Assembly (NCBI GenBank): GCA_030272155.1
Contig: CP126194.1
Coordinates: 3,773,501-3,837,500, forward strand
Direction: 5' to 3'
DNA length: 64,000 nucleotides
Origin: Tetradesmus obliquus
Taxonomy: Eukaryota > Chlorophyta > Chlorophyceae > Sphaeropleales > Scenedesmaceae
Below are positions 1 through 64,000 of the stretch, in pieces. The position numbers were made by a program, and so were the translations under genes. The notes below the pieces were generated by a model, which did no database searches, was not told the origin of the DNA, and saw only the letters and a program-made list of their open reading frames with translations. Position 1 is the stretch's first letter. Each line of letters begins with the position of its first letter.

Positions 1-3000
1 CATGGTGGCATGCTGCACAACCTGCCATGCACGTCCAAAGCAAGGAAAGCAGTGACAGCACAAGCAGCAGCACAGCAGGACTGCTAGCCTGATAAGGCAC
101 GCTGTCACAAACAGCTTCTGAATGCGCAGAAAAGGTTCTAGGCTGCCACCGTCTGGTGTCGAGATGGATAGACGCCGCGCACATGTCCTGTCACCCAGGT
201 GCTCACCACATGCTGCTGCTCCTGCTCCGACTTGCTGCCGGTGTCCTTTCCCCCTGCATGGAGGCTGAAGCATACTCCCATCAACGCAACCGGTCGTTCG
301 TAGCAATGATCACAACGTCCGGAAGCCTTGTTTTATGGGCTTGCGATCGAGTGTGCTGAATCGGAAGTGTTCACAGAAGCCATGCCAGCTTGTTTATCGC
401 TGAAACATTCCGTTTCTGCTTCGAAATGAGTAGGGTAAACGCGGCGGTGCACTGCCAACATATCAAGAACCCTGGACTCGCAGCAATGTTACTATCACTG
501 TCAGCAGTACTGCGGCCCACGCGAGGATCATCCTCGAGACCCCCCGGCCAATCCTGCCAAATTCTGACTGACGTCGACGTTTGGAAGCTCAGCAACCATG
601 CTGGTGAACAGAAGGAGTTGAAGGTAATGACGCAACCACATGCCTCAGCCTGATGCGAAGCTTCTGCATGTGTGTCCATGCACTGCACTGCCAGTAGACA
701 TTCGCATTGGCCATAACAGATGTTCAGAGGTTGAACACCAGCACGTCTGCACATGTTCTTTCGAGTGCCTGCTGGGCAACACCCCACATCGAGCATCCCT
801 GCCCGGCCCTGGTTGGTGGCACCAACCAAGCATATGCACATAGACGATGCTACGCATGTGTTCACTGTCCACCTTGCCCTGCTAGTGTGCATGGCCTGCG
901 CAACACAGCCCTGGTACGGGCAGGCAAGCGTCCTGCTGCACAACCACCATGAGTTGCCACCCTGCAGTAAGCAGCTGTGCGACACCAGCACGAAATTTTA
1001 TACATTTCATGTACATGTGGGGCAGTCCAGAGCGTGCCGACAGCTCCCGCACAACTGTGCTCACCACAATCACACACCCTCCGTGTGGTGAGCGCATCTA
1101 CAACCAGCAGTAGATATATCTACCATGCCAAATGAAGAGCTACCAGCCTTCAAATCCGCATACGCAGTGCAGGAAGCACCTATCTGTAGCGCCGCCAAAC
1201 AGCAAAGCGCCATTTGCCTGGCAGTCTGCGAGGAAAGCTGTGCAGACATGCTGCCTGTCTCTAGCAGCCTCTGTGGTGCCAAAAATCGACATCGCCAAGC
1301 AGTCGTATACACCGACAATCGCCAAGCTTCAATACCATTACGGCAGAAGCAACCTGCTCTTGCATGCACCTAATGTGCTGGAGCTGCAGCAGACGCCATT
1401 GACCTGCCACGGCAGTGCCAAATGATACAGCGCAGATGAGGACAAAGCACTGATGTTTGCATCCGAATGGCTCATGCTAGCCACCCATACACAACTGACC
1501 CCTGGTAGATGCGTCGTTGACTAGCATGCCACCCGGTACAAGACAGCAGCACCACAGATCGCAAGACAGCCATGACTGTGTGCCTAACTATGCACTACTG
1601 CTGACTGATGCTGAGGTGAGGTGCTGATAACACCTCTAAAAAAACGATCTGGATGGTCAGCAGCTATGTAACACATTGTGGGATAGGGCTTCATTCCGGC
1701 AACATCATGCGGGGCGAATCAAGCACCCGACAGGCCAAGCAGCGCCCAGCCACCACACAGCCCAGCGACAGCCCAGAAAAGCCCAGACACCCATGCCCAA
1801 CCAGCCCACCAGCTGAAATTGCCTTCAAGGCTGCGGCAGCGCGCGTGCAAGCAGCGCAAGACGTACTTGTTTAGCGTCTACCATGCCTCTTGGTGAACGC
1901 GGTGCTGTGACTGCCGTTGGCGGCGCTGCAGCGGCAGGGGCTGTACATAGCGTCCCATCCGCAGCATCCACAAACCAACAACTGTGTGAAAGGCTTTGGC
2001 ATACGGCAGTGTACTGCCTGTAGAAACAGCCAAGCTTCCAACATCTCACACTTGATGATGCGCATGAAATACGTGCACTGTGATCTACTGTTTTTGATGA
2101 TTGTAGTTTATGATGCGAGACAAAATGACATTCAACCGGGCTAGGTGCAGACGCACAGCATTTGATCCCAGGACAGTGGTGCACGGCAGGTGATAAAATG
2201 ACACAGCCGGCACTGCTGGTGTCGCCAACAAGCAATCATTGCTTGGGGGCGGTCCGCACGGCCAATCATCAGGGCTATGCAACATGTGGCAACATCAAAT
2301 ACGCATTCACCCATGCAGGTATGCACACACCATCCCACAGAGAGCAGGGCAACACCACAATCGAATGGCAGTGTAGCCTCCAGCAGCCTGTTTGAAATGA
2401 AAACTCAGCACAGTTGAGGCGTGCTGTGTTGCAGGCGCCGTAGTGGCGAGCGCGCGCAAAAGGCATGCACACAGGGCAAAAGATGGCCATCTGTGTGAAG
2501 GATGCATAGCAGAGTCTCTGCCAATGTCCATGCAAAACTATGCTGAACGCATGCAGTGTCGCCAGAACAAAATGCCTTAGTTTAGCTGTGCGTGCAACCA
2601 AGCCGTCCGAATGCATGCTAGCGCCATTCGCCTACAGCTCCAAGACGCAGCCTGCATGAAATCTGTAAGCATCAGCAGAGGCAACAAAGCAGCAGATGCC
2701 CACCATTGGCTGCTGCGTACACACACCTTCATCACCAGACATCTGTCTGCAGCTGTTGCACCCAATGCCGGGACACCTGTTGTGACCCTAACACCGCCCA
2801 AGGTGGATGCGGTACGAGCAACATTGTGCTGATGACAGACACACACACCACTCAGCCCAAGCAAGGCCATCAGCAGTAACATATGCACACCACGAAGACA
2901 TCATAGCACACACACATGTGCCTAAACAAGGCACTACACCAGTAACATACGCTCGCCACGAAAACACTACAACAGCACACACATGTGCCTAAACAAATGC

Positions 3001-3236
3001 TACACCAAGTTTATGCTATTACACAGCTCAGGACGCGTGCAATCATGCAAAACATAGCTACCACCGGCATGCTACATATGATGTAGTATGCATCAAGAGA
3101 CCCACACACACATGCGCGCAGAGCAGGTCAAACGCGGAGGCAAAAACATACATCGCTGTATGCCCAATGCTGCTTAAAAAGCAGCATCAAGCACTCAAAT
3201 GGTACACTGCGCAGCAACTGGCGGCCATTTCGGCTG
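1..3236. other. Stretch without a supported gene
   Basis: Several open frames of 60-206 codons occur on both strands, the longest at 371-991 (-), but none shows a recognisable domain, homopolymer-rich exon style or convincing splice partners like the genes further right. I see only a short tandem duplication near 2875-3006. It may be intergenic DNA or hold an unrecognised gene or a 3' untranslated region. Confidence 0.4.
2875..3006. repeat. Two tandem copies of a ~66-bp unit
   Basis: Two adjacent units start with AGTAACATA and end with a tract reading ACACACATGTGCCTAAACAA followed by CTACACC. They differ by scattered substitutions, so the duplication is not recent. No function is seen. Confidence 0.75.
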
Positions 3237-5970
3237 CTAGTGCCGCGGTTTTGCGCTTCTGTCCAGGGCATCTTGCACCGGGCCACTGGCACTTGAGGGT
3301 GTAGCAGTTGACTGGGGATGCACGCGGCCCGCATTTTGGCCAGCCGCTTTTGCTGGTGTGACTACTGGCCCAGCACGCAAGGCTGCTGGTGCCGCCCGCA
3401 CCGTTGCTGGTGGTGCACGCACAACGCCCGTGGTAGCAGGTGCTTTCGAGCCCGCAAATGCTGCCTGTGAGGGTAATGCAAATGCAATTTTGGGTGTTGC
3501 AGGCTGAGCTGCAGCAGCAGCAGCAGCTGATGTGGGCTTGCCTGCAGGCCCTGCTGGTCTTGAGGCTGCTGCAGGTGCAGGCGTGTGTGCGCGTGGCCGC
3601 ATCCCAGCAGAGCCATTGCTGACAGCTGCTGCTGTTGCTGCTGCTGGGCGCGACGGCAGAGTGGCAGCTGCTTGCTGAGGAGAGGCCACAGCTGTAGCTG
3701 CTTTGGTGGTGCCTGCTGTGTTGCGTACATGGGCGTTGCTGGGGGCGGGCGGGTGACTCGTCCGCCTGCTGCCAGTGCTGCTTGTCTTGGTGCTTGCATT
3801 GGCAGCAGGTGTGACGGTGCCAATGTGAGCTGGGGTTGCCTTGGCAGCAGCAGCAGCAGCTGCACCTGCTGCTGCAGCTGGGTTATTGGCAGCAGGTGTG
3901 ACCTTGCTGATGTGAGCGGGGGTGGCCTTGGCAGCAGCAGCAGCAGCAGCAGCTTGAGCTGCAGCTGGGCCGTTGGCAGCGAAGGGGTTACCAGCAGGCA
4001 CGCCAACTGGCATGCCTGCACGCATCGCCACTGACTTGACGTAAGGTGGCGTGCGCGCTGTGCTGCTGGCTGCGCTGGCAGCTGCTGCTGCAGCAGTGCT
4101 GCTCGCACTGCGCACGCTGGCTTCGTCAGTGATCACGTCACCAACTGTCTCACTGGGCACGTGAGTTGCATTGCTGTTGGTGCTGCTGCCAGGGCCTGTG
4201 TTGCCCTCAGGTTCAGCATCTGACTCATATTCTGGGTCAGGACGATCATCCACACTGCCAGAGTTGTTTGGGTACATGCCCGGAGGTGGCTGCAGCTGTG
4301 GAGGCTGCTGCTGCTGCTGCTGGTTGGCCGTGCCTCCCCTCTGCTGTGCAAAGTGCTCGTCGAAGCCGCCGCTTTGGCTGGCATCCAGCTGTGCGTAAAA
4401 GTCGTTCCACTCCTGCAAGCATACATACGGCATACAGCGTGGCAGTGTACACTCTCGGAAATTTGACAGGTTATTGGAAGCAAACGCTCGCCTGTTGTTG
4501 CAACAAGCATGCAGGTGACCAAACGCAGGAGGAGCATGCTGCAGCATCCAGTGCTCCATACGTTCACCACAACATGCAACGTCTACCTGCTGCAAAGTCC
4601 ATACTTCTGTTGTAGTTCTGCACAACATCCTGATGACGTTGCAATCAAGCACAAGCACGAGCCACATGATTGCTCACCTTAGTGCCCAGCTTGGCATCCC
4701 ACGCAGCATCTTGGTCGATCATCGCCTGCGTGAACCTGTCTGGTGCGCCGTCCACGCTGTGGTTGTACGGCAGCTGTTGCAGCTGCACAGCCACGCCAGG
4801 CAGCCGCTGCAAAAAGGCAGCCTGGCTCTGCAGGTTGTACGGCTGCTGAAAGTTCCCGCCAATCTTCATGGTCAAAGGGTTGACCAGGAAGTAGCCACAC
4901 CAGGTCTTGTAGTGACCTGGCAGCAGGCCGGCGGTCGCTGCTGCTTCCGGGTCGCCGACTGGCTGATTGATGATGTCAAGCGCTGACGCTGGTCCTCCTG
5001 CAGGCAGGGATGCAGGAGGCATTGAAGACACATTGCCAGCAGCGCATGTCGCAACAAAGGTACGCTGATTTGGTTTGCTGCAACAGCTATAGAGTAGGCA
5101 AAGCTGCAATCAGCATCAACTGCTGTTCGACACTGTGTACTTCTGCTGCTGGTGCGCGGCTGCTTGAATCGCATTGTGGAGAGCATGTGCAGAGCATCAC
5201 AGCGCAATGCCAGTCATCCTGTGCAACTGCCCACTGCGGCAGGATAACACATCACACCAACATTGCATCTTCAGCACATCACAGCACACCTCATCATCAG
5301 CAGCAGCAGCAGCCATGCTGAGCAGCTCACCCGGCTCCTTCCAGCTCCAGTTGCCGTTGTCATCTCTTCGCACCAGGTGGAAGTCATTCTGCCAGCAGTG
5401 CGCAGGGATGCAGCTGCGGTTGCGCACCAGCAACCCTATGTAGTGGCTGCCTGCAGGAGCCGGGGCAGCAGATAGTGCCTGTGCCCGTGGCACTGGCACC
5501 GCCCCGTCTGCCAGCACTGCTGCTGTCATCAGCTTGCAGGACTTTTCCTGCCCCGACATGAGCGCGTCGGTGACTGCTGCGCTGCTCCTGCCAGGGATGC
5601 AGAAGCCATCGCGGTAGATGTTGAGAGCGTAGCAGTAGCAGTTTGTGTTCATGCGCCACTCGCTGGCCTTCTTGGTCCATTTTGTGTAGGTGCCGTTGCT
5701 CTCCTGGCGGTAGTAACAGGCGTCCAGGGTTGCTGCTGCGGCGTCGCTGCCAAAGCCGGCGTCTTTAACGCACGACTGCTCAACGAGGTTGTACTGGTCT
5801 TTCAGCTTGCTGTCGATGTTGCTGACTGTAAGTTTGTATGCCCTGTTCCATTTTGAGAGCTCCAGGGGTGGTGCAGCTGCAGCAGCCTGGGGCAGTGGTT
5901 GCAGGAGACCCACTGCATATGCAAGCAGCAGCCCAGCTACAGCCGCACGTCCAGTCACCTGGCAAGGCAT
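3237..5970 (-). CDS. Secreted or membrane-targeted protein, HYIGLLV/GYFLVNP domain, Ala-rich tail
   Basis: Three exons, 5970-5331, 4997-4678 and 4412-3237, join in frame through GT-AG introns into about 711 residues. The chosen ATG begins an N-terminus with a hydrophobic stretch ending in Ala-rich sequence, which fits a signal peptide; an in-frame ATG 39 bases upstream is possible. Residues about 30-320 are Cys- and Trp-rich. They contain HYIGLLV, QNDFHLVRRDDNGNWSWKEP, then INQPVGDP and TWCGYFLVNP. This spacing recalls a family of uncharacterised proteins with a 'H-W-x-R ... G-x-WSHKPG ... DP' core (recalled, not searched). The last exon is a low-complexity Ala/Thr/Pro region of about 390 residues with poly-Q near its start. 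Function is unknown; secretion followed by a disordered or glycosylated tail is inference. Confidence 0.72.
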
Positions 5971-8122
5971 GCTTGTACCCGACAGAGGCTCTACCCTGCA
6001 ATCAGTCACGAGACAATGTTGTCAGTCGTCACACTGCTACAGCACAGCAAGTTCGTTGGTCTCAAGGTGCCTGCTAACACCTGCTGGCAGCTGTTTCGAA
6101 ACTTTAACTGTCTATGACTTTGAATGTACCTGTCGCATCGTGCTGCATTGCGTCGTAGACGCGACAGCTCAGCACTTCATTTGAGCTCTTTTGCGCTCTT
6201 TTGCTGTTGTTGCCTGATCCAGGCATCTCCCCGCCCGAAATCAATTAAACTGTCAAAGCATTACCTTGAGTTGCCTGCAGCTGAGTAAGAACCAGCTGAG
6301 CTGCCAGGGACAGCAGTTGCGTCCGGTGAAAGCCCAGGCACCTGATGGCAGGCTAGACGGCCTCGTGATCAGCAGCTCAGTACTTTGATATCAAAACATT
6401 TGGATTGCCTTCAGGTTTGGGTCGTGGGATTGCAATCCTTGGTTTCCCGCCTTTGAAAATGATATGAAATGTACGCTGTGCCAAATGCTATCAAAAATTA
6501 AGGAGTCTTCCACTCCGTATCCCGGACGATTGTTTCTTTGCTTGTGTGCTATGCACGCGTTGTTTCGCATGCACGCATGGTGTGCAAGTGCTACTGTCAC
6601 AGTTGTACAACATGTTGCACTGATGAATTGGAGTCCGGCCACCCACCCACCCCTCCCAGCCCCTACGAGGCACTTCATTGCCTTTGTTAACATTGAGAGG
6701 CATCCACTACTAGAAAAAAATACTGTCCGTCCGTCCGTCAGTCAGAAGCCTGGCTTAGGACCTGGCCGTTGAACCCCAGGGCGATCCGAAAAAGTGCAGA
6801 GGACGCAAACGAAGGCGCGAGAGCAACAGATAATAGTTAGTGTAGACATGTGAAGTCGTTTCGAAGCCGTGGGCTGGGTGCAGCGGTGTTCTGTTGCTGG
6901 GGTGCTATGCAAAACATCACGGGCTACAGCAGGAACAGCAGGCAGTGAAGCAACAATATCTGAAAAGCGATGGCGTGAGAATATTACTTTCAGCGAAAAG
7001 CGAACGGGATAGGGATGATCATGGGTGGCTGCTAAGATTGCAGGTGTTGCAGTTGCTGCCTTGAGGACAGCACCAGCAAGCACGGGTGCCTCCCATCCTA
7101 GATAAGAGTGACGTAGTCACGGGAAACTGCTAGTCATTCCGAGACTTTGTACAGGGAAACACCTGCACGCAAGCTCTGGCAAAGTCAAAACCCCACGACC
7201 ATGAACACCAGAAGCCGTTTAACCTGGCGCAGAGGCAAGCCTGGACTTCGTAATTTGCCGTTTTGCTCAAACTTATTGCTGAAAAAAAAACGAGGCAGCG
7301 ATGATGCCCTGATTCGACGTATTTTGAGACTGTTACTGCCCCACGACGCTCTGCAATGCCTGCGCCTCGCGCGCTCAAACTTCAGCTATATTTGCGGATG
7401 AACACTTGCTTTGCACTGAGTCCTTGAGCGCCGTCACAGCCTTAGCTGAGCCAGAGCAATTCGAGTCGGAAGAGCAGGTGTAACACGAAAATTAACGCTG
7501 GCCGGAAGGCCACAGTCTCCGTCCTCATTCTATTCGTCCGGGTATATAGTACATAAAATAACAGAAGAGGCCAGCGCTTGCGCCCCTTTCACAAGCTATT
7601 GGAGGTCGCTTTCTTGCTGGACCCGAACCACACCAATATAGTGATAACCGTACCACCCAGCCTGCGACATGGCACCGCGACGATTATGGTAGGCGCACAC
7701 AAGGTTGACACACTTTGGTATGATCTGACGCCAGGCGTGGCGTTGGCCTTGCGACTGCCCCAGGCTGCAGATGACTCTTCACTGCTCTCTGGTCACTTGC
7801 ACACAATTTTCTTCGAAGTGCCTGCTTGTCACCATGGAGCCAGAATCTCGTGCCCCAGCTAATATCAAACATGCGACATGCATTAGGACACAGCAAAACA
7901 GCCAGCCAGGTGACAGGTGCTGCTTTGCTTGCCAACACACTGCGACTGGCGGCACTGAGCTGCACACCTGCTCGAATGGTAAACTGCCTGCACCAATCAT
8001 CCATCACACTGCCTGCACCATTCATCCATCACACTGCCTGCACCAATCATCCATCACACTGCCTGCACCAATCATCCATCACACTGCCTGCACCAATCAT
8101 CCATCACAGCATTTATCGCTCT
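5971..8122. other. Intergenic stretch with no convincing gene
   Basis: Lies between the start of the secreted-protein gene and the 3' end of the Rieske oxygenase gene. It holds a short (CCGT)n run near 6727, a TATA-like GGGTATATAG near 7540 and small frames at 7147-7401 and 7578-7862 that I cannot assign. A 26-bp minisatellite sits at its right end. Confidence 0.4.
7983..8107. repeat. 26-bp minisatellite, about 5 copies
   Basis: The unit CAATCATCCATCACACTGCC plus TGCACC repeats head to tail with one variant (ATTCATCC). It lies just 3' of the stop codon of the minus-strand Rieske oxygenase gene, so it is probably in its 3' untranslated region. Units abut with no spacers. Confidence 0.9.
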
Positions 8123-10598
8123 TCACATCTTTGACGGGTGATGCTTGTCATAATCCACAAACACAAAGCTCTGCAGGATGCGGCCAAGCGCAGCCCACAG
8201 CCCACCAGCCAGCCCACCAGCAGTCGCCAGCCCCACCACCACAGCAACACCCCAGCCCAGCACGCCACCGCTGCTGCTGCTGCTGCCGACCACACCAGCC
8301 GCCAGCAGTGCTGCTGCTGCTACAGCCGCACCCCCTGCCAGCAGAGCCACAACAGCAGCTGCCTGCCTGGCGACATGCAAGCGCTGGTAAGCTGTGCGAC
8401 ATGCTTTGCACTGCTGCGTGTGGCTGTGAAAGCGGTCCAGCAGCTGCTGCCTGCTGCGAGGCTGCGCAGGGCCAGCGCCCATGTATGGTGAGGCAAGTTT
8501 AGCTACTGGGGGCCCTCCGCCACCATACTCTTTGAGCCAGCGCATGAAGGCAGCAGGGCCGGCGTCAGCAGCAGCAGGCATGTACACGCGGTCATCGTGG
8601 GACCTGCAAGAAATGCAGCACAGTGCAGGCAGCAGTCACGGTGGTTTAGGGTGGGTGCACACATGCATGGCATGGTGTTCTCTTGCCCAGCGCACGGAAG
8701 CGTTCTCTCTTTTGTAGGCGTGATGATGCCCTAGGGCATAGGCCAGCTGAGCCAATGCGCAGCCATGCAACACTCAAAGGCTCACAGCACAGAAAGAGCA
8801 GCATTTCACTCGTGCCCTAAGCCGTTGCATGTACGCAAACCTGCCAGCCAGCTACACTCCATCTTGCAGGCACGGGAACAATCACCCACAATACTATTTG
8901 AACACACACCGGTTGATGTCCACGCTGCGCTGCATCGCCAGGTCAGCATCCACCAGCAGGTGGCTGAACATGTGCCACGCCCACACGGGCCGCACAGCAC
9001 GCAGCAGCGCGTGCAGCTGGCCCTTCAGTGTACGCGGCGGCACCACAGGCCGCCCGCTGCTGTTAGATGCTGTGCGCTTGGCTGGCTGTGGAGTGAGGAA
9101 AGCATGGTACTGCCTGGTGGTTCCAATGCCGGTTGGCACGATGTATGCGACGCCTGCGCTACCGCCGTAATCGCGGCGCGCGCCGCAGGGGAAGCGGATG
9201 GTGTCCGTGAACTGCCCGCTGGCCTCACTGCAAGCAGCGGCAGTGGCGGCAGCAGCAAGCAGGCAACAGCAGCAGTCATTGCTGCACTGGAAGCGGATGT
9301 TGTGTGTGAACTGCCCACTGGCCCCACTGCAAGCGGCAGCAGTGGCAGCAGCAACAGCAGTCACCGCCAGTCTATAGTGCTGTATTTGAGTGAGCGAGCA
9401 AGCACCCAACAGCAGAGCCACAGAAGTGGTAGCTGTAGGGTGCTGTGCAATGCGATACACCAAGCCGGACTTAGTGTGCCACGTGCAACGCAAACGAATT
9501 GATTATGTGCACCTGCGCGGCTGCTGCACGGCTCGCACCTGACGGTGCACCCATTATCGTCATCCGCTGCCGCTGCTGCTGCTGCAACTGCTGCGCGGCT
9601 CGCACCTGACGGTGTATCCAGTTGGCGTCATCTCCTGCAGCTGCATGGCCAGTGGCTTGGCGTACTGCCTGTTGCTGAAGCCGGCACCATGGTGCAGCAC
9701 CGTGTCATGGCTGCAGGCACACAGCAAGCAGGTGTCAGGGCCAGAGTGACTACAGGACGCTGTCTATCACACAGGTGCCACAAGGCAAAGGGACATGACA
9801 TCCCAGCAGCTGCCACCCAATGGCAGCAGCAGCAGCAGCAGGCAGGCACGCAGGGTTGGGCGACATCTGCCCTGGTGATGGCATCTGCAGCTGCCCTTGG
9901 TTATGCACAGGGCACAGTTTCAAGCCGCAGGATTGCAAAGTATTGAAAAGATGCTTAGCCAGCGGCCGCGCATCCGTCTGCATCAGCTGCCCACCTGGCA
10001 TCGTTGTATGCGTTCTCCTTGACAGCCAGCCAGGGCGTGGGCAGGTCCCTGCGACAGGCCACACGCATGACGTTAAACACTAACAGCACAGCGTAACATG
10101 AGATTGTTTGCATGCGGCGTACGCGCCATATCTTGAAGCTGATGAGCAGCCACCATGCTTGGCAAACACACGTGCCTGGGATGTCTTTCTGTTGCTGTCA
10201 GGCACCTGCTGGCATTTAAGGTGAGGATGAAAATGCCTCGCCACTCAACAGTGCAGCTGCCCACATGCAGGCACACATGTGTACACAGTATGTAGAACGA
10301 CACTTCGACCCGCAGCCGCGGATACGCAGCTGCAGCGCTGGCTCTGGCACCGCACCTGAAGTACCAGCCGTGCCTGCTGCTGTGTGCTGCTGCGCCGTGC
10401 TGCTCCAGCTCAGGAGCCAGGCCTGGCCAGGCTGACTCAGCCACTGACTCAGCAGCAGCAGCAGCGCTGGCATCTGGCCACACCCAGCTGCAGCCATGGC
10501 GCAGCATGAGGCATGTGTTACCAGGCAGTGCGGCAGTGCGGCAGAGGGAAAGGCAACAGAGCTTGGTTAATGCTGGGTATGATAGTCGCGTTGCTGCT

Positions 10599-10629
<31 letters not shown>

Positions 10630-10748
10630 ATGATGTCTGATGATGGTGACAATGGGTATGGGTATGGGTAATAGTGCTACTGCTGGCACGCCTGCTTGCC
10701 AGACCATGACAGCAAAGCAACCTGCCTTCATGAAGCAGGCTGTGTCCC

Positions 10749-10780
<32 letters not shown>

Positions 10781-12052
10781 TGCGGCAAGGACCCGGTGGC
10801 ACCTGACCAACCCTGACACCATGCAAAAAGCACCCACAGCACCAGCAGCAACACGGCTCTGCAGCCGCATGTTTGCAAGCCCTGCATTACTCACAGCAGC
10901 CCTTCCCGTGCTGCTGTGGGGTAGCTAGCCACGCAGGCCTTGCGGCTGTTCATTGTCTGGCCCTGCGGCAGCTGCGGGATGCCGCTGCATGCGCCGCTAC
11001 CCTTAAAGGTCCAGCCATGGTAATTGCAGTACAGGTGTCCGCTGGCGTCATCAATGCGGCCCTCAGAGAGTGGGGCCAGGCGGTGGGGGCAGCGGTCCTG
11101 GAAGGCCCTGCAGGCACAGCACATGTCACATATGGTAGGCCGGATGCGGCTGCATGTGCGCAGTAGTGCAGTGCTCACTGCGGTGATTTGCTCCTGCGGC
11201 TGTCCTGGAGGGCCCAGTGTGTTCATGCAGGTGGTGCGGAGGCTGCTGCTTATGTACATGCGTGGGTAATACCCCTACATTCAGCAGTAAACGTGCCAGG
11301 CTGTCATATACATTTTGTGTGATTTCTGCCCTGCTGCAGGTTGTGATACAGGGGTGAGGCACATAGTTGTTCTGTGTTGATTTGCATCGAACAGTTTACG
11401 GTAGCTTGAGGCTGCTGCAGGATACACATGTCCAACATTCTGTGAACGTACCCTGTCTCACCTCCACTGTCCTGCGGCCCTGTCCCACCACACTGCTAGT
11501 TTTTGAAAAAGGAGTCACCCCTCAGTGAGGCACATAGAAGCTCTGTATTGCATTGCATCAGATGGTTTACTGTAGCTTGAGGTTTCTGCCGGATTCATGA
11601 TACACAATCTCAACATTCTGTGAAGGTACCCTGGCTCACCTCCATTGTCCTGCGGTCCTGTCCCACCACACTGCTAGGTCCATGCCCAGCAGTCTGACCT
11701 GGCAGGGCAGTGCTGGGTCCAAATCCTCTAGCACTGCAACAGGATACCAGGCTTTGAACCAGTCAAACTGCTCTTTGGTCTGCTGCTGCTGCGCTGCAGC
11801 TTCTGCTGCAGGAGCAGCGGTACGCCCTTGCGGTTCATCAGCAGCAGCGTTGCTGTCTTGCCAGCTGTCCTGCTGCTGGTTGTCCACCACTGCTGGAAGC
11901 GTCTGCCGGCCATTCACTGCATGCGGTTGCCGTTTATTTGGATAATTCAACCTGTACAAGTGAGGTATCTGCTGTGCAAGGGCCGAACTGCGTCTATGGC
12001 AGGTGGTAGTGGTAGGTGAGTGTGGCACCAGCATCATGCTCAAGCAGCACAC
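8123..12052 (-). CDS. PAO/TIC55/PTC52-like Rieske iron-sulfur monooxygenase
   Basis: A multi-exon minus-strand gene. Exon 1 (about 12052-11649) ends with a segment containing WFKAWYPVAVLEDLDP. The next exon (about 11117-10887) carries the Rieske centre CPHRLAPLSEGRI...CNYHGWTF, with Cys-x-His and Cys-x2-His ligands. Then come LLWVWPDAS, RDLPTPWLAVKENAYNDA, and SHDTVLHHGAGFSN, which supplies the mononuclear-iron pattern D-x2-H-x4-H. The last exon (about 8605-8123) has RWLKEY, the C-terminal Cys-x2-Cys signature CKACRTAY, two hydrophobic segments and the end FVFVDYDKHH. This order is that of the chloroplast family that includes pheophorbide a oxygenase, TIC55 and PTC52; the exact substrate cannot be told. 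The N-terminus, with a probable transit peptide, is uncertain: an upstream exon is possible. Several exon edges are duplicated in introns. Confidence 0.85.
9191..9388. repeat. ~99-bp tandem duplication of an exon edge
   Basis: The segment starting GAAGCGGATG at 9191 recurs at 9290 with the following GTGAACTGCCC and CACTGCAAGC blocks. It copies the start of a Rieske-oxygenase exon (coding ASGQFTDTIRF in one copy and ASGQFTHNIRF in the other) together with CAG-rich flank. A further short duplication (GGCTCGCACCTGACGGTG) occurs at about 9530 and 9599. Confidence 0.8.
11355..11676. repeat. ~172-bp tandem duplication spanning a splice donor
   Basis: Two diverged copies (about 11355-11499 and 11527-11676) both start GAGGCACATAG and end CCCACCACACTGCTAG. 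The right copy contains the end of exon 1 of the Rieske oxygenase and its GT donor; the left copy carries the same donor-like sequence inside the intron. Confidence 0.85.
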
Positions 12053-12495
12053 GGCTCAAGCCCAGCTCGCCTTCTGCCTAGTAAAATGCTGTCATAAATT
12101 TTGATATGGAAACAGCCTAGGTCACCGTGTGCCGAATCAACCGAACAGACCGGTGGGTGTGTCTGGGTCAACTGGAGCAAGTACGCACAAACGCGACGCG
12201 CAATGATGTTAGGGGACTAGCTGGCATTTTCTCGCATCAAGGACTTAGAAAATATGTGGGCAGCTGCACCTAGAAGCTCTTTTGGCCTGCACCCTAGGTT
12301 GCACCCTTTGAGGTGACACCGTATTCCTCAGCCTTTGCTGACGAGTCTCGCAGCACTGGTACATGAAATGTAAGCAATAAAATCCATGAGATAACTTTCG
12401 GGGTTGTGGCGCCCCAAACCCTTGGCCACAGCCTGTGCAGGGTTGTCCATGGTTACGCCCACCAGTGGCACGACGGTGCGTTACACTTGCAGCTA

Positions 12496-12796
12496 TCACT
12501 GGGCAGGTTTAGTGGCAGGCAGCTGGCCATACAAGCTGCTCATAGGCACACTGTGCCCAGCCTGCTGCTGCTGCTGTTGCTGTTGCTGCTGTTGCTGCTG
12601 CTGCTTTCCTGCAAGCTTCTGCCTCAAGTGGTGGGGCACCAGCATGGCAGCAGCACCCCCTGACCAGCTGCGGGCCATGCTCAAGCTGCTGCTGCTGCTG
12701 CTGCGCCCCAAGCTGCTGCCGCCGCCTGTTTCCTCAGGCTGCTGCTTTGCTGCTGGCTGCAGGGTGTCACCAGCACTGGCTGCTACTGTGCCGTCA

Positions 12797-12841
<45 letters not shown>

Positions 12842-13006
12842 GTCCTGATTGCCTGGTCTGTGGCTTCCTCAGCAGCGAGTGTTCCAGCTGCTGCTGCTGC
12901 AGCGGTGCTGCTGCCAGTGGTGGCTGTAGCTGGTTCACTGCGGGCTGGCGGCGGCTCATTGCTCCTGCTGCCTTGCTCTGCTGTCCCACCGTTGGGTGGC
13001 TGCTCG

Positions 13007-13047
<41 letters not shown>

Positions 13048-13773
13048 GCCAGCCACAGATTTGATGATAATCTTGCTGTCTAGCAGGTGTGCAAACTTGC
13101 CTTGGCTGCCAGGTGCTGCTGCCTGCGGGCCCACTTTGGGAGTGAACATGCGGCCATCACTGTAACCCATCACCTGGCACAGAGGCAACAGCATCAGATG
13201 GGACAGCAAGGTTTAGCCACAGATTGCAGATACAGCGCCGGATAGTACGCAGCATGCGGCTGCCAAGCACCCGCTTGCACCATGCGTGCAGCGCAACGGG
13301 CAGCACCCAAGAGGATCAACAGCAACAATGAGCACAATGAAGCTAGGTGCGCAGGTGCTACTTAGAAACTATCTCGGCTTTGACGATGCAAGAGACAGTC
13401 TCTATCCAAACAGCTGCTCTGCAGGCCTACTGCCTGCATTCCTGTCAGCTCACCTGCTCCAGTTTGTTGCGCTTGGCCCCTTGGCTGCTGTGCTCTGCTG
13501 CACCTGCCCCGTCCGCGCCAGCAGCAGCAGCAGTACTGTAATCATCTGCATCGTCAGCAAACTTCACACGCGCTCGCTTCCGCTTGGGTGGTGCTGCTGC
13601 CTCCCCGTCTGCTGCGCCGGCAGTTTCTACTGCACCTGCTGATGGTTTTGCTGTGGAAGCAGCAGCAGCAGCAGCAGCAGCTGCAACTGGCCGACCCAGC
13701 TGCAGCCTGTAGGTGCGTGTTGAAGCACCAAACTGCATCACATCACCCTCGGCCAATGGACACTGCTGACCCT

Positions 13774-13806
<33 letters not shown>

Positions 13807-15072
13807 ATAGGCAACTTGGCACATAAGTATTGAACACTCCATCGGTACGTGTGCTTTCATCACAGCATGGTGCAGGTGCAAGGGCTCTTAGTAGCTAAGT
13901 CCACTCTGTGTGTGGTGAACCAGCTGTGCAAGCTGGCATGGCCATACCTTGGATATTCGTTTGCCTTGCACAAACGTGCCATGCGCACTGCCCAAATCCC
14001 ACAGCACTGCCTCCACAGCCCCAGCCTGCTGCTGCTGCTGCTGCTGCCGCACGAATATTGCTGCGTGCTGCCGTGACATTGAGGGGTGGTCTGCCACGAC
14101 ATCGTTGCAGGGCAGGCGGCCCAGCAGCGTCAGCCGCTGCACACAGCAGGGCAGGCACAGCCAGCACATGGCAGCGCAGCATAAGCTATGCTTCAGCAGC
14201 AAGCTACTTGCTTGCAAAGCAGGCCATCTGACTGCAGTGTACTGTATCCTTGCGACTGTTGGGCGTCTGTCAGGCTGTATCATAGAGGGCTGCACCTCTC
14301 GTCACTGTAGCTATGAAAAGTGAATCTAATAGACGAGGCAGAAAGCTTTGCAGCTCAACGCAGCTTGGTATTCAGGTGCTGTCTACCCCGCACCTGTGCC
14401 CCTGCAGCCCAGGTGAACGAGAAACACATCAACCCATTGCACACACCTGCGTCAGGCTGATCTGCTGCAGCTGCACCCCACCCTTGAAGACCAGCAGCAT
14501 GCTGCCTGGCGGGGGCAGCACTGCATCAGCAGGAGCAGGTGGACGAGGTAAACTTGGCACAGCTGCTGCTGCTGCCGCTGCTGCTGCTTGTGATGCTGGC
14601 ATGGCTGGTGGTGGCATGCTGCGCTGCTCAGCTGCCGCTCGCTGCTCCTGCAGTGCACCAAGCTTGAGTGTGAGAAGACTTGGAACAAAGGAACAGCACC
14701 TGCAATCTGTGCTTGCAGTCCTGTTGTGCCGTGCTGCGCACAGCAAGTTTGTGAGTGTTGAGCGAGTGCTGAGTGCAGCGCTGGGTTGACCTGCTGTGCT
14801 GCAAACAGCCATGCGTGCGTGCAGTCCAGCTCTATACGGCAAGGGCAGTACATAACAATGTGTTGGGTCAAAGAGATGGATGCAGAAGGTCTCACCCGCT
14901 TGCTGTCAACAATGGCGATGCGGTCGCTGCTGTACTGTTGCTCCTGCTGCTGCTGTTGCTGCTCGCCGGCTACAGCACACGCCACAAATCCAGCTATTCC
15001 CAGTCTTGCAACTCGACCCTTTCTTCCTATCGGTGTGATATCGTCATCTGCGTCTTCCCATCTGTCACACAT
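12496..15072 (-). CDS. FHA-domain protein of NIPP1 (PPP1R8) type
   Basis: Five exons, 15072-14896, 14647-14447, 14136-13948, 13771-13454 and 13173-12496, join in phase 0 into about 520 residues. An FHA domain spans roughly residues 110-215: SMLLVFKGG, then LLGRLPCNDVVADHPSMSRQ with H-A-A-I, then DLGSAHGTFVQGKRI, and FGASTRTYRL closing it. Nuclear inhibitor of protein phosphatase 1 has the same FHA ending, followed by a basic run and an RVxF phosphatase-1 docking motif. Here PPKRKRARVKFADD lies near residue 252, so RVKF could dock PP1. The C-terminal half has three poly-Q tracts and ends near SSLYGQLPATKPAQ. A nuclear role in PP1 control or splicing is inferred from family knowledge. The N-terminus MCDRWEDADDDITPIGRK is acidic then basic. 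Confidence 0.85.
12550..13046 (-). repeat. Three CAG tracts coding poly-Q in the NIPP1-like gene
   Basis: CTG runs on the plus strand near 12564-12603, 12799-12841 and 13008-13043 are read as CAG on the coding strand and give poly-glutamine tracts of about 10-15 residues. Synonymous interruptions (CAA) occur in the first tract; the second is pure, so it is the likeliest to be length-variable. Confidence 0.9.
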
Positions 15073-15389
15073 GACCGCTGCTGCTGCTGCTGCTGATGTC
15101 GTGCAGCATAGGATGCGTTGGTACGCTCTTTGGATTAACGATGTTGCGCGTCGCACTGTTTGCTTCAAGCGTGAGGGCTGTCGCAGCACATGCAAGGCCG
15201 GAGGTGGCAGTACGCACCCAAGCCCCGCCAGATAACACGGGCAGAACAGTGCGTGGTCCTGCTACCCCCATTGGGCAAGACTGGTACCCAAGTGCTTTAT
15301 TACGTTGTTTCGTCTTGCATGTGGCTTATGCTAGCACATCTTCAGACATATTTGGCCCAACTAGGGCCAGCTAGGGCTTCTGGGCTAAA

Positions 15390-17362
15390 ATGTGCACGAG
15401 CACCATCGTGTTGGCAGTGAACGGCGAGCGGGTGGTTGTACCAGCGTCTTTCAGCCCATCCCATCGCTTGATCGATGTCCTGCGAAGCGAGACACGATTC
15501 ACGGTGGGTTTGGAACGGCAGCACAGCAAACGCAACTGGATCTTTACAGTCCGCGCAGCTGGACATGCATCTGCAGCAACTACTGCTAAACACGGCTTCG
15601 TATTGCAAACAACGATGCTATGGACTCGCTGAGGTGTTGGGCAGGGAGAGCAAGCACAGCATCTCTGCTGCTCTGCGCAACATGTGTTGTACAACGCACA
15701 TATGCTTGATGTGCATGTATGTGCCTGCAGGGGCCCAAGGTCGGCTGTGGCGAAGGTGGTTGCGGGGCCTGCACTGTGCTGGCAGACCGCTTTGACCCTG
15801 TCACAGGTGTGGTTGGCAGGACAGCAGCAGGCTGTAGCACCCACACACTGCAGTGTGGCATGTATGTTCCTGAGTGGAAGCCCTGGCGCAGGGTGATGGT
15901 CCCACTGCCGTGTGATGTTCTGCTGCAGAGCAAATGCCATATAACAACGGAAATCGTTCTTTCTTTTTTCCCAGCATCACCTCCACCTCATGCACCTACA
16001 CCTATCTATCTCTCCATGCACAGCATGCATGCTGCAGGAAAGCACCTGCACATGGCATCCCATGCGTGCATCCCACCCTGCGTGCATCTTACTACTGCCA
16101 GCACCTGTGCATGTCACCAGCACTTACTGCATCCTCTGCATCTGCAAAACCTGCTACTGGGCAGCAGTGCCTGCGTGATCAGCCCACTTGGAGCGCCAGG
16201 AGCCTTCGGGCAGGGGGCTTCTGGACCAGCATTGCTTGAAGGTGCGCAGTTGTGCATTTACCATGCCTAGAATTTTCTCTAAAAATAAATATTAAACCAT
16301 GCTGCCCTGCAGGGGCCGTGTCGCGTGCCACCATCAACTCCTGCCTGGCCACCATCGGCAGCTGCAATGGCGCCAGCATCACCACTGCCGAGGGCCTGGG
16401 CAACTCCAAATGCGGCTTCCACCCAGTGCAAGGTGAGGCTGGCAGCTGCTGCTGCTGCTTGATACAGATGCAGAAATAGATAAACACCGGGAAAAGCGTG
16501 CCTGCCGCCACTTTTTCCAACCATGCGCTGCATGCCGCACATAAAGTTTGAAGCACAAGGTAGGCGCAAGCGAGGAAGATGCAGACCTGCGTTCAGCTCC
16601 CCTGCGACGATGGGATTGTTTCAGCCTGCTTGTTGTGTTGAGGAAGTGATCCCTTACCTGCTGCTGCTGCTGCTGCAGAGGCACTTGCAAAGCACTTTGC
16701 CAGCCAGTGCGGATACTGCACCCCAGGCATCACAGTAGCACTGGCAGCCGCTGCAGACCGTGCAGCAGCAGCAGAGCCAGCAGCAGCAACAGAGGAAGCA
16801 GGAGGCTGTGACTCGGCTCGTGCAGCGGCCATTGCTGCTGGTCTTGACGGCAACCTGTGCCGCTGCACAGGCTGGCGACCCATCATTGACGCTGCACGGG
16901 TGAGCTGCAGCAGGAGCAGCAGCAGCAGCGGCGGCAGCAGCAGCAGCATGGCGCTGGGGCAGCTGCATCATCCCAGCACCATGCATCAGGACAGCAGCTG
17001 TTACTACTCTGCTGTGTGTAGCTGCTGAGTGCTTCGTGGCGGCTGCGCCGCCTGCCCACAATCAAGAATGCACAGACCATTACTTGCTGGACAGCAGCAG
17101 CAGCATCAGGACAATCACATCCATGATGCATCCCTTGCCATCCCTTGCAGGAGATTGCTGATCTGGAAGACCTGCACAAGCATGCCTGCTGCAGCAGCAG
17201 CAGCAGCCGCTGCAGTAGTCTGCTGCCGCCTCTGGCCTCCTTCCCAGGCTGGCTGAAGCAGCATGTGGCTGCACAGCACACCAGCAGCCAGCAGCAGTAT
17301 CCCTGCATGCCACAGGCGCTGCAGCTGCCAGCACTGCAGGGTGCAGCAGCAGCAGCAGCAGC

Positions 17363-17395
<33 letters not shown>

Positions 17396-17855
17396 GGATG
17401 CAGGATGCTGTGGTGACCAGGCCTGGCATAAGCCTGCCAGCCTGGCCCAGCTGGCTGCGCTGCTGCAGAGGCACTGCGGCAGCAAGCGCCGGGCACGGCT
17501 GGTGGCAGGCAACACAGGTGCGTGGCGGACTGTAACCAGTTGCAGACAATGACGTTGAGACCTGATTAAATCTCTGCTGATGATCAGTTGGTATACAGTG
17601 TGGAGCTGGATCAGCACGAAATCTTAGTGTATCAAGGCAGCTGCTGTATGCAGCTGCCGTAGTATGGGTGGGGAGACAATGCCAGCCCACAGCTTGCAGC
17701 AAGGGCCAATATGTGCAGCTAAAACGACAATCTAAGCCTGTCTGCTGGTGCGGCACATACGCAGTGCACAACTAAGTGTGTGTGACATGACGCAGCAGCA
17801 GCACTCCACTACCATATGCACATCTGCTCCCGTGCAACAATGGTGGCTGCTGCTT

Positions 17856-17929
<74 letters not shown>

Positions 17930-18679
17930 CAGGAGCCGGCGTGTTCAAGGACCTGTGGCCTCATGAGCCTGTGGTGGTTGACCTGGCAGCAGTGGCTGAG
18001 CTGAATGCAGTGACACACCTGCAGCAGGGCGTGATGCTGGGGGCAGGGCTGACCATACAGCAGTTGATTGAAGTGTTGAGGCATCCAGCAAGCAGCACGT
18101 GCAGCAGCGGCGGCAGCAGCAGCAGCAAGTGCAGGGGTGACAGCAGCTGCAAGAGCAATGCAGCTGGCAGTGCTGCTGCTGGTGGCGGTAGCGAGGCACC
18201 GTGCGTCGAGCAGCATGCTTCCAGCCAAGTGGGGTCTATCAACAATGGTGCAAGTGCTGCTGGTGCCGGTGGCTGCAGCGCAGCAGGCAGGGCCGGTAGC
18301 AGTGGTGTGTGGGCTGCCATGGCTGACCACCTGGAGCGCATTGCAGGTGGGCGCTGCCGTAGCTGCAAGCCCTGAAGGTTGCTGACACATAGCGGTGGTT
18401 ATGCTCTCCGCTCAGCAACACTGTGTCCCGGTGCTAGTGCGTTGTACTGTCAGCCTAATCTGCGCTGCTGCTGCTGCTGCTGCTGCTGTGCAGGTGTCCA
18501 CGTGCGCAGCGCAGCCACACTCGGGGGGCACTTTGGGCTGGCTGCTGCCAAGCCGCTGCCTACTGACCTGGGGCTGCTGCTGGCAGCAGCAGGCTGCTGG
18601 CTGCAGCTGCTCACAGTTGATGAGCATGCGCAACAGCCAACAGCAGCAGCAGCAGCAGATGCTGCGCCTGGGACGTATG

Positions 18680-18718
<39 letters not shown>

Positions 18719-18777
18719 TAAGGATGTCTTGGGTGACTGTGGAGGAGTTGCTGCAGCACAGCTGTGTTGGTGGCTCA

Positions 18778-18819
<42 letters not shown>

Positions 18820-21800
18820 GGCAGCAGCATTACGGCTGAGGACCTCATTACTGCTGATGGAGTGGCAGGCGGCAAGCAACTGGACCCACAGCAGCAGCAG
18901 CAACAGCATCTTTTCAGCAACGCTCCTGCTGCTGCTGCTGCTGCCGCTGCTGACCCTGCTGCATACACCAAGCACGCGAGCAGTGGCTACCGTGTTGTCA
19001 CGGCAGTGTGGCTGCCATACGGCAATGATGCCCGTGAGCTGTTTTGGTCCTACAAAGTGGCCCTGCGCCACGTCAACTCGCATGCACTGGTCAATGCTGC
19101 AGCCTGGTTCAGGTTTCAAGAAGGCGCACATGACAACAAGTGTAGTGGCAATGCACGCAGCAGCAGCAGCAGCAGCAAGGCTGCTGGGGTGGGCTCCAGC
19201 CCTTTCGCTGGCCGCAGCATTGCTGCAGTGAGGCTGTTTGTGGGGTTCTCGCCAGCAGAAGAAGCACCTGCTGCTGCTGCTGGTGCTGGTGCTGCTGCTG
19301 GTGGTCGTGCTAGTGGTGTCGAGGAGCCCTGGAGTGTGCTGCGGCTGGCAGATGCAGAGCAGCAGCTGCAGGGCAGTGCAGTAAGCGTGCAGGTGCGGTG
19401 TTCGGCAGCGGCAGCAGCGGCAGCAGCGTCGGCTTAGCTGCCACAGCAGCAGCCTGTTGCAGAGTGTAACACGTAACCTGTTCCTGTCATGGCAGGTAGA
19501 CTGTCTCTTTGCATGTATGCAGCATACATGCAGCACTACCGCACAAATGAGGAAATGGGCACGCGTAGCTTTTGCAGTAGCCACGCCTCTGCTGTCTCAA
19601 CCCTGAAACACAATTCAACCTGCCGCAGGCCATCATAGCAGCGCTGCGCCAGGCAGAGGCTTCCCTTGCATCAGCAGGAGCAGCCCCAGGCAGCTTCAGT
19701 AGCCAGACCCTGCAGGGCACTCTGCTCAAAGCCCTAGTCCCTCTCATCAGCCCAACAGCACTACCCACAGCTACAGCCATTGCTGCTGCCGCTGGCAACA
19801 CCGTAAGCACAGCCAGATCTGATCATGTCATCGGCAGCCAAACAACAAGCGGGCTTATTAGCCCAACAGCACCACCCGCAGCTATAGCCATTGCTGCTGC
19901 TGCTGCTTCTGGCTATAGCGCAAGCACATGCAGGGCTAGATCTGTATCTGCATACAAGCAGCTGCTGCGGCTGCTGCAGCTGCCAGCACAGTACGACCCG
20001 CGCTGCTTACCGCAAGGCAGTCAGGTGCTGCCTGCGCCGCCGCATGCAGCAGCAGCAGCAGTGGCGCCTGTGCACCAGCCCGTGGAGAAGGATGCGGTGC
20101 GGCTGCAGGCCAGTGGCGAGGCGCAGTACGCTGGCGATGTGGCGAGCCGCATGCGGGGGCGGCTGCTGTACCTGGCCAGTGAGTGTGATGGTTGATCTAT
20201 TTGTGCGGAAAAGTAGTGTTGTAACCATCACATCCTCTTGTGCGAGCCAGCAGAGTGCCTGTGGCATGCCTCACTCAGGTTATGCTATTGCTGCCTGTTG
20301 GCGTGCAAGGGAAAGAGCTGCACGCCTGCAGTGGTCCTGACAGAGCCACCAGTCAAAAACTGGATTCAGATTCTTCTCCCCGGCAATGCACCCGGCACCT
20401 CTGGTGCGCGGTGCTGTCGTCACTCCTGCGCTGTGCTGTCGTCACTCCTGCAGGCGTCAACTCAACCGAGGCACTCGCATCTCTGCAGCAGCTGGACGCC
20501 TCAGCCGCACTCTCCCTGCCAGGCGTCACCGGCATCATCACAGCAGCAGACATCCCAGGATCAAACTCAGTCATGGGGGCACCGCTGCTGGCAGATGGCT
20601 GCGTTGAATACGTTGGACAGCCTATTGCATTCATTGCGGCTGCCTCTCAGCAGGTGGCTGAGCGTGCGGCGGCGCTGGTGTGTGTTACATACGGGCCGCC
20701 GCCGGCTGGTCGGCGGGCTGTTATAACGTTAGATGACGCGCTGGCGGCGGGGGCGTTTTATGAGGAGCTTGCGCCGCTGATGCAGGTTGCAGCTGTGAAG
20801 CCTGATGCTGCTGCCAGCAGCATCAGCAGCAGTAGCGCAAGCACCCTTGCAGACTCGAGGATGGACTGCAGCAGCACAGCAGGCACCAGTGACGGTGCAG
20901 GCAGCATTGCACGCGGCAGCACGTGTGCTGCTTTCAACAGCAGCACCAGCAGCTGCAGCACAGGAACACCAGCAGACTTGTCTGCAGATGCTGCTGCTGG
21001 CAGGCCTGTCGCCGCTGCTGCTGCTGGTGCTGCTGCTGCCTGTGTGGAGCGGCTAATTGCTGCTGCGCCTCGTCAGATCCTGGGTGGCGGCTATGACCTG
21101 CCTGCGCAGCAGCACTTCTACATGGAGACGCAGGTGGGCTGCTGCTGGTACAGTCGTTGCCGATGCTTGGCTTTGTTGAGCCAGCATCCGGGTTGTGGGC
21201 CTGGCGCAAGCCCTCGTGCATGGCTGGCGGAGAGGACGCAGCATGCTGCCTGTGTGGTGCTGCTTCCATTCTGATCAGTCCTGGCCAGCGCCTAGCATAT
21301 TGCAGCCGATGCTGTGGACCTCCTGCGGTTGCTTGATGCTGCTGTTGCTGAGAATGATGGCTGCCACATCACCTCGCCCGCACACCTGCTGCTGTGACTG
21401 CTGCTGCTGCTGCTGCCATGCCACTGTGCTGCTGCCAGGTTGCTGTGGCTGAGCCGCAAGAGGACGGCTGCCTGCGCCTGACCAGTGCCACGCAGTCGCT
21501 GGATGCTGTGCAGCAGGCAGTGGCTGGCGTGCTGGGGCTGCCCTTCAACAAGGTGGCTGTAGGTGCGTGGCAAGATGCTTGCTGCAGCTAAGGGCAAGGT
21601 TAGGCCAGCCTGGTTGAGTCAGGGAGCAGGCATGCAGATTCTGTGGCGGGGGTGCTGGGGCTGCCCTTCAGAAAGGTGGCTGTAGGTGCGTTGCAAGATG
21701 AGGCAAGAGCCGAGGCCTGTGGCCAGCTAGGCTGATTCAAGTCTGCGTGTTGACGCACTGCTTGTCGGCTGCATGTGGTGGATGTGTATGTGGTGCTGCG

Positions 21801-22671
21801 TCAGCTCGCAGCTAGCACAGGCAGTACAGTGCTGCTAGGGGGTTTGTTTCACGCTAAGCTAGTGCACGACTCACTGTGGCTGATTCCAGCGTACATGCGC
21901 ATGCCTTGCTTGGTGCAACTGCCCACATTCGACTTGTGTTGAGATTGCTCGCTGGTGAACTCATTTGCTGTCCCTGCTAATGTTCATCCACCCCCACTGC
22001 GACAGTCACAAAGCGTTTAGGAGGGGGCTTTGGGGGCAAGGCCAGCCACAGCATGCCTGTGGCTGCCGCTGGGATGGGGCTGCATTACAAGCTCCACACA
22101 GTGCATGGCTCACTGTGGCTTGTTGGCGCGTACATGCACATGACTTGCTTGGCTGACCTGCCCTCTTCCGTTCTGTGCTGCTTATCCAATTGTCTGCCTG
22201 CCTGCCTTTTATCAAAACCCCTGCGACAGTGACAAAGCGCCTGGGAGGGGGCTTTGGTGGCAAGGCCAGCCGCAGCATGCCTGTGGCTGCCGCTGCAGCG
22301 CTGGCGGCAACGCTGTTTGACGCGCCCGTGGTCTACCAGCTGAGCCGCTGCGACGACTTTGCGCAGAACGGCGGGCGCTGCGCGGGGCGGCTGCGTTATG
22401 ATGTGGGCTTTGAAGAAAGTGGCAGGCTGGTGGCCGTGAAAGCAGAGGTGAGCCATCAGTGAGTAATCCTTCGAACTTGCTTTATATCAGGTTAAGGTGC
22501 CAGAGAGCATGTGCGGGGTGGCTGAGATTGGACGCAGGCTTCCAGCAGGCTGGCAGGCTGTTGGCCAGCAATGCGAAGAGGTAAGTGGGACGTGGCTGAG
22601 GATAACGGAATGCAATACGGCTGAGGCCCATATGCCTGCCTGTGCCAAGAACTTGGTACAGATGCATCAAT

Positions 22672-22713
<42 letters not shown>

Positions 22714-23629
22714 CTGTTGCAGGCAAGACTCCTGTAGGTGTGCTGTGCCACCCTGCAGTTGCCACAGTGCATGCTTGGCACGCCAGTACTTTCTGTTATT
22801 GTTGTTTGGACATGACAGAAGCTGCAGGCCAGCCATCTGGCCAGAAGAACCAACATTGCGTGTTGACACGTGTCAACATGCTCTGCTCATGCATTTTTTG
22901 CTCACAGGTGCTGCTTCGTGCGGGAGCCTACCTGGATCTAGCCAGCAACGATGGCGCGCAGCTGCTTGCAGCCAGTGACAGTGCATATGACCTCAGCGGC
23001 CTGCATGTGACTGTGAAGTTTGCGCGCTGCAACCTGCCACCACACACCATTGTGCGGGGCCCTGGGTACCTGCAGGGAGTGATGGTGTTGGAGCAGGTGT
23101 GGACATTGGTGCTAGCCGGATGACTTCGCTGCAGCCCCTCACCTGACAACATTCATGGTTCAGCGCAGCCATATCAACCGTGGTGGTTGGTGCCAGCAAG
23201 TTCTGCAATTATCTTTGCCCTTTTAGTGACATGCTGCGTGTGGTTGTGCTGGCAGAGTAGCAGCTGTGTTTGACCAGCTGTTGTAATGTTTGACCAAGTT
23301 TGACAAACCTGCTGTGGTTTGACTGTTCCGCGCTGCCCTGCATGTTCACTGAAGTGCAGATCCTGGAGCATGTTGCCGCGGCGCTTGGTCTAGACCCTGC
23401 TGCAGTCAAGGCAGCAAACTTCTTGCCAGAAGTGGCAGGACCCACACTTGATGCTGCCCAACAGCAGCAGCAGCAGCAGCCAGCACCAGCACAAGCAGCA
23501 GCAGCTACAGTAGATGCTGCGGCTGGCAGCGTTGCAGGTGCTGCTGCTTTTGCAGCAGACATGGGCAGGCTGTGCCTTGGCTCTGTTTCTGCGCTGAGTC
23601 AGCACACACATCTGCAGCAGCAGCAGCAT

Positions 23630-23685
<56 letters not shown>

Positions 23686-26600
23686 TGGTGTGAGGACCAT
23701 CCTGGGGCGGTACATATCACGTGACAGTTACACACTGCCTCGTGTGTGGGCTGAGCTGCTGCAAGGGGGCCCCGGCACTGCCAGCTATGCAGAGATGCTG
23801 GAGGGTGTGCAGGCGCACAACAGGGACCATGCGTGGAGCAAGCGCGGCATTGCTGTCACGCCAGTCAGGTGAGGTGGTCGCTGCACTTCCTGTGACCAGA
23901 AGCAGCCATTTGTTGTTGTAGCTCTGCTGGTTGCTGCTGATTTTTTTCCCTGCTATGCTTGCGTGTGAGCAAGGCTTACAGAAGGAAAGCAAACGGAACG
24001 CGGCCCTGTGGTGTTGTTAGGGTTGTGCGCTGGCTGCACCATGCAGCTCAAATTGAAGAGCACCGAGCCGCGCTCTCATCGGTTCGAGAGCACGAACGCC
24101 CTGGTAAATCGCAACCAGCATATTATAGAGTTTCAGCACGAGCAAAACCAATGTCTTTCCCCCACCGGGACTCGAACCCGGGTCGCGAGGGTGAGAACCT
24201 CGTATGCTAACCGCCTACACCATGGAGGAGGCAGCCGGCGAGCAGCTCGCCAACTGATCGTGCTGGACATGGCTGGGCCAGCAGCCTTGACGGTGCCGGC
24301 GCGCGCAACAGCAGTAGGGTCGGCTTAGCTAGTTGCAGCGGTAGGAGTGGTTTTCTTTGTGCTGGGATGTAGTGCAGCCTAGTGCTTTGTCATGCAGCAA
24401 CAACAGTGTGGTGTTGCAGCCAGGTCTCTGTAAGTGTTGCTTGCATGCTGTATCATGCCATGCGCTTACATGCTTGCTTTGCCATGCCATGCTGTCCCTT
24501 GGAGGCGACCACTCGGTTGTGCTGCAGCATTGTGGTCATTTTGCTAGGCGGGCAGTGAGGCTGCAGACTTGCTGTTCCGTCGTGATGGTGGTGGGGGACG
24601 GAGTTGGACTGAAACCCTACCTGGCTGGTATGATACGCCAGTTCAAGAGGCTGGAATTGCCTGGCCCCCATGTGTAACAAACACAAACAAAAAGGCTATG
24701 TCGCTTGCTGTTTGGACCATGCCTGCCTTCCCTTGCCCACCCCTGTAACAGACCTCTCCTGTGCAGACCCGCCATGTGTGCCTTCTGCAGCAGAGCAGCA
24801 TGTTGAGGCCATGTTGGTGGCGCGGCTAGGCTGGCGGAATCATCGCGGCAAGACGGTGTCTGTTGCGCAATTGTCTGTTCGTGAAGCTACCTCATTGCAG
24901 CTTGGTCCCCTGCGTGCTGAGCGCCAGGAGCGGCGCACTAGGTTTGTCAGTGTTGCGATCGGTGCGGGTGCCCCGCCCGCGGCGTTGACTCGTGGTTTGC
25001 AATGTGTGGCGGCCGCCCAGGGCGCACTATGGAAGATGCGCTGGGATAATGCGTACAAGGAGACGTATTGGCGGCTGATCATGGATGGCTTGCCTACGTC
25101 GCAGCGCATGCACCAGCAGCATGATACATGCATGTGTGGCGCTGCGTGCCCTGGTCTGGTGCACCATTTTTGGGAGTGCCCAGTTGCGGCAGCGGTGATT
25201 GACAGCCTGCTGTCTGCGTTGCCTGCAACATGGTGTACGCGGGCTGCAGGCCGCCCGCCGCTTGCTATGCGGCATGTCTGGTTGATGCAGCGGCCTCCCG
25301 GCCCTAAGCGGCTCCACCAGGGTGTTTGGGGGGTTATTTGTTTAGCTGCTCTGAATGCCATGGATGTTGGCCGACGGCAGGCTAACACGCTGCACATTCC
25401 GCCGCCCGCGCCTGCTGCGCCGCGGCCGTCTGCGCCGCCGCCGCAATGGCAGGTACCTATTACAGATGTGTTTCAGCCTGCAGCTCTCACTGCTGCGCAG
25501 CAACAGCATAACCAGCTGGTTGAGCAGCGTAGGCAGCAGCAGCTGCTGCAACAACAACAACAGCGACAGCAACTAGTAGCGCAGGTGTTACAGGAGGCGA
25601 AGCAGCAGGCGGTTTTGCGGTTTTGGGAATTGCTTGCTGATTTTGTGGCAATGGAGGCTGCGCCGGCTCATTGGCGTGTTGCGGTGCCTGGAGATCACCC
25701 GTTCTTGCGATCTGATCCAGCACAGCTGCGCATTGTACTGGCGCCCCGCTCTGGTTGACCTTCCTGCTTTTACATGATGTGCTGTCAGTAGTTGTCCAAT
25801 CTCCACTTTCTGGCAAGGCCATGTTGCATGTCGTGTGTCACTGTGCTTGATTTTCCAGCTCTGTGTGTCGCATTGCGTGCTTCTGTGCTTGTCAGCCATG
25901 AGGATTGCAGAAGCAGTAGCACCTTAGTTTGCATGTCACATGCAGTGTCTCCTGTCGGTCCCGCGTGCTCCTGCTTGCTGCAGTCTGGTGTGTACATCAG
26001 TGCCTTGGTGCAATCATGCCAAACACCTATGGTAAGCAGCACCATTGTGCATCCCGCTTGCTGTTTGGACCATGCCTGCCTTCCCTTGTGCGTTTTGTGC
26101 CCTGTGCTTTGAGCACCCTGCTGCTTTTCGTGCTGCACTTCGCACATGCTGCACTGCATGTACTTGTTGGTTTATGGGGAGGTAGGGGCTGCAAGATGCC
26201 TCTGGAGTATTACTTTGGTTGCATCTTGTGGCTTGCTATCGGGTTCTCATGATATGTGAGCTGAAAGAGGGGCAAGTGACTCGCTCTAGGGCGATAGCTT
26301 GCCCACCCCTGTAACAGACCTCTCCTTGTGCGTTTTGTGCCCTGTGCTTTGAGCACCCTGCTGCTTTTCGTGCTGCACTTCGCACATGCTGCACTGCATG
26401 TACTTGTTGGTTTATGGGGAGGTAGGGGCTGCAAGATGCCTCTGGAGTTTTACTTTGGTTGCATCTTGTGGCTTGCTATCAGGTTCTCATGATATGTGAG
26501 CTGAAAGAGGGGCAAGTGACTCGCTCTAGGGCGATAGCTTGCCCACCCCTGTAACAGACCTCTCTCGCTATGTCGTGTGTCACTGTGCTTGATTTTCCAG

Positions 26601-29600
26601 CTCTGTGTGTCTGCGCATTGTACTGGCGCCCCGCTCTGGTTGACCTTCCTGCTTTTACATGATGTGCTGTCAGTAGTTGTCCAATCTCCACTTTCTGGCA
26701 AGGCCATGTTGCATGTCGTGTGTCACTGTGCTTGATTTTCCAGCTCTGTGTGTCGCATTGCGTGCTTCTGTGCTTGTCAGCCATGAGGATTGCAGAAGCA
26801 GTAGCACCTTCGTTTGCATGTCACATGCAACTATGGTCACCGAGATGTCCAGCTGCATGTCCAGGCATGTCCAGTTGCATGGTGTGCAACTGGACATGCC
26901 ATGTGGCATGTCCAGTGTGAGACTGGACATGGCCATGTCCAGCATGCTGCTGGACATCGAGTAGGTGACTGGACACGATACTGGACACGGCAATTGGACT
27001 TTCATAAACTGCCTATTACCGTTATAACAAACGTATTTGATGCAGTAAACAAGTGTTCGCGGCAGGACAGCAATGTCGAGGTGCTTGGGTTGGCGCCCTC
27101 GACCCCCTGGTACCAAGTCACTGCAGCTGCAACTGCCAAGTGGGCAAGTGACCCATGGGCTGTAACACAATCAGCATGTAGCTGCTGCAATACAAACAGA
27201 ATCTGGCAGCTGCTGCAATCACAACAACATCAACAGCACGCAGCTGCTGCTTGACAGCAAAGGCACCCAGCTGCTGCAATTACAACATAAGCAGTGAGGA
27301 CACCACGCGGAACAGCTGCCAAGAACTGCATTGTCAAGATTGCGTCTCTACCACTTGTACAGATGATGCCTATGCCAACTGCATTCACTGTGCATCCTGT
27401 TGCAGGCAGCGCCAGCACAGCAATGCACCAGCTGCCACTACCGCTGCATGCCACCATCTGCCAACGAAAACATACAAGTTCCAGCAGCTGCTGATCGCGC
27501 ACTGGTGTCTGCGTAGCCGGCATCAACTGCGAGTTGGCAGGCTGCCACTGCCTGCATTGATCACAAGTGTAGCGGTTGTTTCAAAGAACACCCCTGCAGC
27601 AGTGCAGCAGAAACAGAGCAGCTGCACTTACATTTGCATGCTGCAGCGTAGGATGTGGCACTTGTTGAGGTTGGCGTTATCTCAATTAAGGTCTGGGCCA
27701 ACCGGCGTTTGCGCGTTGATTGGCGCCCGCCACGCACCACTACATGCAACACTACAGAGCAGCAGCATCTGCGCCAACATAATCGCTGCCACTGAATCGC
27801 ACATATGAGGCAGACTGCTTGCAATGCCACACCGCTCAAGCTCACCAGGAAGTGCATCAGCCATGCCACGCTGCCGGAAAGTCGGCCCCTGTGTCTCTAT
27901 AGGGAAGGTCTGCGCACCAACAGAGGTGTCATGTCAACATATCACAATGGTGGTCTCCAAGCAGGCTGTCTGCTGCTGCATTAGATACAGTGGCGCCATG
28001 CTGACTGCAATCAAGTAGGACCCATGCACGCAGGAAGTAAAAGCTGGATGGGTGGCGCGCACACCACATGGAGGGCATTGCGAGCAAGTATGGTGTGTGT
28101 GAAGTGCGTCGCAAGCACGTTCCACATTATGCAACTGCTGGCCTGCTGGGCATGCTGTCTGCTGCGTGCGTATGTTCATGCACGCGTTGCCAAGAATAAT
28201 CACGACAAGCCCTGCAGCAAGCGGCATGCTCTTGATTGGGGAGAGCTGTCACTTCACAGCAGCAGCAGCAGCAGTAGCAGCAGCTGTAACCTGCTACCTG
28301 TTAGGTTCTAACGTTTTTCGTTATTCTGACCTACCTGTGATGCTGGGAGACGGGCAGCTGACAGGAGCCTGCACACAGCAGCAGCAGCAGCAACGCAGGT
28401 GACACACAACTGCACCTGTGGACAACCTGCATGCACCCAGCCTCTACAGCTGACATAGCACGGCTGATGCTGCTGCACTGCTGCAACTGATCTTGATCTG
28501 GTAATGGTGTGATCATTCCTGCGACAGTACTGCTGCACTGCTGCAACTGTAGCTGCTGCTGCTGCTGCTGTGAGCTGGGCGCCCTAGCAGCTGCAGGGCT
28601 GGGTGCTGTCGTTTCAGCCGCTGCTGATCTGGGTAAGAGTCGCTCACCATGTCATCAAAGTATCAAGATAAGCAGTAGCAGCTCCATGCGCTTTCTACAG
28701 CCTTGAAATCCTGCATTATCAACCTTGCAGCTGCATAGTGCTTCAAGGACTGCTGCTGCTCAATGAGCAGGCGTCTGCAGCCTCACAAACGCCCAATAAC
28801 CGCATTGATCTGTTGTCATTCATTACGCTTTCAGCGATGGTCTCTGCCAGTGGACACGAGCTTGCAGTCTGTTTCAGCCCCGTGCACCATATGCAACGCA
28901 GCAGCAGTGCGCGACACAGGTGCGATCGCTGTAATGCTTCAGCAGTAATCATATTGATCATCGTTTGCAGCTGTTTGCTTACCAGTAGACGAACAGTTCA
29001 CGAGCGTATGCCAACTGACCATTTTGTATTTTAACAAGTGACACACCTTGCAGCAGCGCGCAATGGGGCTATACGGGCCATTAAACTTACTGTAATAGAA
29101 CTAAACGATGTGTTTGGAAAGGCTGCTGCTTCGGCAGCGTGGGAAAGTCGTGCAATGCTGTAGTGACATGCTGATCTTCGCCTTGAGGCGCTGTCGTGTC
29201 ATAAGACACCATAAATGCTGCTTTATATGATGATTATTTGCACTATCGCACGCTTTGGCGTGAATTTTAAGCCGGTGTTGACGTGATATCGACAAACCCT
29301 ACAGCAAGCCCATGGGCTGGCCAGCTGACGTGCTGGCTGTTCAGCGACACAGTATAAGCGGCATACATGCAACAACACCTACTTGCGGCGTTTTAGCCGG
29401 GTATAGTGCCGTACAACGCATCAGCAGCAGCACATGTCCAGTTGCAGGCAGACTGCCAGTCCAGTGGACCTGCAACTGGACATGCAAACCCACCAACTGG
29501 ACACGATTTGGTGCCACTGGACATGCCTGGACATGCAGCTGGACATCTCGGTGACCATAGTGACTGCGCAGTGTCTCCTGTCGGTCCCGCGTGCTCCTGC

Positions 29601-32600
29601 TTGCTGCAGTCTGGTGTGTACAGCAGTGCCTTGGTGCAATCATGCCAAACACCTATGGTAAGCAGCACCATTGTGCATCCCGCTTGCTGTTTGGACCATG
29701 CCTGCCTTCCCTTGTGCGTTTTGTGCCCTGTGCTTTGAGCACCCTGCTGCTTTTCGTGCTGCACTTCGCACATGCTGCACTGCATGTACTTGTTGGTTTA
29801 TGGGGAGGTAGGGGCTGCAAGATGCCTCTGGAGTTTTACTTTGGTTACATCTTGTGGCTTGCTATCGGGTTCTCATGATATGTGAGCTGAAAGAGGGGCA
29901 AGTGACTCGCTCTGGGGCGATAGCTTGCTCACCCCTGTAACAGACCTCTCTGTGTGTCGCATTGCGTGCTTCTGTGCTTGTCAGCCATGAGGATTGCAGA
30001 AGCAGTAGCACCTTAGTTTGCATGTCACATGCAGTGTCTCCTGTCGGTCCCGCGTGCTCCTGCTTGCTGCAGTCTGGTGTGTACAGCAGTGCCTTGGTGC
30101 AATCATGCCAAACACCTATGGTAAGCAGCACCATTGTGCATCCCGCTTGCTGTTTGGACCATGCCTGCCTTCCCTTGTGCGTTTTGTGCCCTGTGCTTTG
30201 AGCACCCTGCTGCTTTTCGTGCTGCACTTCGCACATGCTGCACTGCATGTACTTGTTGGTTTATGGGGAGGTAGGGGCTGCAAGATGCCTCTGGAGTTTT
30301 ACTTTGGTTGCATCTTGTGGCTTGCTATCGGGTTCTCATGATATGTGAGCTGAAAGAGGGGCAAGTGACTCGCTCTAGGGCGATAGCTTGCCCACCCCTG
30401 TAACAGACCTCTCTCTTGGCTAGGGAAGCTAGTGGATAGAGGGTTGGCACCTGCTTCGTCTGTGCGGCGTTTCACTGGTGTGGCTGCTCGCTTTTTGGCG
30501 GGCAGGCCGGCTGAAGGTGGCTTTGGTGCTTTGCCATGGCTTGAACACATACGTGCACGGCATGCTTGGTGGGGCGCGCAGTTTGCTACTGCGCCGCCCG
30601 ACACTGAGCTGCCTTGGATCCGCATTGGGCGGGAGCTATTGCGTTCTAAGCATAAATGGTGGGGCCCATTGTCCTTGTTTGACAGCTTTGAAGACACGCA
30701 AACGCCGATGGAGCCGTCGCAGGCGTTCCCTCAGCAGTCCCTCCCTCCCCCGCCGCTGCGCCGCATGATTGCTGGTCTTCAAGCGCTAGGCAAAGTTTGT
30801 GATGTGAAGGCGCTGGCGCCTGCGGCGCCTGCCCCTGCACTGCCGCCGCCACATCCTCAACAGCTGTCAGACGTGCAGCAGTTGCGTGCACAGCTACAGG
30901 CTGTGCAGGATGCGCCGGTGCTGCAGCCCGGGGCTTGGTGTAGTTTGGCTCCTGTCTTTGCTAACCCTTTTTTGCAAGCAATGGTTGGGTTTGTGCCCGG
31001 TGGGCTGCAAATGCATCCCGTGCCCTCTGTGCGCGGGCCACATGCATGTTCTGGCGGCAAGTGTCGGCCGCGCATCCGCACTGTGGCCGATCTCTGTCGC
31101 GCTTGGCATGTGATCCAGCATGCTGCACGGCAGCAGCTGCCACACCCATTGCTGCCGTACGGCTCCAACTTCAGCAATGCAGACAACGAATCGGCAGATT
31201 TGACAGACTTGGTTAACTTGCTGCCCGTGCCGTGGCATCGGGCTGCCTTGGTTGTTGTGCGGCATCCTGCAGCAGACCGGCCCTGGCCGCCTGCGGCTGT
31301 GCCAGACCCGCCGTGTATGCCTTCTGCAGCAGAGCAGCATGTTGAGGCCATGTTGGTGGCGCGGCTAGGCTGGCGGAATCATCGCGGCAAGACGGTGTCT
31401 GTTGCGCAATTGTCTGTTCGTGAAGCTACCTCGTTGCAGCTTGGTCCCCTGCGTGCTGAGCGCCAGGAGCGGCGCACTAGGTTTGTCAGTGTTGCGATCG
31501 GTGCGGGTGCCCCGCCCGCGGCGTTGACTCGTGGTTTGCAATGTGTGGCAGCCGCCCAGGGCGCACTATGGAAGATGCGCTGGGATAATGCGTACAAGGA
31601 GACGTATTGGCGGCTGATCGTGGATGGCCTGCCTACGTCGCAGCGCATGCACCAGCAGCATGATACATGCATGTGTGGCGCTGCGTGCCCTGGTCTGGTG
31701 CACCATTTTTGGGAGTGCCCAGTTGCGGTGGCGGTGATTGACAGCCTGCTGTCTGCGTTGCCTGCAACATGGTGTACGCGGGCTGCAGGCCGCCAGCCGC
31801 TTGCTATGCGGCATGTCTGGTTGATGCAGCGGCCTCCCGGCCCTAAGCGGCTCCACCAGGGTGTTTGGGGGGTTATTTGTTTAGCTGCTCTGAATGCCAT
31901 GGATGTTGGCCGACGGCAGGCTAACACGCTGCACATTCCGCCGCCCGCGCCTGCTGCGCCGCGGCCGTCTGCGCCGCCGCCGCAATGGCAGGTACCTATT
32001 ACAGATGTGTTTCAGCCTGCAGCTCTCACTGCTGCGCAGCAACAGCATAACCAGCTGGTTGAGCAGCGTAGGCAGCAGCAGCTGCTGCAACAACAACAAC
32101 AGCGACAGCAACTACTAGCGCAGGTGTTACAGGAGGCGAAGCAGCAGGCGATTTTGCGGTTTTGGGAATTGCTTGCTGATTTTGTGGCAATGGAGGCTGC
32201 GCCGGCTCATTGGCGTGTTGCGGTGCCTGGAGATCACCCGTTCTTGCGATCTGATCCAGCACAGCTGCGCATTGTACTGGCGCCCCGCTCTGGTTGACCT
32301 TCCTACTTTTACATGATGTGCTGTCAGTAGTTGTCCAATTTCCACTTTCTGGCAAGGCCATGTTGCATGTCGTGTGTCACTGTGCTTGATTTTCCAGCTC
32401 TGTGTGTCGCATTGCGTGCTTCTGTGCTTGTCAGCCATGAGGATTGCAGAAGCAGTAGCACCTTAGTTTGCATGTCACATGCAGTGTCTCCTGTCGGTCC
32501 AGATCCGGATCCCGCGTGCTCCTGCTTGCTGCAGTCTGGTGTGTACAGCAGTGCCTTGGTGCAATCATGCCAAACACCTATGGTAAGCAGCACCATTGTG

Positions 32601-35600
32601 CATCCCGCTTGCTGTTTGGACCATGCCTGCCTTCCCTTGTGCGTTTTGTGCCCTATGCTTTGAGCACCCTGCTGCTTTTCGTGCTGCACTTCGCACATGC
32701 TGCACTGCATGTACTTGTTGGTTTATGGGGAGGTAGGGGCTGCAAGATGCCTCTGGAGTTTTACTTTGGTTGCATCTTGTGGCTTGCTATCGGGTTCTCA
32801 TGATATGTGAGCTGAAAGAGGGGCAAGTGACTCGCTCTAGGGCGATAGCTTGCCCACCCCTGTAACAGACCTCTCTCCCGGTAGGACCTCTCTCGGTAGG
32901 AGAGGGGCAAGTGACTCGCTCTAGGGCGATAGCTTGCCCACCCCTGTAACAGACCTCTCCCAGGTAGGGCATCTTGTGGCTTGCTATCGGGTTCTCATGA
33001 TATGTGAGCTGAAAGAGGGGCAAGTGACTCGCTCTAGGGCGATAGCTTGCCCACCCCTGTAACAGACCTCTCTCGGTAGGGCGACTCGCTCTAGGGCGAT
33101 AGCTTGCCCACCCCTGTAACAGACCTCTCTCTCTCTCCCCGGGTAGGGCCACCCCTGTAACAGACCACTCTCGGTAGGGCTCCTGCGGGGTTGGGGAGAC
33201 CGCCTCCGTGTAACAAATGCAATGCAATGCAAGGGCTCTCCCGGGTGACCTCTCTCCCGGGTAGGGCTTGCTATCGGGTTCATGATATGTGAGCTGAAAG
33301 AGGGGCACGTGACTCGCTCTAGGGCGATAGCTTGCCCACCCCTGTAACAGACCTCTCCCGGTTAGGGTGTAACAGACCTCTCGCCGGGTAGGGTACCTGG
33401 CTGGTATGATACGCCAGTTCAAGAGGCTGGAATTGCCTGGCCCCCATGTGTAACATACACTAACAAAGGGTAGGGTGTCTGTTGCGCAATTGTCTGTTCG
33501 TGAAGCTACCTCTCTCGGGTAGGTGTGTACAGCAGTGCCTTGGTGCAATCATGCCAAACACCTATGGTAAGCAGCACCATTGTGCATCCCGCTTGCTGTT
33601 TGGGCCATGCCTGCCTTCCCTTGTGCGTTTTGTGCCCTGTGCTTTGAGCACCCTGCTGCTTTTCGTGCTGCACTTCGCACATGCTGCACTGCATGTACTT
33701 GTTGGTTTATGGGGAGGTAGGGGCTGCAAGATGCCTCTGGAGTTTTACTTTGGTTGCATCTTGTGGCTTGCTATCAGGTTCTCATGATATGTGAGCTGAA
33801 AGAGGGGCAAGTGACTCGCTCTAGGGCGATAGCTTGCCCACCCCTGTAACAGACCTGTCCCGGGCGATTCTTCGATTTTTGGCGCTTTTTTTCCACACTG
33901 CCGGTACGGGCGTTGCACAACTATCCTCTGTTTCTCCTGTGGACATTTTGATTGCGCGCGAGCAGTTGTGTGCTGAGCTGGGTTGGCAGCGACCAGGGGC
34001 AGATGGTTTTATACGTCTGGCTGATCTGCAAGTTGCTGATGCCACGAAGCTACACCGTCTTGCTGCGCTTGATGCCATTGCCCCCCGCCATGCTGCCTTT
34101 GTTACTCGGGTTAGAGCCCTGGATGCCCTGCCGATGGCAGTCAGCCTGCCTGCAGTGCAGTCGGTGTTGTCTCGTTGGTGGCAGGTGCGGGTGGCTAACA
34201 TGTACAAGGAAGCGGCGTGGCGCTTGGCTTTGGATGCATTCCCTACTGCTCAACGTATGCAGACTACTGCTGCGTGTGCAGCATGTTCTGCTGCAGGGCC
34301 TGGGGTGGAGCATCATTTTTGGACATGTCCTGTTGCTGTGGCGGTGCGGCGTGAGGTGGGAAGTCAACTAAGGGCGTTCAACTTGTTGCCGGCAGGTGCT
34401 GTACTGCCGTGCCGAGCTATATGGTTGGCGTGTCCCCCCCATAACGCTGCACATCGGTTGGTGTGGGACATGGTCTGTCTTGCAGCAGTGCATGCTTTTG
34501 AAAAAGGCTGCGGCAGGGGCAGCGTGGGCTGTGTCAAGTGACCTTGGGGTACCACAGCTGGTGGACAAGTGGTTGTGAGAGCAGCAGTAGGTGCTTTTTG
34601 GGATGCGCTTGCAGACTTTGCTGCTACGGCTAGGGTGCCGTCACGGTATAGAAATCGGCTGCTCACACAACAGCCTTTTATTGCCTGGCATACTGTGTTG
34701 CGTGGCAATGGTTTGTGTGTGGTGCGGCGGTGATGGCCTTCTTCTCACTGCATGTACTTGCTTTCTCTGAGCTTCTGACACGCCAGAGCTAGCCGTCTTG
34801 CTTTTGCAGGAGCTGTGAGTTGCTGTATCGCTGCTGCAATATGTAGTTGTGCGGCCCTTGCAGCAGCTGGCTTGTACTCTGCTCTCCTCCCAGTTCGTCG
34901 CCTCAGGCCACCGCCTGCCAGGCTGTGTTTCTGCTGGTGGGTGTTGTTCTGCGGATTCAGCCCGCCCGCTGCACTGCGTAAAGTGCAGTTTGCTGTCACT
35001 GACAATGTTTACACTAGTCCTACCGTTGTTTAGCATCAACACTGCGTGTGCTGTGACTGACGGCTTTGCCTGCAAGGCCATATGTCAAGTTACACACACA
35101 GAGACTTTCTGGGGTGAGTCTCCTTGAGTGACAGCCTGTTTTGCTGAGTCATCTGCGACGTTCCAGGTTTTTGGGTGTTCGTTGCAACGTAGTTGCCTGT
35201 GCACATCGTGTAACCCCTCTTCTTCTTTTTCCACACTTTGGGTGTTCGTTGCAACGTAGTTGCCTGTGCACACCGTGTAACCCCTCTTCTGTTTTTCCAC
35301 ACTTCTGCTTCAGGTTGTGTTGTGCCCTGGCTGGTGCGCATTGCTGTCCGGTACAGTTGCTCTGGGAATCCAGCCTGCGCCATGTACTGCAGGAAGTACA
35401 GCTTGCTGCCACTCAGTGACTGGTGCTACTTATACTTTCTTGACCTCCTTGTGCTGTTGACATGTTCTTTGCCGTGTGTTGCGACTGGCGGCCTTTCCTC
35501 CAGACTGCATGCCATGCCACGTGCACACGAAGGGGGGCCAGGGGGCCATCTCTCAGGCCCATAACCAAGTGGAAGCCGTTCCTTGTTCTTCTCTTACTTA

Positions 35601-38600
35601 CGCGCGAAGAGCATAGGCTGAAGCAGGCTTCCCTGCTTCTGATGCATAGAATTTGACAGAAGGAAAGTCCGGTTCGAGCCGGTTCGAACCGGTACCGGGG
35701 GCCATGATCGCGTTGTGCAAGACATCCTGCAGGCGGGAGGCAGGAGCCTGGCCACGAGCCGGTAGCCGTTGGGAGGCATGAGCTGGTTGTGCAGTTAGCG
35801 GGGCGCTAACTTTACAGCCACCACGTTGCTCTACACTGGCTACCGGCTCTTGGCCAGGTTTCTTGCCTCCAACCTGCAGAATTGCTGCACGCTGCCTCCA
35901 TAAAGATGCAGCTGATTGTCACATCACCAACTTGAAAGCCTTGCTGCATGCAGTGCTCCTGTTTAGCCTAGTGGTTTTTCGTTTTCATTGATGCAGCCGG
36001 TGGATACCCACCCCCATGGATACCCTCAGGAGCTTCCCGCGGGGGTTTATGAAAATCCCTAAGATGAGCTGTATATATTTTCTCCCAAACTTCATGGGGT
36101 TGCTTTGAATGCTGCAGATGACAGTGGTCCAATCAACTTGTACCCGGCTTGAATTTTTGCAGCTGTTTCCGCTCTGCTTGAAGAAACATGATCATCTTCA
36201 TGAAGCGGCGCGCGGCCTGTGCAGGGGACTCCATTTGCATTTTTCGGTCACCTGCAGACTGGGCGTCTGCCAAGCGAATGCCACGCGCCATGGTGCTTGC
36301 CTTTCAACTGCAAAAACCTCAACAGGTTCTTACAGTCAAATGGCATTTGCAGCACAGTGCATGACATTGGAGTATCAGACTGGGTACTGATGCTTGCTGC
36401 CAGAACTTGGCGCTCTTTATAATCATTCATCAAGGGTTGTTCCTCCCAGTCCTATGTAGCAGGCATTCGCGTTTGAGGGTTTCTGTCGCGTCAGATTTTG
36501 GTGGGTTGGCATCTGAACAGGGCCTTTGGGGATGCAGTGCTCAAACAATGTAAACTGGTGAAAATAGCTGATTTTGCTAAATATCACAACTTCTGTTCTT
36601 CAGCAGAGCGCGTGTGTAGCGTTGCATACAGTGACTTGCAGATAGCCCCCAGCATGAGTTGGTCCTTGGTGACAAGCTCCGCTGGCTCTGCGCGTGTTCA
36701 TGCTATGGTGTGCAGGTTTGACTGCTCGCCTGCTGCAGTGTCGGCTGCCATCAGCGTGTATGCTGACGGCTCGGTGCTGGTGACGCACGGCGGCATAGAG
36801 ATGGGCCAAGGCCTCAGCACCAAGGTGAGCAGCACGCCTCTGCATGCCACACAGTGTGTGCATCCACAGCACCACTGTCTCAATGGGAAGCTTATGGCAC
36901 AGAGTGTAGCTCCTGGGCAGCTGTGGCAGGCTTTGTGGCAGCGTATCCTTGTGCTTTGAGCGCTGTCCTTGCGTTGCAGCCGCCTTCCCCTGCATTTGTA
37001 GTGCTTGTGATGGCAGGAGCAGATGTACGCTTGGCGGCTTCTACATATCTGCATCATTCAACTCCAGTATCATTGCCATCTGTGCAAATGCTGACTCATC
37101 CAACTAACACTACCCCTGCAGGTCAAGCAGGCAGCTGCTGCTGCACTCAGCCAGCTGCTGCCGGAGGAGCAGCGCCCCCTGCCGCTGTTGCTGCTGCGCC
37201 TGGCCCCCAGCAGCAGCGAGGTGGTGCCTGGTGGGGGGCCCTCCTGGAGCAGCACCGCCAGCGAGGGCAACTGCCAGGCGGTGATGAATGCTGCTGCCAA
37301 GGTGGTGGCTCAGATGGCGCCGTACGCAAAGGTGGGCGGTACTGCAGCGGTGACGGCTGTGGCGACAGAGGCAGTGTCTGCAGTCCATGGCACGATGCGC
37401 CAACCGGCACGTACACATCACCAGCAGTTGATACGTACTGATTGTCCCTCATGTGCTTCCCCTTGCTATCAACATCAGCTTGCGGCTTACCGATGTGTGC
37501 GGGTGACACACAGCGGACACTTCAGATATCAACACCGCTTTCTGCAACACATGCTTTGCAGGTGGGAACTGATGGCCTGGCCACCTGGCGAGCTACCCTA
37601 GCAGCCATCTGCACACACAGGACACATCACCAACACTCACTGTAACACTCGCTCCAACGTGGACTGTTAAACATGCATTGCAGGTGGGAGTCCATGGCCT
37701 GGCCACCTGGCGAGCTACCCTAGCAGCCATCTGCAGACACGTGACACATCACCAACGCTCACTCTAACACTCGTTCTAACATGCACTGCAGGTGGGAGCC
37801 GATGGCCTGGCCACCTGGCGAGCTACCCTAGCAGCCATCTGCAGACACGTGACAAATCACCAACCCTCACCGTATCACTCGCTCTAACATGCACTGCAGG
37901 TGGGAGCCGATGGCCTGGCCACCTGGCGAGATACCCTTGCAGCCATCTGCCCTGACGTCGGCTTCGCACCAAACGCTGCCATGCTGTCTGCCTACGGCTG
38001 GTTTGATGGCAGCACCGGCAGCGGCGCCGCCAAGCAGGCTGTGCAGTACAGTGCCTTTGGTGCTGCGCTGAGTGAGGTGGAGCTGGATGTGTTAACTGGG
38101 GAGCGGCGGGTGGTGGCCAGCAGCATCTTGTATGACTGCGGCTACCCATTGAACCCCGGCATTGATTTGGGGCAGGTGAGCGGCTGTGCAAGAGCCTTTG
38201 GTGTTGATGTATTCAATGTTGTGGGAGTGTGTGCGTTGTTTGACGGCTGCTATGCAGCACTCAATGTCACAGGCATGATCTGTGGCAGGTGAGTGCAGCG
38301 GGTTGCGTAAAGTGTGCTGCGCTGAGTGAGGTTGAGCTTGATGTGCTGACTGGGGAGCGGCGAGTGGTGGCCAGCAGCATCCTGTATGACTGCGGCTGCC
38401 CGCTCAACCCTGGCATTGATTTGGGTCAGGTGAGCATGAATACATTCCTTTGTGTGTGTTGCCTGTGTTTGCGGTGATGCAGCACTGGCTGTGATGTTTG
38501 GCACGGCTATGCAGCACTGAAAGCGATAGCATCAGTTGTTGCGCGCTGCTGCTGCCAATCCCCATGCGATAACAATGCATGCCTGTTGATGACTTTTGCT

Positions 38601-39173
38601 TACGCTGCGGCGCTGCTGTCCTCTGTCTCTCTGCACTGCGTGCAGGTTGAGGGTGCATTTGTGATGGGCCTAGGGATCATGCTGAGTGAAGATGTGCAGG
38701 TACAACCCACCACAGGCAAGCTGCTCAGCGATACAACTTGGAAGTATAAGATACCTCACTATGACCTCATTCCCAAGAACTTCACAGTGAGCTTCTTGAA
38801 AGATGCCCCAAACCCCAGGGGCATTCTCAGCAGTAAGGCCAGTGGCGAGCCGGCTCTGATGGCCAGCACGAGTGCGCTGATGGCGCTGCAGGCTGCTGCG
38901 GGGGCGGCAGCCAGGGAGGTTGCAGGGCTGGCAGGTGCTGCTGCCGGGGTTACAGCCCAGGCTGGGATGCAGCAACAACAGCACCAGCAGCAGCAGCAGC
39001 AGCAGCAGAGTAGTGGTACTGAAAGTACTGGAGCATATGGGGGTGCTGGTGCTGGTGGTGGCTGGTGTGTGCTGTCTGCTCCTGCCACGCCGGTGAAGCT
39101 GAAGGCTGCTGTGGGCAGCTTCAGCATTGCTGATGCACTGGAGGCAGCACTGGCTGCATGTGTTGTAGGCTGA
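15390..39173 (+). CDS. Molybdo-flavoenzyme, xanthine dehydrogenase/aldehyde oxidase family
   Basis: Nineteen exons: 15390-15503, 15731-15806, 16313-16432, 16679-16899, 17151-17517, 17933-18346, 18494-19380, 19629-19802, 19959-20178, 20454-21133, 21439-21562, 22230-22447, 22491-22580, 22908-23096, 23360-23868, 36620-36824, 37122-37331, 37900-38175, 38646-39173. Their sum is divisible by three, about 1873 residues, against about 1330 in the family; the excess is Q/S/A runs. Order seen: N-terminal 2Fe-2S (VGCGEGGCGACTV), second 2Fe-2S (QCGYCTPG...GNLCRCTGW), FAD domain (VAGNTGAG, AATLGGHFG), flavoprotein C-domain, then molybdopterin domains (GEAQYAGDV, RLGGGFGGKAS, HGGIEMGQGL, KASGEPAL). The catalytic Glu of GEP is present. 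By my alignment, the two xanthine-binding positions (bovine Glu802 and Arg880) are Ala and Gln, so an aldehyde-oxidase-like substrate is possible. Exon 9 start is tentative. Intron 15 is about 12.75 kb. Confidence 0.88.
17343..17396 (+). repeat. GCA tract coding poly-Ala in the molybdo-flavoenzyme
   Basis: A run of GCA codons interrupted once by GCGGCA gives about 17 alanines in exon 5, in the linker between the iron-sulfur and FAD domains. The same trinucleotide in other exons of this gene is read as AGC (Ser, 18781-18818) and CAG (Gln, 18684-18717 and 23608-23682). Confidence 0.9.
19749..19912 (+). repeat. Tandem duplication around the exon 8 donor
   Basis: A block reading AGCCCAACAGCAC, then CCAGCTA-like sequence and GCCATTGCTGCTGC occurs at about 19750-19800 in exon 8 and again at about 19860-19912 in the following intron, each followed by a short AGCACA-containing stretch. 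The second copy may be non-coding. Confidence 0.7.
21534..21700 (+). repeat. Copy of the exon 11 3' end and donor inside intron 11
   Basis: The end of exon 11, GGGGCTGCCCTTCAACAAGG then TGGCTGTAG and its GTGCGT donor, is repeated about 117 bp downstream with AGA instead of ACA. The downstream copy therefore carries a second intact-looking donor site with the same sequence. Confidence 0.85.
21850..22300 (+). repeat. ~225-bp duplication copying the exon 12 acceptor and 5' part
   Basis: The first copy (about 22003-22075) carries CGACAG|TCACAAAGCG and codes the same molybdenum-site loop, GGGFGGKAS, as true exon 12 at 22230. It has His in place of the following Arg and loses similarity soon after. 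Upstream flank (GACTCACTGTGGCTGATTCC at 21868) also recurs at about 22107, so exon edge and flanking intron were duplicated together. Confidence 0.85.
23604..23684 (+). repeat. CAG tract coding ~24 glutamines
   Basis: Exon 15 contains CAGCAGCAGCAGCATCAG followed by an almost pure CAG run of over 20 units. It lies in the molybdopterin half of the enzyme, where family members have a structured domain, so the run presumably forms an exposed loop. Confidence 0.9.
24144..24147 (-). terminator. RNA polymerase III T-run after tRNA-Glu
   Basis: On the minus strand, TTTT lies about 10 nt downstream of the tRNA 3' end. This fits a pol III terminator and supports the tRNA as a functional gene rather than a tRNA-derived SINE fragment. 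Confidence 0.6.
24157..24229 (-). tRNA. tRNA-Glu (CTC anticodon)
   Basis: A 73-nt cloverleaf reads on the minus strand. The acceptor strand TCCTCCA pairs with TGGGGGA (one T-G wobble). The D-arm starts at GTGT; the anticodon stem CGAGG/CCTCG encloses TTCTCAC, with CTC as anticodon. The T-arm is CCGGG-TTCGAGT-CCCGG, and the discriminator is A. Internal A and B boxes (TGGTGTAGGCGG-like and GGTTCGAGTCC) are intact, and there is no intron. It sits antisense inside intron 15 of the molybdo-flavoenzyme gene, about 90 bp from the first LINE insertion. Confidence 0.93.
24318..24690 (+). mobile_element. LINE family B, 5'-truncated 3' end
   Basis: Sequence from about TCGGCTTAGCTAGTTGCAGC to CCCCCATGTGTAACAAACAC is also found in reverse orientation at about 58953-59325. 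It ends in TGTAAC followed by an (ACAAAC)-like tail. No protein domain is seen in this short piece. It begins about 90 bp beyond the 5' end of the tRNA gene. Confidence 0.8.
24760..26313 (+). mobile_element. LINE family A copy A1, 5'-truncated
   Basis: It starts inside the ORF2 C-terminal region (CCGCCATGTGTGCC) and keeps an open frame to 25758. That frame codes the same protein as the longer copy at 30432-32297, including the zinc-knuckle motif CMCGAACPGLVHHFWECP. The 3' UTR follows, with a terminal hairpin and CTGTAACAGACCTCTC. Reverse transcriptase is missing. The stretch 24691-24760 before it is an internally deleted family A scrap. Confidence 0.85.
24763..25758 (+). pseudogene. LINE ORF2 C-terminal fragment (copy A1)
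   Basis: About 330 in-frame residues match the last half of the 621-residue frame at 30432-32297 with only a few substitutions. It has the Cys-x-Cys-x8-His-x4-Cys knuckle and a Q-rich tail, ending LRIVLAPRSG. It lacks endonuclease and reverse transcriptase domains, so it is a dead-on-arrival copy. Confidence 0.85.
26314..26563 (+). mobile_element. LINE family A copy A2, 3' tail only
   Basis: A severely truncated copy starting at TTGTGCGTTTTGTGCCC and ending in the family A terminal hairpin and TGTAACAGACCTCTC. It directly follows the end of copy A1 in the same orientation. Confidence 0.85.
26564..29950 (+). mobile_element. LINE family A copy A3, split by a DNA transposon
   Basis: Family A 3' sequence runs 26564-26829, is interrupted by the inverted-repeat element at 26830-29561, and resumes at 29562 with CAGTGTCTCCTGTCGGTCCC, continuing to the hairpin tail near 29950. 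The first 60 bases are a rearranged piece that repeats CACTGTGCTTGATTTTCCAG. Confidence 0.85.
26830..29561. mobile_element. DNA transposon with 46-bp perfect terminal inverted repeats
   Basis: The left end (26830-26875, starting ACTATGGTCACCGAG) is the exact reverse complement of the right end (29516-29561). Inside both ends are many direct and inverted copies of TGTCCAGT/ACTGGACA, typical of subterminal transposase-binding repeats. The 2732-bp body has no clear transposase; small frames such as 27251-27808 (+) and 27561-27869 (-) are unassigned, so it may be non-autonomous or decayed. Target duplication is not clean: flanks read TCACATGC and GACTGCGC before AGTGTC. Confidence 0.87.
29951..30412 (+). 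mobile_element. LINE family A copy A4, 3' UTR only
   Basis: Starts TGTGTGTCGCATTGCGTGC in the family A 3' UTR and runs without interruption through the terminal hairpin and CTGTAACAGACCTCTC. It follows A3 head to tail, with the junction inside the CTCT tract. Confidence 0.87.
30413..32875 (+). mobile_element. LINE family A copy A5, longest family A copy in the intron
   Basis: Contains the 621-codon open frame 30432-32297 and the complete family A 3' UTR with hairpin tail. It is 5'-truncated after the reverse transcriptase domain. A 12-bp insertion (GGTCCAGATCCGGATCCCGC region, about 32500) distinguishes its 3' UTR from the other copies. Confidence 0.87.
30432..32297 (+). CDS. LINE ORF2 C-terminal region (L1-like), copy A5
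   Basis: A 621-residue open frame. Its first 300 residues (WLEHIRARHAWWG, WHVIQHAARQQLPHP) match the spacing of the post-RT region in the intact LINE frame at 61127-64000. Residues about 425-445 hold CMCGAACPGLVHHFWECP, a Cys-x-Cys-x8-His-x4-Cys knuckle like the zf-RVT region of plant and algal L1-type LINEs. A Q-rich stretch and LRIVLAPRSG end the frame. No endonuclease or reverse transcriptase motifs are present, so it cannot mobilise itself. The open frame without stops suggests recent insertion. It is not a host gene. Confidence 0.83.
   Translation: MDRGLAPASSVRRFTGVAARFLAGRPAEGGFGALPWLEHIRARHAWWGAQFATAPPDTELPWIRIGRELLRSKHKWWGPLSLFDSFEDTQTPMEPSQAFPQQSLPPPPLRRMIAGLQALGKVCDVKALAPAAPAPALPPPHPQQLSDVQQLRAQLQAVQDAPVLQPGAWCSLAPVFANPFLQAMVGFVPGGLQMHPVPSVRGPHACSGGKCRPRIRTVADLCRAWHVIQHAARQQLPHPLLPYGSNFSNADNESADLTDLVNLLPVPWHRAALVVVRHPAADRPWPPAAVPDPPCMPSAAEQHVEAMLVARLGWRNHRGKTVSVAQLSVREATSLQLGPLRAERQERRTRFVSVAIGAGAPPAALTRGLQCVAAAQGALWKMRWDNAYKETYWRLIVDGLPTSQRMHQQHDTCMCGAACPGLVHHFWECPVAVAVIDSLLSALPATWCTRAAGRQPLAMRHVWLMQRPPGPKRLHQGVWGVICLAALNAMDVGRRQANTLHIPPPAPAAPRPSAPPPQWQVPITDVFQPAALTAAQQQHNQLVEQRRQQQLLQQQQQRQQLLAQVLQEAKQQAILRFWELLADFVAMEAAPAHWRVAVPGDHPFLRSDPAQLRIVLAPRSG
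32876..33523 (+). repeat. Mosaic of LINE tail fragments joined by a CGGGTAGGG-like linker
   Basis: At least ten short fragments lie in tandem: family A tails truncated at different points, a family D tail (GGTTGGGGAGACCGCCTCCG with an AATGC repeat), a family B tail (TACCTGGCTGG to GTGTAACATACAC), and a bit of family A ORF (TGTCTGTTGCGCAATTGTC). Most are preceded by CTCTC(C)CGG(G)TAGGG. One junction reads CCGGTTAGGG. Confidence 0.85.
33524..33857 (+). mobile_element. LINE family A copy A6, 3' UTR only
   Basis: Starts TGTGTACAGCAGTGCC and ends in the family A hairpin tail. It is the last family A copy of the intron before a family C copy begins at CGATTCTTCG. Confidence 0.85.
33858..35300 (+). 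mobile_element. LINE family C copy with two tails
   Basis: It carries the ORF2 C-terminus and the 3' UTR of the element that is intact at 60628-64000 on the other strand. The tail reads GCACATCGTGTAACCCCTC and TTCTTC. A second, very short tail copy (TTTGGGTGTTCGTTGCAACG to GTGTAACCCC) follows to about 35300, separated by TTTTTCCACAC, which also follows the second tail. Confidence 0.85.
33870..34735 (+). pseudogene. LINE ORF2 C-terminal fragment, family C, frameshifted
   Basis: It matches the last part of the LINE protein at 61127-64000 (VDILIAREQLC, SRWWQVRVANMYKEAAWRLA, HHFWTCPVAVAVRRE) with a few substitutions. It shifts frame after HAFEKG near 34510 and again near 34565; the end of the protein (RYRNRLLTQQPF region) continues in another frame. 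Knuckle CAACSAAGPGVEHHFWTC is intact. Confidence 0.87.
35301..35640 (+). other. Unassigned repeat-like sequence between LINE remnants
   Basis: AT-richer sequence starting TTCTGCTTCAGGTTGTG, with no match elsewhere in the window. It may be the 3' UTR of a further LINE family or original intron DNA. Confidence 0.3.
35790..36010 (+). pseudogene. Decayed reverse transcriptase fragment of another LINE family
   Basis: Across two frames the sequence reads LLYTGYRLLARFLASNLQ, then ITNLKALLHAVLLFSLVVF. This matches in order the LLNYDYRILAKLLANRL, 'IRLLQ' and VVVFTDF segments of the intact RT at 61-64 kb. Stops and frameshifts break it. The sequence from here to the acceptor at 36619 has no further recognisable domain. 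Confidence 0.5.
37560..37955 (+). repeat. Four tandem copies of the exon 18 acceptor and 5' edge
   Basis: Units of about 109-118 bp start with GCAGGTGGGA(A/G)(C/T)... and run through GGCCTGGCCACCTGGCGAG, CTACCC and GCAGCCATCTGC, followed by GACACATCACCAAC-like intron sequence. They begin near 37558, 37680, 37789 and 37897; only the last continues into the full exon. Each earlier copy has an AG acceptor in the same phase but no obvious donor. Confidence 0.9.
38059..38437 (+). repeat. Copy of the exon 18 3' half and donor in intron 18
   Basis: The end of exon 18 (GTGCTGCGCTGAGTGAGG through GGCATTGATTTGGGGCAG) with its GTGAGC donor is repeated at about 38313-38437 at roughly 90% identity. The copy stays open, coding CAALSEVELDVLTGERR and the rest with Tyr changed to Cys, so it could act as an alternative 3' end of the exon. 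Confidence 0.88.
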
Positions 39174-40048
39174 CAGGCATGTCCAGCAGGTATTTCCTGA
39201 CTCAGCAGTGCACAGCTGGCTGTAAACTGCAGACTAGAATCCCTTTGTTTTCCTCTATTTATGCTGTGGTTGTGCAGTGGCGTTTCCCGCTGTGGTAGAG
39301 CCGCAGGACGCTTGAGTGAAGTTGCAAGAGAAATTGAACTGCTGACCTGCCATGTGCAAGATGACATGCGACTCGCCACGAATCTCAGCGGCAGAGAGCC
39401 ATGCGCGCTACAACTCAGCATGCAAAACAATCACCTTGGTTTTGCGAAGGTCTACAAAGCAGCCGGCCTTATCACTGTCCAACAGATCTCCCACTAGACC
39501 CATGTAACGGACGAGCATCTGTTGGGCGGCCCACATCGAGTGAAAAGGATGCGAACTCTGTTTTCACAAGCAATTGAATGATTTCAAGGCAGCAGCAGTG
39601 CTTCGTCAGCAGTTCTTGCAGCTGTCGTAGTTCAGAGTGAGAAAAGGAAGCGATAGACATGCATGCCTACGCCAATCGCCAGAATCATCAGCTACGCTCA
39701 CGCGCATTGAACTCGGTGCAGCTGCGATGCCGCGGTAGCAGAGGTCGTCCTTGTCAGACAACAGCAGCAGCAGCAGGTGCTGCAGCAACTCCAGTGCCAC
39801 CACGGCCCCCACAGAACCGCAAGGTACACATGCCGTCTTCAATGATCACCATGGCTAGTTCTTATGCTGTTTGCAGTAGCAGGGCTCTCCCTGCTTCGCA
39901 AAATGCCATGAAGAAGCCGGCAATAGCTTCATTAGAAGCAGCAGAATAGCTTCAGTAGAAGCAGCAGAAGAGCAACACGTGCAGGAAAGCTGACACACCT
40001 CGTTTCCTGTATAATTGTGGGGTGCTTTAGCAGCTACGTCTGCAGCAG
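39174..40048. other. Intergenic stretch, possible 5' exon of the P450 gene
   Basis: Contains no complete frame of recognisable type. A stretch near 39755-39821 reads QQQQVLQQLQCHHGPHRTAR before a GT, which could be an upstream P450 exon, but I cannot link it with confidence. Confidence 0.35.
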
Positions 40049-40924
40049 ATGCATGAAGACACCCACCTGGCCATGCTGGAGCTTGATGCCAGGGTGCTGG
40101 ACGTGCCTTGGCTGTGGAAGCACACCTACCACTTCAGGTGCAGATTGTCTAGGGCAAAACGCCGGAACAGCAGCAGCAACGCATGTTTACATCCACGCCG
40201 CACATGCTGCCACTGAGCAGTATGCGCTGGTATCGTTGTTGGTGTTCTGTCTGTAACCTCCTGTATGCTGCTCATCAACCCCCCACCCTCCCATATTCAC
40301 ATACATCCTCACCAAAAGTGCCCAGCTGCAGGCACCCGGAAGACATCAACTTCATTCTCAGCAAGGACGGGCAGCTCTTTGCCAAGTCCAGGCGCGTGGC
40401 GCAGAGCCAGGAGTTCCTGGGGCAGGGCCTCTTCTCACAGCTGGACCGCGACAAGCACGCAGCCATGAGGCAAACCCTCAACCCAGGTGTGCTGTGAAGG
40501 AGACACATAGCATGCACATCATATGATCGCCTGATATGAGTATGTAGGGTTTGCTGGCGCACACACAACTGGCGCACACATAACAACATGCACATCCCTG
40601 TGCACAATCTTCTCAAGCATGCTGGTGTCTTGTTGTAGCATGCTGCTGGCAGCTCCGTCTGTGTTTGTTGTAAGCAGGGATGTGCTTGGGCAACAGGCCT
40701 GGTGTTTGAGCACGCCGCATTGAGCTTTCAATGTATTGACTGTGTGCTACTGTCATACACGGTGTTGCTTGGTTGACATCAAATTGCCACACACTGCTGC
40801 TGCTGCTGTGCTGCAGCCTTCCGCATGGAGTACCTGAAGCAGCTGGACAAGTTCTTTGTGTCATCAGCAACTCAGCTGGCTGACATAGTGCAGGAGGCTG
40901 CAGCAGCAGGCCCTGCAGCTGCTG

Positions 40925-40960
<36 letters not shown>

Positions 40961-41497
40961 CTGGCAGGGCTCTAGACTTCCAGCGCATGTTTCGGCTGAT
41001 GACGCTTGACAGCATTGGCCTCACTAGCATGCAGCACGACTTTGCAGCACTGAGCACCTGGCAGCAGCAGCAGCAACTGCAGCAGCAGCAGCAGCCAGGA
41101 GCAGAAGATGGCAGCCAGCCGACTGTGCTGATTGAGCGCACGCTGCAGCACCTGAGCCAGGCTTTCGTGTGGCAGTCGCTGTGCCTGCCAGTGCCACGTG
41201 AGTTGCTGGTGCAAGGCTGCACGGTAGCGCAGTGGGACGATGCACGACTGCGTTTTTTTGTGACTAATCCGCGCTCTGCGTGCCTAGTGTCGGTGCTGTG
41301 AACAATGGTGCTGGCAGCTGCGTATTCGGCGGCAGCTGCGAGTTCAATGTGGTTATGCTGTTCGTGTGCTGCTACCTGCTCTGCTGCTGTGCAGGCGCGT
41401 GGCTGCCAGGGTACAGCGATTACATAGCAGCATGCAACAGGCTCGACAGCATCGTGGCGCAGATACTGATGCAGCGCAGGGCCACAGAAGCAGACAC

Positions 41498-41558
<61 letters not shown>

Positions 41559-42633
41559 TCCAGCCGAGACATTGTGGGCTACCTGCTGCAGGCACAGCAG
41601 CAGCAGGGCCCTGATGTGATAAGCGATGCGGCAATCGGCGATGAAGTGAAGACGATGATGTTTGCCGGATCAGACACGTCATCGTTCACACTGGCTATGC
41701 TGGCGCACTATCTGGCATTGCACCCAGCAGCAGCAGATAGGGCTGCAGCAGAGGTAGCAGCGCTCTTGCAGGACACTGGCAGGGGCAGGGATGTGTCGCA
41801 GCTGCGTGCAGAGGACGCTGCTCAGCTGCTGTTTGTGACGGCCTGCGTGAATGAGACGCTGCGCTTGTCACCTGCTGGCCCAGCCATAACACGCACAGCG
41901 TTCCAGGTGGGTTCAAGACGGGTGGGGTGCAGCATACTGTCACAATTGCAGAGATTTGCGATTGGCGCCTTTGCAAGTGTGTGCCTCTGTATGGTCCACG
42001 CTAGACAGTGGTCGTGTGATGTGAGTGCTGAATGTGTATGTATGATATCTATTTGTTATCGTGTGTGCGCGTGCATGCTGGAGGTGCTGGTGGTTGTTTA
42101 TGCCGCATGAACACACCTTTTAAACCTCCTGTACCATCTATGCTAGAGGTGTACGCTGCAGTGCCTTGCTGGCGGAGTTGCCGCCCCGGGCCTCAGTGCA
42201 ACTCACCATCAGGCTACTTGCACCAACACACCAACTTCGACTTGCTGTCTCTTGGATGCACTTGCAGGACGTCGAGGTTGCAGGCTACCCAGTGCGCAAG
42301 GGCCAGGACATTGTGGCAAACCTGTATGCCATGCAGCGGCACCCTGAGATATGGCCCCAGCCTGATGCTTGGCTGCCGCAGCGCTGGCTGCCAGAGGGCA
42401 TTGAGCAGGGCCTAGCACCCAAGGCAAAGACCGCTTTCTTGCCGTTTTCGACTGGGGCCCGCAGCTGCATCGGGCGCAGCTATGCTATGCTGCAGATGGT
42501 GCTGACAGTAGCAGCGCTGCTGGGGCGCGGCATCAGGTTTAGGTTGGATGGCAGCAGCAGGGAGCTGCGGCTGGTGAAGGGGCTGAGCATGTACGCTAAA
42601 GATGGCGTGTGGCTGGTGCCTACGATTGTGTAA
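40049..42633 (+). CDS. Cytochrome P450
   Basis: Exons 40049-40137, 40332-40486, 40817-41197, 41395-41906 and 42268-42633 join in frame into about 500 residues. Motifs seen: LNPAFRMEYL after the first conserved region; I-helix FAGSDTSS (oxygen activation); K-helix NETLRLSP (ExxR); and the heme-binding loop FSTGARSCIGRSYA with the Cys thiolate ligand. Two poly-Ser stretches (about 40927-40960 and 41500-41557) and one Q-rich stretch lie between helices and are not typical of the family. The first ATG is provisional: no membrane anchor or proline hinge is visible, so 5' exons are probably missing. It acts as a heme monooxygenase; substrate and CYP clan cannot be told from the sequence alone. Confidence 0.88.
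41499..41558 (+). repeat. AGC tract coding poly-Ser in the P450
   Basis: About 18 consecutive AGC codons, then AGG TCC AGC CGA, in the loop before the I-helix. Together with the shorter AGC run at 40927-40960 this enlarges the P450 by roughly 30 residues. Confidence 0.9.
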
Positions 42634-43048
42634 ATCAACCTCGAAGCTTTGAATGGAGTGTGGCACGTGCTGCTCAGCTGTAGTGGCATGTGAGGTGAAC
42701 ATACTGTCATTACCCGCGTGGGTTATGATGCTAAGACACAGCCTTATTACACTTTGGGCACAAAATTACAGCTTGTTTTGTGCAGTTCAAGTTAAATGTA
42801 GCGGGCGTTGGTGGCTGCTTGGCGCCACACGGAAAGGGAGGGAAACCACCGACGCACAGCTTCGGCATTCATCTAGCACACGCGTCAGACATGTGAATGT
42901 TTTGTATCAGTAACATTTGTGCTACGGAAGCAAGTTGCTCAAAGGGCGCAGCTCCTGGCAGTGGCCTAGGACAGTACAGTACTGTGGTGTAGTGCTGCAG
43001 CAGGCTCACTCGAGTGCAGCTCATGCTAAGGCTCTAGCAGCCGGCAGG
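42634..43048. other. Short intergenic region between P450 and coiled-coil genes
   Basis: Both genes run on the plus strand. The region holds the 3' end of the P450 gene and the presumed promoter of the next gene; no distinct elements are seen. The frame of the next gene is open upstream to 42917, so a start earlier than 43049 is possible. Confidence 0.4.
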
Positions 43049-46000
43049 ATGTCCCAGCTTTCCATCAAGCTCGACAATCTGCTGCAGGAGGCGAAACGAG
43101 CGGTACAGCGCAGCCCTAAGGCCAAGCAGCGCCACACCCAGGACAGCCCGCGAGGTGGAGAAGACCTTATCACCGCTACTCCTTTTGGCTTGTTCAGCGG
43201 TTCGCTGGTCACAGCAAAACACGGCAGCAGTGAAGAAGAGCTAGCAGTCCTAAGTGAAAGCGGCATCTTGGCAACCAGCAGCAGCAACACCACAGACGAG
43301 CAACAGCAGTCCGGTGGGGATCTGGCACAGCAGCTTGCAGCAGCCAAGGAGCAGTGCAGCTTGAAGCAGCAGGAAGTTGAAGTCCTGCAAGCACAGGTCC
43401 AACGGCTCTGTGCCTTTGTGGAATCTGCAGTTGCAAATGAGGCGGAGGCAGACGCCGGAGTAAGTGCCTGTGTTGACAGTCCAACAAACATCACAGCATG
43501 TCTTACATATCATGCTGTTCGTCTCATTGCATGTTTACACACCACTGAAACCAGTAGCACACGTAGGGTCTGGCTGATGTACATGTGCAGCCAGCAACCG
43601 GGTCATCCCTGCCTAACAAGCAGAGCAAATTGAGCTTGCAGGATGTGACCTGCAGCGCTGTTGACCATTCCTCCTGCTTCCCATCTTCTTGTCCACACCT
43701 ACCAGGGCCGGGAGGCAGCCTTGAAGCAGCAAGTGTCAGAGCTGCGCTCCCAGCTCACGCAGTCCACAACAGAGCTGCATGAAACCAAGACCCAGCTGCA
43801 TGCAGCACTGGACACCAGCCAGCAGCTGCAGTCCCTGCTAGCTGCCAGCTCAGCTGCCAAGGCTGGCCTGGAGCGGCGCGTGGGGGCGCTGAAGCTGCTG
43901 CTGGCTGAGCAAGTGGGTGAGAATGCTGCACTGGTGCAGGGCTTGCAGCTGTGCCAGGAGGCGCTGGAGGCGGCCCGGCTGCAGCTGCAGCAGGCAGAGG
44001 CACAGCAGGCTGCTGCACGCGCGGAAGTCGCTAACAAGGTGAGGTGGCATTGACGCTGCTGCCAATGGCAAAGCAGTTCTGCTATGTGCGTGCCCTTTCA
44101 CCCTGTGTGGATGTTGTTCGTCATCTATTGCCATGGCAGGCAGCAAATGAATGGTTCGCTTTGGATTCAGCGTGATGATGAAACATGAATCATGTGTAGT
44201 TGGAGATAAAAACTTGTCACTGTGTGCCTTGCAGGAGGAGGATTGTGTTGCGCTGCGCTCAGCCCTGCACATCATGAATGACCAGCTGGCCGTACTTGCC
44301 GAACAGCAACAGCAGCCAGACCCCCAGGTACACAGCAGCAGCCCAGATGAGCAGCTACCCAGCGAGCAGCACGAAGAGATAATGGCAAGACAGAAGCAGG
44401 AGTTGGCCAAGCAGCAGCAGGAGCTGGCGGCTGCTGCACAGCAGCTGCAGGAGGTGTGCAGCCTGCTGGCGCTCAAGAATGACAGCCTGGCTCACCTCAC
44501 TCGGCACTCCAGCTTGCTGGAGGCACAGGTGGGTGGCAACAGTGTCATTGTCACTGTTAGTGCCAACAGTGAGCAGCAGTGAGCAGCAGTGAGGGGCAGT
44601 GAGCAGCAGTGAGCAGCAGCAGAACGACCCAACATCTGCGGCCAGCCAACCCATGCATGTGACATGCATCAAGCAAGGTCGTGTTGCTGATAGTGCTTGT
44701 GCTTGTGCTTCCTCTTGCTGCTGCTGCAGCTGGAGGCAGCCAAGCAGCAGCTGCAGGAGGCCTGCTCGCGCAATGAGTCCTCCTTGCCAGCAGTGCTGTC
44801 GGGCGCAGAGGACGCCAACAGGCGATGCAGCATGGGCCAGGCACCCTCCCCCACCCCTCCTGCAGGCCCTCCTGCAGTCACAACTACAGTTCTTGGCAGT
44901 GCCAGCGACAACCTGCTTGCAGGAACAGCAAGCAGCTCAGCAGAGCAGCACTGCAGCACGCCAAGTGCAAGCTACAGCCCAGCATCTGCAGCTGCTTCAC
45001 CCATGGCAGCGCAGGCAGAGGCAGCAGCAGCAGCAGGTGCTGGCAGCAGCCCGCGGCTGGGCGAGCAGCTGTCTGTGCTGAGCCCGTTTGCCAAGGCGCG
45101 TGGCTTCATGGCTCACAGGGAAGCTGAGGCGATGGCGCGGCTCAAGGTGAGCCTGTCGGGCGATGTGAGCAGGGTGATGCACTGCATGATGCGCTTCTTG
45201 AGGGGTTCTGGCTGGCATTAGCACCACAGCCAGCAAGTGAGCCTGCCTGCAGGCAAGCAGCGCTGGTTCTGCAGGTGCCAAACTTATCAGAGCCAACTTA
45301 TTGTGCACATGCCATCAGTGATGCCTGCTGCAGTGTATTGCAGAACCATGCTACCGCCCGCGTTGGAGCGCCGCTCGCTTCCTGGCATAACCTAACTTTG
45401 CTGCGTAACCGCATTTACTGCTCCACTTGCTGCCTTGCGCTGCTTGCTGCTGCGCCGCTGTGCTGCTGCCAGGAGGAGCTGCGTGACAAGGAGCGGGCGG
45501 TGAAAGATCTGGCAGCAGAGGCAGACAGCGCCTCCAGCCAGCTGCACGGCCTGCAGACGGTGCTCACAGCCAAGACAGCGCAGTGCAACAGGCTGGAGGC
45601 AGAGGCACGGCAGGTGGAGCGGCAGCTGAAGCAGGCGCAGGCTGCTGCTGCAGTAGAGCAGGAGGGGCTGCGGGGCGAGATGAGTGCGCTGAGTGGGAGG
45701 GTAGGGGAGCTGGAGGGGCAGGTGCTGGCGGCGCAGCAGCGGGAGGCGGAGCAGCAGGCGCAGCTTGTGGCTGTGAGGGCAAAGGTGAGGGTGATGCGCT
45801 GCCGTCTGGGCGGAGGCTGCAGGGCTTGGTTGAATTTGCGATGTGACACCAAATTGCAAGCATGCAGCAGCCAGCTAAATGCAACTTAGTTCATGCACAG
45901 GCAGTTTTAACGATCCACAACACGTCCCTACATTGAGGCTGATGTCTGGTGCGGTTGCTTTTGGCCCGTGCTGCAGCTTGCTCAGGTGTTGGAGGCGCTC

Positions 46001-46921
46001 GTGCAGGAGGCAGAGTCAGTGCAGAAGCACAAGCCGCAGCTGCACGCGCTGTACCTGCAAGACGCACCAGCAGCGCTGGCTGACGCCTGCGGCAGCACTC
46101 CCAGTGCTGCCTCACTGGCGGCAGGAATAGACCAAGTGCAACTGGCAGATCCACAGGCACTGCAGCAGGTGCTGGCTGGCAGTTCAGCTGCTGCCTTGGC
46201 CATGATAAATGCAGCAAGCAGCAGCAGCACAGGGGCGGGTAGCTCAGCAGTCAGGGCTGGAGAACCCAACACACCATCCAGCGGTGGCGGCTTGTTTGGT
46301 GGAGGTGGCAAGCTTCTTGATGCTTTGCTGGGCCGCAGGAACAGTGCAGGTGTAGGAGAGGTTGACCGGGTGATGACCATCAGCAGCAGCAGGCGTGCCA
46401 GCCAAGAGTGCTCGCGCGCCGCAACACCCCAGCACAGCAATGCGATTGTGGCGCTGCACGGCCTGAGCAGGACGGCGAGTGATGCAGCCGGGCCTGCTGC
46501 GTGCAGTGGCGCTGGCTGCGGCAGGCAGCTGGGCAGCTGCTGCAGCAGCAGGTGCCAGACTCCGTGCGCGCTGCATGGCAGCTGCCTGCAGCAGCTTGCA
46601 GGAGCAGTGGATGGCGCAATTGCTGAGCTGGCAGATGAGGGGCTGGACATGCCAGCGGTTGAAGCATGCGCACCTGGCGATGCAGCGCCCCTGGCTGTCA
46701 GGCAGTTGTTGACGGATGGCGATGCATCAGGTGTGGGGGTGCCGGCAGCCGCCGCAGTAGTAGGAGGGGAAGTTGCAGCATGCAGTGACACTTTAGGCGA
46801 AGGTGGTGTTGTTGGGGCCAAGGCCAAGGCCCGAGCTTCGCTGCCTGTGCAGGTGGCGGAGACGTTTGATGCTGTGGTGGAGCTGCTGCACAAGCTGGGG
46901 CCTGACAGGGCACAGCAGTAG
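43049..46921 (+). CDS. Coiled-coil protein of unknown function
   Basis: Six exons, 43049-43459, 43706-44038, 44235-44528, 44730-45146, 45473-45784 and 45977-46921, all phase 0, join into about 903 residues. The start MSQLSIKLDNLLQEAKRAV begins a heptad-like Leu pattern. Long coiled coils follow: VEVLQAQVQRL, EAALKQQVSELRSQL, LEAARLQLQQAEAQQ, DKERAVKDLAAEADSA and EGLRGEMSALSGRVGELEG. Each exon codes roughly one coiled-coil block, as if repeated by exon addition. The last exon turns Ser/Ala/Gly-rich, with Cys-rich patches, and ends AETFDAVVELLHKLGPDRAQQ. The N-terminal pattern resembles golgin/TMF-type proteins, but no diagnostic motif is present, so the role (scaffold or tether) is only a guess. 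Confidence 0.75.
44565..44625 (+). repeat. GAGCAGCAGT minisatellite in an intron
   Basis: About six units of a 10-base GAGCAGCAGT motif (one variant GAGGGGCAGT) directly follow the exon 3 donor of the coiled-coil gene. The copies are likely slippage products. Confidence 0.85.
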
Positions 46922-47865
46922 CCGCTGTAGTACAGCTGTGTTGGATGATTGTGCTGCCAGCATGCAGTGCGGCGGCTGTGCTTTATGAGTACCAGAAGTG
47001 CCGGGCTGTGGCAGGATGCTTCGGGCCCGGTGCCATTACACTGGATGTTGTCAGTGTCCAATGCTGCTGCCTCCTGCTTGACCTTGATAATGATCCGGTG
47101 CAGCCCCGGTGTGCTTGCCTCAGTTGAGGCAGCTGCTTGTGTTGCTTGTGTACATCCAGTTTGTGCAGCTGCACCTGCCAGATGCAACTTAGGTCGTACT
47201 TCCTGTTTGTGTGACGTGTGTGCATAGAACCCAATCCTGTTGGTTTGATGCTCGCCAATGCTGTGACGGCATATGTTCAAGTGTAAGCTGTGATCAAGCA
47301 GCTGAGTGCACCAGCCTGCGCAGCACCGCACAGCGTCTGTTGTGCTTGAGGAACTGCCAAAAGAAAGCCGGCCCGCAATGCCATTGCCACCGTTCTGGGC
47401 CTGTACTGGTGATTGTAAGAACGGCTGTGTCTTGTACCGGCCTTGTCAGCAACCTGTAATCGACTCACTGTACTGCTCATACCCTGGCCCAAAAGAAGCC
47501 CTGCTGTGGCGCATGGCAGCAAAGTTGCACACGACTCCCCATGCTCAATTTGGTAATACCATGGCAACTGGCCTTGCCACTGTGACAGCAGTGTTGTCAG
47601 TTGCTTATCTCCAACACTGCATATGATGCTTGCAAGCCCAGCAGGCCCACTACGCTGCCGATGGCAGCTGCTGCTAAGAGATGGTGCAAAGTCACCAGCA
47701 ACGACATTCAGAAGCATAACAAAGCAGACCAAAGCCATTGGCCACCATGTGTTGCATGGCCATGGCCTTGTGCTTGAAGCACTTCTTAGAGGTATGCACT
47801 GCACTGCATGCATCTTGCAGTGCCTCACATCATGCTTGTTGCGCACCCGTCCAGCATACCAGCCA
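46922..47865. other. Convergent intergenic region
   Basis: Lies between the stop codons of the plus-strand coiled-coil gene and the minus-strand PIG-Q gene, so it should hold both 3' untranslated regions. Open frames here, such as 47277-47903 (-) and 47306-47626 (+), show no domain. A TGTAA at 47453-47457 might serve as an algal-type polyadenylation signal, but this is not secure. Confidence 0.4.
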
Positions 47866-49985
47866 TCATGACCTGCAGAACAACCCCACACCCCACACCT
47901 CACCCTTCACTGCAGCCCTCAATACATCAAGCACGCGCGCACCCCAGCTCGAGCGCTGCGGTGCGCCCTCTGCTGCCTGCTGTGCAAGGAATGATTTCAG
48001 CACATCTGCATAACTCAAGGGGTCACAGTACAGCTGGTAGTATGCAGGTGGCAGTCCAGCCTGCTGCTGCTCAGCGCTCCCTGCGGCTGTATCAGCAGCA
48101 GAGGCTTTTCCTCCTGCAGCTGCTGAACTGCTGCCTGCCGCTGCTCTCTGTGCCCTGCCAGCATCCGAAGGTACACTGCGGATGGTGCCAATACTGCTGC
48201 GGCCGGCTGAACACACCAGGGGCTGCACCATTAGCTGGCCTGGAAATTGTTGCGGCTCACTCCACCTGCTCAGCAGCAGCTGCAGCGCACGCAGCCGCAG
48301 CAGCCGACCCAGCCCAACCAATAACAAGCGCAGCAGCAGCAACGCGGCATGGCAGCAGCATACGCTGAGGTACCATGCTGCTGCTGTTGGGAACAGGCCC
48401 AGCAGGGGCGTGAACAGCAGCACCCCAACAATGAGCTGCTCCACTGACACTTCATCACTGCCTGCAGGTGCTGCTGCTGCTGCTGCTGCTGCTGTTTGAG
48501 CTGCTGCTCCAGGTGGCATTGGTACTGCAGACGTATGATCAGCTGCTGTTGCTGCTGCTGCTGCAGCCTGCTGCTGTTCCCGCTGCCTCCAGCGCTCACT
48601 GAAGCGCCGCACCTGCACACGGCCACCGCAACATCGATACACGCAGCTCAGCGATGGTCACTGTGCATCACACCACCCTCTCACAGCACATTCATTCGTG
48701 TGTCTTTCTCTATTCAGCGCTATTCAACAACAATGCGGACTGGCAACTACTCCCCAGCCCCATGCACGCAAGCACAGCTACATATAGCGACCTCCACAAG
48801 CGAGCAGTTGACCACCCCCCCGGGGCCCCGGGGGGGCGGGAGGGGGGGGGGGGGGGGGTCAACTGCTCGCTTGTGGAGGTCGCTATACGTAGCTGTGCTT
48901 GCGTGCATGGGGCTGGGGAGTAGTTGCCAGTCCGCATTGTTGTTGGCCCCCGTTGCCCTGTGCCCCCGTTGCCCTGTGCCCCCGTTGCCCTGTGCCCTGC
49001 CTACACACCTTTTCCTTGCCCCTGATCAGCCGCCAAGTTGCAGCCAGGCACCTCAGCTGAAACTTGTGCAGCGCAGCAGCAGCAACAAAGGCAGCCGCCA
49101 GCGGCCACAGCAGCAGCAGCAGCACGTCTGCAGCTACTGTGCAGCCTGCCACAGCACCACCTAGTGCTGCAGCTGCTGCCACAGCGGCAAGGGCAGCATG
49201 GCCGATCAAGGGCCATGTAGCTGTGTAAAATGCTGCTGCAAAGTCCAGCGCAGCGCCTGCTGCTGAGCCCAGCAGCAAGCTCAGCTCAAAATGCAGCTTG
49301 ATGCCGCCTGCAGAGCGACAAGAAATTGAAACAACACTATCAGCTGTGATTCTGCGCAACAAGCTGTTGTTGGGTGCAGAAAGAGAATGCCCTTGACTGC
49401 CTGCATGCACACCAATGGTGGCTGCACTGTTCAGCAAGCAATGCGGACGCAGATTGCAGCTGACTTCAGCCCCAGCCACGTCAGCTGGTGCGTCGGCTGG
49501 CTACGCACATGAGAAACACTGGCCAGTGTGACCACAGTTGCAGTTGAGTTGTGGGTGTTGCACAACCACACCAGCATTCAGTCAGCCCTCACCTGGATGG
49601 GCTTGTATTAGCCAGTCGATATGTGGCCGCAGCAGCTGCTGCTGCAACCACCCGCCAGCAGCAGCACCATGCAGCAGCAGCTCGCCCCAGTGCTGCAGCA
49701 GCAGCGCTGCTGCTGCAAGGCCCAGCACGTGCTGCAGCAGACCCGGCAGCACCACAGCGCTGCTGCTGCTGGCAGTGGCATCACGCGAAGCAACCGCAGT
49801 TGTTGCAGCAGCAGCAGCAGCAGCACTAGTGCTGCTGTGTGCTTTGCGCAGCCTGCTGCCCCAGCATTGCATGCTGCTGTGCAGCCTGCTGAGGGCAGCA
49901 GCAGTCCAGTGCTGCTGCTGCCTGCTCAGTGGCCAACTCAGCAGCGCAGCAAACTGCTGCCAGGCTGCTGCATCACCAACAGGCA

Positions 49986-50017
<32 letters not shown>

Positions 50018-51234
50018 GGAGGCTGGCTTGCAGTTGGTGCGGCTTGGTTGCTGCTGTGCATGCTGCTGGTGCTGGTGCCGTGCTGCAGCTGGCTGATGCT
50101 GGCATGTGCTTGCTGCAGCATCTCCAGCAGAGATGCCAGGGTGATGGCAGCTGCAACCAATATGTACACAGAAGAACACAACATGCACGCATGGGATGTG
50201 CACGATCAAGCAACAAGAGGCAGCTTGAAGCAATGAATTGGAACAGCCTGAAGTGCTACATGTACCAGGTCAGCACATCAGACTATGAAACATCGACTTG
50301 CATGCATCAGCAGCAGTATAAGCATGCTGCTGCAGCGAAGTACAGAGGCGTACCTGGGTCTTGCACCATCCAGGGCAAGGTGGGCTGCTGCTGCTGCTGC
50401 TGCTGCAGGTGGCACTGCAATGCCTGCAAGCAACTGCTGTGCTCTGCTCCAGCTGGCACATGGTACAGGAACACCTGCAGCAGCAGCAGCAGCGGCGGCA
50501 ACAGCAGCAGGGCGGGCATTATACAAATGACAACAACAGAGGGCACACATGCTTCTGTCCATACTGGCTCTGGCTCAGTTGCTTGTCACCTGTGTTCTGC
50601 TACATACACTGGACAAGGCAGCAGGATAAAGTGGTGTGTAGAGGCTTGCTGTGCTGCCTGTGCATCGCTTGTGCACACGGTGTGTGCTGGTTAGCTTGCT
50701 TTTAGGCAAGCTGTTTGTGTAACAATGTTTGAAGGCAGCACCAGCTTGCTGTACAGCCAGGCTTGTCGATTGCAACCCTACCTGCACATCAGTTGTGCCT
50801 GGAGGCAAGAGGCTATCTCCGAAGCTGCACTCTGGAGCCCACAGCTGCTGCTTCTTGAAGCTGCTCCAGCCGCTCAGCTGCAGCGCTGGCACAAGGCATT
50901 GGCAGCCATACATTGCCAGCACTACACCATCAGCTGCGCCTCTCAATGAATGACCAATTGCTGCTGCTGCTTGGGCACTTGTTGCTGCCCAGACACCCAG
51001 CGCACGTAAAGCTGCTTCGAACTTGTTTTGGGTGGTGCAGAGGTGAATAGCCGCTGCATGTTGCAGCTGTTCTGCTGCTGATTGTAGGGGCTGGTCTGCT
51101 GGGCATGCGCCCAGAACAGCAGCAACCAGCATCCTGCCGCCATCTGCGTGCCTGGCCTTGACAACTGCTCCTAACAGCAGCCAGCTGGAGTCGATTTTTG
51201 TTATGTGTTCAATCAGTCCAACCGGCCATAGCAT
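47866..51234 (-). CDS. PIG-Q/Gpi1, GPI-GlcNAc transferase subunit
   Basis: A minus-strand multi-exon gene. The N-terminal exon starts MLWPVGLIEHITKIDSSWLL and reads LLLGAVVKARHADGG. Middle exons (about 50155-49593) are poly-Q interrupted and hydrophobic, ending HIDWLIQAHPG. The exon 49307-49009 reads GGIKLHFELSLLLG, hydrophobic helices, then LHKFQLRCLAATWRLIRGKE. The last exon, 48612-47866, begins VRRFSERW and reads VEQLIVGVLLFTPLLGLFPT, LLRLLLVGLGRLLRL and a Ser/Ala-rich tail. The order 'GLK-x-N-EL ... LYNFQLS-LW-LFRGKK ... D-QL-GTLLFT-LLFLLPT' is that of the Gpi1/PIG-Q family, part of the ER complex that starts GPI-anchor synthesis by moving GlcNAc to phosphatidylinositol. Exact boundaries of the 5' exons are not resolved. 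Confidence 0.82.
48725..48945. repeat. 89-bp near-perfect palindrome around a G/C-only spacer
   Basis: The left arm 48725-48813 (CAACAACAATGCGG to CAGTTGACC) and right arm 48857-48945 are reverse complements with one mismatch (ACATATAG/ACGTATAG). The 43-nt centre is almost only C then G. It lies in a PIG-Q intron. It may be a real foldback or a false inversion made during library preparation or assembly. Confidence 0.93.
48946..48997. repeat. 16-bp tandem repeat, 3 copies
   Basis: CCCCCGTTGCCCTGTG repeats about three times, adjoining the right arm of the palindrome. Confidence 0.9.
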
Positions 51235-51586
51235 GCGCACAGTGCATGTTGGCTTGGGGCCCTCTGCCTGGTGGTGCTGCTGCTGCTGCAGGTGCTGCTG
51301 CCGCTGCCGGGGCATGGTGCAGACAGCTCTAGACAGAAGCACACTGCGTATACATTGCAGTTTGCTAGCTGATCAACTGCCTAGCACGTGAGTTCAAAGC
51401 CCTCTTTGAACTGGGCTTTTTTTGAATAGACCTAAAGCCCCAGCTGACATGCAGAGCAACAGCTGGTGTCATGAGTTTCCAAAGACTGTCAACGTGCTGT
51501 TTACTGTTCGTACGAAATGATGAAAGCATTGGTTTGCCTGCCAGTGTATTGCTGTCATCACAACTCCGCGTAGACACGACAGCAGC
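51235..51586. promoter_or_regulatory. Divergent promoter region of PIG-Q and a coiled-coil gene
   Basis: Only about 350 bp separate the presumed start codons of two genes pointing apart, so the region probably holds both promoters. It contains a 9-bp perfect hairpin AGTTCAAAG-CCCT-CTTTGAACT (51391-51412) followed by GGGCTTTTTTTG. An alternative stem pairs AAAGCCC with GGGCTTT. No TATA box is evident. Confidence 0.55.
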
Positions 51587-53579
51587 ATGACGGCCTTGAT
51601 GCTAAACAAGCGCAAGCGATCTTCGGATGCAGTATCTGACAGCGGCACATGCCAGACAGAGCAGACGGAGGCGTCCACACCACGGCGAGAAGTGGATGAA
51701 AAGTACGGTGTGCAGTGCTGCTTTGCGAGTGCTCCAAGCTGGCATCACGTTCAATTGCAGACTCTGATGCTGCAAGTTGCTACCACAGATCTCAACTTCT
51801 GGCGCAGAAGCGGGAGCAGTTTGCTCAAGCCAAGCTGCAGGTGCGCTGCACTGCAGCATCAGCAGCAACTGCCTGTCTCTGCATCATGTGGGCTGCATGA
51901 CTTGCATGGCTGTGGGTGCCCCAGGCTGCCTCGATTGACCCAATTCTTGCAGCATGTGCCCTTTAGCTGCCTCTTGCAACCCAATGAGTGCTGGGACTTG
52001 CCATGACTCACCTCGAGCCTGTGGGCTGCTGTGCTTTGTACTGCTTGCAGCTTGAGGAACAGATACGGCAAGCGCAGGAGCAGAAGCAGCATGTAGCAGT
52101 GCAGCTGGAGCAGCTGGAGGGCTGTGAGAGCAGCAGAGACAACCTGGGCATATCAGACTTGCGTGCGCAGCTGCAGGTGCGAGTGGTGTTGCGGAATTTG
52201 CCATGCCCCGCAAGAGTATTGTTTACCATTCTAGTGACATGGTTTGGGTGGAGTTCAGCATATAATGCTGAAGCATGGCTATCACATGCAAAGCAGTTGG
52301 CAGAAGATAGGCAGCGAGTTGGTGCTGCGTCAGTGCATGTTGGCGTTGGTGGAGCATCATGCAGCAGCGCAGCCTCTCTTGCAGGATCCATGCAACTGGG
52401 GCGGTTGTTACAGCTTCGACCAGGTCAAGGGTTTCTCTTCAACAGGACTTGCAGGGTTGCGCCGGTGGGAATATTACCAGCTGGTCAGAGTTACACAATC
52501 AGCAATGCCTTGGCTTGCATCCAAGCCTTCACTGAAGCAGGTGCAGCTGCTTCTGTTGCCGTTACGTTGGCCGTCACATGCACACTGTCACTATGCGTGG
52601 TTGCTGCGGCCCTGCAGGCGTACGAGCAGCAAGAGCAGCAGGCGCAACAGCAGCTAGCAGAGCAGCAGCGGCAGTTTGAGGCTGCTGTTGCCGACATCCT
52701 GGGCATTCCTGCAGGGCAGCAGCAGGAGGGGCAGCTGTCACAGGCAGTGCAGGAGCAGCAGCAGCTGCAGGAGGCACAGGTGCGCTGGCACGGGTGCGCG
52801 CACGTGCAGAAACAAACTGCTGATTTTACTGATGTGCATGTGAATGTGCGGCAAAAGGCGTGCCAGTGGCCTCTTGATGTCTGCTGCAGTCAGCTGTCTC
52901 CGAAGCGTTGCTTTGTGTCTGCATGCACGGCAATGCGCAGCTACTTTAGTCAAGGCAACTGTTCTCATTCATGTGCTTGTGCAACTGTGCACTACTTGCA
53001 TGCCTGGCCTGCAGGTGCAGCAGCTGGCTCTGTGTTTGCATGCCCTTGTTGTCATGCACAGCAGTGCACAGCTGCTGCACCAATGAAAGCACCCCTGAGC
53101 ATGTGTGCACCCTTCTGCCTGGCCTGCAGGTGCAGCAGCTGGCAGTGGAGCAGCAGCTGGCCCAGCCTGGCTTTGCAGTGACAGACAGCAGCAAGCATCA
53201 AGCCAAGAAGGCCCGGCAGGACCGCATCAGCCAAGTGTGGGACTGGCTGCAGGACACCAGCGCAGCAGCAGGCGCAGCAGCAGATCCTCCTGCTGGCAAT
53301 GCAGCTGCTCCAGCTGCAGCAGCAGCTGCTGACGTAGATGCTGTTGTAGAGCAGCCGCCGCCGCAGGAACAGCAGCCACAGCAGCAGCAGCAGCAATGCA
53401 GTGAAGGTGATGTGGATGAGCAGCATGACTTCAGTGATGGCCAGGGCTGTTCACCTGAGGCTGTAGCACGGCAGGGCCTTGCTCAGCAGGCGCTGCCACA
53501 GCAAGCAGTGCTGCAACATGGGCTTCCACAGTCAGCTGTACAGCAGCAGGAACTGCCCCGGGAGGCCCTGCCGCCATGA
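51587..53579 (+). CDS. Short coiled-coil protein of unknown function
   Basis: Five exons, 51587-51707, 51761-51840, 52051-52176, 52618-52779 and 53130-53579, join in frame into about 312 residues. The N-terminus MTALMLNKRKRSSDAVSDSG carries a KRKR basic run that could be a nuclear signal. Residues about 50-190 are a Gln/Glu-rich coiled coil (LLAQKREQFAQAKLQ, LEEQIRQAQEQKQHVAVQLE, AYEQQEQQAQQQLAEQQRQF). Then follow SSKHQAKKARQDRISQVWDW and a Q/A/P-rich disordered tail ending ELPREALPP. The frame DRISQVWDWLQ is the only well-ordered C-terminal motif. No family is recognised. It shares a divergent promoter with PIG-Q. Confidence 0.72.
53003..53148 (+). repeat. Exon 5 acceptor edge duplicated in the intron
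   Basis: The block CTGGCCTGCAGGTGCAGCAG followed by CTGGC occurs at about 53006 in the intron and at 53119 at the true exon 5 start, 113 bp apart. Intervening GTGCAC/GCCTTCTGCC-like flank is also partly shared. Both copies have the same CTGCAG acceptor. Confidence 0.8.
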
Positions 53580-54529
53580 CAGTTTGAGTGACCACAGCTG
53601 TTGTGACATGTGACAGCTCTGCATAGGCCAGATGTCTTGACACGGTAGCTGCAGGTAGCTGCCGGGCCGGCAGCGTTGGGGCTCTGCAGGACTTCTGCGC
53701 TCTGCTGGCTGGGGTTTTGCTGGCTCCAATGATGGTGCTAGGCCGAAGCCTGCAGCTGAGCGTCGCATGTTTCATCAGCCTGCAGGGCTGTACACGTACC
53801 ATAGGGCTGCGTGAACTCTATCTTGTATGGCGTGCATCTGAGTTGCAGTCGTACCGTCTGGTTGGTTCATTTGAGGGGTGGGGGCTACAATGGTTGTTCG
53901 TAGTGGGTTATGTGTAGCGCGTGTGTACTCCGAGCATGAAGTCGTTGTTTGAAAAGCAGTGCAGAATGAAATGGCTGTGTGCCCGAGCAGTGCTTACATG
54001 CTGCATTGAGCTGCCAGTGCCATGTACAGTCTCAGACTGTGCATGCGTCCTGCCACATTATGGTGTAGTGCTGAGTGTTCCGGCTTGAATGGTTTGGATT
54101 GCTGTTATCAGCCCCTGCTGGATACCTGCTGGAAGGAGACTGTGACGAATTGCCAAGCTTGGCGGCCACGTGGCCGCATTGTGCACAATGCTCATGGCAC
54201 TGTATTGCATTCCGTTTGTGCAACTGCTGTTGTGACATGCGTTGAGCTTTTGGCGGGTACATGTGTCCGTTGCAAAGTAAGCCCGCGTTACCGTTTACGT
54301 TGTATGTATCATAATGTACTTTGCTGGCCGTTGTGTTGTGCTGTTGATGGATCGGTCGGCTTAGACCGGCGCTGCAGGCGTGTCGTCGTTGATGCGTGGT
54401 GCTGCATAATCGCCTGTAGCCAGGCATAACAGCGATACAATTTTTTCACTTTGTGATGCAAGCCAGCCTCATACCCGCTTATACGACGAGGAAATCTGAC
54501 AAAATGTTATTTCAAAGATTGCATTTGTT
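53580..54529. other. Stretch without a supported gene
   Basis: The 3' flank of the coiled-coil gene. A frame at 54022-54429 (+, 135 codons) is Cys-rich, with no recognisable domain and an opposite-strand frame of nearly the same length, so coding is doubtful. The left edge of the retroelement cluster begins near 54530. Confidence 0.4.
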
Positions 54530-55500
54530 ACACGGAGGCGGTCTCCCCAACCCCGCAGGGGCTAGGTACTGCCAGTCAAGCCAACACTCCGCCAATTAAG
54601 CCCTCGTATCATAAGGACCAGTGGGTATTTGTCCAACCTCCAGTTCCCCACACCGCGGTAACATGCCACCGTAAACGCAAGCATGCATGCAATACAAGCA
54701 GGCTAGCACATGGAATGCAGTAGCTGCCGGCATACACCGCTACGATCACCCGCATAAGCAAACTAAACATAAATCCAGGTGTGCTTATGCCGCCTGACGC
54801 AAAAACAGGGTGATCCTCCTGAGTCAACCCACAGTTAGCTGCTGGTCGACAGGCTTGCAGAAGCCCCTGCAACACTCACCTGCACAACATCTGGCAACAA
54901 AACGCACATGCAACACGAAGGTTCGCCAGGCCTAACTCAATAGACTCGACAATAACCAGTGACACTCGGGGCCAAAAGGCCTGGACTGTTGTAACCCGCA
55001 CACAGAACCCCCGTCCCATCACAACGTGCAGTGTCAAGGGTCTCTTAACACTACAACAACACCGCCCCCTAGCAGACAACGACACCGGCCACTTTGAGGT
55101 CAATGTCCCACGACCACGGCTATTCACCTATGGTGCCCACAGGAGTTGGCTGGATACGCCTGCAATCAAAGCTGACAAAAGTCAACTCCACAACGCCACC
55201 TGCCCACCGCCTTCTACTGGTGCTGGCATGTAGAATGTGGGCCCCCAAAGCACTAACTGCTGCAACAGCGCACCCTCCCGCACTGGACAGCAAGCAGGCA
55301 CCCGGGATTTTTTAAAGGTAGTTCAGAATCAGCATCTGCCAGTCGGTAGCTATCACAACACTGCAAAGACAGCGCCAGACTGCTGCACTCATCACTTCTC
55401 CACGCACAGCTGACTAACTGGCTGCACTTCCAGCTTCCTGCTGCTGCTACATCACATTGCGACTGCTGGTCCTGGAGTAGATCCTCCAGTTTGGCTCCAG
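54530..55500 (-). mobile_element. LINE family D 3' region (minus orientation)
   Basis: On the minus strand the sequence ends GGTTGGGGAGACCGCCTCCG then TGTAACAAATGCAAT, the same tail as in the mosaic at 33185-33232. How far it extends to the right is unclear; nothing between 54600 and 55500 codes a recognisable domain. Confidence 0.6.
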
Positions 55501-56128
55501 AAGCAGACATTTATGGGGACGTCATCGTTCAATGTGCCTGCCATAAGTAGCATAAGTATGGGGGTCAGAAGCGGCTGTTGTGCTGCACCAAACGAGGCTA
55601 TTTTTTTTCTTTTCCTCTTCTTAAGAAGAAGAAGAACCCCAGGAGCGACCTGGTTGGAGGCTATGAGAGAGAGAGAGAGGGGTTGGAGGCTATTTTGGAG
55701 GAAGAGGGGTTACACGGTGTGCACAGGCAACTACGTTGCAACGAACACCCGAAAATCTGGAACGTCGCAGATGACTCAGCAAAACAGGCTGTCACTCAGG
55801 GAGACTCACCCCAGAAAGTCTCTATGTGTGTGTAACTTGACATATGGCCTTGCAGGCAAAGCCGTCAGTCACAACACACGCAGTGTTGATGCTAAACAAT
55901 GGCAGGACTAGTGTAAACAGTGTCAGTGACAGCAAGCTGCACTTTATGCAGTGCAGCGGGCGGGCTGAACCCACAGAACAACACCCACCAGCAGCAACAC
56001 AGCCTGGCAGGCGGTGGTCCGAGGCGACAAACTGGGGAGAGAGAGCAGAGGACAAGCCAGCCGCTACAAGGGCCGCACAACTACATTTTGCAGCAGCGAT
56101 ACGACAACTCACAGACGTGAGCTGTTTT
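55501..56128 (-). mobile_element. LINE family C copy, 3' UTR only (minus orientation)
   Basis: From about 55712 to 56120, sequence matches the 3' UTR of the family C element at 60628-61100 (GTTGCAACGTAGTTGCCTG tail, AGTGCAGCTTGCTGTCACTG). Its 3' tail is at the low-coordinate end (GTGTAACCCCTCTTCCTCC). 55501-55711 is low-complexity GAAGAA/GAGAGA sequence. Confidence 0.82.
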
Positions 56129-57426
56129 AGAGGAAGAGGGGTTACACGGTGTGCACAGGCAACTACGTTGCAACGAACACCCGAAAACACAGGAAAACTG
56201 CAGGAAGCTCAGCACAGGCCGTCACTCATGTGAGGCCCAACCCCAGAGAAATGGCCCCCGTGTGTAAGTTTCGGCATATGGCCATGCTAGCACAGCCGCC
56301 TTCCTCACTCCACACAGTTTGCCCCCAGAAAATGTATCCTCATACGAGAAGTGGAAAATAAAGTGCTGCCAGCAGTGTCAGTGACGGCAAGCAATGCAGA
56401 GAGAACACAGGGCCGCCATGCACTAACTGCATTGCGGGCGGGCTGAGCTCACCAAGCCGCAGCTCAGCCTGGGGCGGAGCGCAGCTTGGGCAGTGAAAAG
56501 ATGGCTGGAAAAATGCAGAGCTGCCCAAAGGCACACAAACACAACCGCATATCACAGCGGCTGGTCAGCAGCCACTCAGCAGACCAAACAAGCTTCCACC
56601 CAACGGGCAGGTCAAATAGCAAAGGCAAGGCACTATTGTGCAGAATGCCAGCGCCAGCGCCAAAACATGATGCACTACCTTCGGCTGCCAGTGTAAACAC
56701 GGCATGGCCCCAAAAGCAGTGGCAAGGCATGCAGCACAGGCACAGACAGACTCGGCCAAAACATGCAGAGCCTATGGTGAGAACAAGAAGAACCACGCAA
56801 AAGGCGGCCCAGCAAACACCATGTGCGAGCCAAGCTCACAAGAGATGCAGAGGCAGTAACAGGCATGCTGCCCAGGCACACCAAACGCCCCAAACACGCT
56901 GGCACAGATGTGCAGGCGGCCCGCCCCAACACGGAGACTGCATGGCAATCAGAGGAATATAAAGGTGTGCAGCGGTCAACACACAGACATGCAACTAACC
57001 AGCACCACCAGCCTAAAGGTAGCCCTTGCCAACGTCTGTGCTGCAAACACACAGCATCATACAACGTACAAAACAGCGTGGCTGCCAGGGCTCACGTAGT
57101 CCCCGGCCTGCCTCAAAGCGGCTAGCTCCGCCAAGAGACAGGATCCCACCACCAAAACAGCAAATCAGCAATCGGCCGGGGCACGGGCGGTTGCGAGGCG
57201 CCACATGCAAGCCGCCATGATGACTACGGGCACTGCAGCGCACCATGCCCTGTCGCACTGCTGTAGCAGAACTGCATGACAATGCTGCATGCGAGCCACA
57301 AAGAGCTCAGCGCTGGAGAGACGCTGCACAATGCTGCTGCTGCCACTCACTAACACCAGCTCAAACTAGCCCAAGACGGGGCTGCTGCTGCCACACCTCC
57401 ACATGCTGCCAACTACACTGCAGGAC
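56129..57426 (-). mobile_element. Related LINE family E fragment (minus orientation)
   Basis: It starts at the same 3' tail as family C (GTTGCAACGTAGTTGCCTG then GTGTAACCCCTC near 56140) but continues into different sequence (TCCTGTGTTTTCGGGTG, GGGGTTGGGCCTCACATGAG). A short copy of the same type is at about 60480-60620. No ORF2 domain is recognisable up to 57426. Confidence 0.6.
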
Positions 57427-58017
57427 TCAGAGCTGGAAAATCAAGCACAGTGACACACGACATGCAACATGGCCTTGCCAGAAAGTGGAAACTGGACAAC
57501 TACTGACAGCACAATGGTGCTGCTTACCATAGGTGTTTGGCATGATTGCACCAAGGCACTGCTGTACACACCAGACTGCAGCAAGCAGGAGCACGCGGGA
57601 CCGACAGGAGACACTGCATGTGACATGCAAACTAAGGTGCTACTGCTTCTGCAATCCTCATGGCTGACAAGCATAGAAGCACGCAATGCGACACAGAGCT
57701 GGAAAATCAAGCACAGTGACACACGACATGCAACATGGCCTTGCCAGAAAGTGGAAACTGGACAACTATTGACAGCACATCATGTAAAAGCAGGAAGGTC
57801 AACCAGAGCGGGGCGCCAGTACAATGCGCAGCTGTGCTGGATCAGAACGCAAGAACGAGTGATCTCCAGGCACCGCAACACGCCAATGAGCCGGCGCAGC
57901 CTCCATTGCCACAAAATCAGCAAGCAATTCCCAAAACCGCAAAAACGCCTGCTGCTTCGCCTCCTGTAACACCTGGGCTATTAGTTGTTGCCGCTGTTGT
58001 TGTTGTTGCAGCTGCTG

Positions 58018-58066
58018 TGTAACGTGACGGGGCTCGATTCCGGCCTATAGACCCCGTCACGTTACA
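58018..58066. mobile_element. 49-nt foldback insertion with 15-bp perfect inverted repeats
   Basis: TGTAACGTGACGGGG and its exact reverse complement flank a 19-nt loop. The insertion interrupts a LINE ORF2 copy whose uninterrupted relatives (25540 and 32080 regions) lack it. It is bordered on both sides by TGCTG, a possible 5-bp target duplication, although the site itself is CTG-rich. Confidence 0.8.
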
Positions 58067-58690
58067 TGCTGCCTACGCTGCTCAACCAGCTGGTTATGCT
58101 GTTGTTGCGCAGCAGTGAGAAGCAGGCTGAAACACATCTGTAATAGGTACCTGCCATTGCGGCGGCGGCGCAGACGGCCGCGGCGCGGCAGGCGCGGGCG
58201 GCGGGATGCGCAGCTTGTTAGCCTGCCGTCTGCCAACATCCATGGCATTCAAAGCAGCTAAGCAGACTCCCCCAAACACCCTGGTGGAGCCGCTTAGGGC
58301 CGGGAGGCCGCTGCATCAACCAGACATGCCGCATAGCAAGCGGCGGGCGGCCTGCAGCCCGCGTACACCATGTTGCAGGCAACGCAGACGGCAGGATGTC
58401 AATCACCGCTACCGCAACCGGGCACTCCCAAAAATGGTGCACCAGACCAGGACACGCAGCGCCACACATGCAGGTATCATGCTGCTGGTGCATGCACTGC
58501 GTCGCAGGCAAGCCATCCATGACCAGCCGCCAATACGTCTCCTTGTACGCATTATCCCAGCGCATCTTCCATAGTGCGCCCTGGGCGGCTGCCACACATT
58601 GCAAACCACGAGTCAACGCCTCGGGCGGGGCACCCGCACCGAGCGCAACACTGACAAACCTGGTGCGCCGCTCCTGGCGCTCGCCGAGGA
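58067..58690 (-). pseudogene. LINE ORF2 C-terminal fragment (copy A7), frameshifted
   Basis: Codes TRGLQCVAAAQGALWKMRWD, the knuckle CMCGAACPGLVHHFWECP and MRHVWLMQRPPGPKR in one frame to about 58280. It then shifts frame (LAALNAMDVGRRQ is read in a second frame) and is cut by the foldback insertion. Truncated at its 5' side near 58690. Confidence 0.85.
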
Positions 58691-58699
58691 GGAGGAGGA

Positions 58700-58950
58700 G
58701 AGGTCTGTTACAGGGGTGGGCCAGCTATCGCCCTAGAGCGAGTGCCCCTCTTTCAGCTTACATATCATGAGAACCCGATAGCAAGCCACAAGATGCAACC
58801 AAAGTAAAACTCCAGAGGCATCGCCCGAGAGGGGCTTGTTACAGGAGAAGGCAAGCTATCACCCGAGAGTGAGTCACTCGCCCTACTTTCAGCTCACATA
58901 TCGTATGAACTTGATAGCAAGCCACAAGACGCCACCAAAGAAATTGTTTG
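58700..58950 (-). mobile_element. Two truncated LINE family A tails (minus orientation)
   Basis: Two successive copies of the family A terminal hairpin region, at about 58703-58822 and about 58823-58950. The second is strongly diverged (GGAGAAGGCAAGCTATCACC). They lie between copy A7 and a family B copy. Confidence 0.8.
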
Positions 58951-60100
58951 TGTTTGTTACACATGGGGGCCAGGCAATTCCAGCCTCTTGAACTGGCGTA
59001 TCATACCAGCCAGGTAGGGTTTCAAGTCCAACTCCGTCCCCCACCACCATCACGACTAACAGCAAGTCTGCAGCCTCACTGCCCGCCTAGCAAAATGACC
59101 ACAATGCTGCAGCAGAACGGAGTGGTCGCCGCCAAGGAACAGCATGGCATGGCAAGCAAGCATGCAAGCGCAGGGCATGATAAGGCATGCAAGCAACACT
59201 TGCAGAGACCTGGCTGCAACACCACACTGCTGTTGCTGCATGACAAACACTAAGCTGCACTACACGCTGGCAAAAAGAAAACCACTCCTACCGCTGCAAC
59301 TAGCTAAGCTGACCTACAACAAACAAAAAAACACTCCTGCCACTGACAACATGCAGCAACTCCACTGCGTGGCTACACCGTCACCACAAGAATGGGCACC
59401 ACCACCGCCCTAGGTAGCTGCGCGACCAATAATGCAGTTGACAACCGGCTGATGTGAGTGCAGCAATATGAATGCAAGCACATTGCTGCTCCCTACGCAC
59501 AGCAGATGAAAAATCAAGTAGAATACAACACCCAGACAACCTTAATGGCAGGCAATCCACTGGCCCAGCTGTTGTCTAGAAATCTGCTGCAGGCGCGCTG
59601 CAGCACTGCTGAGTGAACAGCTGAGCACCTCTAGACACTGGGCCAGCAGTCCAGCACGCTCAACAGTCATGGGGGGGTTGCCGTAATCGAACACACATTG
59701 GTGGACGACATTTGCAAGGGCGCCGCAGCACACTCGAGCATTACCAGCACCTTGCCTTATTCTGCTGTAGTCCTGCTGCTGGGGACCATGACGCAACCAC
59801 AGGCGCCAGCTGCTGCTGACGAGCGCCCAAAAACTAAACTATTGCTGAGCACGTCTTCCTGCGGTTGTAGCCAGCTGCCTGGGCGTCCACTGTGCGTAGC
59901 ACGGCTGTCAACTGTGCGGTCTCCTCGGTGACCCGGCGTAGCTGCGTAGGCAGGCAGTATCGGCCTGCAGGACGCCACTCCTCTTATCTAATATAGCTTC
60001 CAGCATTAGAAGAAGCTGTACTAGACGGTCTTCCGACTCGCGGGCCGCAACTGGCGCAGCCGGGCTGGGCCAGAGGGCAAAGCAAGCCAAGCCTTTTTAA
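58951..60100 (-). mobile_element. LINE family B copy, longer than the intron copy (minus orientation)
   Basis: Its 3' end, GGCCCCCATGTGTAACAAAC on the minus strand, is at about 58953. It matches the copy at 24318-24690 up to about 59325, then continues further 5' to about 60100, where small decayed frames (59542-59796, 59908-60090) may derive from ORF2. No domain is recognised in them. Confidence 0.72.
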
Positions 60101-60627
60101 GCCTTTTTTGAGAGAGGTCTGTTTAAAGAGAGAGGTCTGTTACAGGGGTGGGCAAGCTATCGCCCTAGAGCGAGTCACTTGCCCCTCTTTCAGCTCACAT
60201 ATCATGAGAACCCGATAGCAAGCCACAAGATGCAACCAAAGTAAAACTCCAGAGGCATCTTGCAGCCCCTACCTCCCCATAAACCAACAAGTACATGCAG
60301 TGCAGCATGTGCGAAGTGCAGCACGAAAAGCAGCAGGGTGCTCAAAGCACAGGGCACAAAACGCACAAGGGAAGGCAGGCATGGCCCAAACAGCAAGCGG
60401 GATGCACAATGGTGCTGCTTACCATAGGTGTTTGGCATGATTGCACCAAGGCACTGCTGTACACACTGTTTTTGGAAGAGAAGAGGGGTTACACGGTGTG
60501 CACAGGCAACTACGTTGCAACGAACACCCGAAAACACAGGAAAAACTGCAGGAAGCTCAGCACAGGTCGTCACTCATGTGAGGCCCAACCCCAGAGAAAT
60601 GGCCCCCGTGTGTAACACACTGTTTTT
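60101..60627 (-). mobile_element. Truncated LINE A tail and C/E-type tail (minus orientation)
   Basis: 60101-60472 is a family A 3' UTR copy with hairpin tail; its tail is followed by a second AGAGAGGTCTGTT motif at 60113. 60473-60620 is a short tail like family E (GTTGCAACGTAGTTGCCTG near 60510), ending next to the family C element. Confidence 0.8.
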
Positions 60628-63600
60628 AGAAGAAGAGGGGTTACACGGTGTGCACAGGCAACTACGTTGCAACGAACACCCGAAAATCTGGAACGTCGCA
60701 GATGACTCAGCAAAACAGGCTGTCACTCAAGGAGACTCACCCCAAAAAGTCTCGATGTGTGTGTAACTTGACATATGGCCTTGCAGGCAAAGCCGTCAGT
60801 CACAGCACACGCAGTATTGATGCTAAACAAAGGCAGGACTAGTGTAAACAGTGTTAGTGACAGCAAGCTGCACTTTATGCAGTGCAGCGGGCGGGCTGAA
60901 CCCACAGAACAACACCCACCAAGCAGCAACACAGCCTGGCAGGCGGTGGTCTGAGGCGACAAACTGGGGAGAGAGAGCAGAGGACAAACCAGCTGCTGCA
61001 AGGGCCGCACGACTACAGTTTGCAGCAGCGATACGGTAACTCACAGCTCCTGCAAAGCAAGACGGCTAGCTCTGGCATGTCAGAAGCTCACAGAGAGCGC
61101 ACGTACACACAGTGAGAAGAAGGCCATCACCGCCGCACCACACACAAACCATTGCCACGCAACACAGTATGCCAGGCAACAAAAGGCTGTTGTGTGAGCA
61201 GCCGATTTCTATACCGTGACGGCACCCTAGCCGTAGCAGCAAAGTCCGCAAGGGCATCCCAGAAAGCACCTACTGCTGCTCTCACAGCCACTTGCTCCAC
61301 CAGCTGGGGTACCCCAAGGTCACTTGACACAGCCCACGCTGCCCTGCGGCCTTTTTCAAAAGCATGCACTGCTGCAAGACAGACCATGTCCCACACCAAC
61401 CGATGTACAGCGTTATGAGGGGGGCACGCCACCCATATAGCTCGGCACGGCAGGACAGCACCTGCCGGCAACAAGTTGAACGCCCGTAGTTGACTTTCCA
61501 CCTCACGCCGTACCGCCACAGCAACAGGACATGCCCAAAAATGATGCTCCACCCCAGGCCCTGCAGCAGAACATGCTGCACACGCAGCAGTAGCCTGCAT
61601 ACGTTGAGCAGTAGGGAATGCATCCAAAGCCAAGCGCCACGCCGCTTCCTTGTACATGTTAGCCACCCGCACCTGCCACCAACGAGACAACACCGACTGC
61701 ACTGCAGGCAGGCTGACTGCCACCGGCAGGGCATCCAGGGCTCTAATCCGAGTAACAAAGGCAGCATGGCGGGGCGCAATGGCATCAAGCGCAGCAAGAC
61801 GTTGTAGCTTCGTGGCATCAGCAACCTGCAGATCAGCCAAACGTATAAAACCGCCTGCCCCTGGCCGCTGCCAACCCAAATCAGCACACAACTGTTCGCG
61901 CGCAATCAAAATGTCCACAGGAGAAACAGAGGATAATTGTGCAACGCTCATACCAGCAGCTTGGGCAGCCGCCAGGTGCGCGCGTGCTGCAGTGTGCCAC
62001 ACAGACGGCACAAACGACAGCAGATGCTGCACATGCTGCCGAGCCTGCTGCCGATCACCATACTGTGGTCTACTGCGCAGCCACGGGCCCCATATCTCGC
62101 GCTCATAAGCGGAGCGCTGAACAGAAAGCCCTGGCAAGGCACAGACACGTTCAAGTTCTGACAACAGCAACACTGCCTGACCCAAACACTGTAGCTTGGG
62201 GAGCTCCAGCAGGCCACATGGCACGACCTGTTCCAAGCCCACCTCCACCTGACGCTGCTGATCAAACCATTGCCATGACTGTACCACTGTAAACAGAGGA
62301 TTGGCCCACAGCGGAGCCTCCCAGCACAAACCATCCACGTCTAAAGGCTGGTTGCCCACATGACGCAACGGCGGCAGGGCACGCAAACCCATCGCCAAAA
62401 CACGCAAAGGCGATGGCAAGCAGGCATCCGCAGGGGCCGCAGGGAAGATATGATGACGGGCACACAATGCAAGGCCCCAAGGGCTACCAGCAGCAGCGCG
62501 TGTGAAACAATCCACAGCGCTAGCCCACTGTGCCCACAATTCCCGTCCCACTGCCACCCACGGTGCAGCACCGCCCTGCAGGAGGGGGATTGCTTCACAA
62601 GCCCAGCGAGACAACAAGTGATGATGAACGGGCAGAAGGCCAAACCCACCACACCTAGGATGTGCAGCCATGCAGTCCCCAGGGATGCCAGGGGCACGCC
62701 TAAGATCATCCTCAGGCCCCAAGCCAGCATCAACAAGCGCTGCCGTCCACCTGCTGAGCTGTTCCGACACAGTCGCTGGCAACTGCCCGGCAAACTGCGC
62801 TGCATATAGGATGGTGGACAGAGCATATGCATTAGCTGCAAAAGCCCTGCCAAACGCAGACAGCTTGGAGATGCGACTGATATTTTGCATGCGGCGACGC
62901 ACTGTCTCCAGCCTGCCCTCCCAATCCACGTTGCTATTGCCACGTTCACCAAAAAACACTCCCAGAGATTTGGCGCGCTGCACAACCTGCATGCCGCCCA
63001 CATTCTGCGTTGCCCCACCCGGCGCAGCTGCCGCTGCTGGCTGCCGCCCAACATGCAGCAAACGCGACTTGGATGGGTTCAACCGCTGCCCTGACGCTTT
63101 GGCAAAATCCTCCATGCAGCCAAGGAAAGTGGGGACATTCGCAAGCGACAGCAGAAACACCTCGGCATCATCCGCATACTGTGCTGCTACAAGCTGCTGA
63201 CTAGCTGCAACAATACCAATGCCGCGCTGCTTCAGGAAGCACAACAACGCCTGCCCAACGAACAAATACAGCAGAGGTGCAAGGGGGCAGCCCTGACGCA
63301 CCCCAGCCTCACACTTGTAGAAGGGGCTGCAAAAACCATTGGCTGTGGCGCATGTGTATGTCGCCGTCAGCAGAACTTGCATCCAGCTGACAAAACCCTG
63401 CCCTACACCCAGTGCTTGGGCCACATCATACAACAATGAGCGATCCACAGTATCGTAGGCTTTTGCAAAATCAGTGAAAACAACTACCGCCATCTGCCGC
63501 TGCTCATGCAGTAGAGCAGGTAGCATTTGCAGCAGCCTGATGCTATCGCCAATATGCCGATGCTGCAAAAATGCGGACTGCGCAGGGTGTATAACATCGC

Positions 63601-64000
63601 CTGCCTCTGCCAGCAGCCGGTTAGCAAGTAGCTTAGCTAAGATGCGGTAATCATAGTTGAGCAGCTGGATTGGACGATAGGCAGCAGGATCTGCCACCGC
63701 ACCTCCCGGCTTCAGGACAGGCAGTATGACTCCATCCAGAAAACCGGCCGGGACGCGCTGAACCGCGCCAATTGCTGAGTATAGCGCTGCTAGCACCGGC
63801 GCCATCTGCTGCTTATAGTACCTATAGAACTCTCCAGGCACCCCATCCAGGCCCGGCGACTTGCCCGGGGCGGTGCGGGAGATGGCGACACCGACTTCCT
63901 CAACTGCCACCGCCGCTGCCCCAAGCCTGCCAGCTGCTGCAGCATCAAGGCGCTGGGAGTGCTGCGCTACTGCCTGCAGGACAGCCTGCCGTTCTGCCTG
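60628..64000 (-). mobile_element. LINE family C, longest copy, cut by the window edge
   Basis: Contains the open ORF2 frame 61127-64000 and a 3' UTR of about 500 bp that ends GCACACCGTGTAACCCCTC followed by TTCTTCTAAAAACAG. The 5' part (endonuclease, ORF1) lies outside the window. No frame breaks are visible, so the element may be recent. Confidence 0.88.
61127..64000 (-). CDS. Non-LTR retrotransposon ORF2: L1-like reverse transcriptase (5' partial)
   Basis: The frame is open from the right window edge to a stop at 61127 (957 codons in view). Reverse transcriptase motifs appear in order: GKSPGLDGVPGEFYRYY; AYRPIQLLNYDYRILAKLLA; motif A VVVFTDFAKAYDTVD; motif B GVRQGCPLAPLLY; catalytic motif C AAQYADDAEVF; and motif D KASGQRLNPSKSRLL. 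A C-terminal knuckle CAACSAAGPGVEHHFWAC (Cys-x2-Cys-x8-His-x4-Cys) follows, and the frame ends GLCVVRR. This is the L1-type layout, in which an upstream APE-like endonuclease nicks target DNA and RT primes on it; the endonuclease is not in view. All RT catalytic Asp residues are present. It is the best candidate for the source of the truncated family C copies. Confidence 0.92.
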   Translation of the reverse strand, partial: QAERQAVLQAVAQHSQRLDAAAAGRLGAAAVAVEEVGVAISRTAPGKSPGLDGVPGEFYRYYKQQMAPVLAALYSAIGAVQRVPAGFLDGVILPVLKPGGAVADPAAYRPIQLLNYDYRILAKLLANRLLAEAGDVIHPAQSAFLQHRHIGDSIRLLQMLPALLHEQRQMAVVVFTDFAKAYDTVDRSLLYDVAQALGVGQGFVSWMQVLLTATYTCATANGFCSPFYKCEAGVRQGCPLAPLLYLFVGQALLCFLKQRGIGIVAASQQLVAAQYADDAEVFLLSLANVPTFLGCMEDFAKASGQRLNPSKSRLLHVGRQPAAAAAPGGATQNVGGMQVVQRAKSLGVFFGERGNSNVDWEGRLETVRRRMQNISRISKLSAFGRAFAANAYALSTILYAAQFAGQLPATVSEQLSRWTAALVDAGLGPEDDLRRAPGIPGDCMAAHPRCGGFGLLPVHHHLLSRWACEAIPLLQGGAAPWVAVGRELWAQWASAVDCFTRAAAGSPWGLALCARHHIFPAAPADACLPSPLRVLAMGLRALPPLRHVGNQPLDVDGLCWEAPLWANPLFTVVQSWQWFDQQRQVEVGLEQVVPCGLLELPKLQCLGQAVLLLSELERVCALPGLSVQRSAYEREIWGPWLRSRPQYGDRQQARQHVQHLLSFVPSVWHTAARAHLAAAQAAGMSVAQLSSVSPVDILIAREQLCADLGWQRPGAGGFIRLADLQVADATKLQRLAALDAIAPRHAAFVTRIRALDALPVAVSLPAVQSVLSRWWQVRVANMYKEAAWRLALDAFPTAQRMQATAACAACSAAGPGVEHHFWACPVAVAVRREVESQLRAFNLLPAGAVLPCRAIWVACPPHNAVHRLVWDMVCLAAVHAFEKGRRAAWAVSSDLGVPQLVEQVAVRAAVGAFWDALADFAATARVPSRYRNRLLTQQPFVAWHTVLRGNGLCVVRR

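Follow-up and report, generated by a model that had tools for sequence, protein, structure and literature searches.

Probable enlargement of an intron of a xanthine dehydrogenase/aldehyde oxidase-like gene of Tetradesmus obliquus by serial LINE insertions at the tails of earlier copies

A very long intron (intron 15) interrupts a xanthine dehydrogenase (XDH)/aldehyde oxidase-like gene of Tetradesmus obliquus and is filled for the most part by LINE copies lying on the strand of the gene. We propose, with a probability of about 0.76, that serial LINE insertions at earlier copies' tails, together with one CACTA-type transposon, enlarged a shorter intron; the C3 paralogue of the gene, in which an intron of 175 bp splits the same arginine codon, counts in favour of a shorter ancestral intron. 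Positions refer to the window, the whole 64,000-nucleotide stretch of DNA that was analysed, and the features are collected in Table 1.

The gene product contained MoCoBD_1 and MoCoBD_2, both above the Pfam cut-off, which assigned the gene to the xanthine dehydrogenase/aldehyde oxidase type. Its best chain match was 2e1q (E 4.7e-54), in which SKAVGEPPL aligned with SKASGEPAL of the gene, so the GEP motif was retained. The donor (CAG/GTGAGG at 23868/23869) and the acceptor (TGTGCAG/G TTT GAC at 36715/36716) were read directly. The sequence-only reading had placed an intron of about 12.75 kb at 23869..36619; its great length and its donor stood, but the acceptor had to be moved from 36619/36620. 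An exon starting at 36620 would leave 38 query residues between matched blocks, as against 11 in human xanthine dehydrogenase, and an acceptor at 36715/36716 takes away 32 of those 38. The latter position is the best placed because of the XDH homology and the paralogue's intron at the same codon, and the long intron is real, in phase 2 as first read, with intact flanking exons that keep the phase. The other introns had been said to be below about 0.6 kb, which was borne out by those modelled near intron 15 (263 bp before it; 297, 568 and 470 bp after it), but the 5' half of the gene was checked in part and the widest gap between coding anchors there was 1.42 kb (19024-20443), with open frames inside. 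Tandem exon pieces were seen near the intron at 37542-38001 and 38314-38435. Nothing placed exons 1-15 and 16-19 in separate loci, because the unique intron flanks were single-copy and the exons, in a genome search that ran from the last part of exon 15 through exon 19, matched their own locus and two paralogues at 44-50% identity only.

Exons 16-19 had open, in-phase and XDH-like frames that included the GEP motif and, to judge from these intact exons, intron 15 would still be removed by splicing. The gene could instead be broken, with transcripts stopping at LINE poly(A) signals in the intron and exons 16-19 being a relic. TGTAA, which we take to be the green-algal poly(A) signal, occurred 24 times on the sense strand of the intron when about 9 were expected from base composition, but it was likewise above expectation on the antisense strand (16 versus 8). 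The tandem exon pieces could disturb splicing and, since the insertions of families A and C seem recent, intact exons are compatible with a recent break, after which the gene would look identical. The preservation of exons 16-19 nevertheless argues against a relic, and we regard a broken gene as unlikely, while giving it some weight.

Table 1. Features of intron 15 and of the exons next to it (window positions)
Feature	Position	Strand	Remarks
Exon 15	23360..23868	+	ILEHVAAALG...KRGIAVTPV; split codon AG at end; donor GTGAGG at 23869
Intron 15	23869..36715	+	12,847 bp; phase 2; donor and acceptor read directly
Single-copy intron sequence	23869..24317	+	Self-match only in genome
tRNA-Glu (CTC)	24157..24229	-	Antisense to gene; ARAGORN; Rfam RF00005, 56.2 bits
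LINE C, 5'-truncated, tail TGTAACAAACACAAACAAA	24318..24691	+	99.7% to L054; at least 44 other copies
LINE A remnant, internal deletion, tail TGTAACAGACCTCTC	24702..24758	+	A3 334-367 joined to 577-603
LINE A copy, 1.56 kb	24764..26324	+	99.0-99.7% to reference pieces
LINE A 3' fragment, 243 bp	26324..26566	+	Reference match; tandem repeat
LINE A copy, split by CACTA-type element	26570..29951	+	A3 107-148, 5-223, 221-604; short 5' duplication at 26570-26611
CACTA-type DNA transposon, probably non-autonomous, 2.73 kb	26830..29560	.	At least 40 copies; inverted ends
LINE A 3' fragment, 470 bp	29948..30417	+	Reference match
LINE A, longest in intron (2.46 kb), 3' part of ORF2 and 3' UTR	30423..32877	+	98.9% to L049 body; 97.2% to L005 3' UTR
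LINE stub run (A, C, D-like tail, one internal A fragment; ~15-106 nt)	32878..33521	+	Set apart by (CT)n and GGTAGGG variants
LINE A 3' fragment, 335 bp	33522..33856	+	Reference match
LINE B copy, 1.33 kb, zf-RVT	33898..35226	+	95.6% to L034; PF13966 E 2e-4, below curated cut-off
LINE B stub (51 nt, 35240-35290)	35226..35302	+	TTTTTCCACAC on both sides
Single-copy intron sequence	35305..36715	+	Self-match only; imperfect foldback ~35724-35882 (inverted self-match 75%)
Exon 16	36716..36824	+	Starts with split Arg, FDCSPAAVSAAISVYADGSVLVTHGGIEMGQGLSTK; XDH homology

LINE sequence made up about 7,959 of the 12,847 bp (62%), a figure obtained from 8,068 bp by subtracting by hand 109 bp of four chance matches inside the CACTA-type element. 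About 19 LINE segments were distinguished, stubs of about 15-110 nt included; they belonged to three main families (A, B and C) and all of them were on the strand of the gene. The CACTA-type transposon accounted for 21% of the intron and single-copy sequence, with the antisense tRNA-Glu inside, for about 14%. Both flanks of the intron (23869-24317 and ~35305-36715) matched only themselves in the genome, the search of the right one ending at 36619 and 36620-36715 being read directly; therefore the intron minus its transposons would still measure about 1.9 kb. The intron had been described as mostly same-strand, 5'-truncated LINEs, and LINE copies do fill most of it, but two components had been overlooked: the CACTA-type element of 2.7 kb and the unique sequence, about 1.9 kb in all. 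The tRNA-Glu was ruled out as part of a repeated SINE because the 449 bp holding it were single-copy; its RNA fold was no better than those of shuffled sequences (z 0.02), which says little for a tRNA.

The stretch 26830-29560 was rejected as a LINE on account of its CACTA...TAGTG ends and its near-identical copies, which numbered at least 40 genome-wide including that of the window and were nearly all 97-100% identical. It shares these termini with CACTA DNA transposons, both ends being found in seven of the eight copies viewed; the window copy (L041) had its first C missing, and in L048 the exact string used did not detect the 5' end. Duplications of 3 bp flanked five of the eight (L042-L046) and were not clear in L041, L047 and L048. 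A 208-aa ORF, the one long ORF searched, matched no Pfam family, and the element differs from CACTA transposons in being probably non-autonomous.

A LINE A copy elsewhere (L049) had two long ORFs, with matches to RVT_1 (E 1.2e-29) and to Exo_endo_phos (E 0.0011, below the curated cut-off), that is, the endonuclease and reverse transcriptase expected together in an L1-type ORF2; the two long A bodies of the intron were 99.7% and 98.9% identical to it. LINEs A, B and C end soon after TGTAA, in short tails that consist of (CT)n in A and of CCTCTTCT in B. The LINE A junctions, which start after TGTAACAGACC, had TCTC in 91 of the 93 read, the search pattern having required CCTCTC, so that other tails would be missed; a few (L079, L127) showed short A runs further downstream. 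Matches of family C commonly started at 24318 (24320 in three copies), and it was not concluded that C is a short full-length element, because a window copy cut at 24318 would look alike.

Junctions of one stack tended to carry a motif specific to that stack, its copies varying. When pairs with identical first 60 nt were dropped as tandem duplicates, 46 of 71 junctions had at least 6 nt in common with another junction of their stack (shuffled mean 26.2, maximum 44 of 1000). The same motif followed both of two closely spaced tails in 21 of 30 cases, some of which overlap one another (shuffled mean 5.1, maximum 12 of 2000), and for whole insertions the left flank matched the right one over at least 6 nt in 12 of 28, three of them in the intron (shuffled mean 2.9, maximum 9 of 2000). 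TTTTTCCACAC also stood ahead of the LINE B copy (33888-33898), that is, before, between and after the B copies of the intron. Host sequence flanking the A stack on its right side (CCGGGCGATT) matched the repeated GGTAGGG in part only, and GGTAGGG was also present in the A 3' UTR, away from the tails. Together, the motifs and flank matches favour insertions made one after another next to earlier tails, with duplication of the target site, although 16 of the 28 insertions lacked matching flanks. The view that LINEs had inserted repeatedly into earlier tails is supported by the stacks, their orientation and the motifs at part of the junctions.

A chain of truncated copies on one strand could also be produced in a single event, by a reverse transcriptase jumping from RNA to RNA. 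This would fit the orientation, uniform throughout, and the five of 13 intron A junctions (24744, 26310, 26550, 29936 and 30399) at which 0-5 unmatched bases, and no repeated motif, lay between a tail and the copy that followed, as well as the A fragment at 33474-33512, an internal piece and not a 3' end, and the 16 of 28 insertions in which no flanking match of 6 nt was found; these observations also count against serial insertion. The motifs after close tails and the flank matches are instead expected of separate insertions, and the segments diverged unequally from their reference copies (B 95.6%, A 97-100% and C 97-99.7%). We therefore hold template jumping to be improbable as the origin of the stack.

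Stacking was not confined to the intron. Among the 100 exact matches listed for the LINE A end, from C1 to part of C5, 73 were in stacks when 5.7 were expected (maximum 18 of 1000), and in 52 of 53 neighbouring pairs among them both ends were on the same strand. The matches listed formed 20 multi-copy stacks, of which that of the intron, with nine exact A ends, was the largest. When 80 A ends outside the intron were fetched, 49 had a LINE downstream within 60 nt on the same strand, one had it on the opposite strand only and 30 had no LINE sequence downstream; in the control, 12 of 80 host pieces had a LINE match, and these were taken as CAG-rich repeats.

Zepp-type clustering is invoked to explain green-algal centromeres, and the intron might lie within such a LINE cluster of C4. 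It is indeed near the middle of that chromosome (3.80 of 7.76 Mb), where the interval 3.75-4.0 Mb is the richest 250-kb bin, with 15 of the 54 C4 A ends listed. Multi-copy LINE A stacks were, however, found at no fewer than 12 places on C4 (1.28 to 6.81 Mb) and at least five on C2, and exons 16-19 of the gene sit between the intron stack and the next one; a single centromeric cluster is thus unsupported and we give it little credence. An origin of the stack from a few LINE copies by tandem duplication or unequal recombination is highly improbable: a 551-bp unit does occur three times with identical junctions at C4:1288868-1289970, but the 13 intron A junctions read all differ downstream and the intron holds a mixture of families A, B and C.

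According to the serial insertion that we prefer, the 19 or so LINE segments would be mostly separate insertions into a shorter intron, joined by one CACTA-type transposon. Each new copy, nearly always in the same orientation, would enter where the tail of an earlier copy meets the sequence downstream and would duplicate a short part of the latter; the duplication would re-create tail and target at the new 3' end, so that the site could be used again. The site may be chosen by base pairing between the CU-rich RNA tail and a nicked GA-rich strand or, alternatively, by an endonuclease preferring the tail/target boundary. More tentatively, and with somewhat less than even confidence, we suggest a self-renewing landing site, shared by three LINE families and not tied to centromeres, in which tail and target duplication renew the target in each round, turning a locus hit once into a growing oriented stack, and which would operate in a working gene, taking a short intron to 12.8 kb. 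If so, such a stack would keep a record of its own insertion history, its order and mechanism being readable from the stubs and repeated flanking motifs; tail-guided targeting would thereby become directly testable, and intron 15 would represent one route of intron growth in a compact genome. Our literature search brought up no account of LINE stacks within introns of Tetradesmus, although this does not prove that none has been published.

The sequence-only reading had likened the stack to Zepp-type LINEs of trebouxiophyte algae. That frame is not supported, because a D1 protease exon of the host genome is identical at 89/89 positions to 1fc6, which we take to be from Scenedesmus (now Tetradesmus) obliquus, of the class Chlorophyceae. 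Zepp has a poly(A) tail, unlike the (CT)n of LINE A. Zepp and ZeppL of Chlorella, Coccomyxa and Chlamydomonas are L1-type LINEs that insert into existing copies, are frequently 5'-truncated and form stacks mostly of 3' ends (PMC8226300), and Zepp clusters are strictly one per chromosome (PMC3446292). L1-type LINEs in same-strand, 5'-truncated stacks at earlier copies are common to both, so that the likeness holds for clustering behaviour, in which Tetradesmus stacking would work as Zepp does; it fails for chromosomal distribution because C4 alone has LINE A stacks at twelve places or more. The Tetradesmus stacks further differ in combining several LINE families and in that Zepp-like behaviour is seen here at many sites per chromosome and inside an intron of a gene. 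The SaTar arrays of guayule and rice are described as linear multi-element arrays with microsatellite-type targeting whose members do not interrupt each other (PMC5907723); they share these features with the LINE stacks, from which they differ in being built of Mu-like DNA transposons.

The exons of the host gene, on the plus strand, matched Pfam MoCoBD_1 and MoCoBD_2, with PDB 2e1q as best structural match (E 4.7e-54), and by homology the gene is predicted to encode a xanthine-dehydrogenase/aldehyde-oxidase-like molybdenum enzyme. With the acceptor of the sequence-only reading (36619/36620), 38 residues separated the matched blocks, compared with 11 in human XDH; splicing from 23868 (AG) to 36716 (G TTT GAC) removed 32 of those 38 and gave TPV-R-F where XDH has IPTKF. 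A paralogue on contig C3 splits the same codon (CG|G TAC) by an intron of 175 bp (5151427-5151601). The XDH spacing and this codon split together set the limits of intron 15, so that the earlier acceptor was 96 bp too early, while the very long phase-2 intron was borne out. The remark that the other introns are below about 0.6 kb held for the adjoining ones modelled (263, 297, 568 and 470 bp).

Intron 15 of the host gene and the elements within it
Feature	Position	Strand	Size or content	Basis
Intron 15	23869-36715	+	12,847 bp, phase 2	XDH homology; C3 paralogue intron at same codon
Family C LINE		+	one copy	matches to other loci
Family A LINE		+	copies and fragments, 57 to 2,455 bp	matches to other loci
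CACTA-type element	26830-29560		2.73 kb	one A copy split by its insertion
Stub run	32878-33521	+	A, C, one D-like LINE tail, one internal A piece	D-like tail recognised by reading only
Family A fragment		+	335 bp	matches to other loci
Family B LINE		+	one copy, one stub	matches to other loci

The exons downstream of intron 15 were open up to the stop at 39171-39173 and retained the GEP motif. From the end of exon 15 through exon 19, the sequence matched only its own locus and two paralogues (44-50%), so the genome matches did not point to another intact copy. Judging from sequence, we put the probability that splicing across intron 15 works at about 0.7. Counting against working splicing, transcripts could be ended early by TGTAA motifs, of which the intron has 24 on the sense strand against ~9 expected (antisense, 16 against ~8).

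Other exon pieces of the gene are repeated. Each of four tandem copies of ~108-122 bp at 37542-38001 includes an acceptor site together with the beginning of exon 18 (VGxxGLATWR...); copies one to three reach stops and look like decoy exons. Two further duplications (38060-38181/38314-38435 and 21994-22071/22218-22295) are 90-91% identical. Since a paralogue at C14:3922601-3924900 (L146) also has several repeated exon-like pieces (LDACRQINERLKPYR, GWSFAQMATQAYM, LSAHGFYATPEV), members of this gene family may be generally prone to tandem copying of exons.

When the intron block was matched to copies from other loci and the gaps were read by eye, ~19 LINE segments were found, every one on the plus strand and together ~7,959 bp (62%). 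The description of the intron as mostly same-strand LINE copies therefore stood, but the CACTA-type element and unique sequence (449 + 1,411 bp), the latter with a tRNA-Glu antisense to the host gene, are also present, as is ~300 bp of junction or filler sequence. An imperfect foldback (75%) lies at 35724-35882 in the single-copy part, and one A copy has 12 bp extra in its 3' UTR at ~32499-32511 (616 bp, against 604 bp at five other loci). The 2.73-kb element is a CACTA-type transposon, because it has inverted ends CACTATGGTCACC, at least 40 scored genome copies (that of the window included) and 3-bp duplications at five of eight copies viewed; it is probably non-autonomous.

At another locus (L049), a long copy of family A contains ORF1, an open frame of 854 aa with no Pfam match, and a 1,519-aa ORF2 matching RVT_1 (E 1.2e-29) and, weakly and below cut-off, an endonuclease (E 0.0011). 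Families B and C end in TGTAACCCCTCTTCT and TGTAACAAACACAAACAAA, respectively. With one mismatch allowed, the family A 3'-end pattern matched 280 sites genome-wide (147 + 133), and its reversed control matched none. TCTC directly followed TGTAACAGACC in 91 of 93 A junctions read, mostly with further CT, a count biased by the search pattern, which itself selected for TCTC.

Among 100 listed A ends (exact matches, C1 to part of C5), 73 lay at most 6 kb from another (in 1000 randomisations, mean 5.7 and maximum 18), 52 of 53 neighbouring pairs were on the same strand, and intron 15, with nine, was the largest stack among those listed. The 60 nt following 80 A ends outside the intron held same-strand LINE sequence in 49 cases, opposite-strand only in one and neither in 30; 12 of 80 host control pieces also matched a LINE, and therefore the downstream count is partly chance. 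The window has a second stack, of A, B and C copies, at 58700-61960 on the minus strand. Two A ends and a CACTA-type copy at C9:3054-7097 lie within ~7 kb of the contig start, so some stacks may be subtelomeric. At C4:1288868-1289970, three LINE junctions of identical sequence stand 551 bp apart, apparently because a stack unit underwent tandem duplication at a later time.

Within one stack, the junctions often share a short motif, usually rich in GC, that differs from stack to stack; examples are GGCCAGGG at C4:2.19 Mb, CGGCCGC at C4:4.08 Mb, CCCGGCGA at C2:8.64 Mb and GGTAGGG in intron 15. LINE families share a site, since at another locus (L006) the tails of an A and a B copy are both followed by CCAGCACGGG, and a C stub in intron 15 terminates in GGGTAGGG. 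Three shuffling tests agree on an excess: 46 of 71 junctions share a motif with a stack-mate (mean 26.2, maximum 44 of 1000), 21 of 30 closely spaced tails have the same motif (5.1, 12 of 2000) and flanks match in 12 of 28 whole insertions (2.9, 9 of 2000). Most simply read, the majority of copies would have arisen by independent target-primed insertion next to an earlier tail, each with a target-site duplication that would re-make the site every round. Against it count the 16 of 28 whole insertions without a flanking match and the five of thirteen A junctions in intron 15 without the motif. Template jumping may account for these cases, or the duplication may be concealed within the CT tail.

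The window (G000:C4:3773501-3837500) belongs to a genome of 104.66 Mb in 17 contigs. A D1 protease exon of the host is identical in 89/89 residues to PDB 1fc6, which we take to come from Scenedesmus (Tetradesmus) obliquus; as this species belongs to the Chlorophyceae (Sphaeropleales), the host very probably lies outside the trebouxiophytes.

In Coccomyxa and Chlamydomonas, the likely centromeric repeats are Zepp and ZeppL LINEs, which stack up by inserting into copies already present (PMC8226300, PMC3446292, PMC11005252). SaTar elements form linear, non-interrupting arrays (PMC5907723), but are DNA transposons, whereas the stacks of this genome are of LINEs. The proposed comparison with Zepp-type elements holds for behaviour: stacking into earlier copies is already known from Zepp/ZeppL, but the LINEs of this genome differ in forming numerous stacks per chromosome and in the (CT)n tails of family A.
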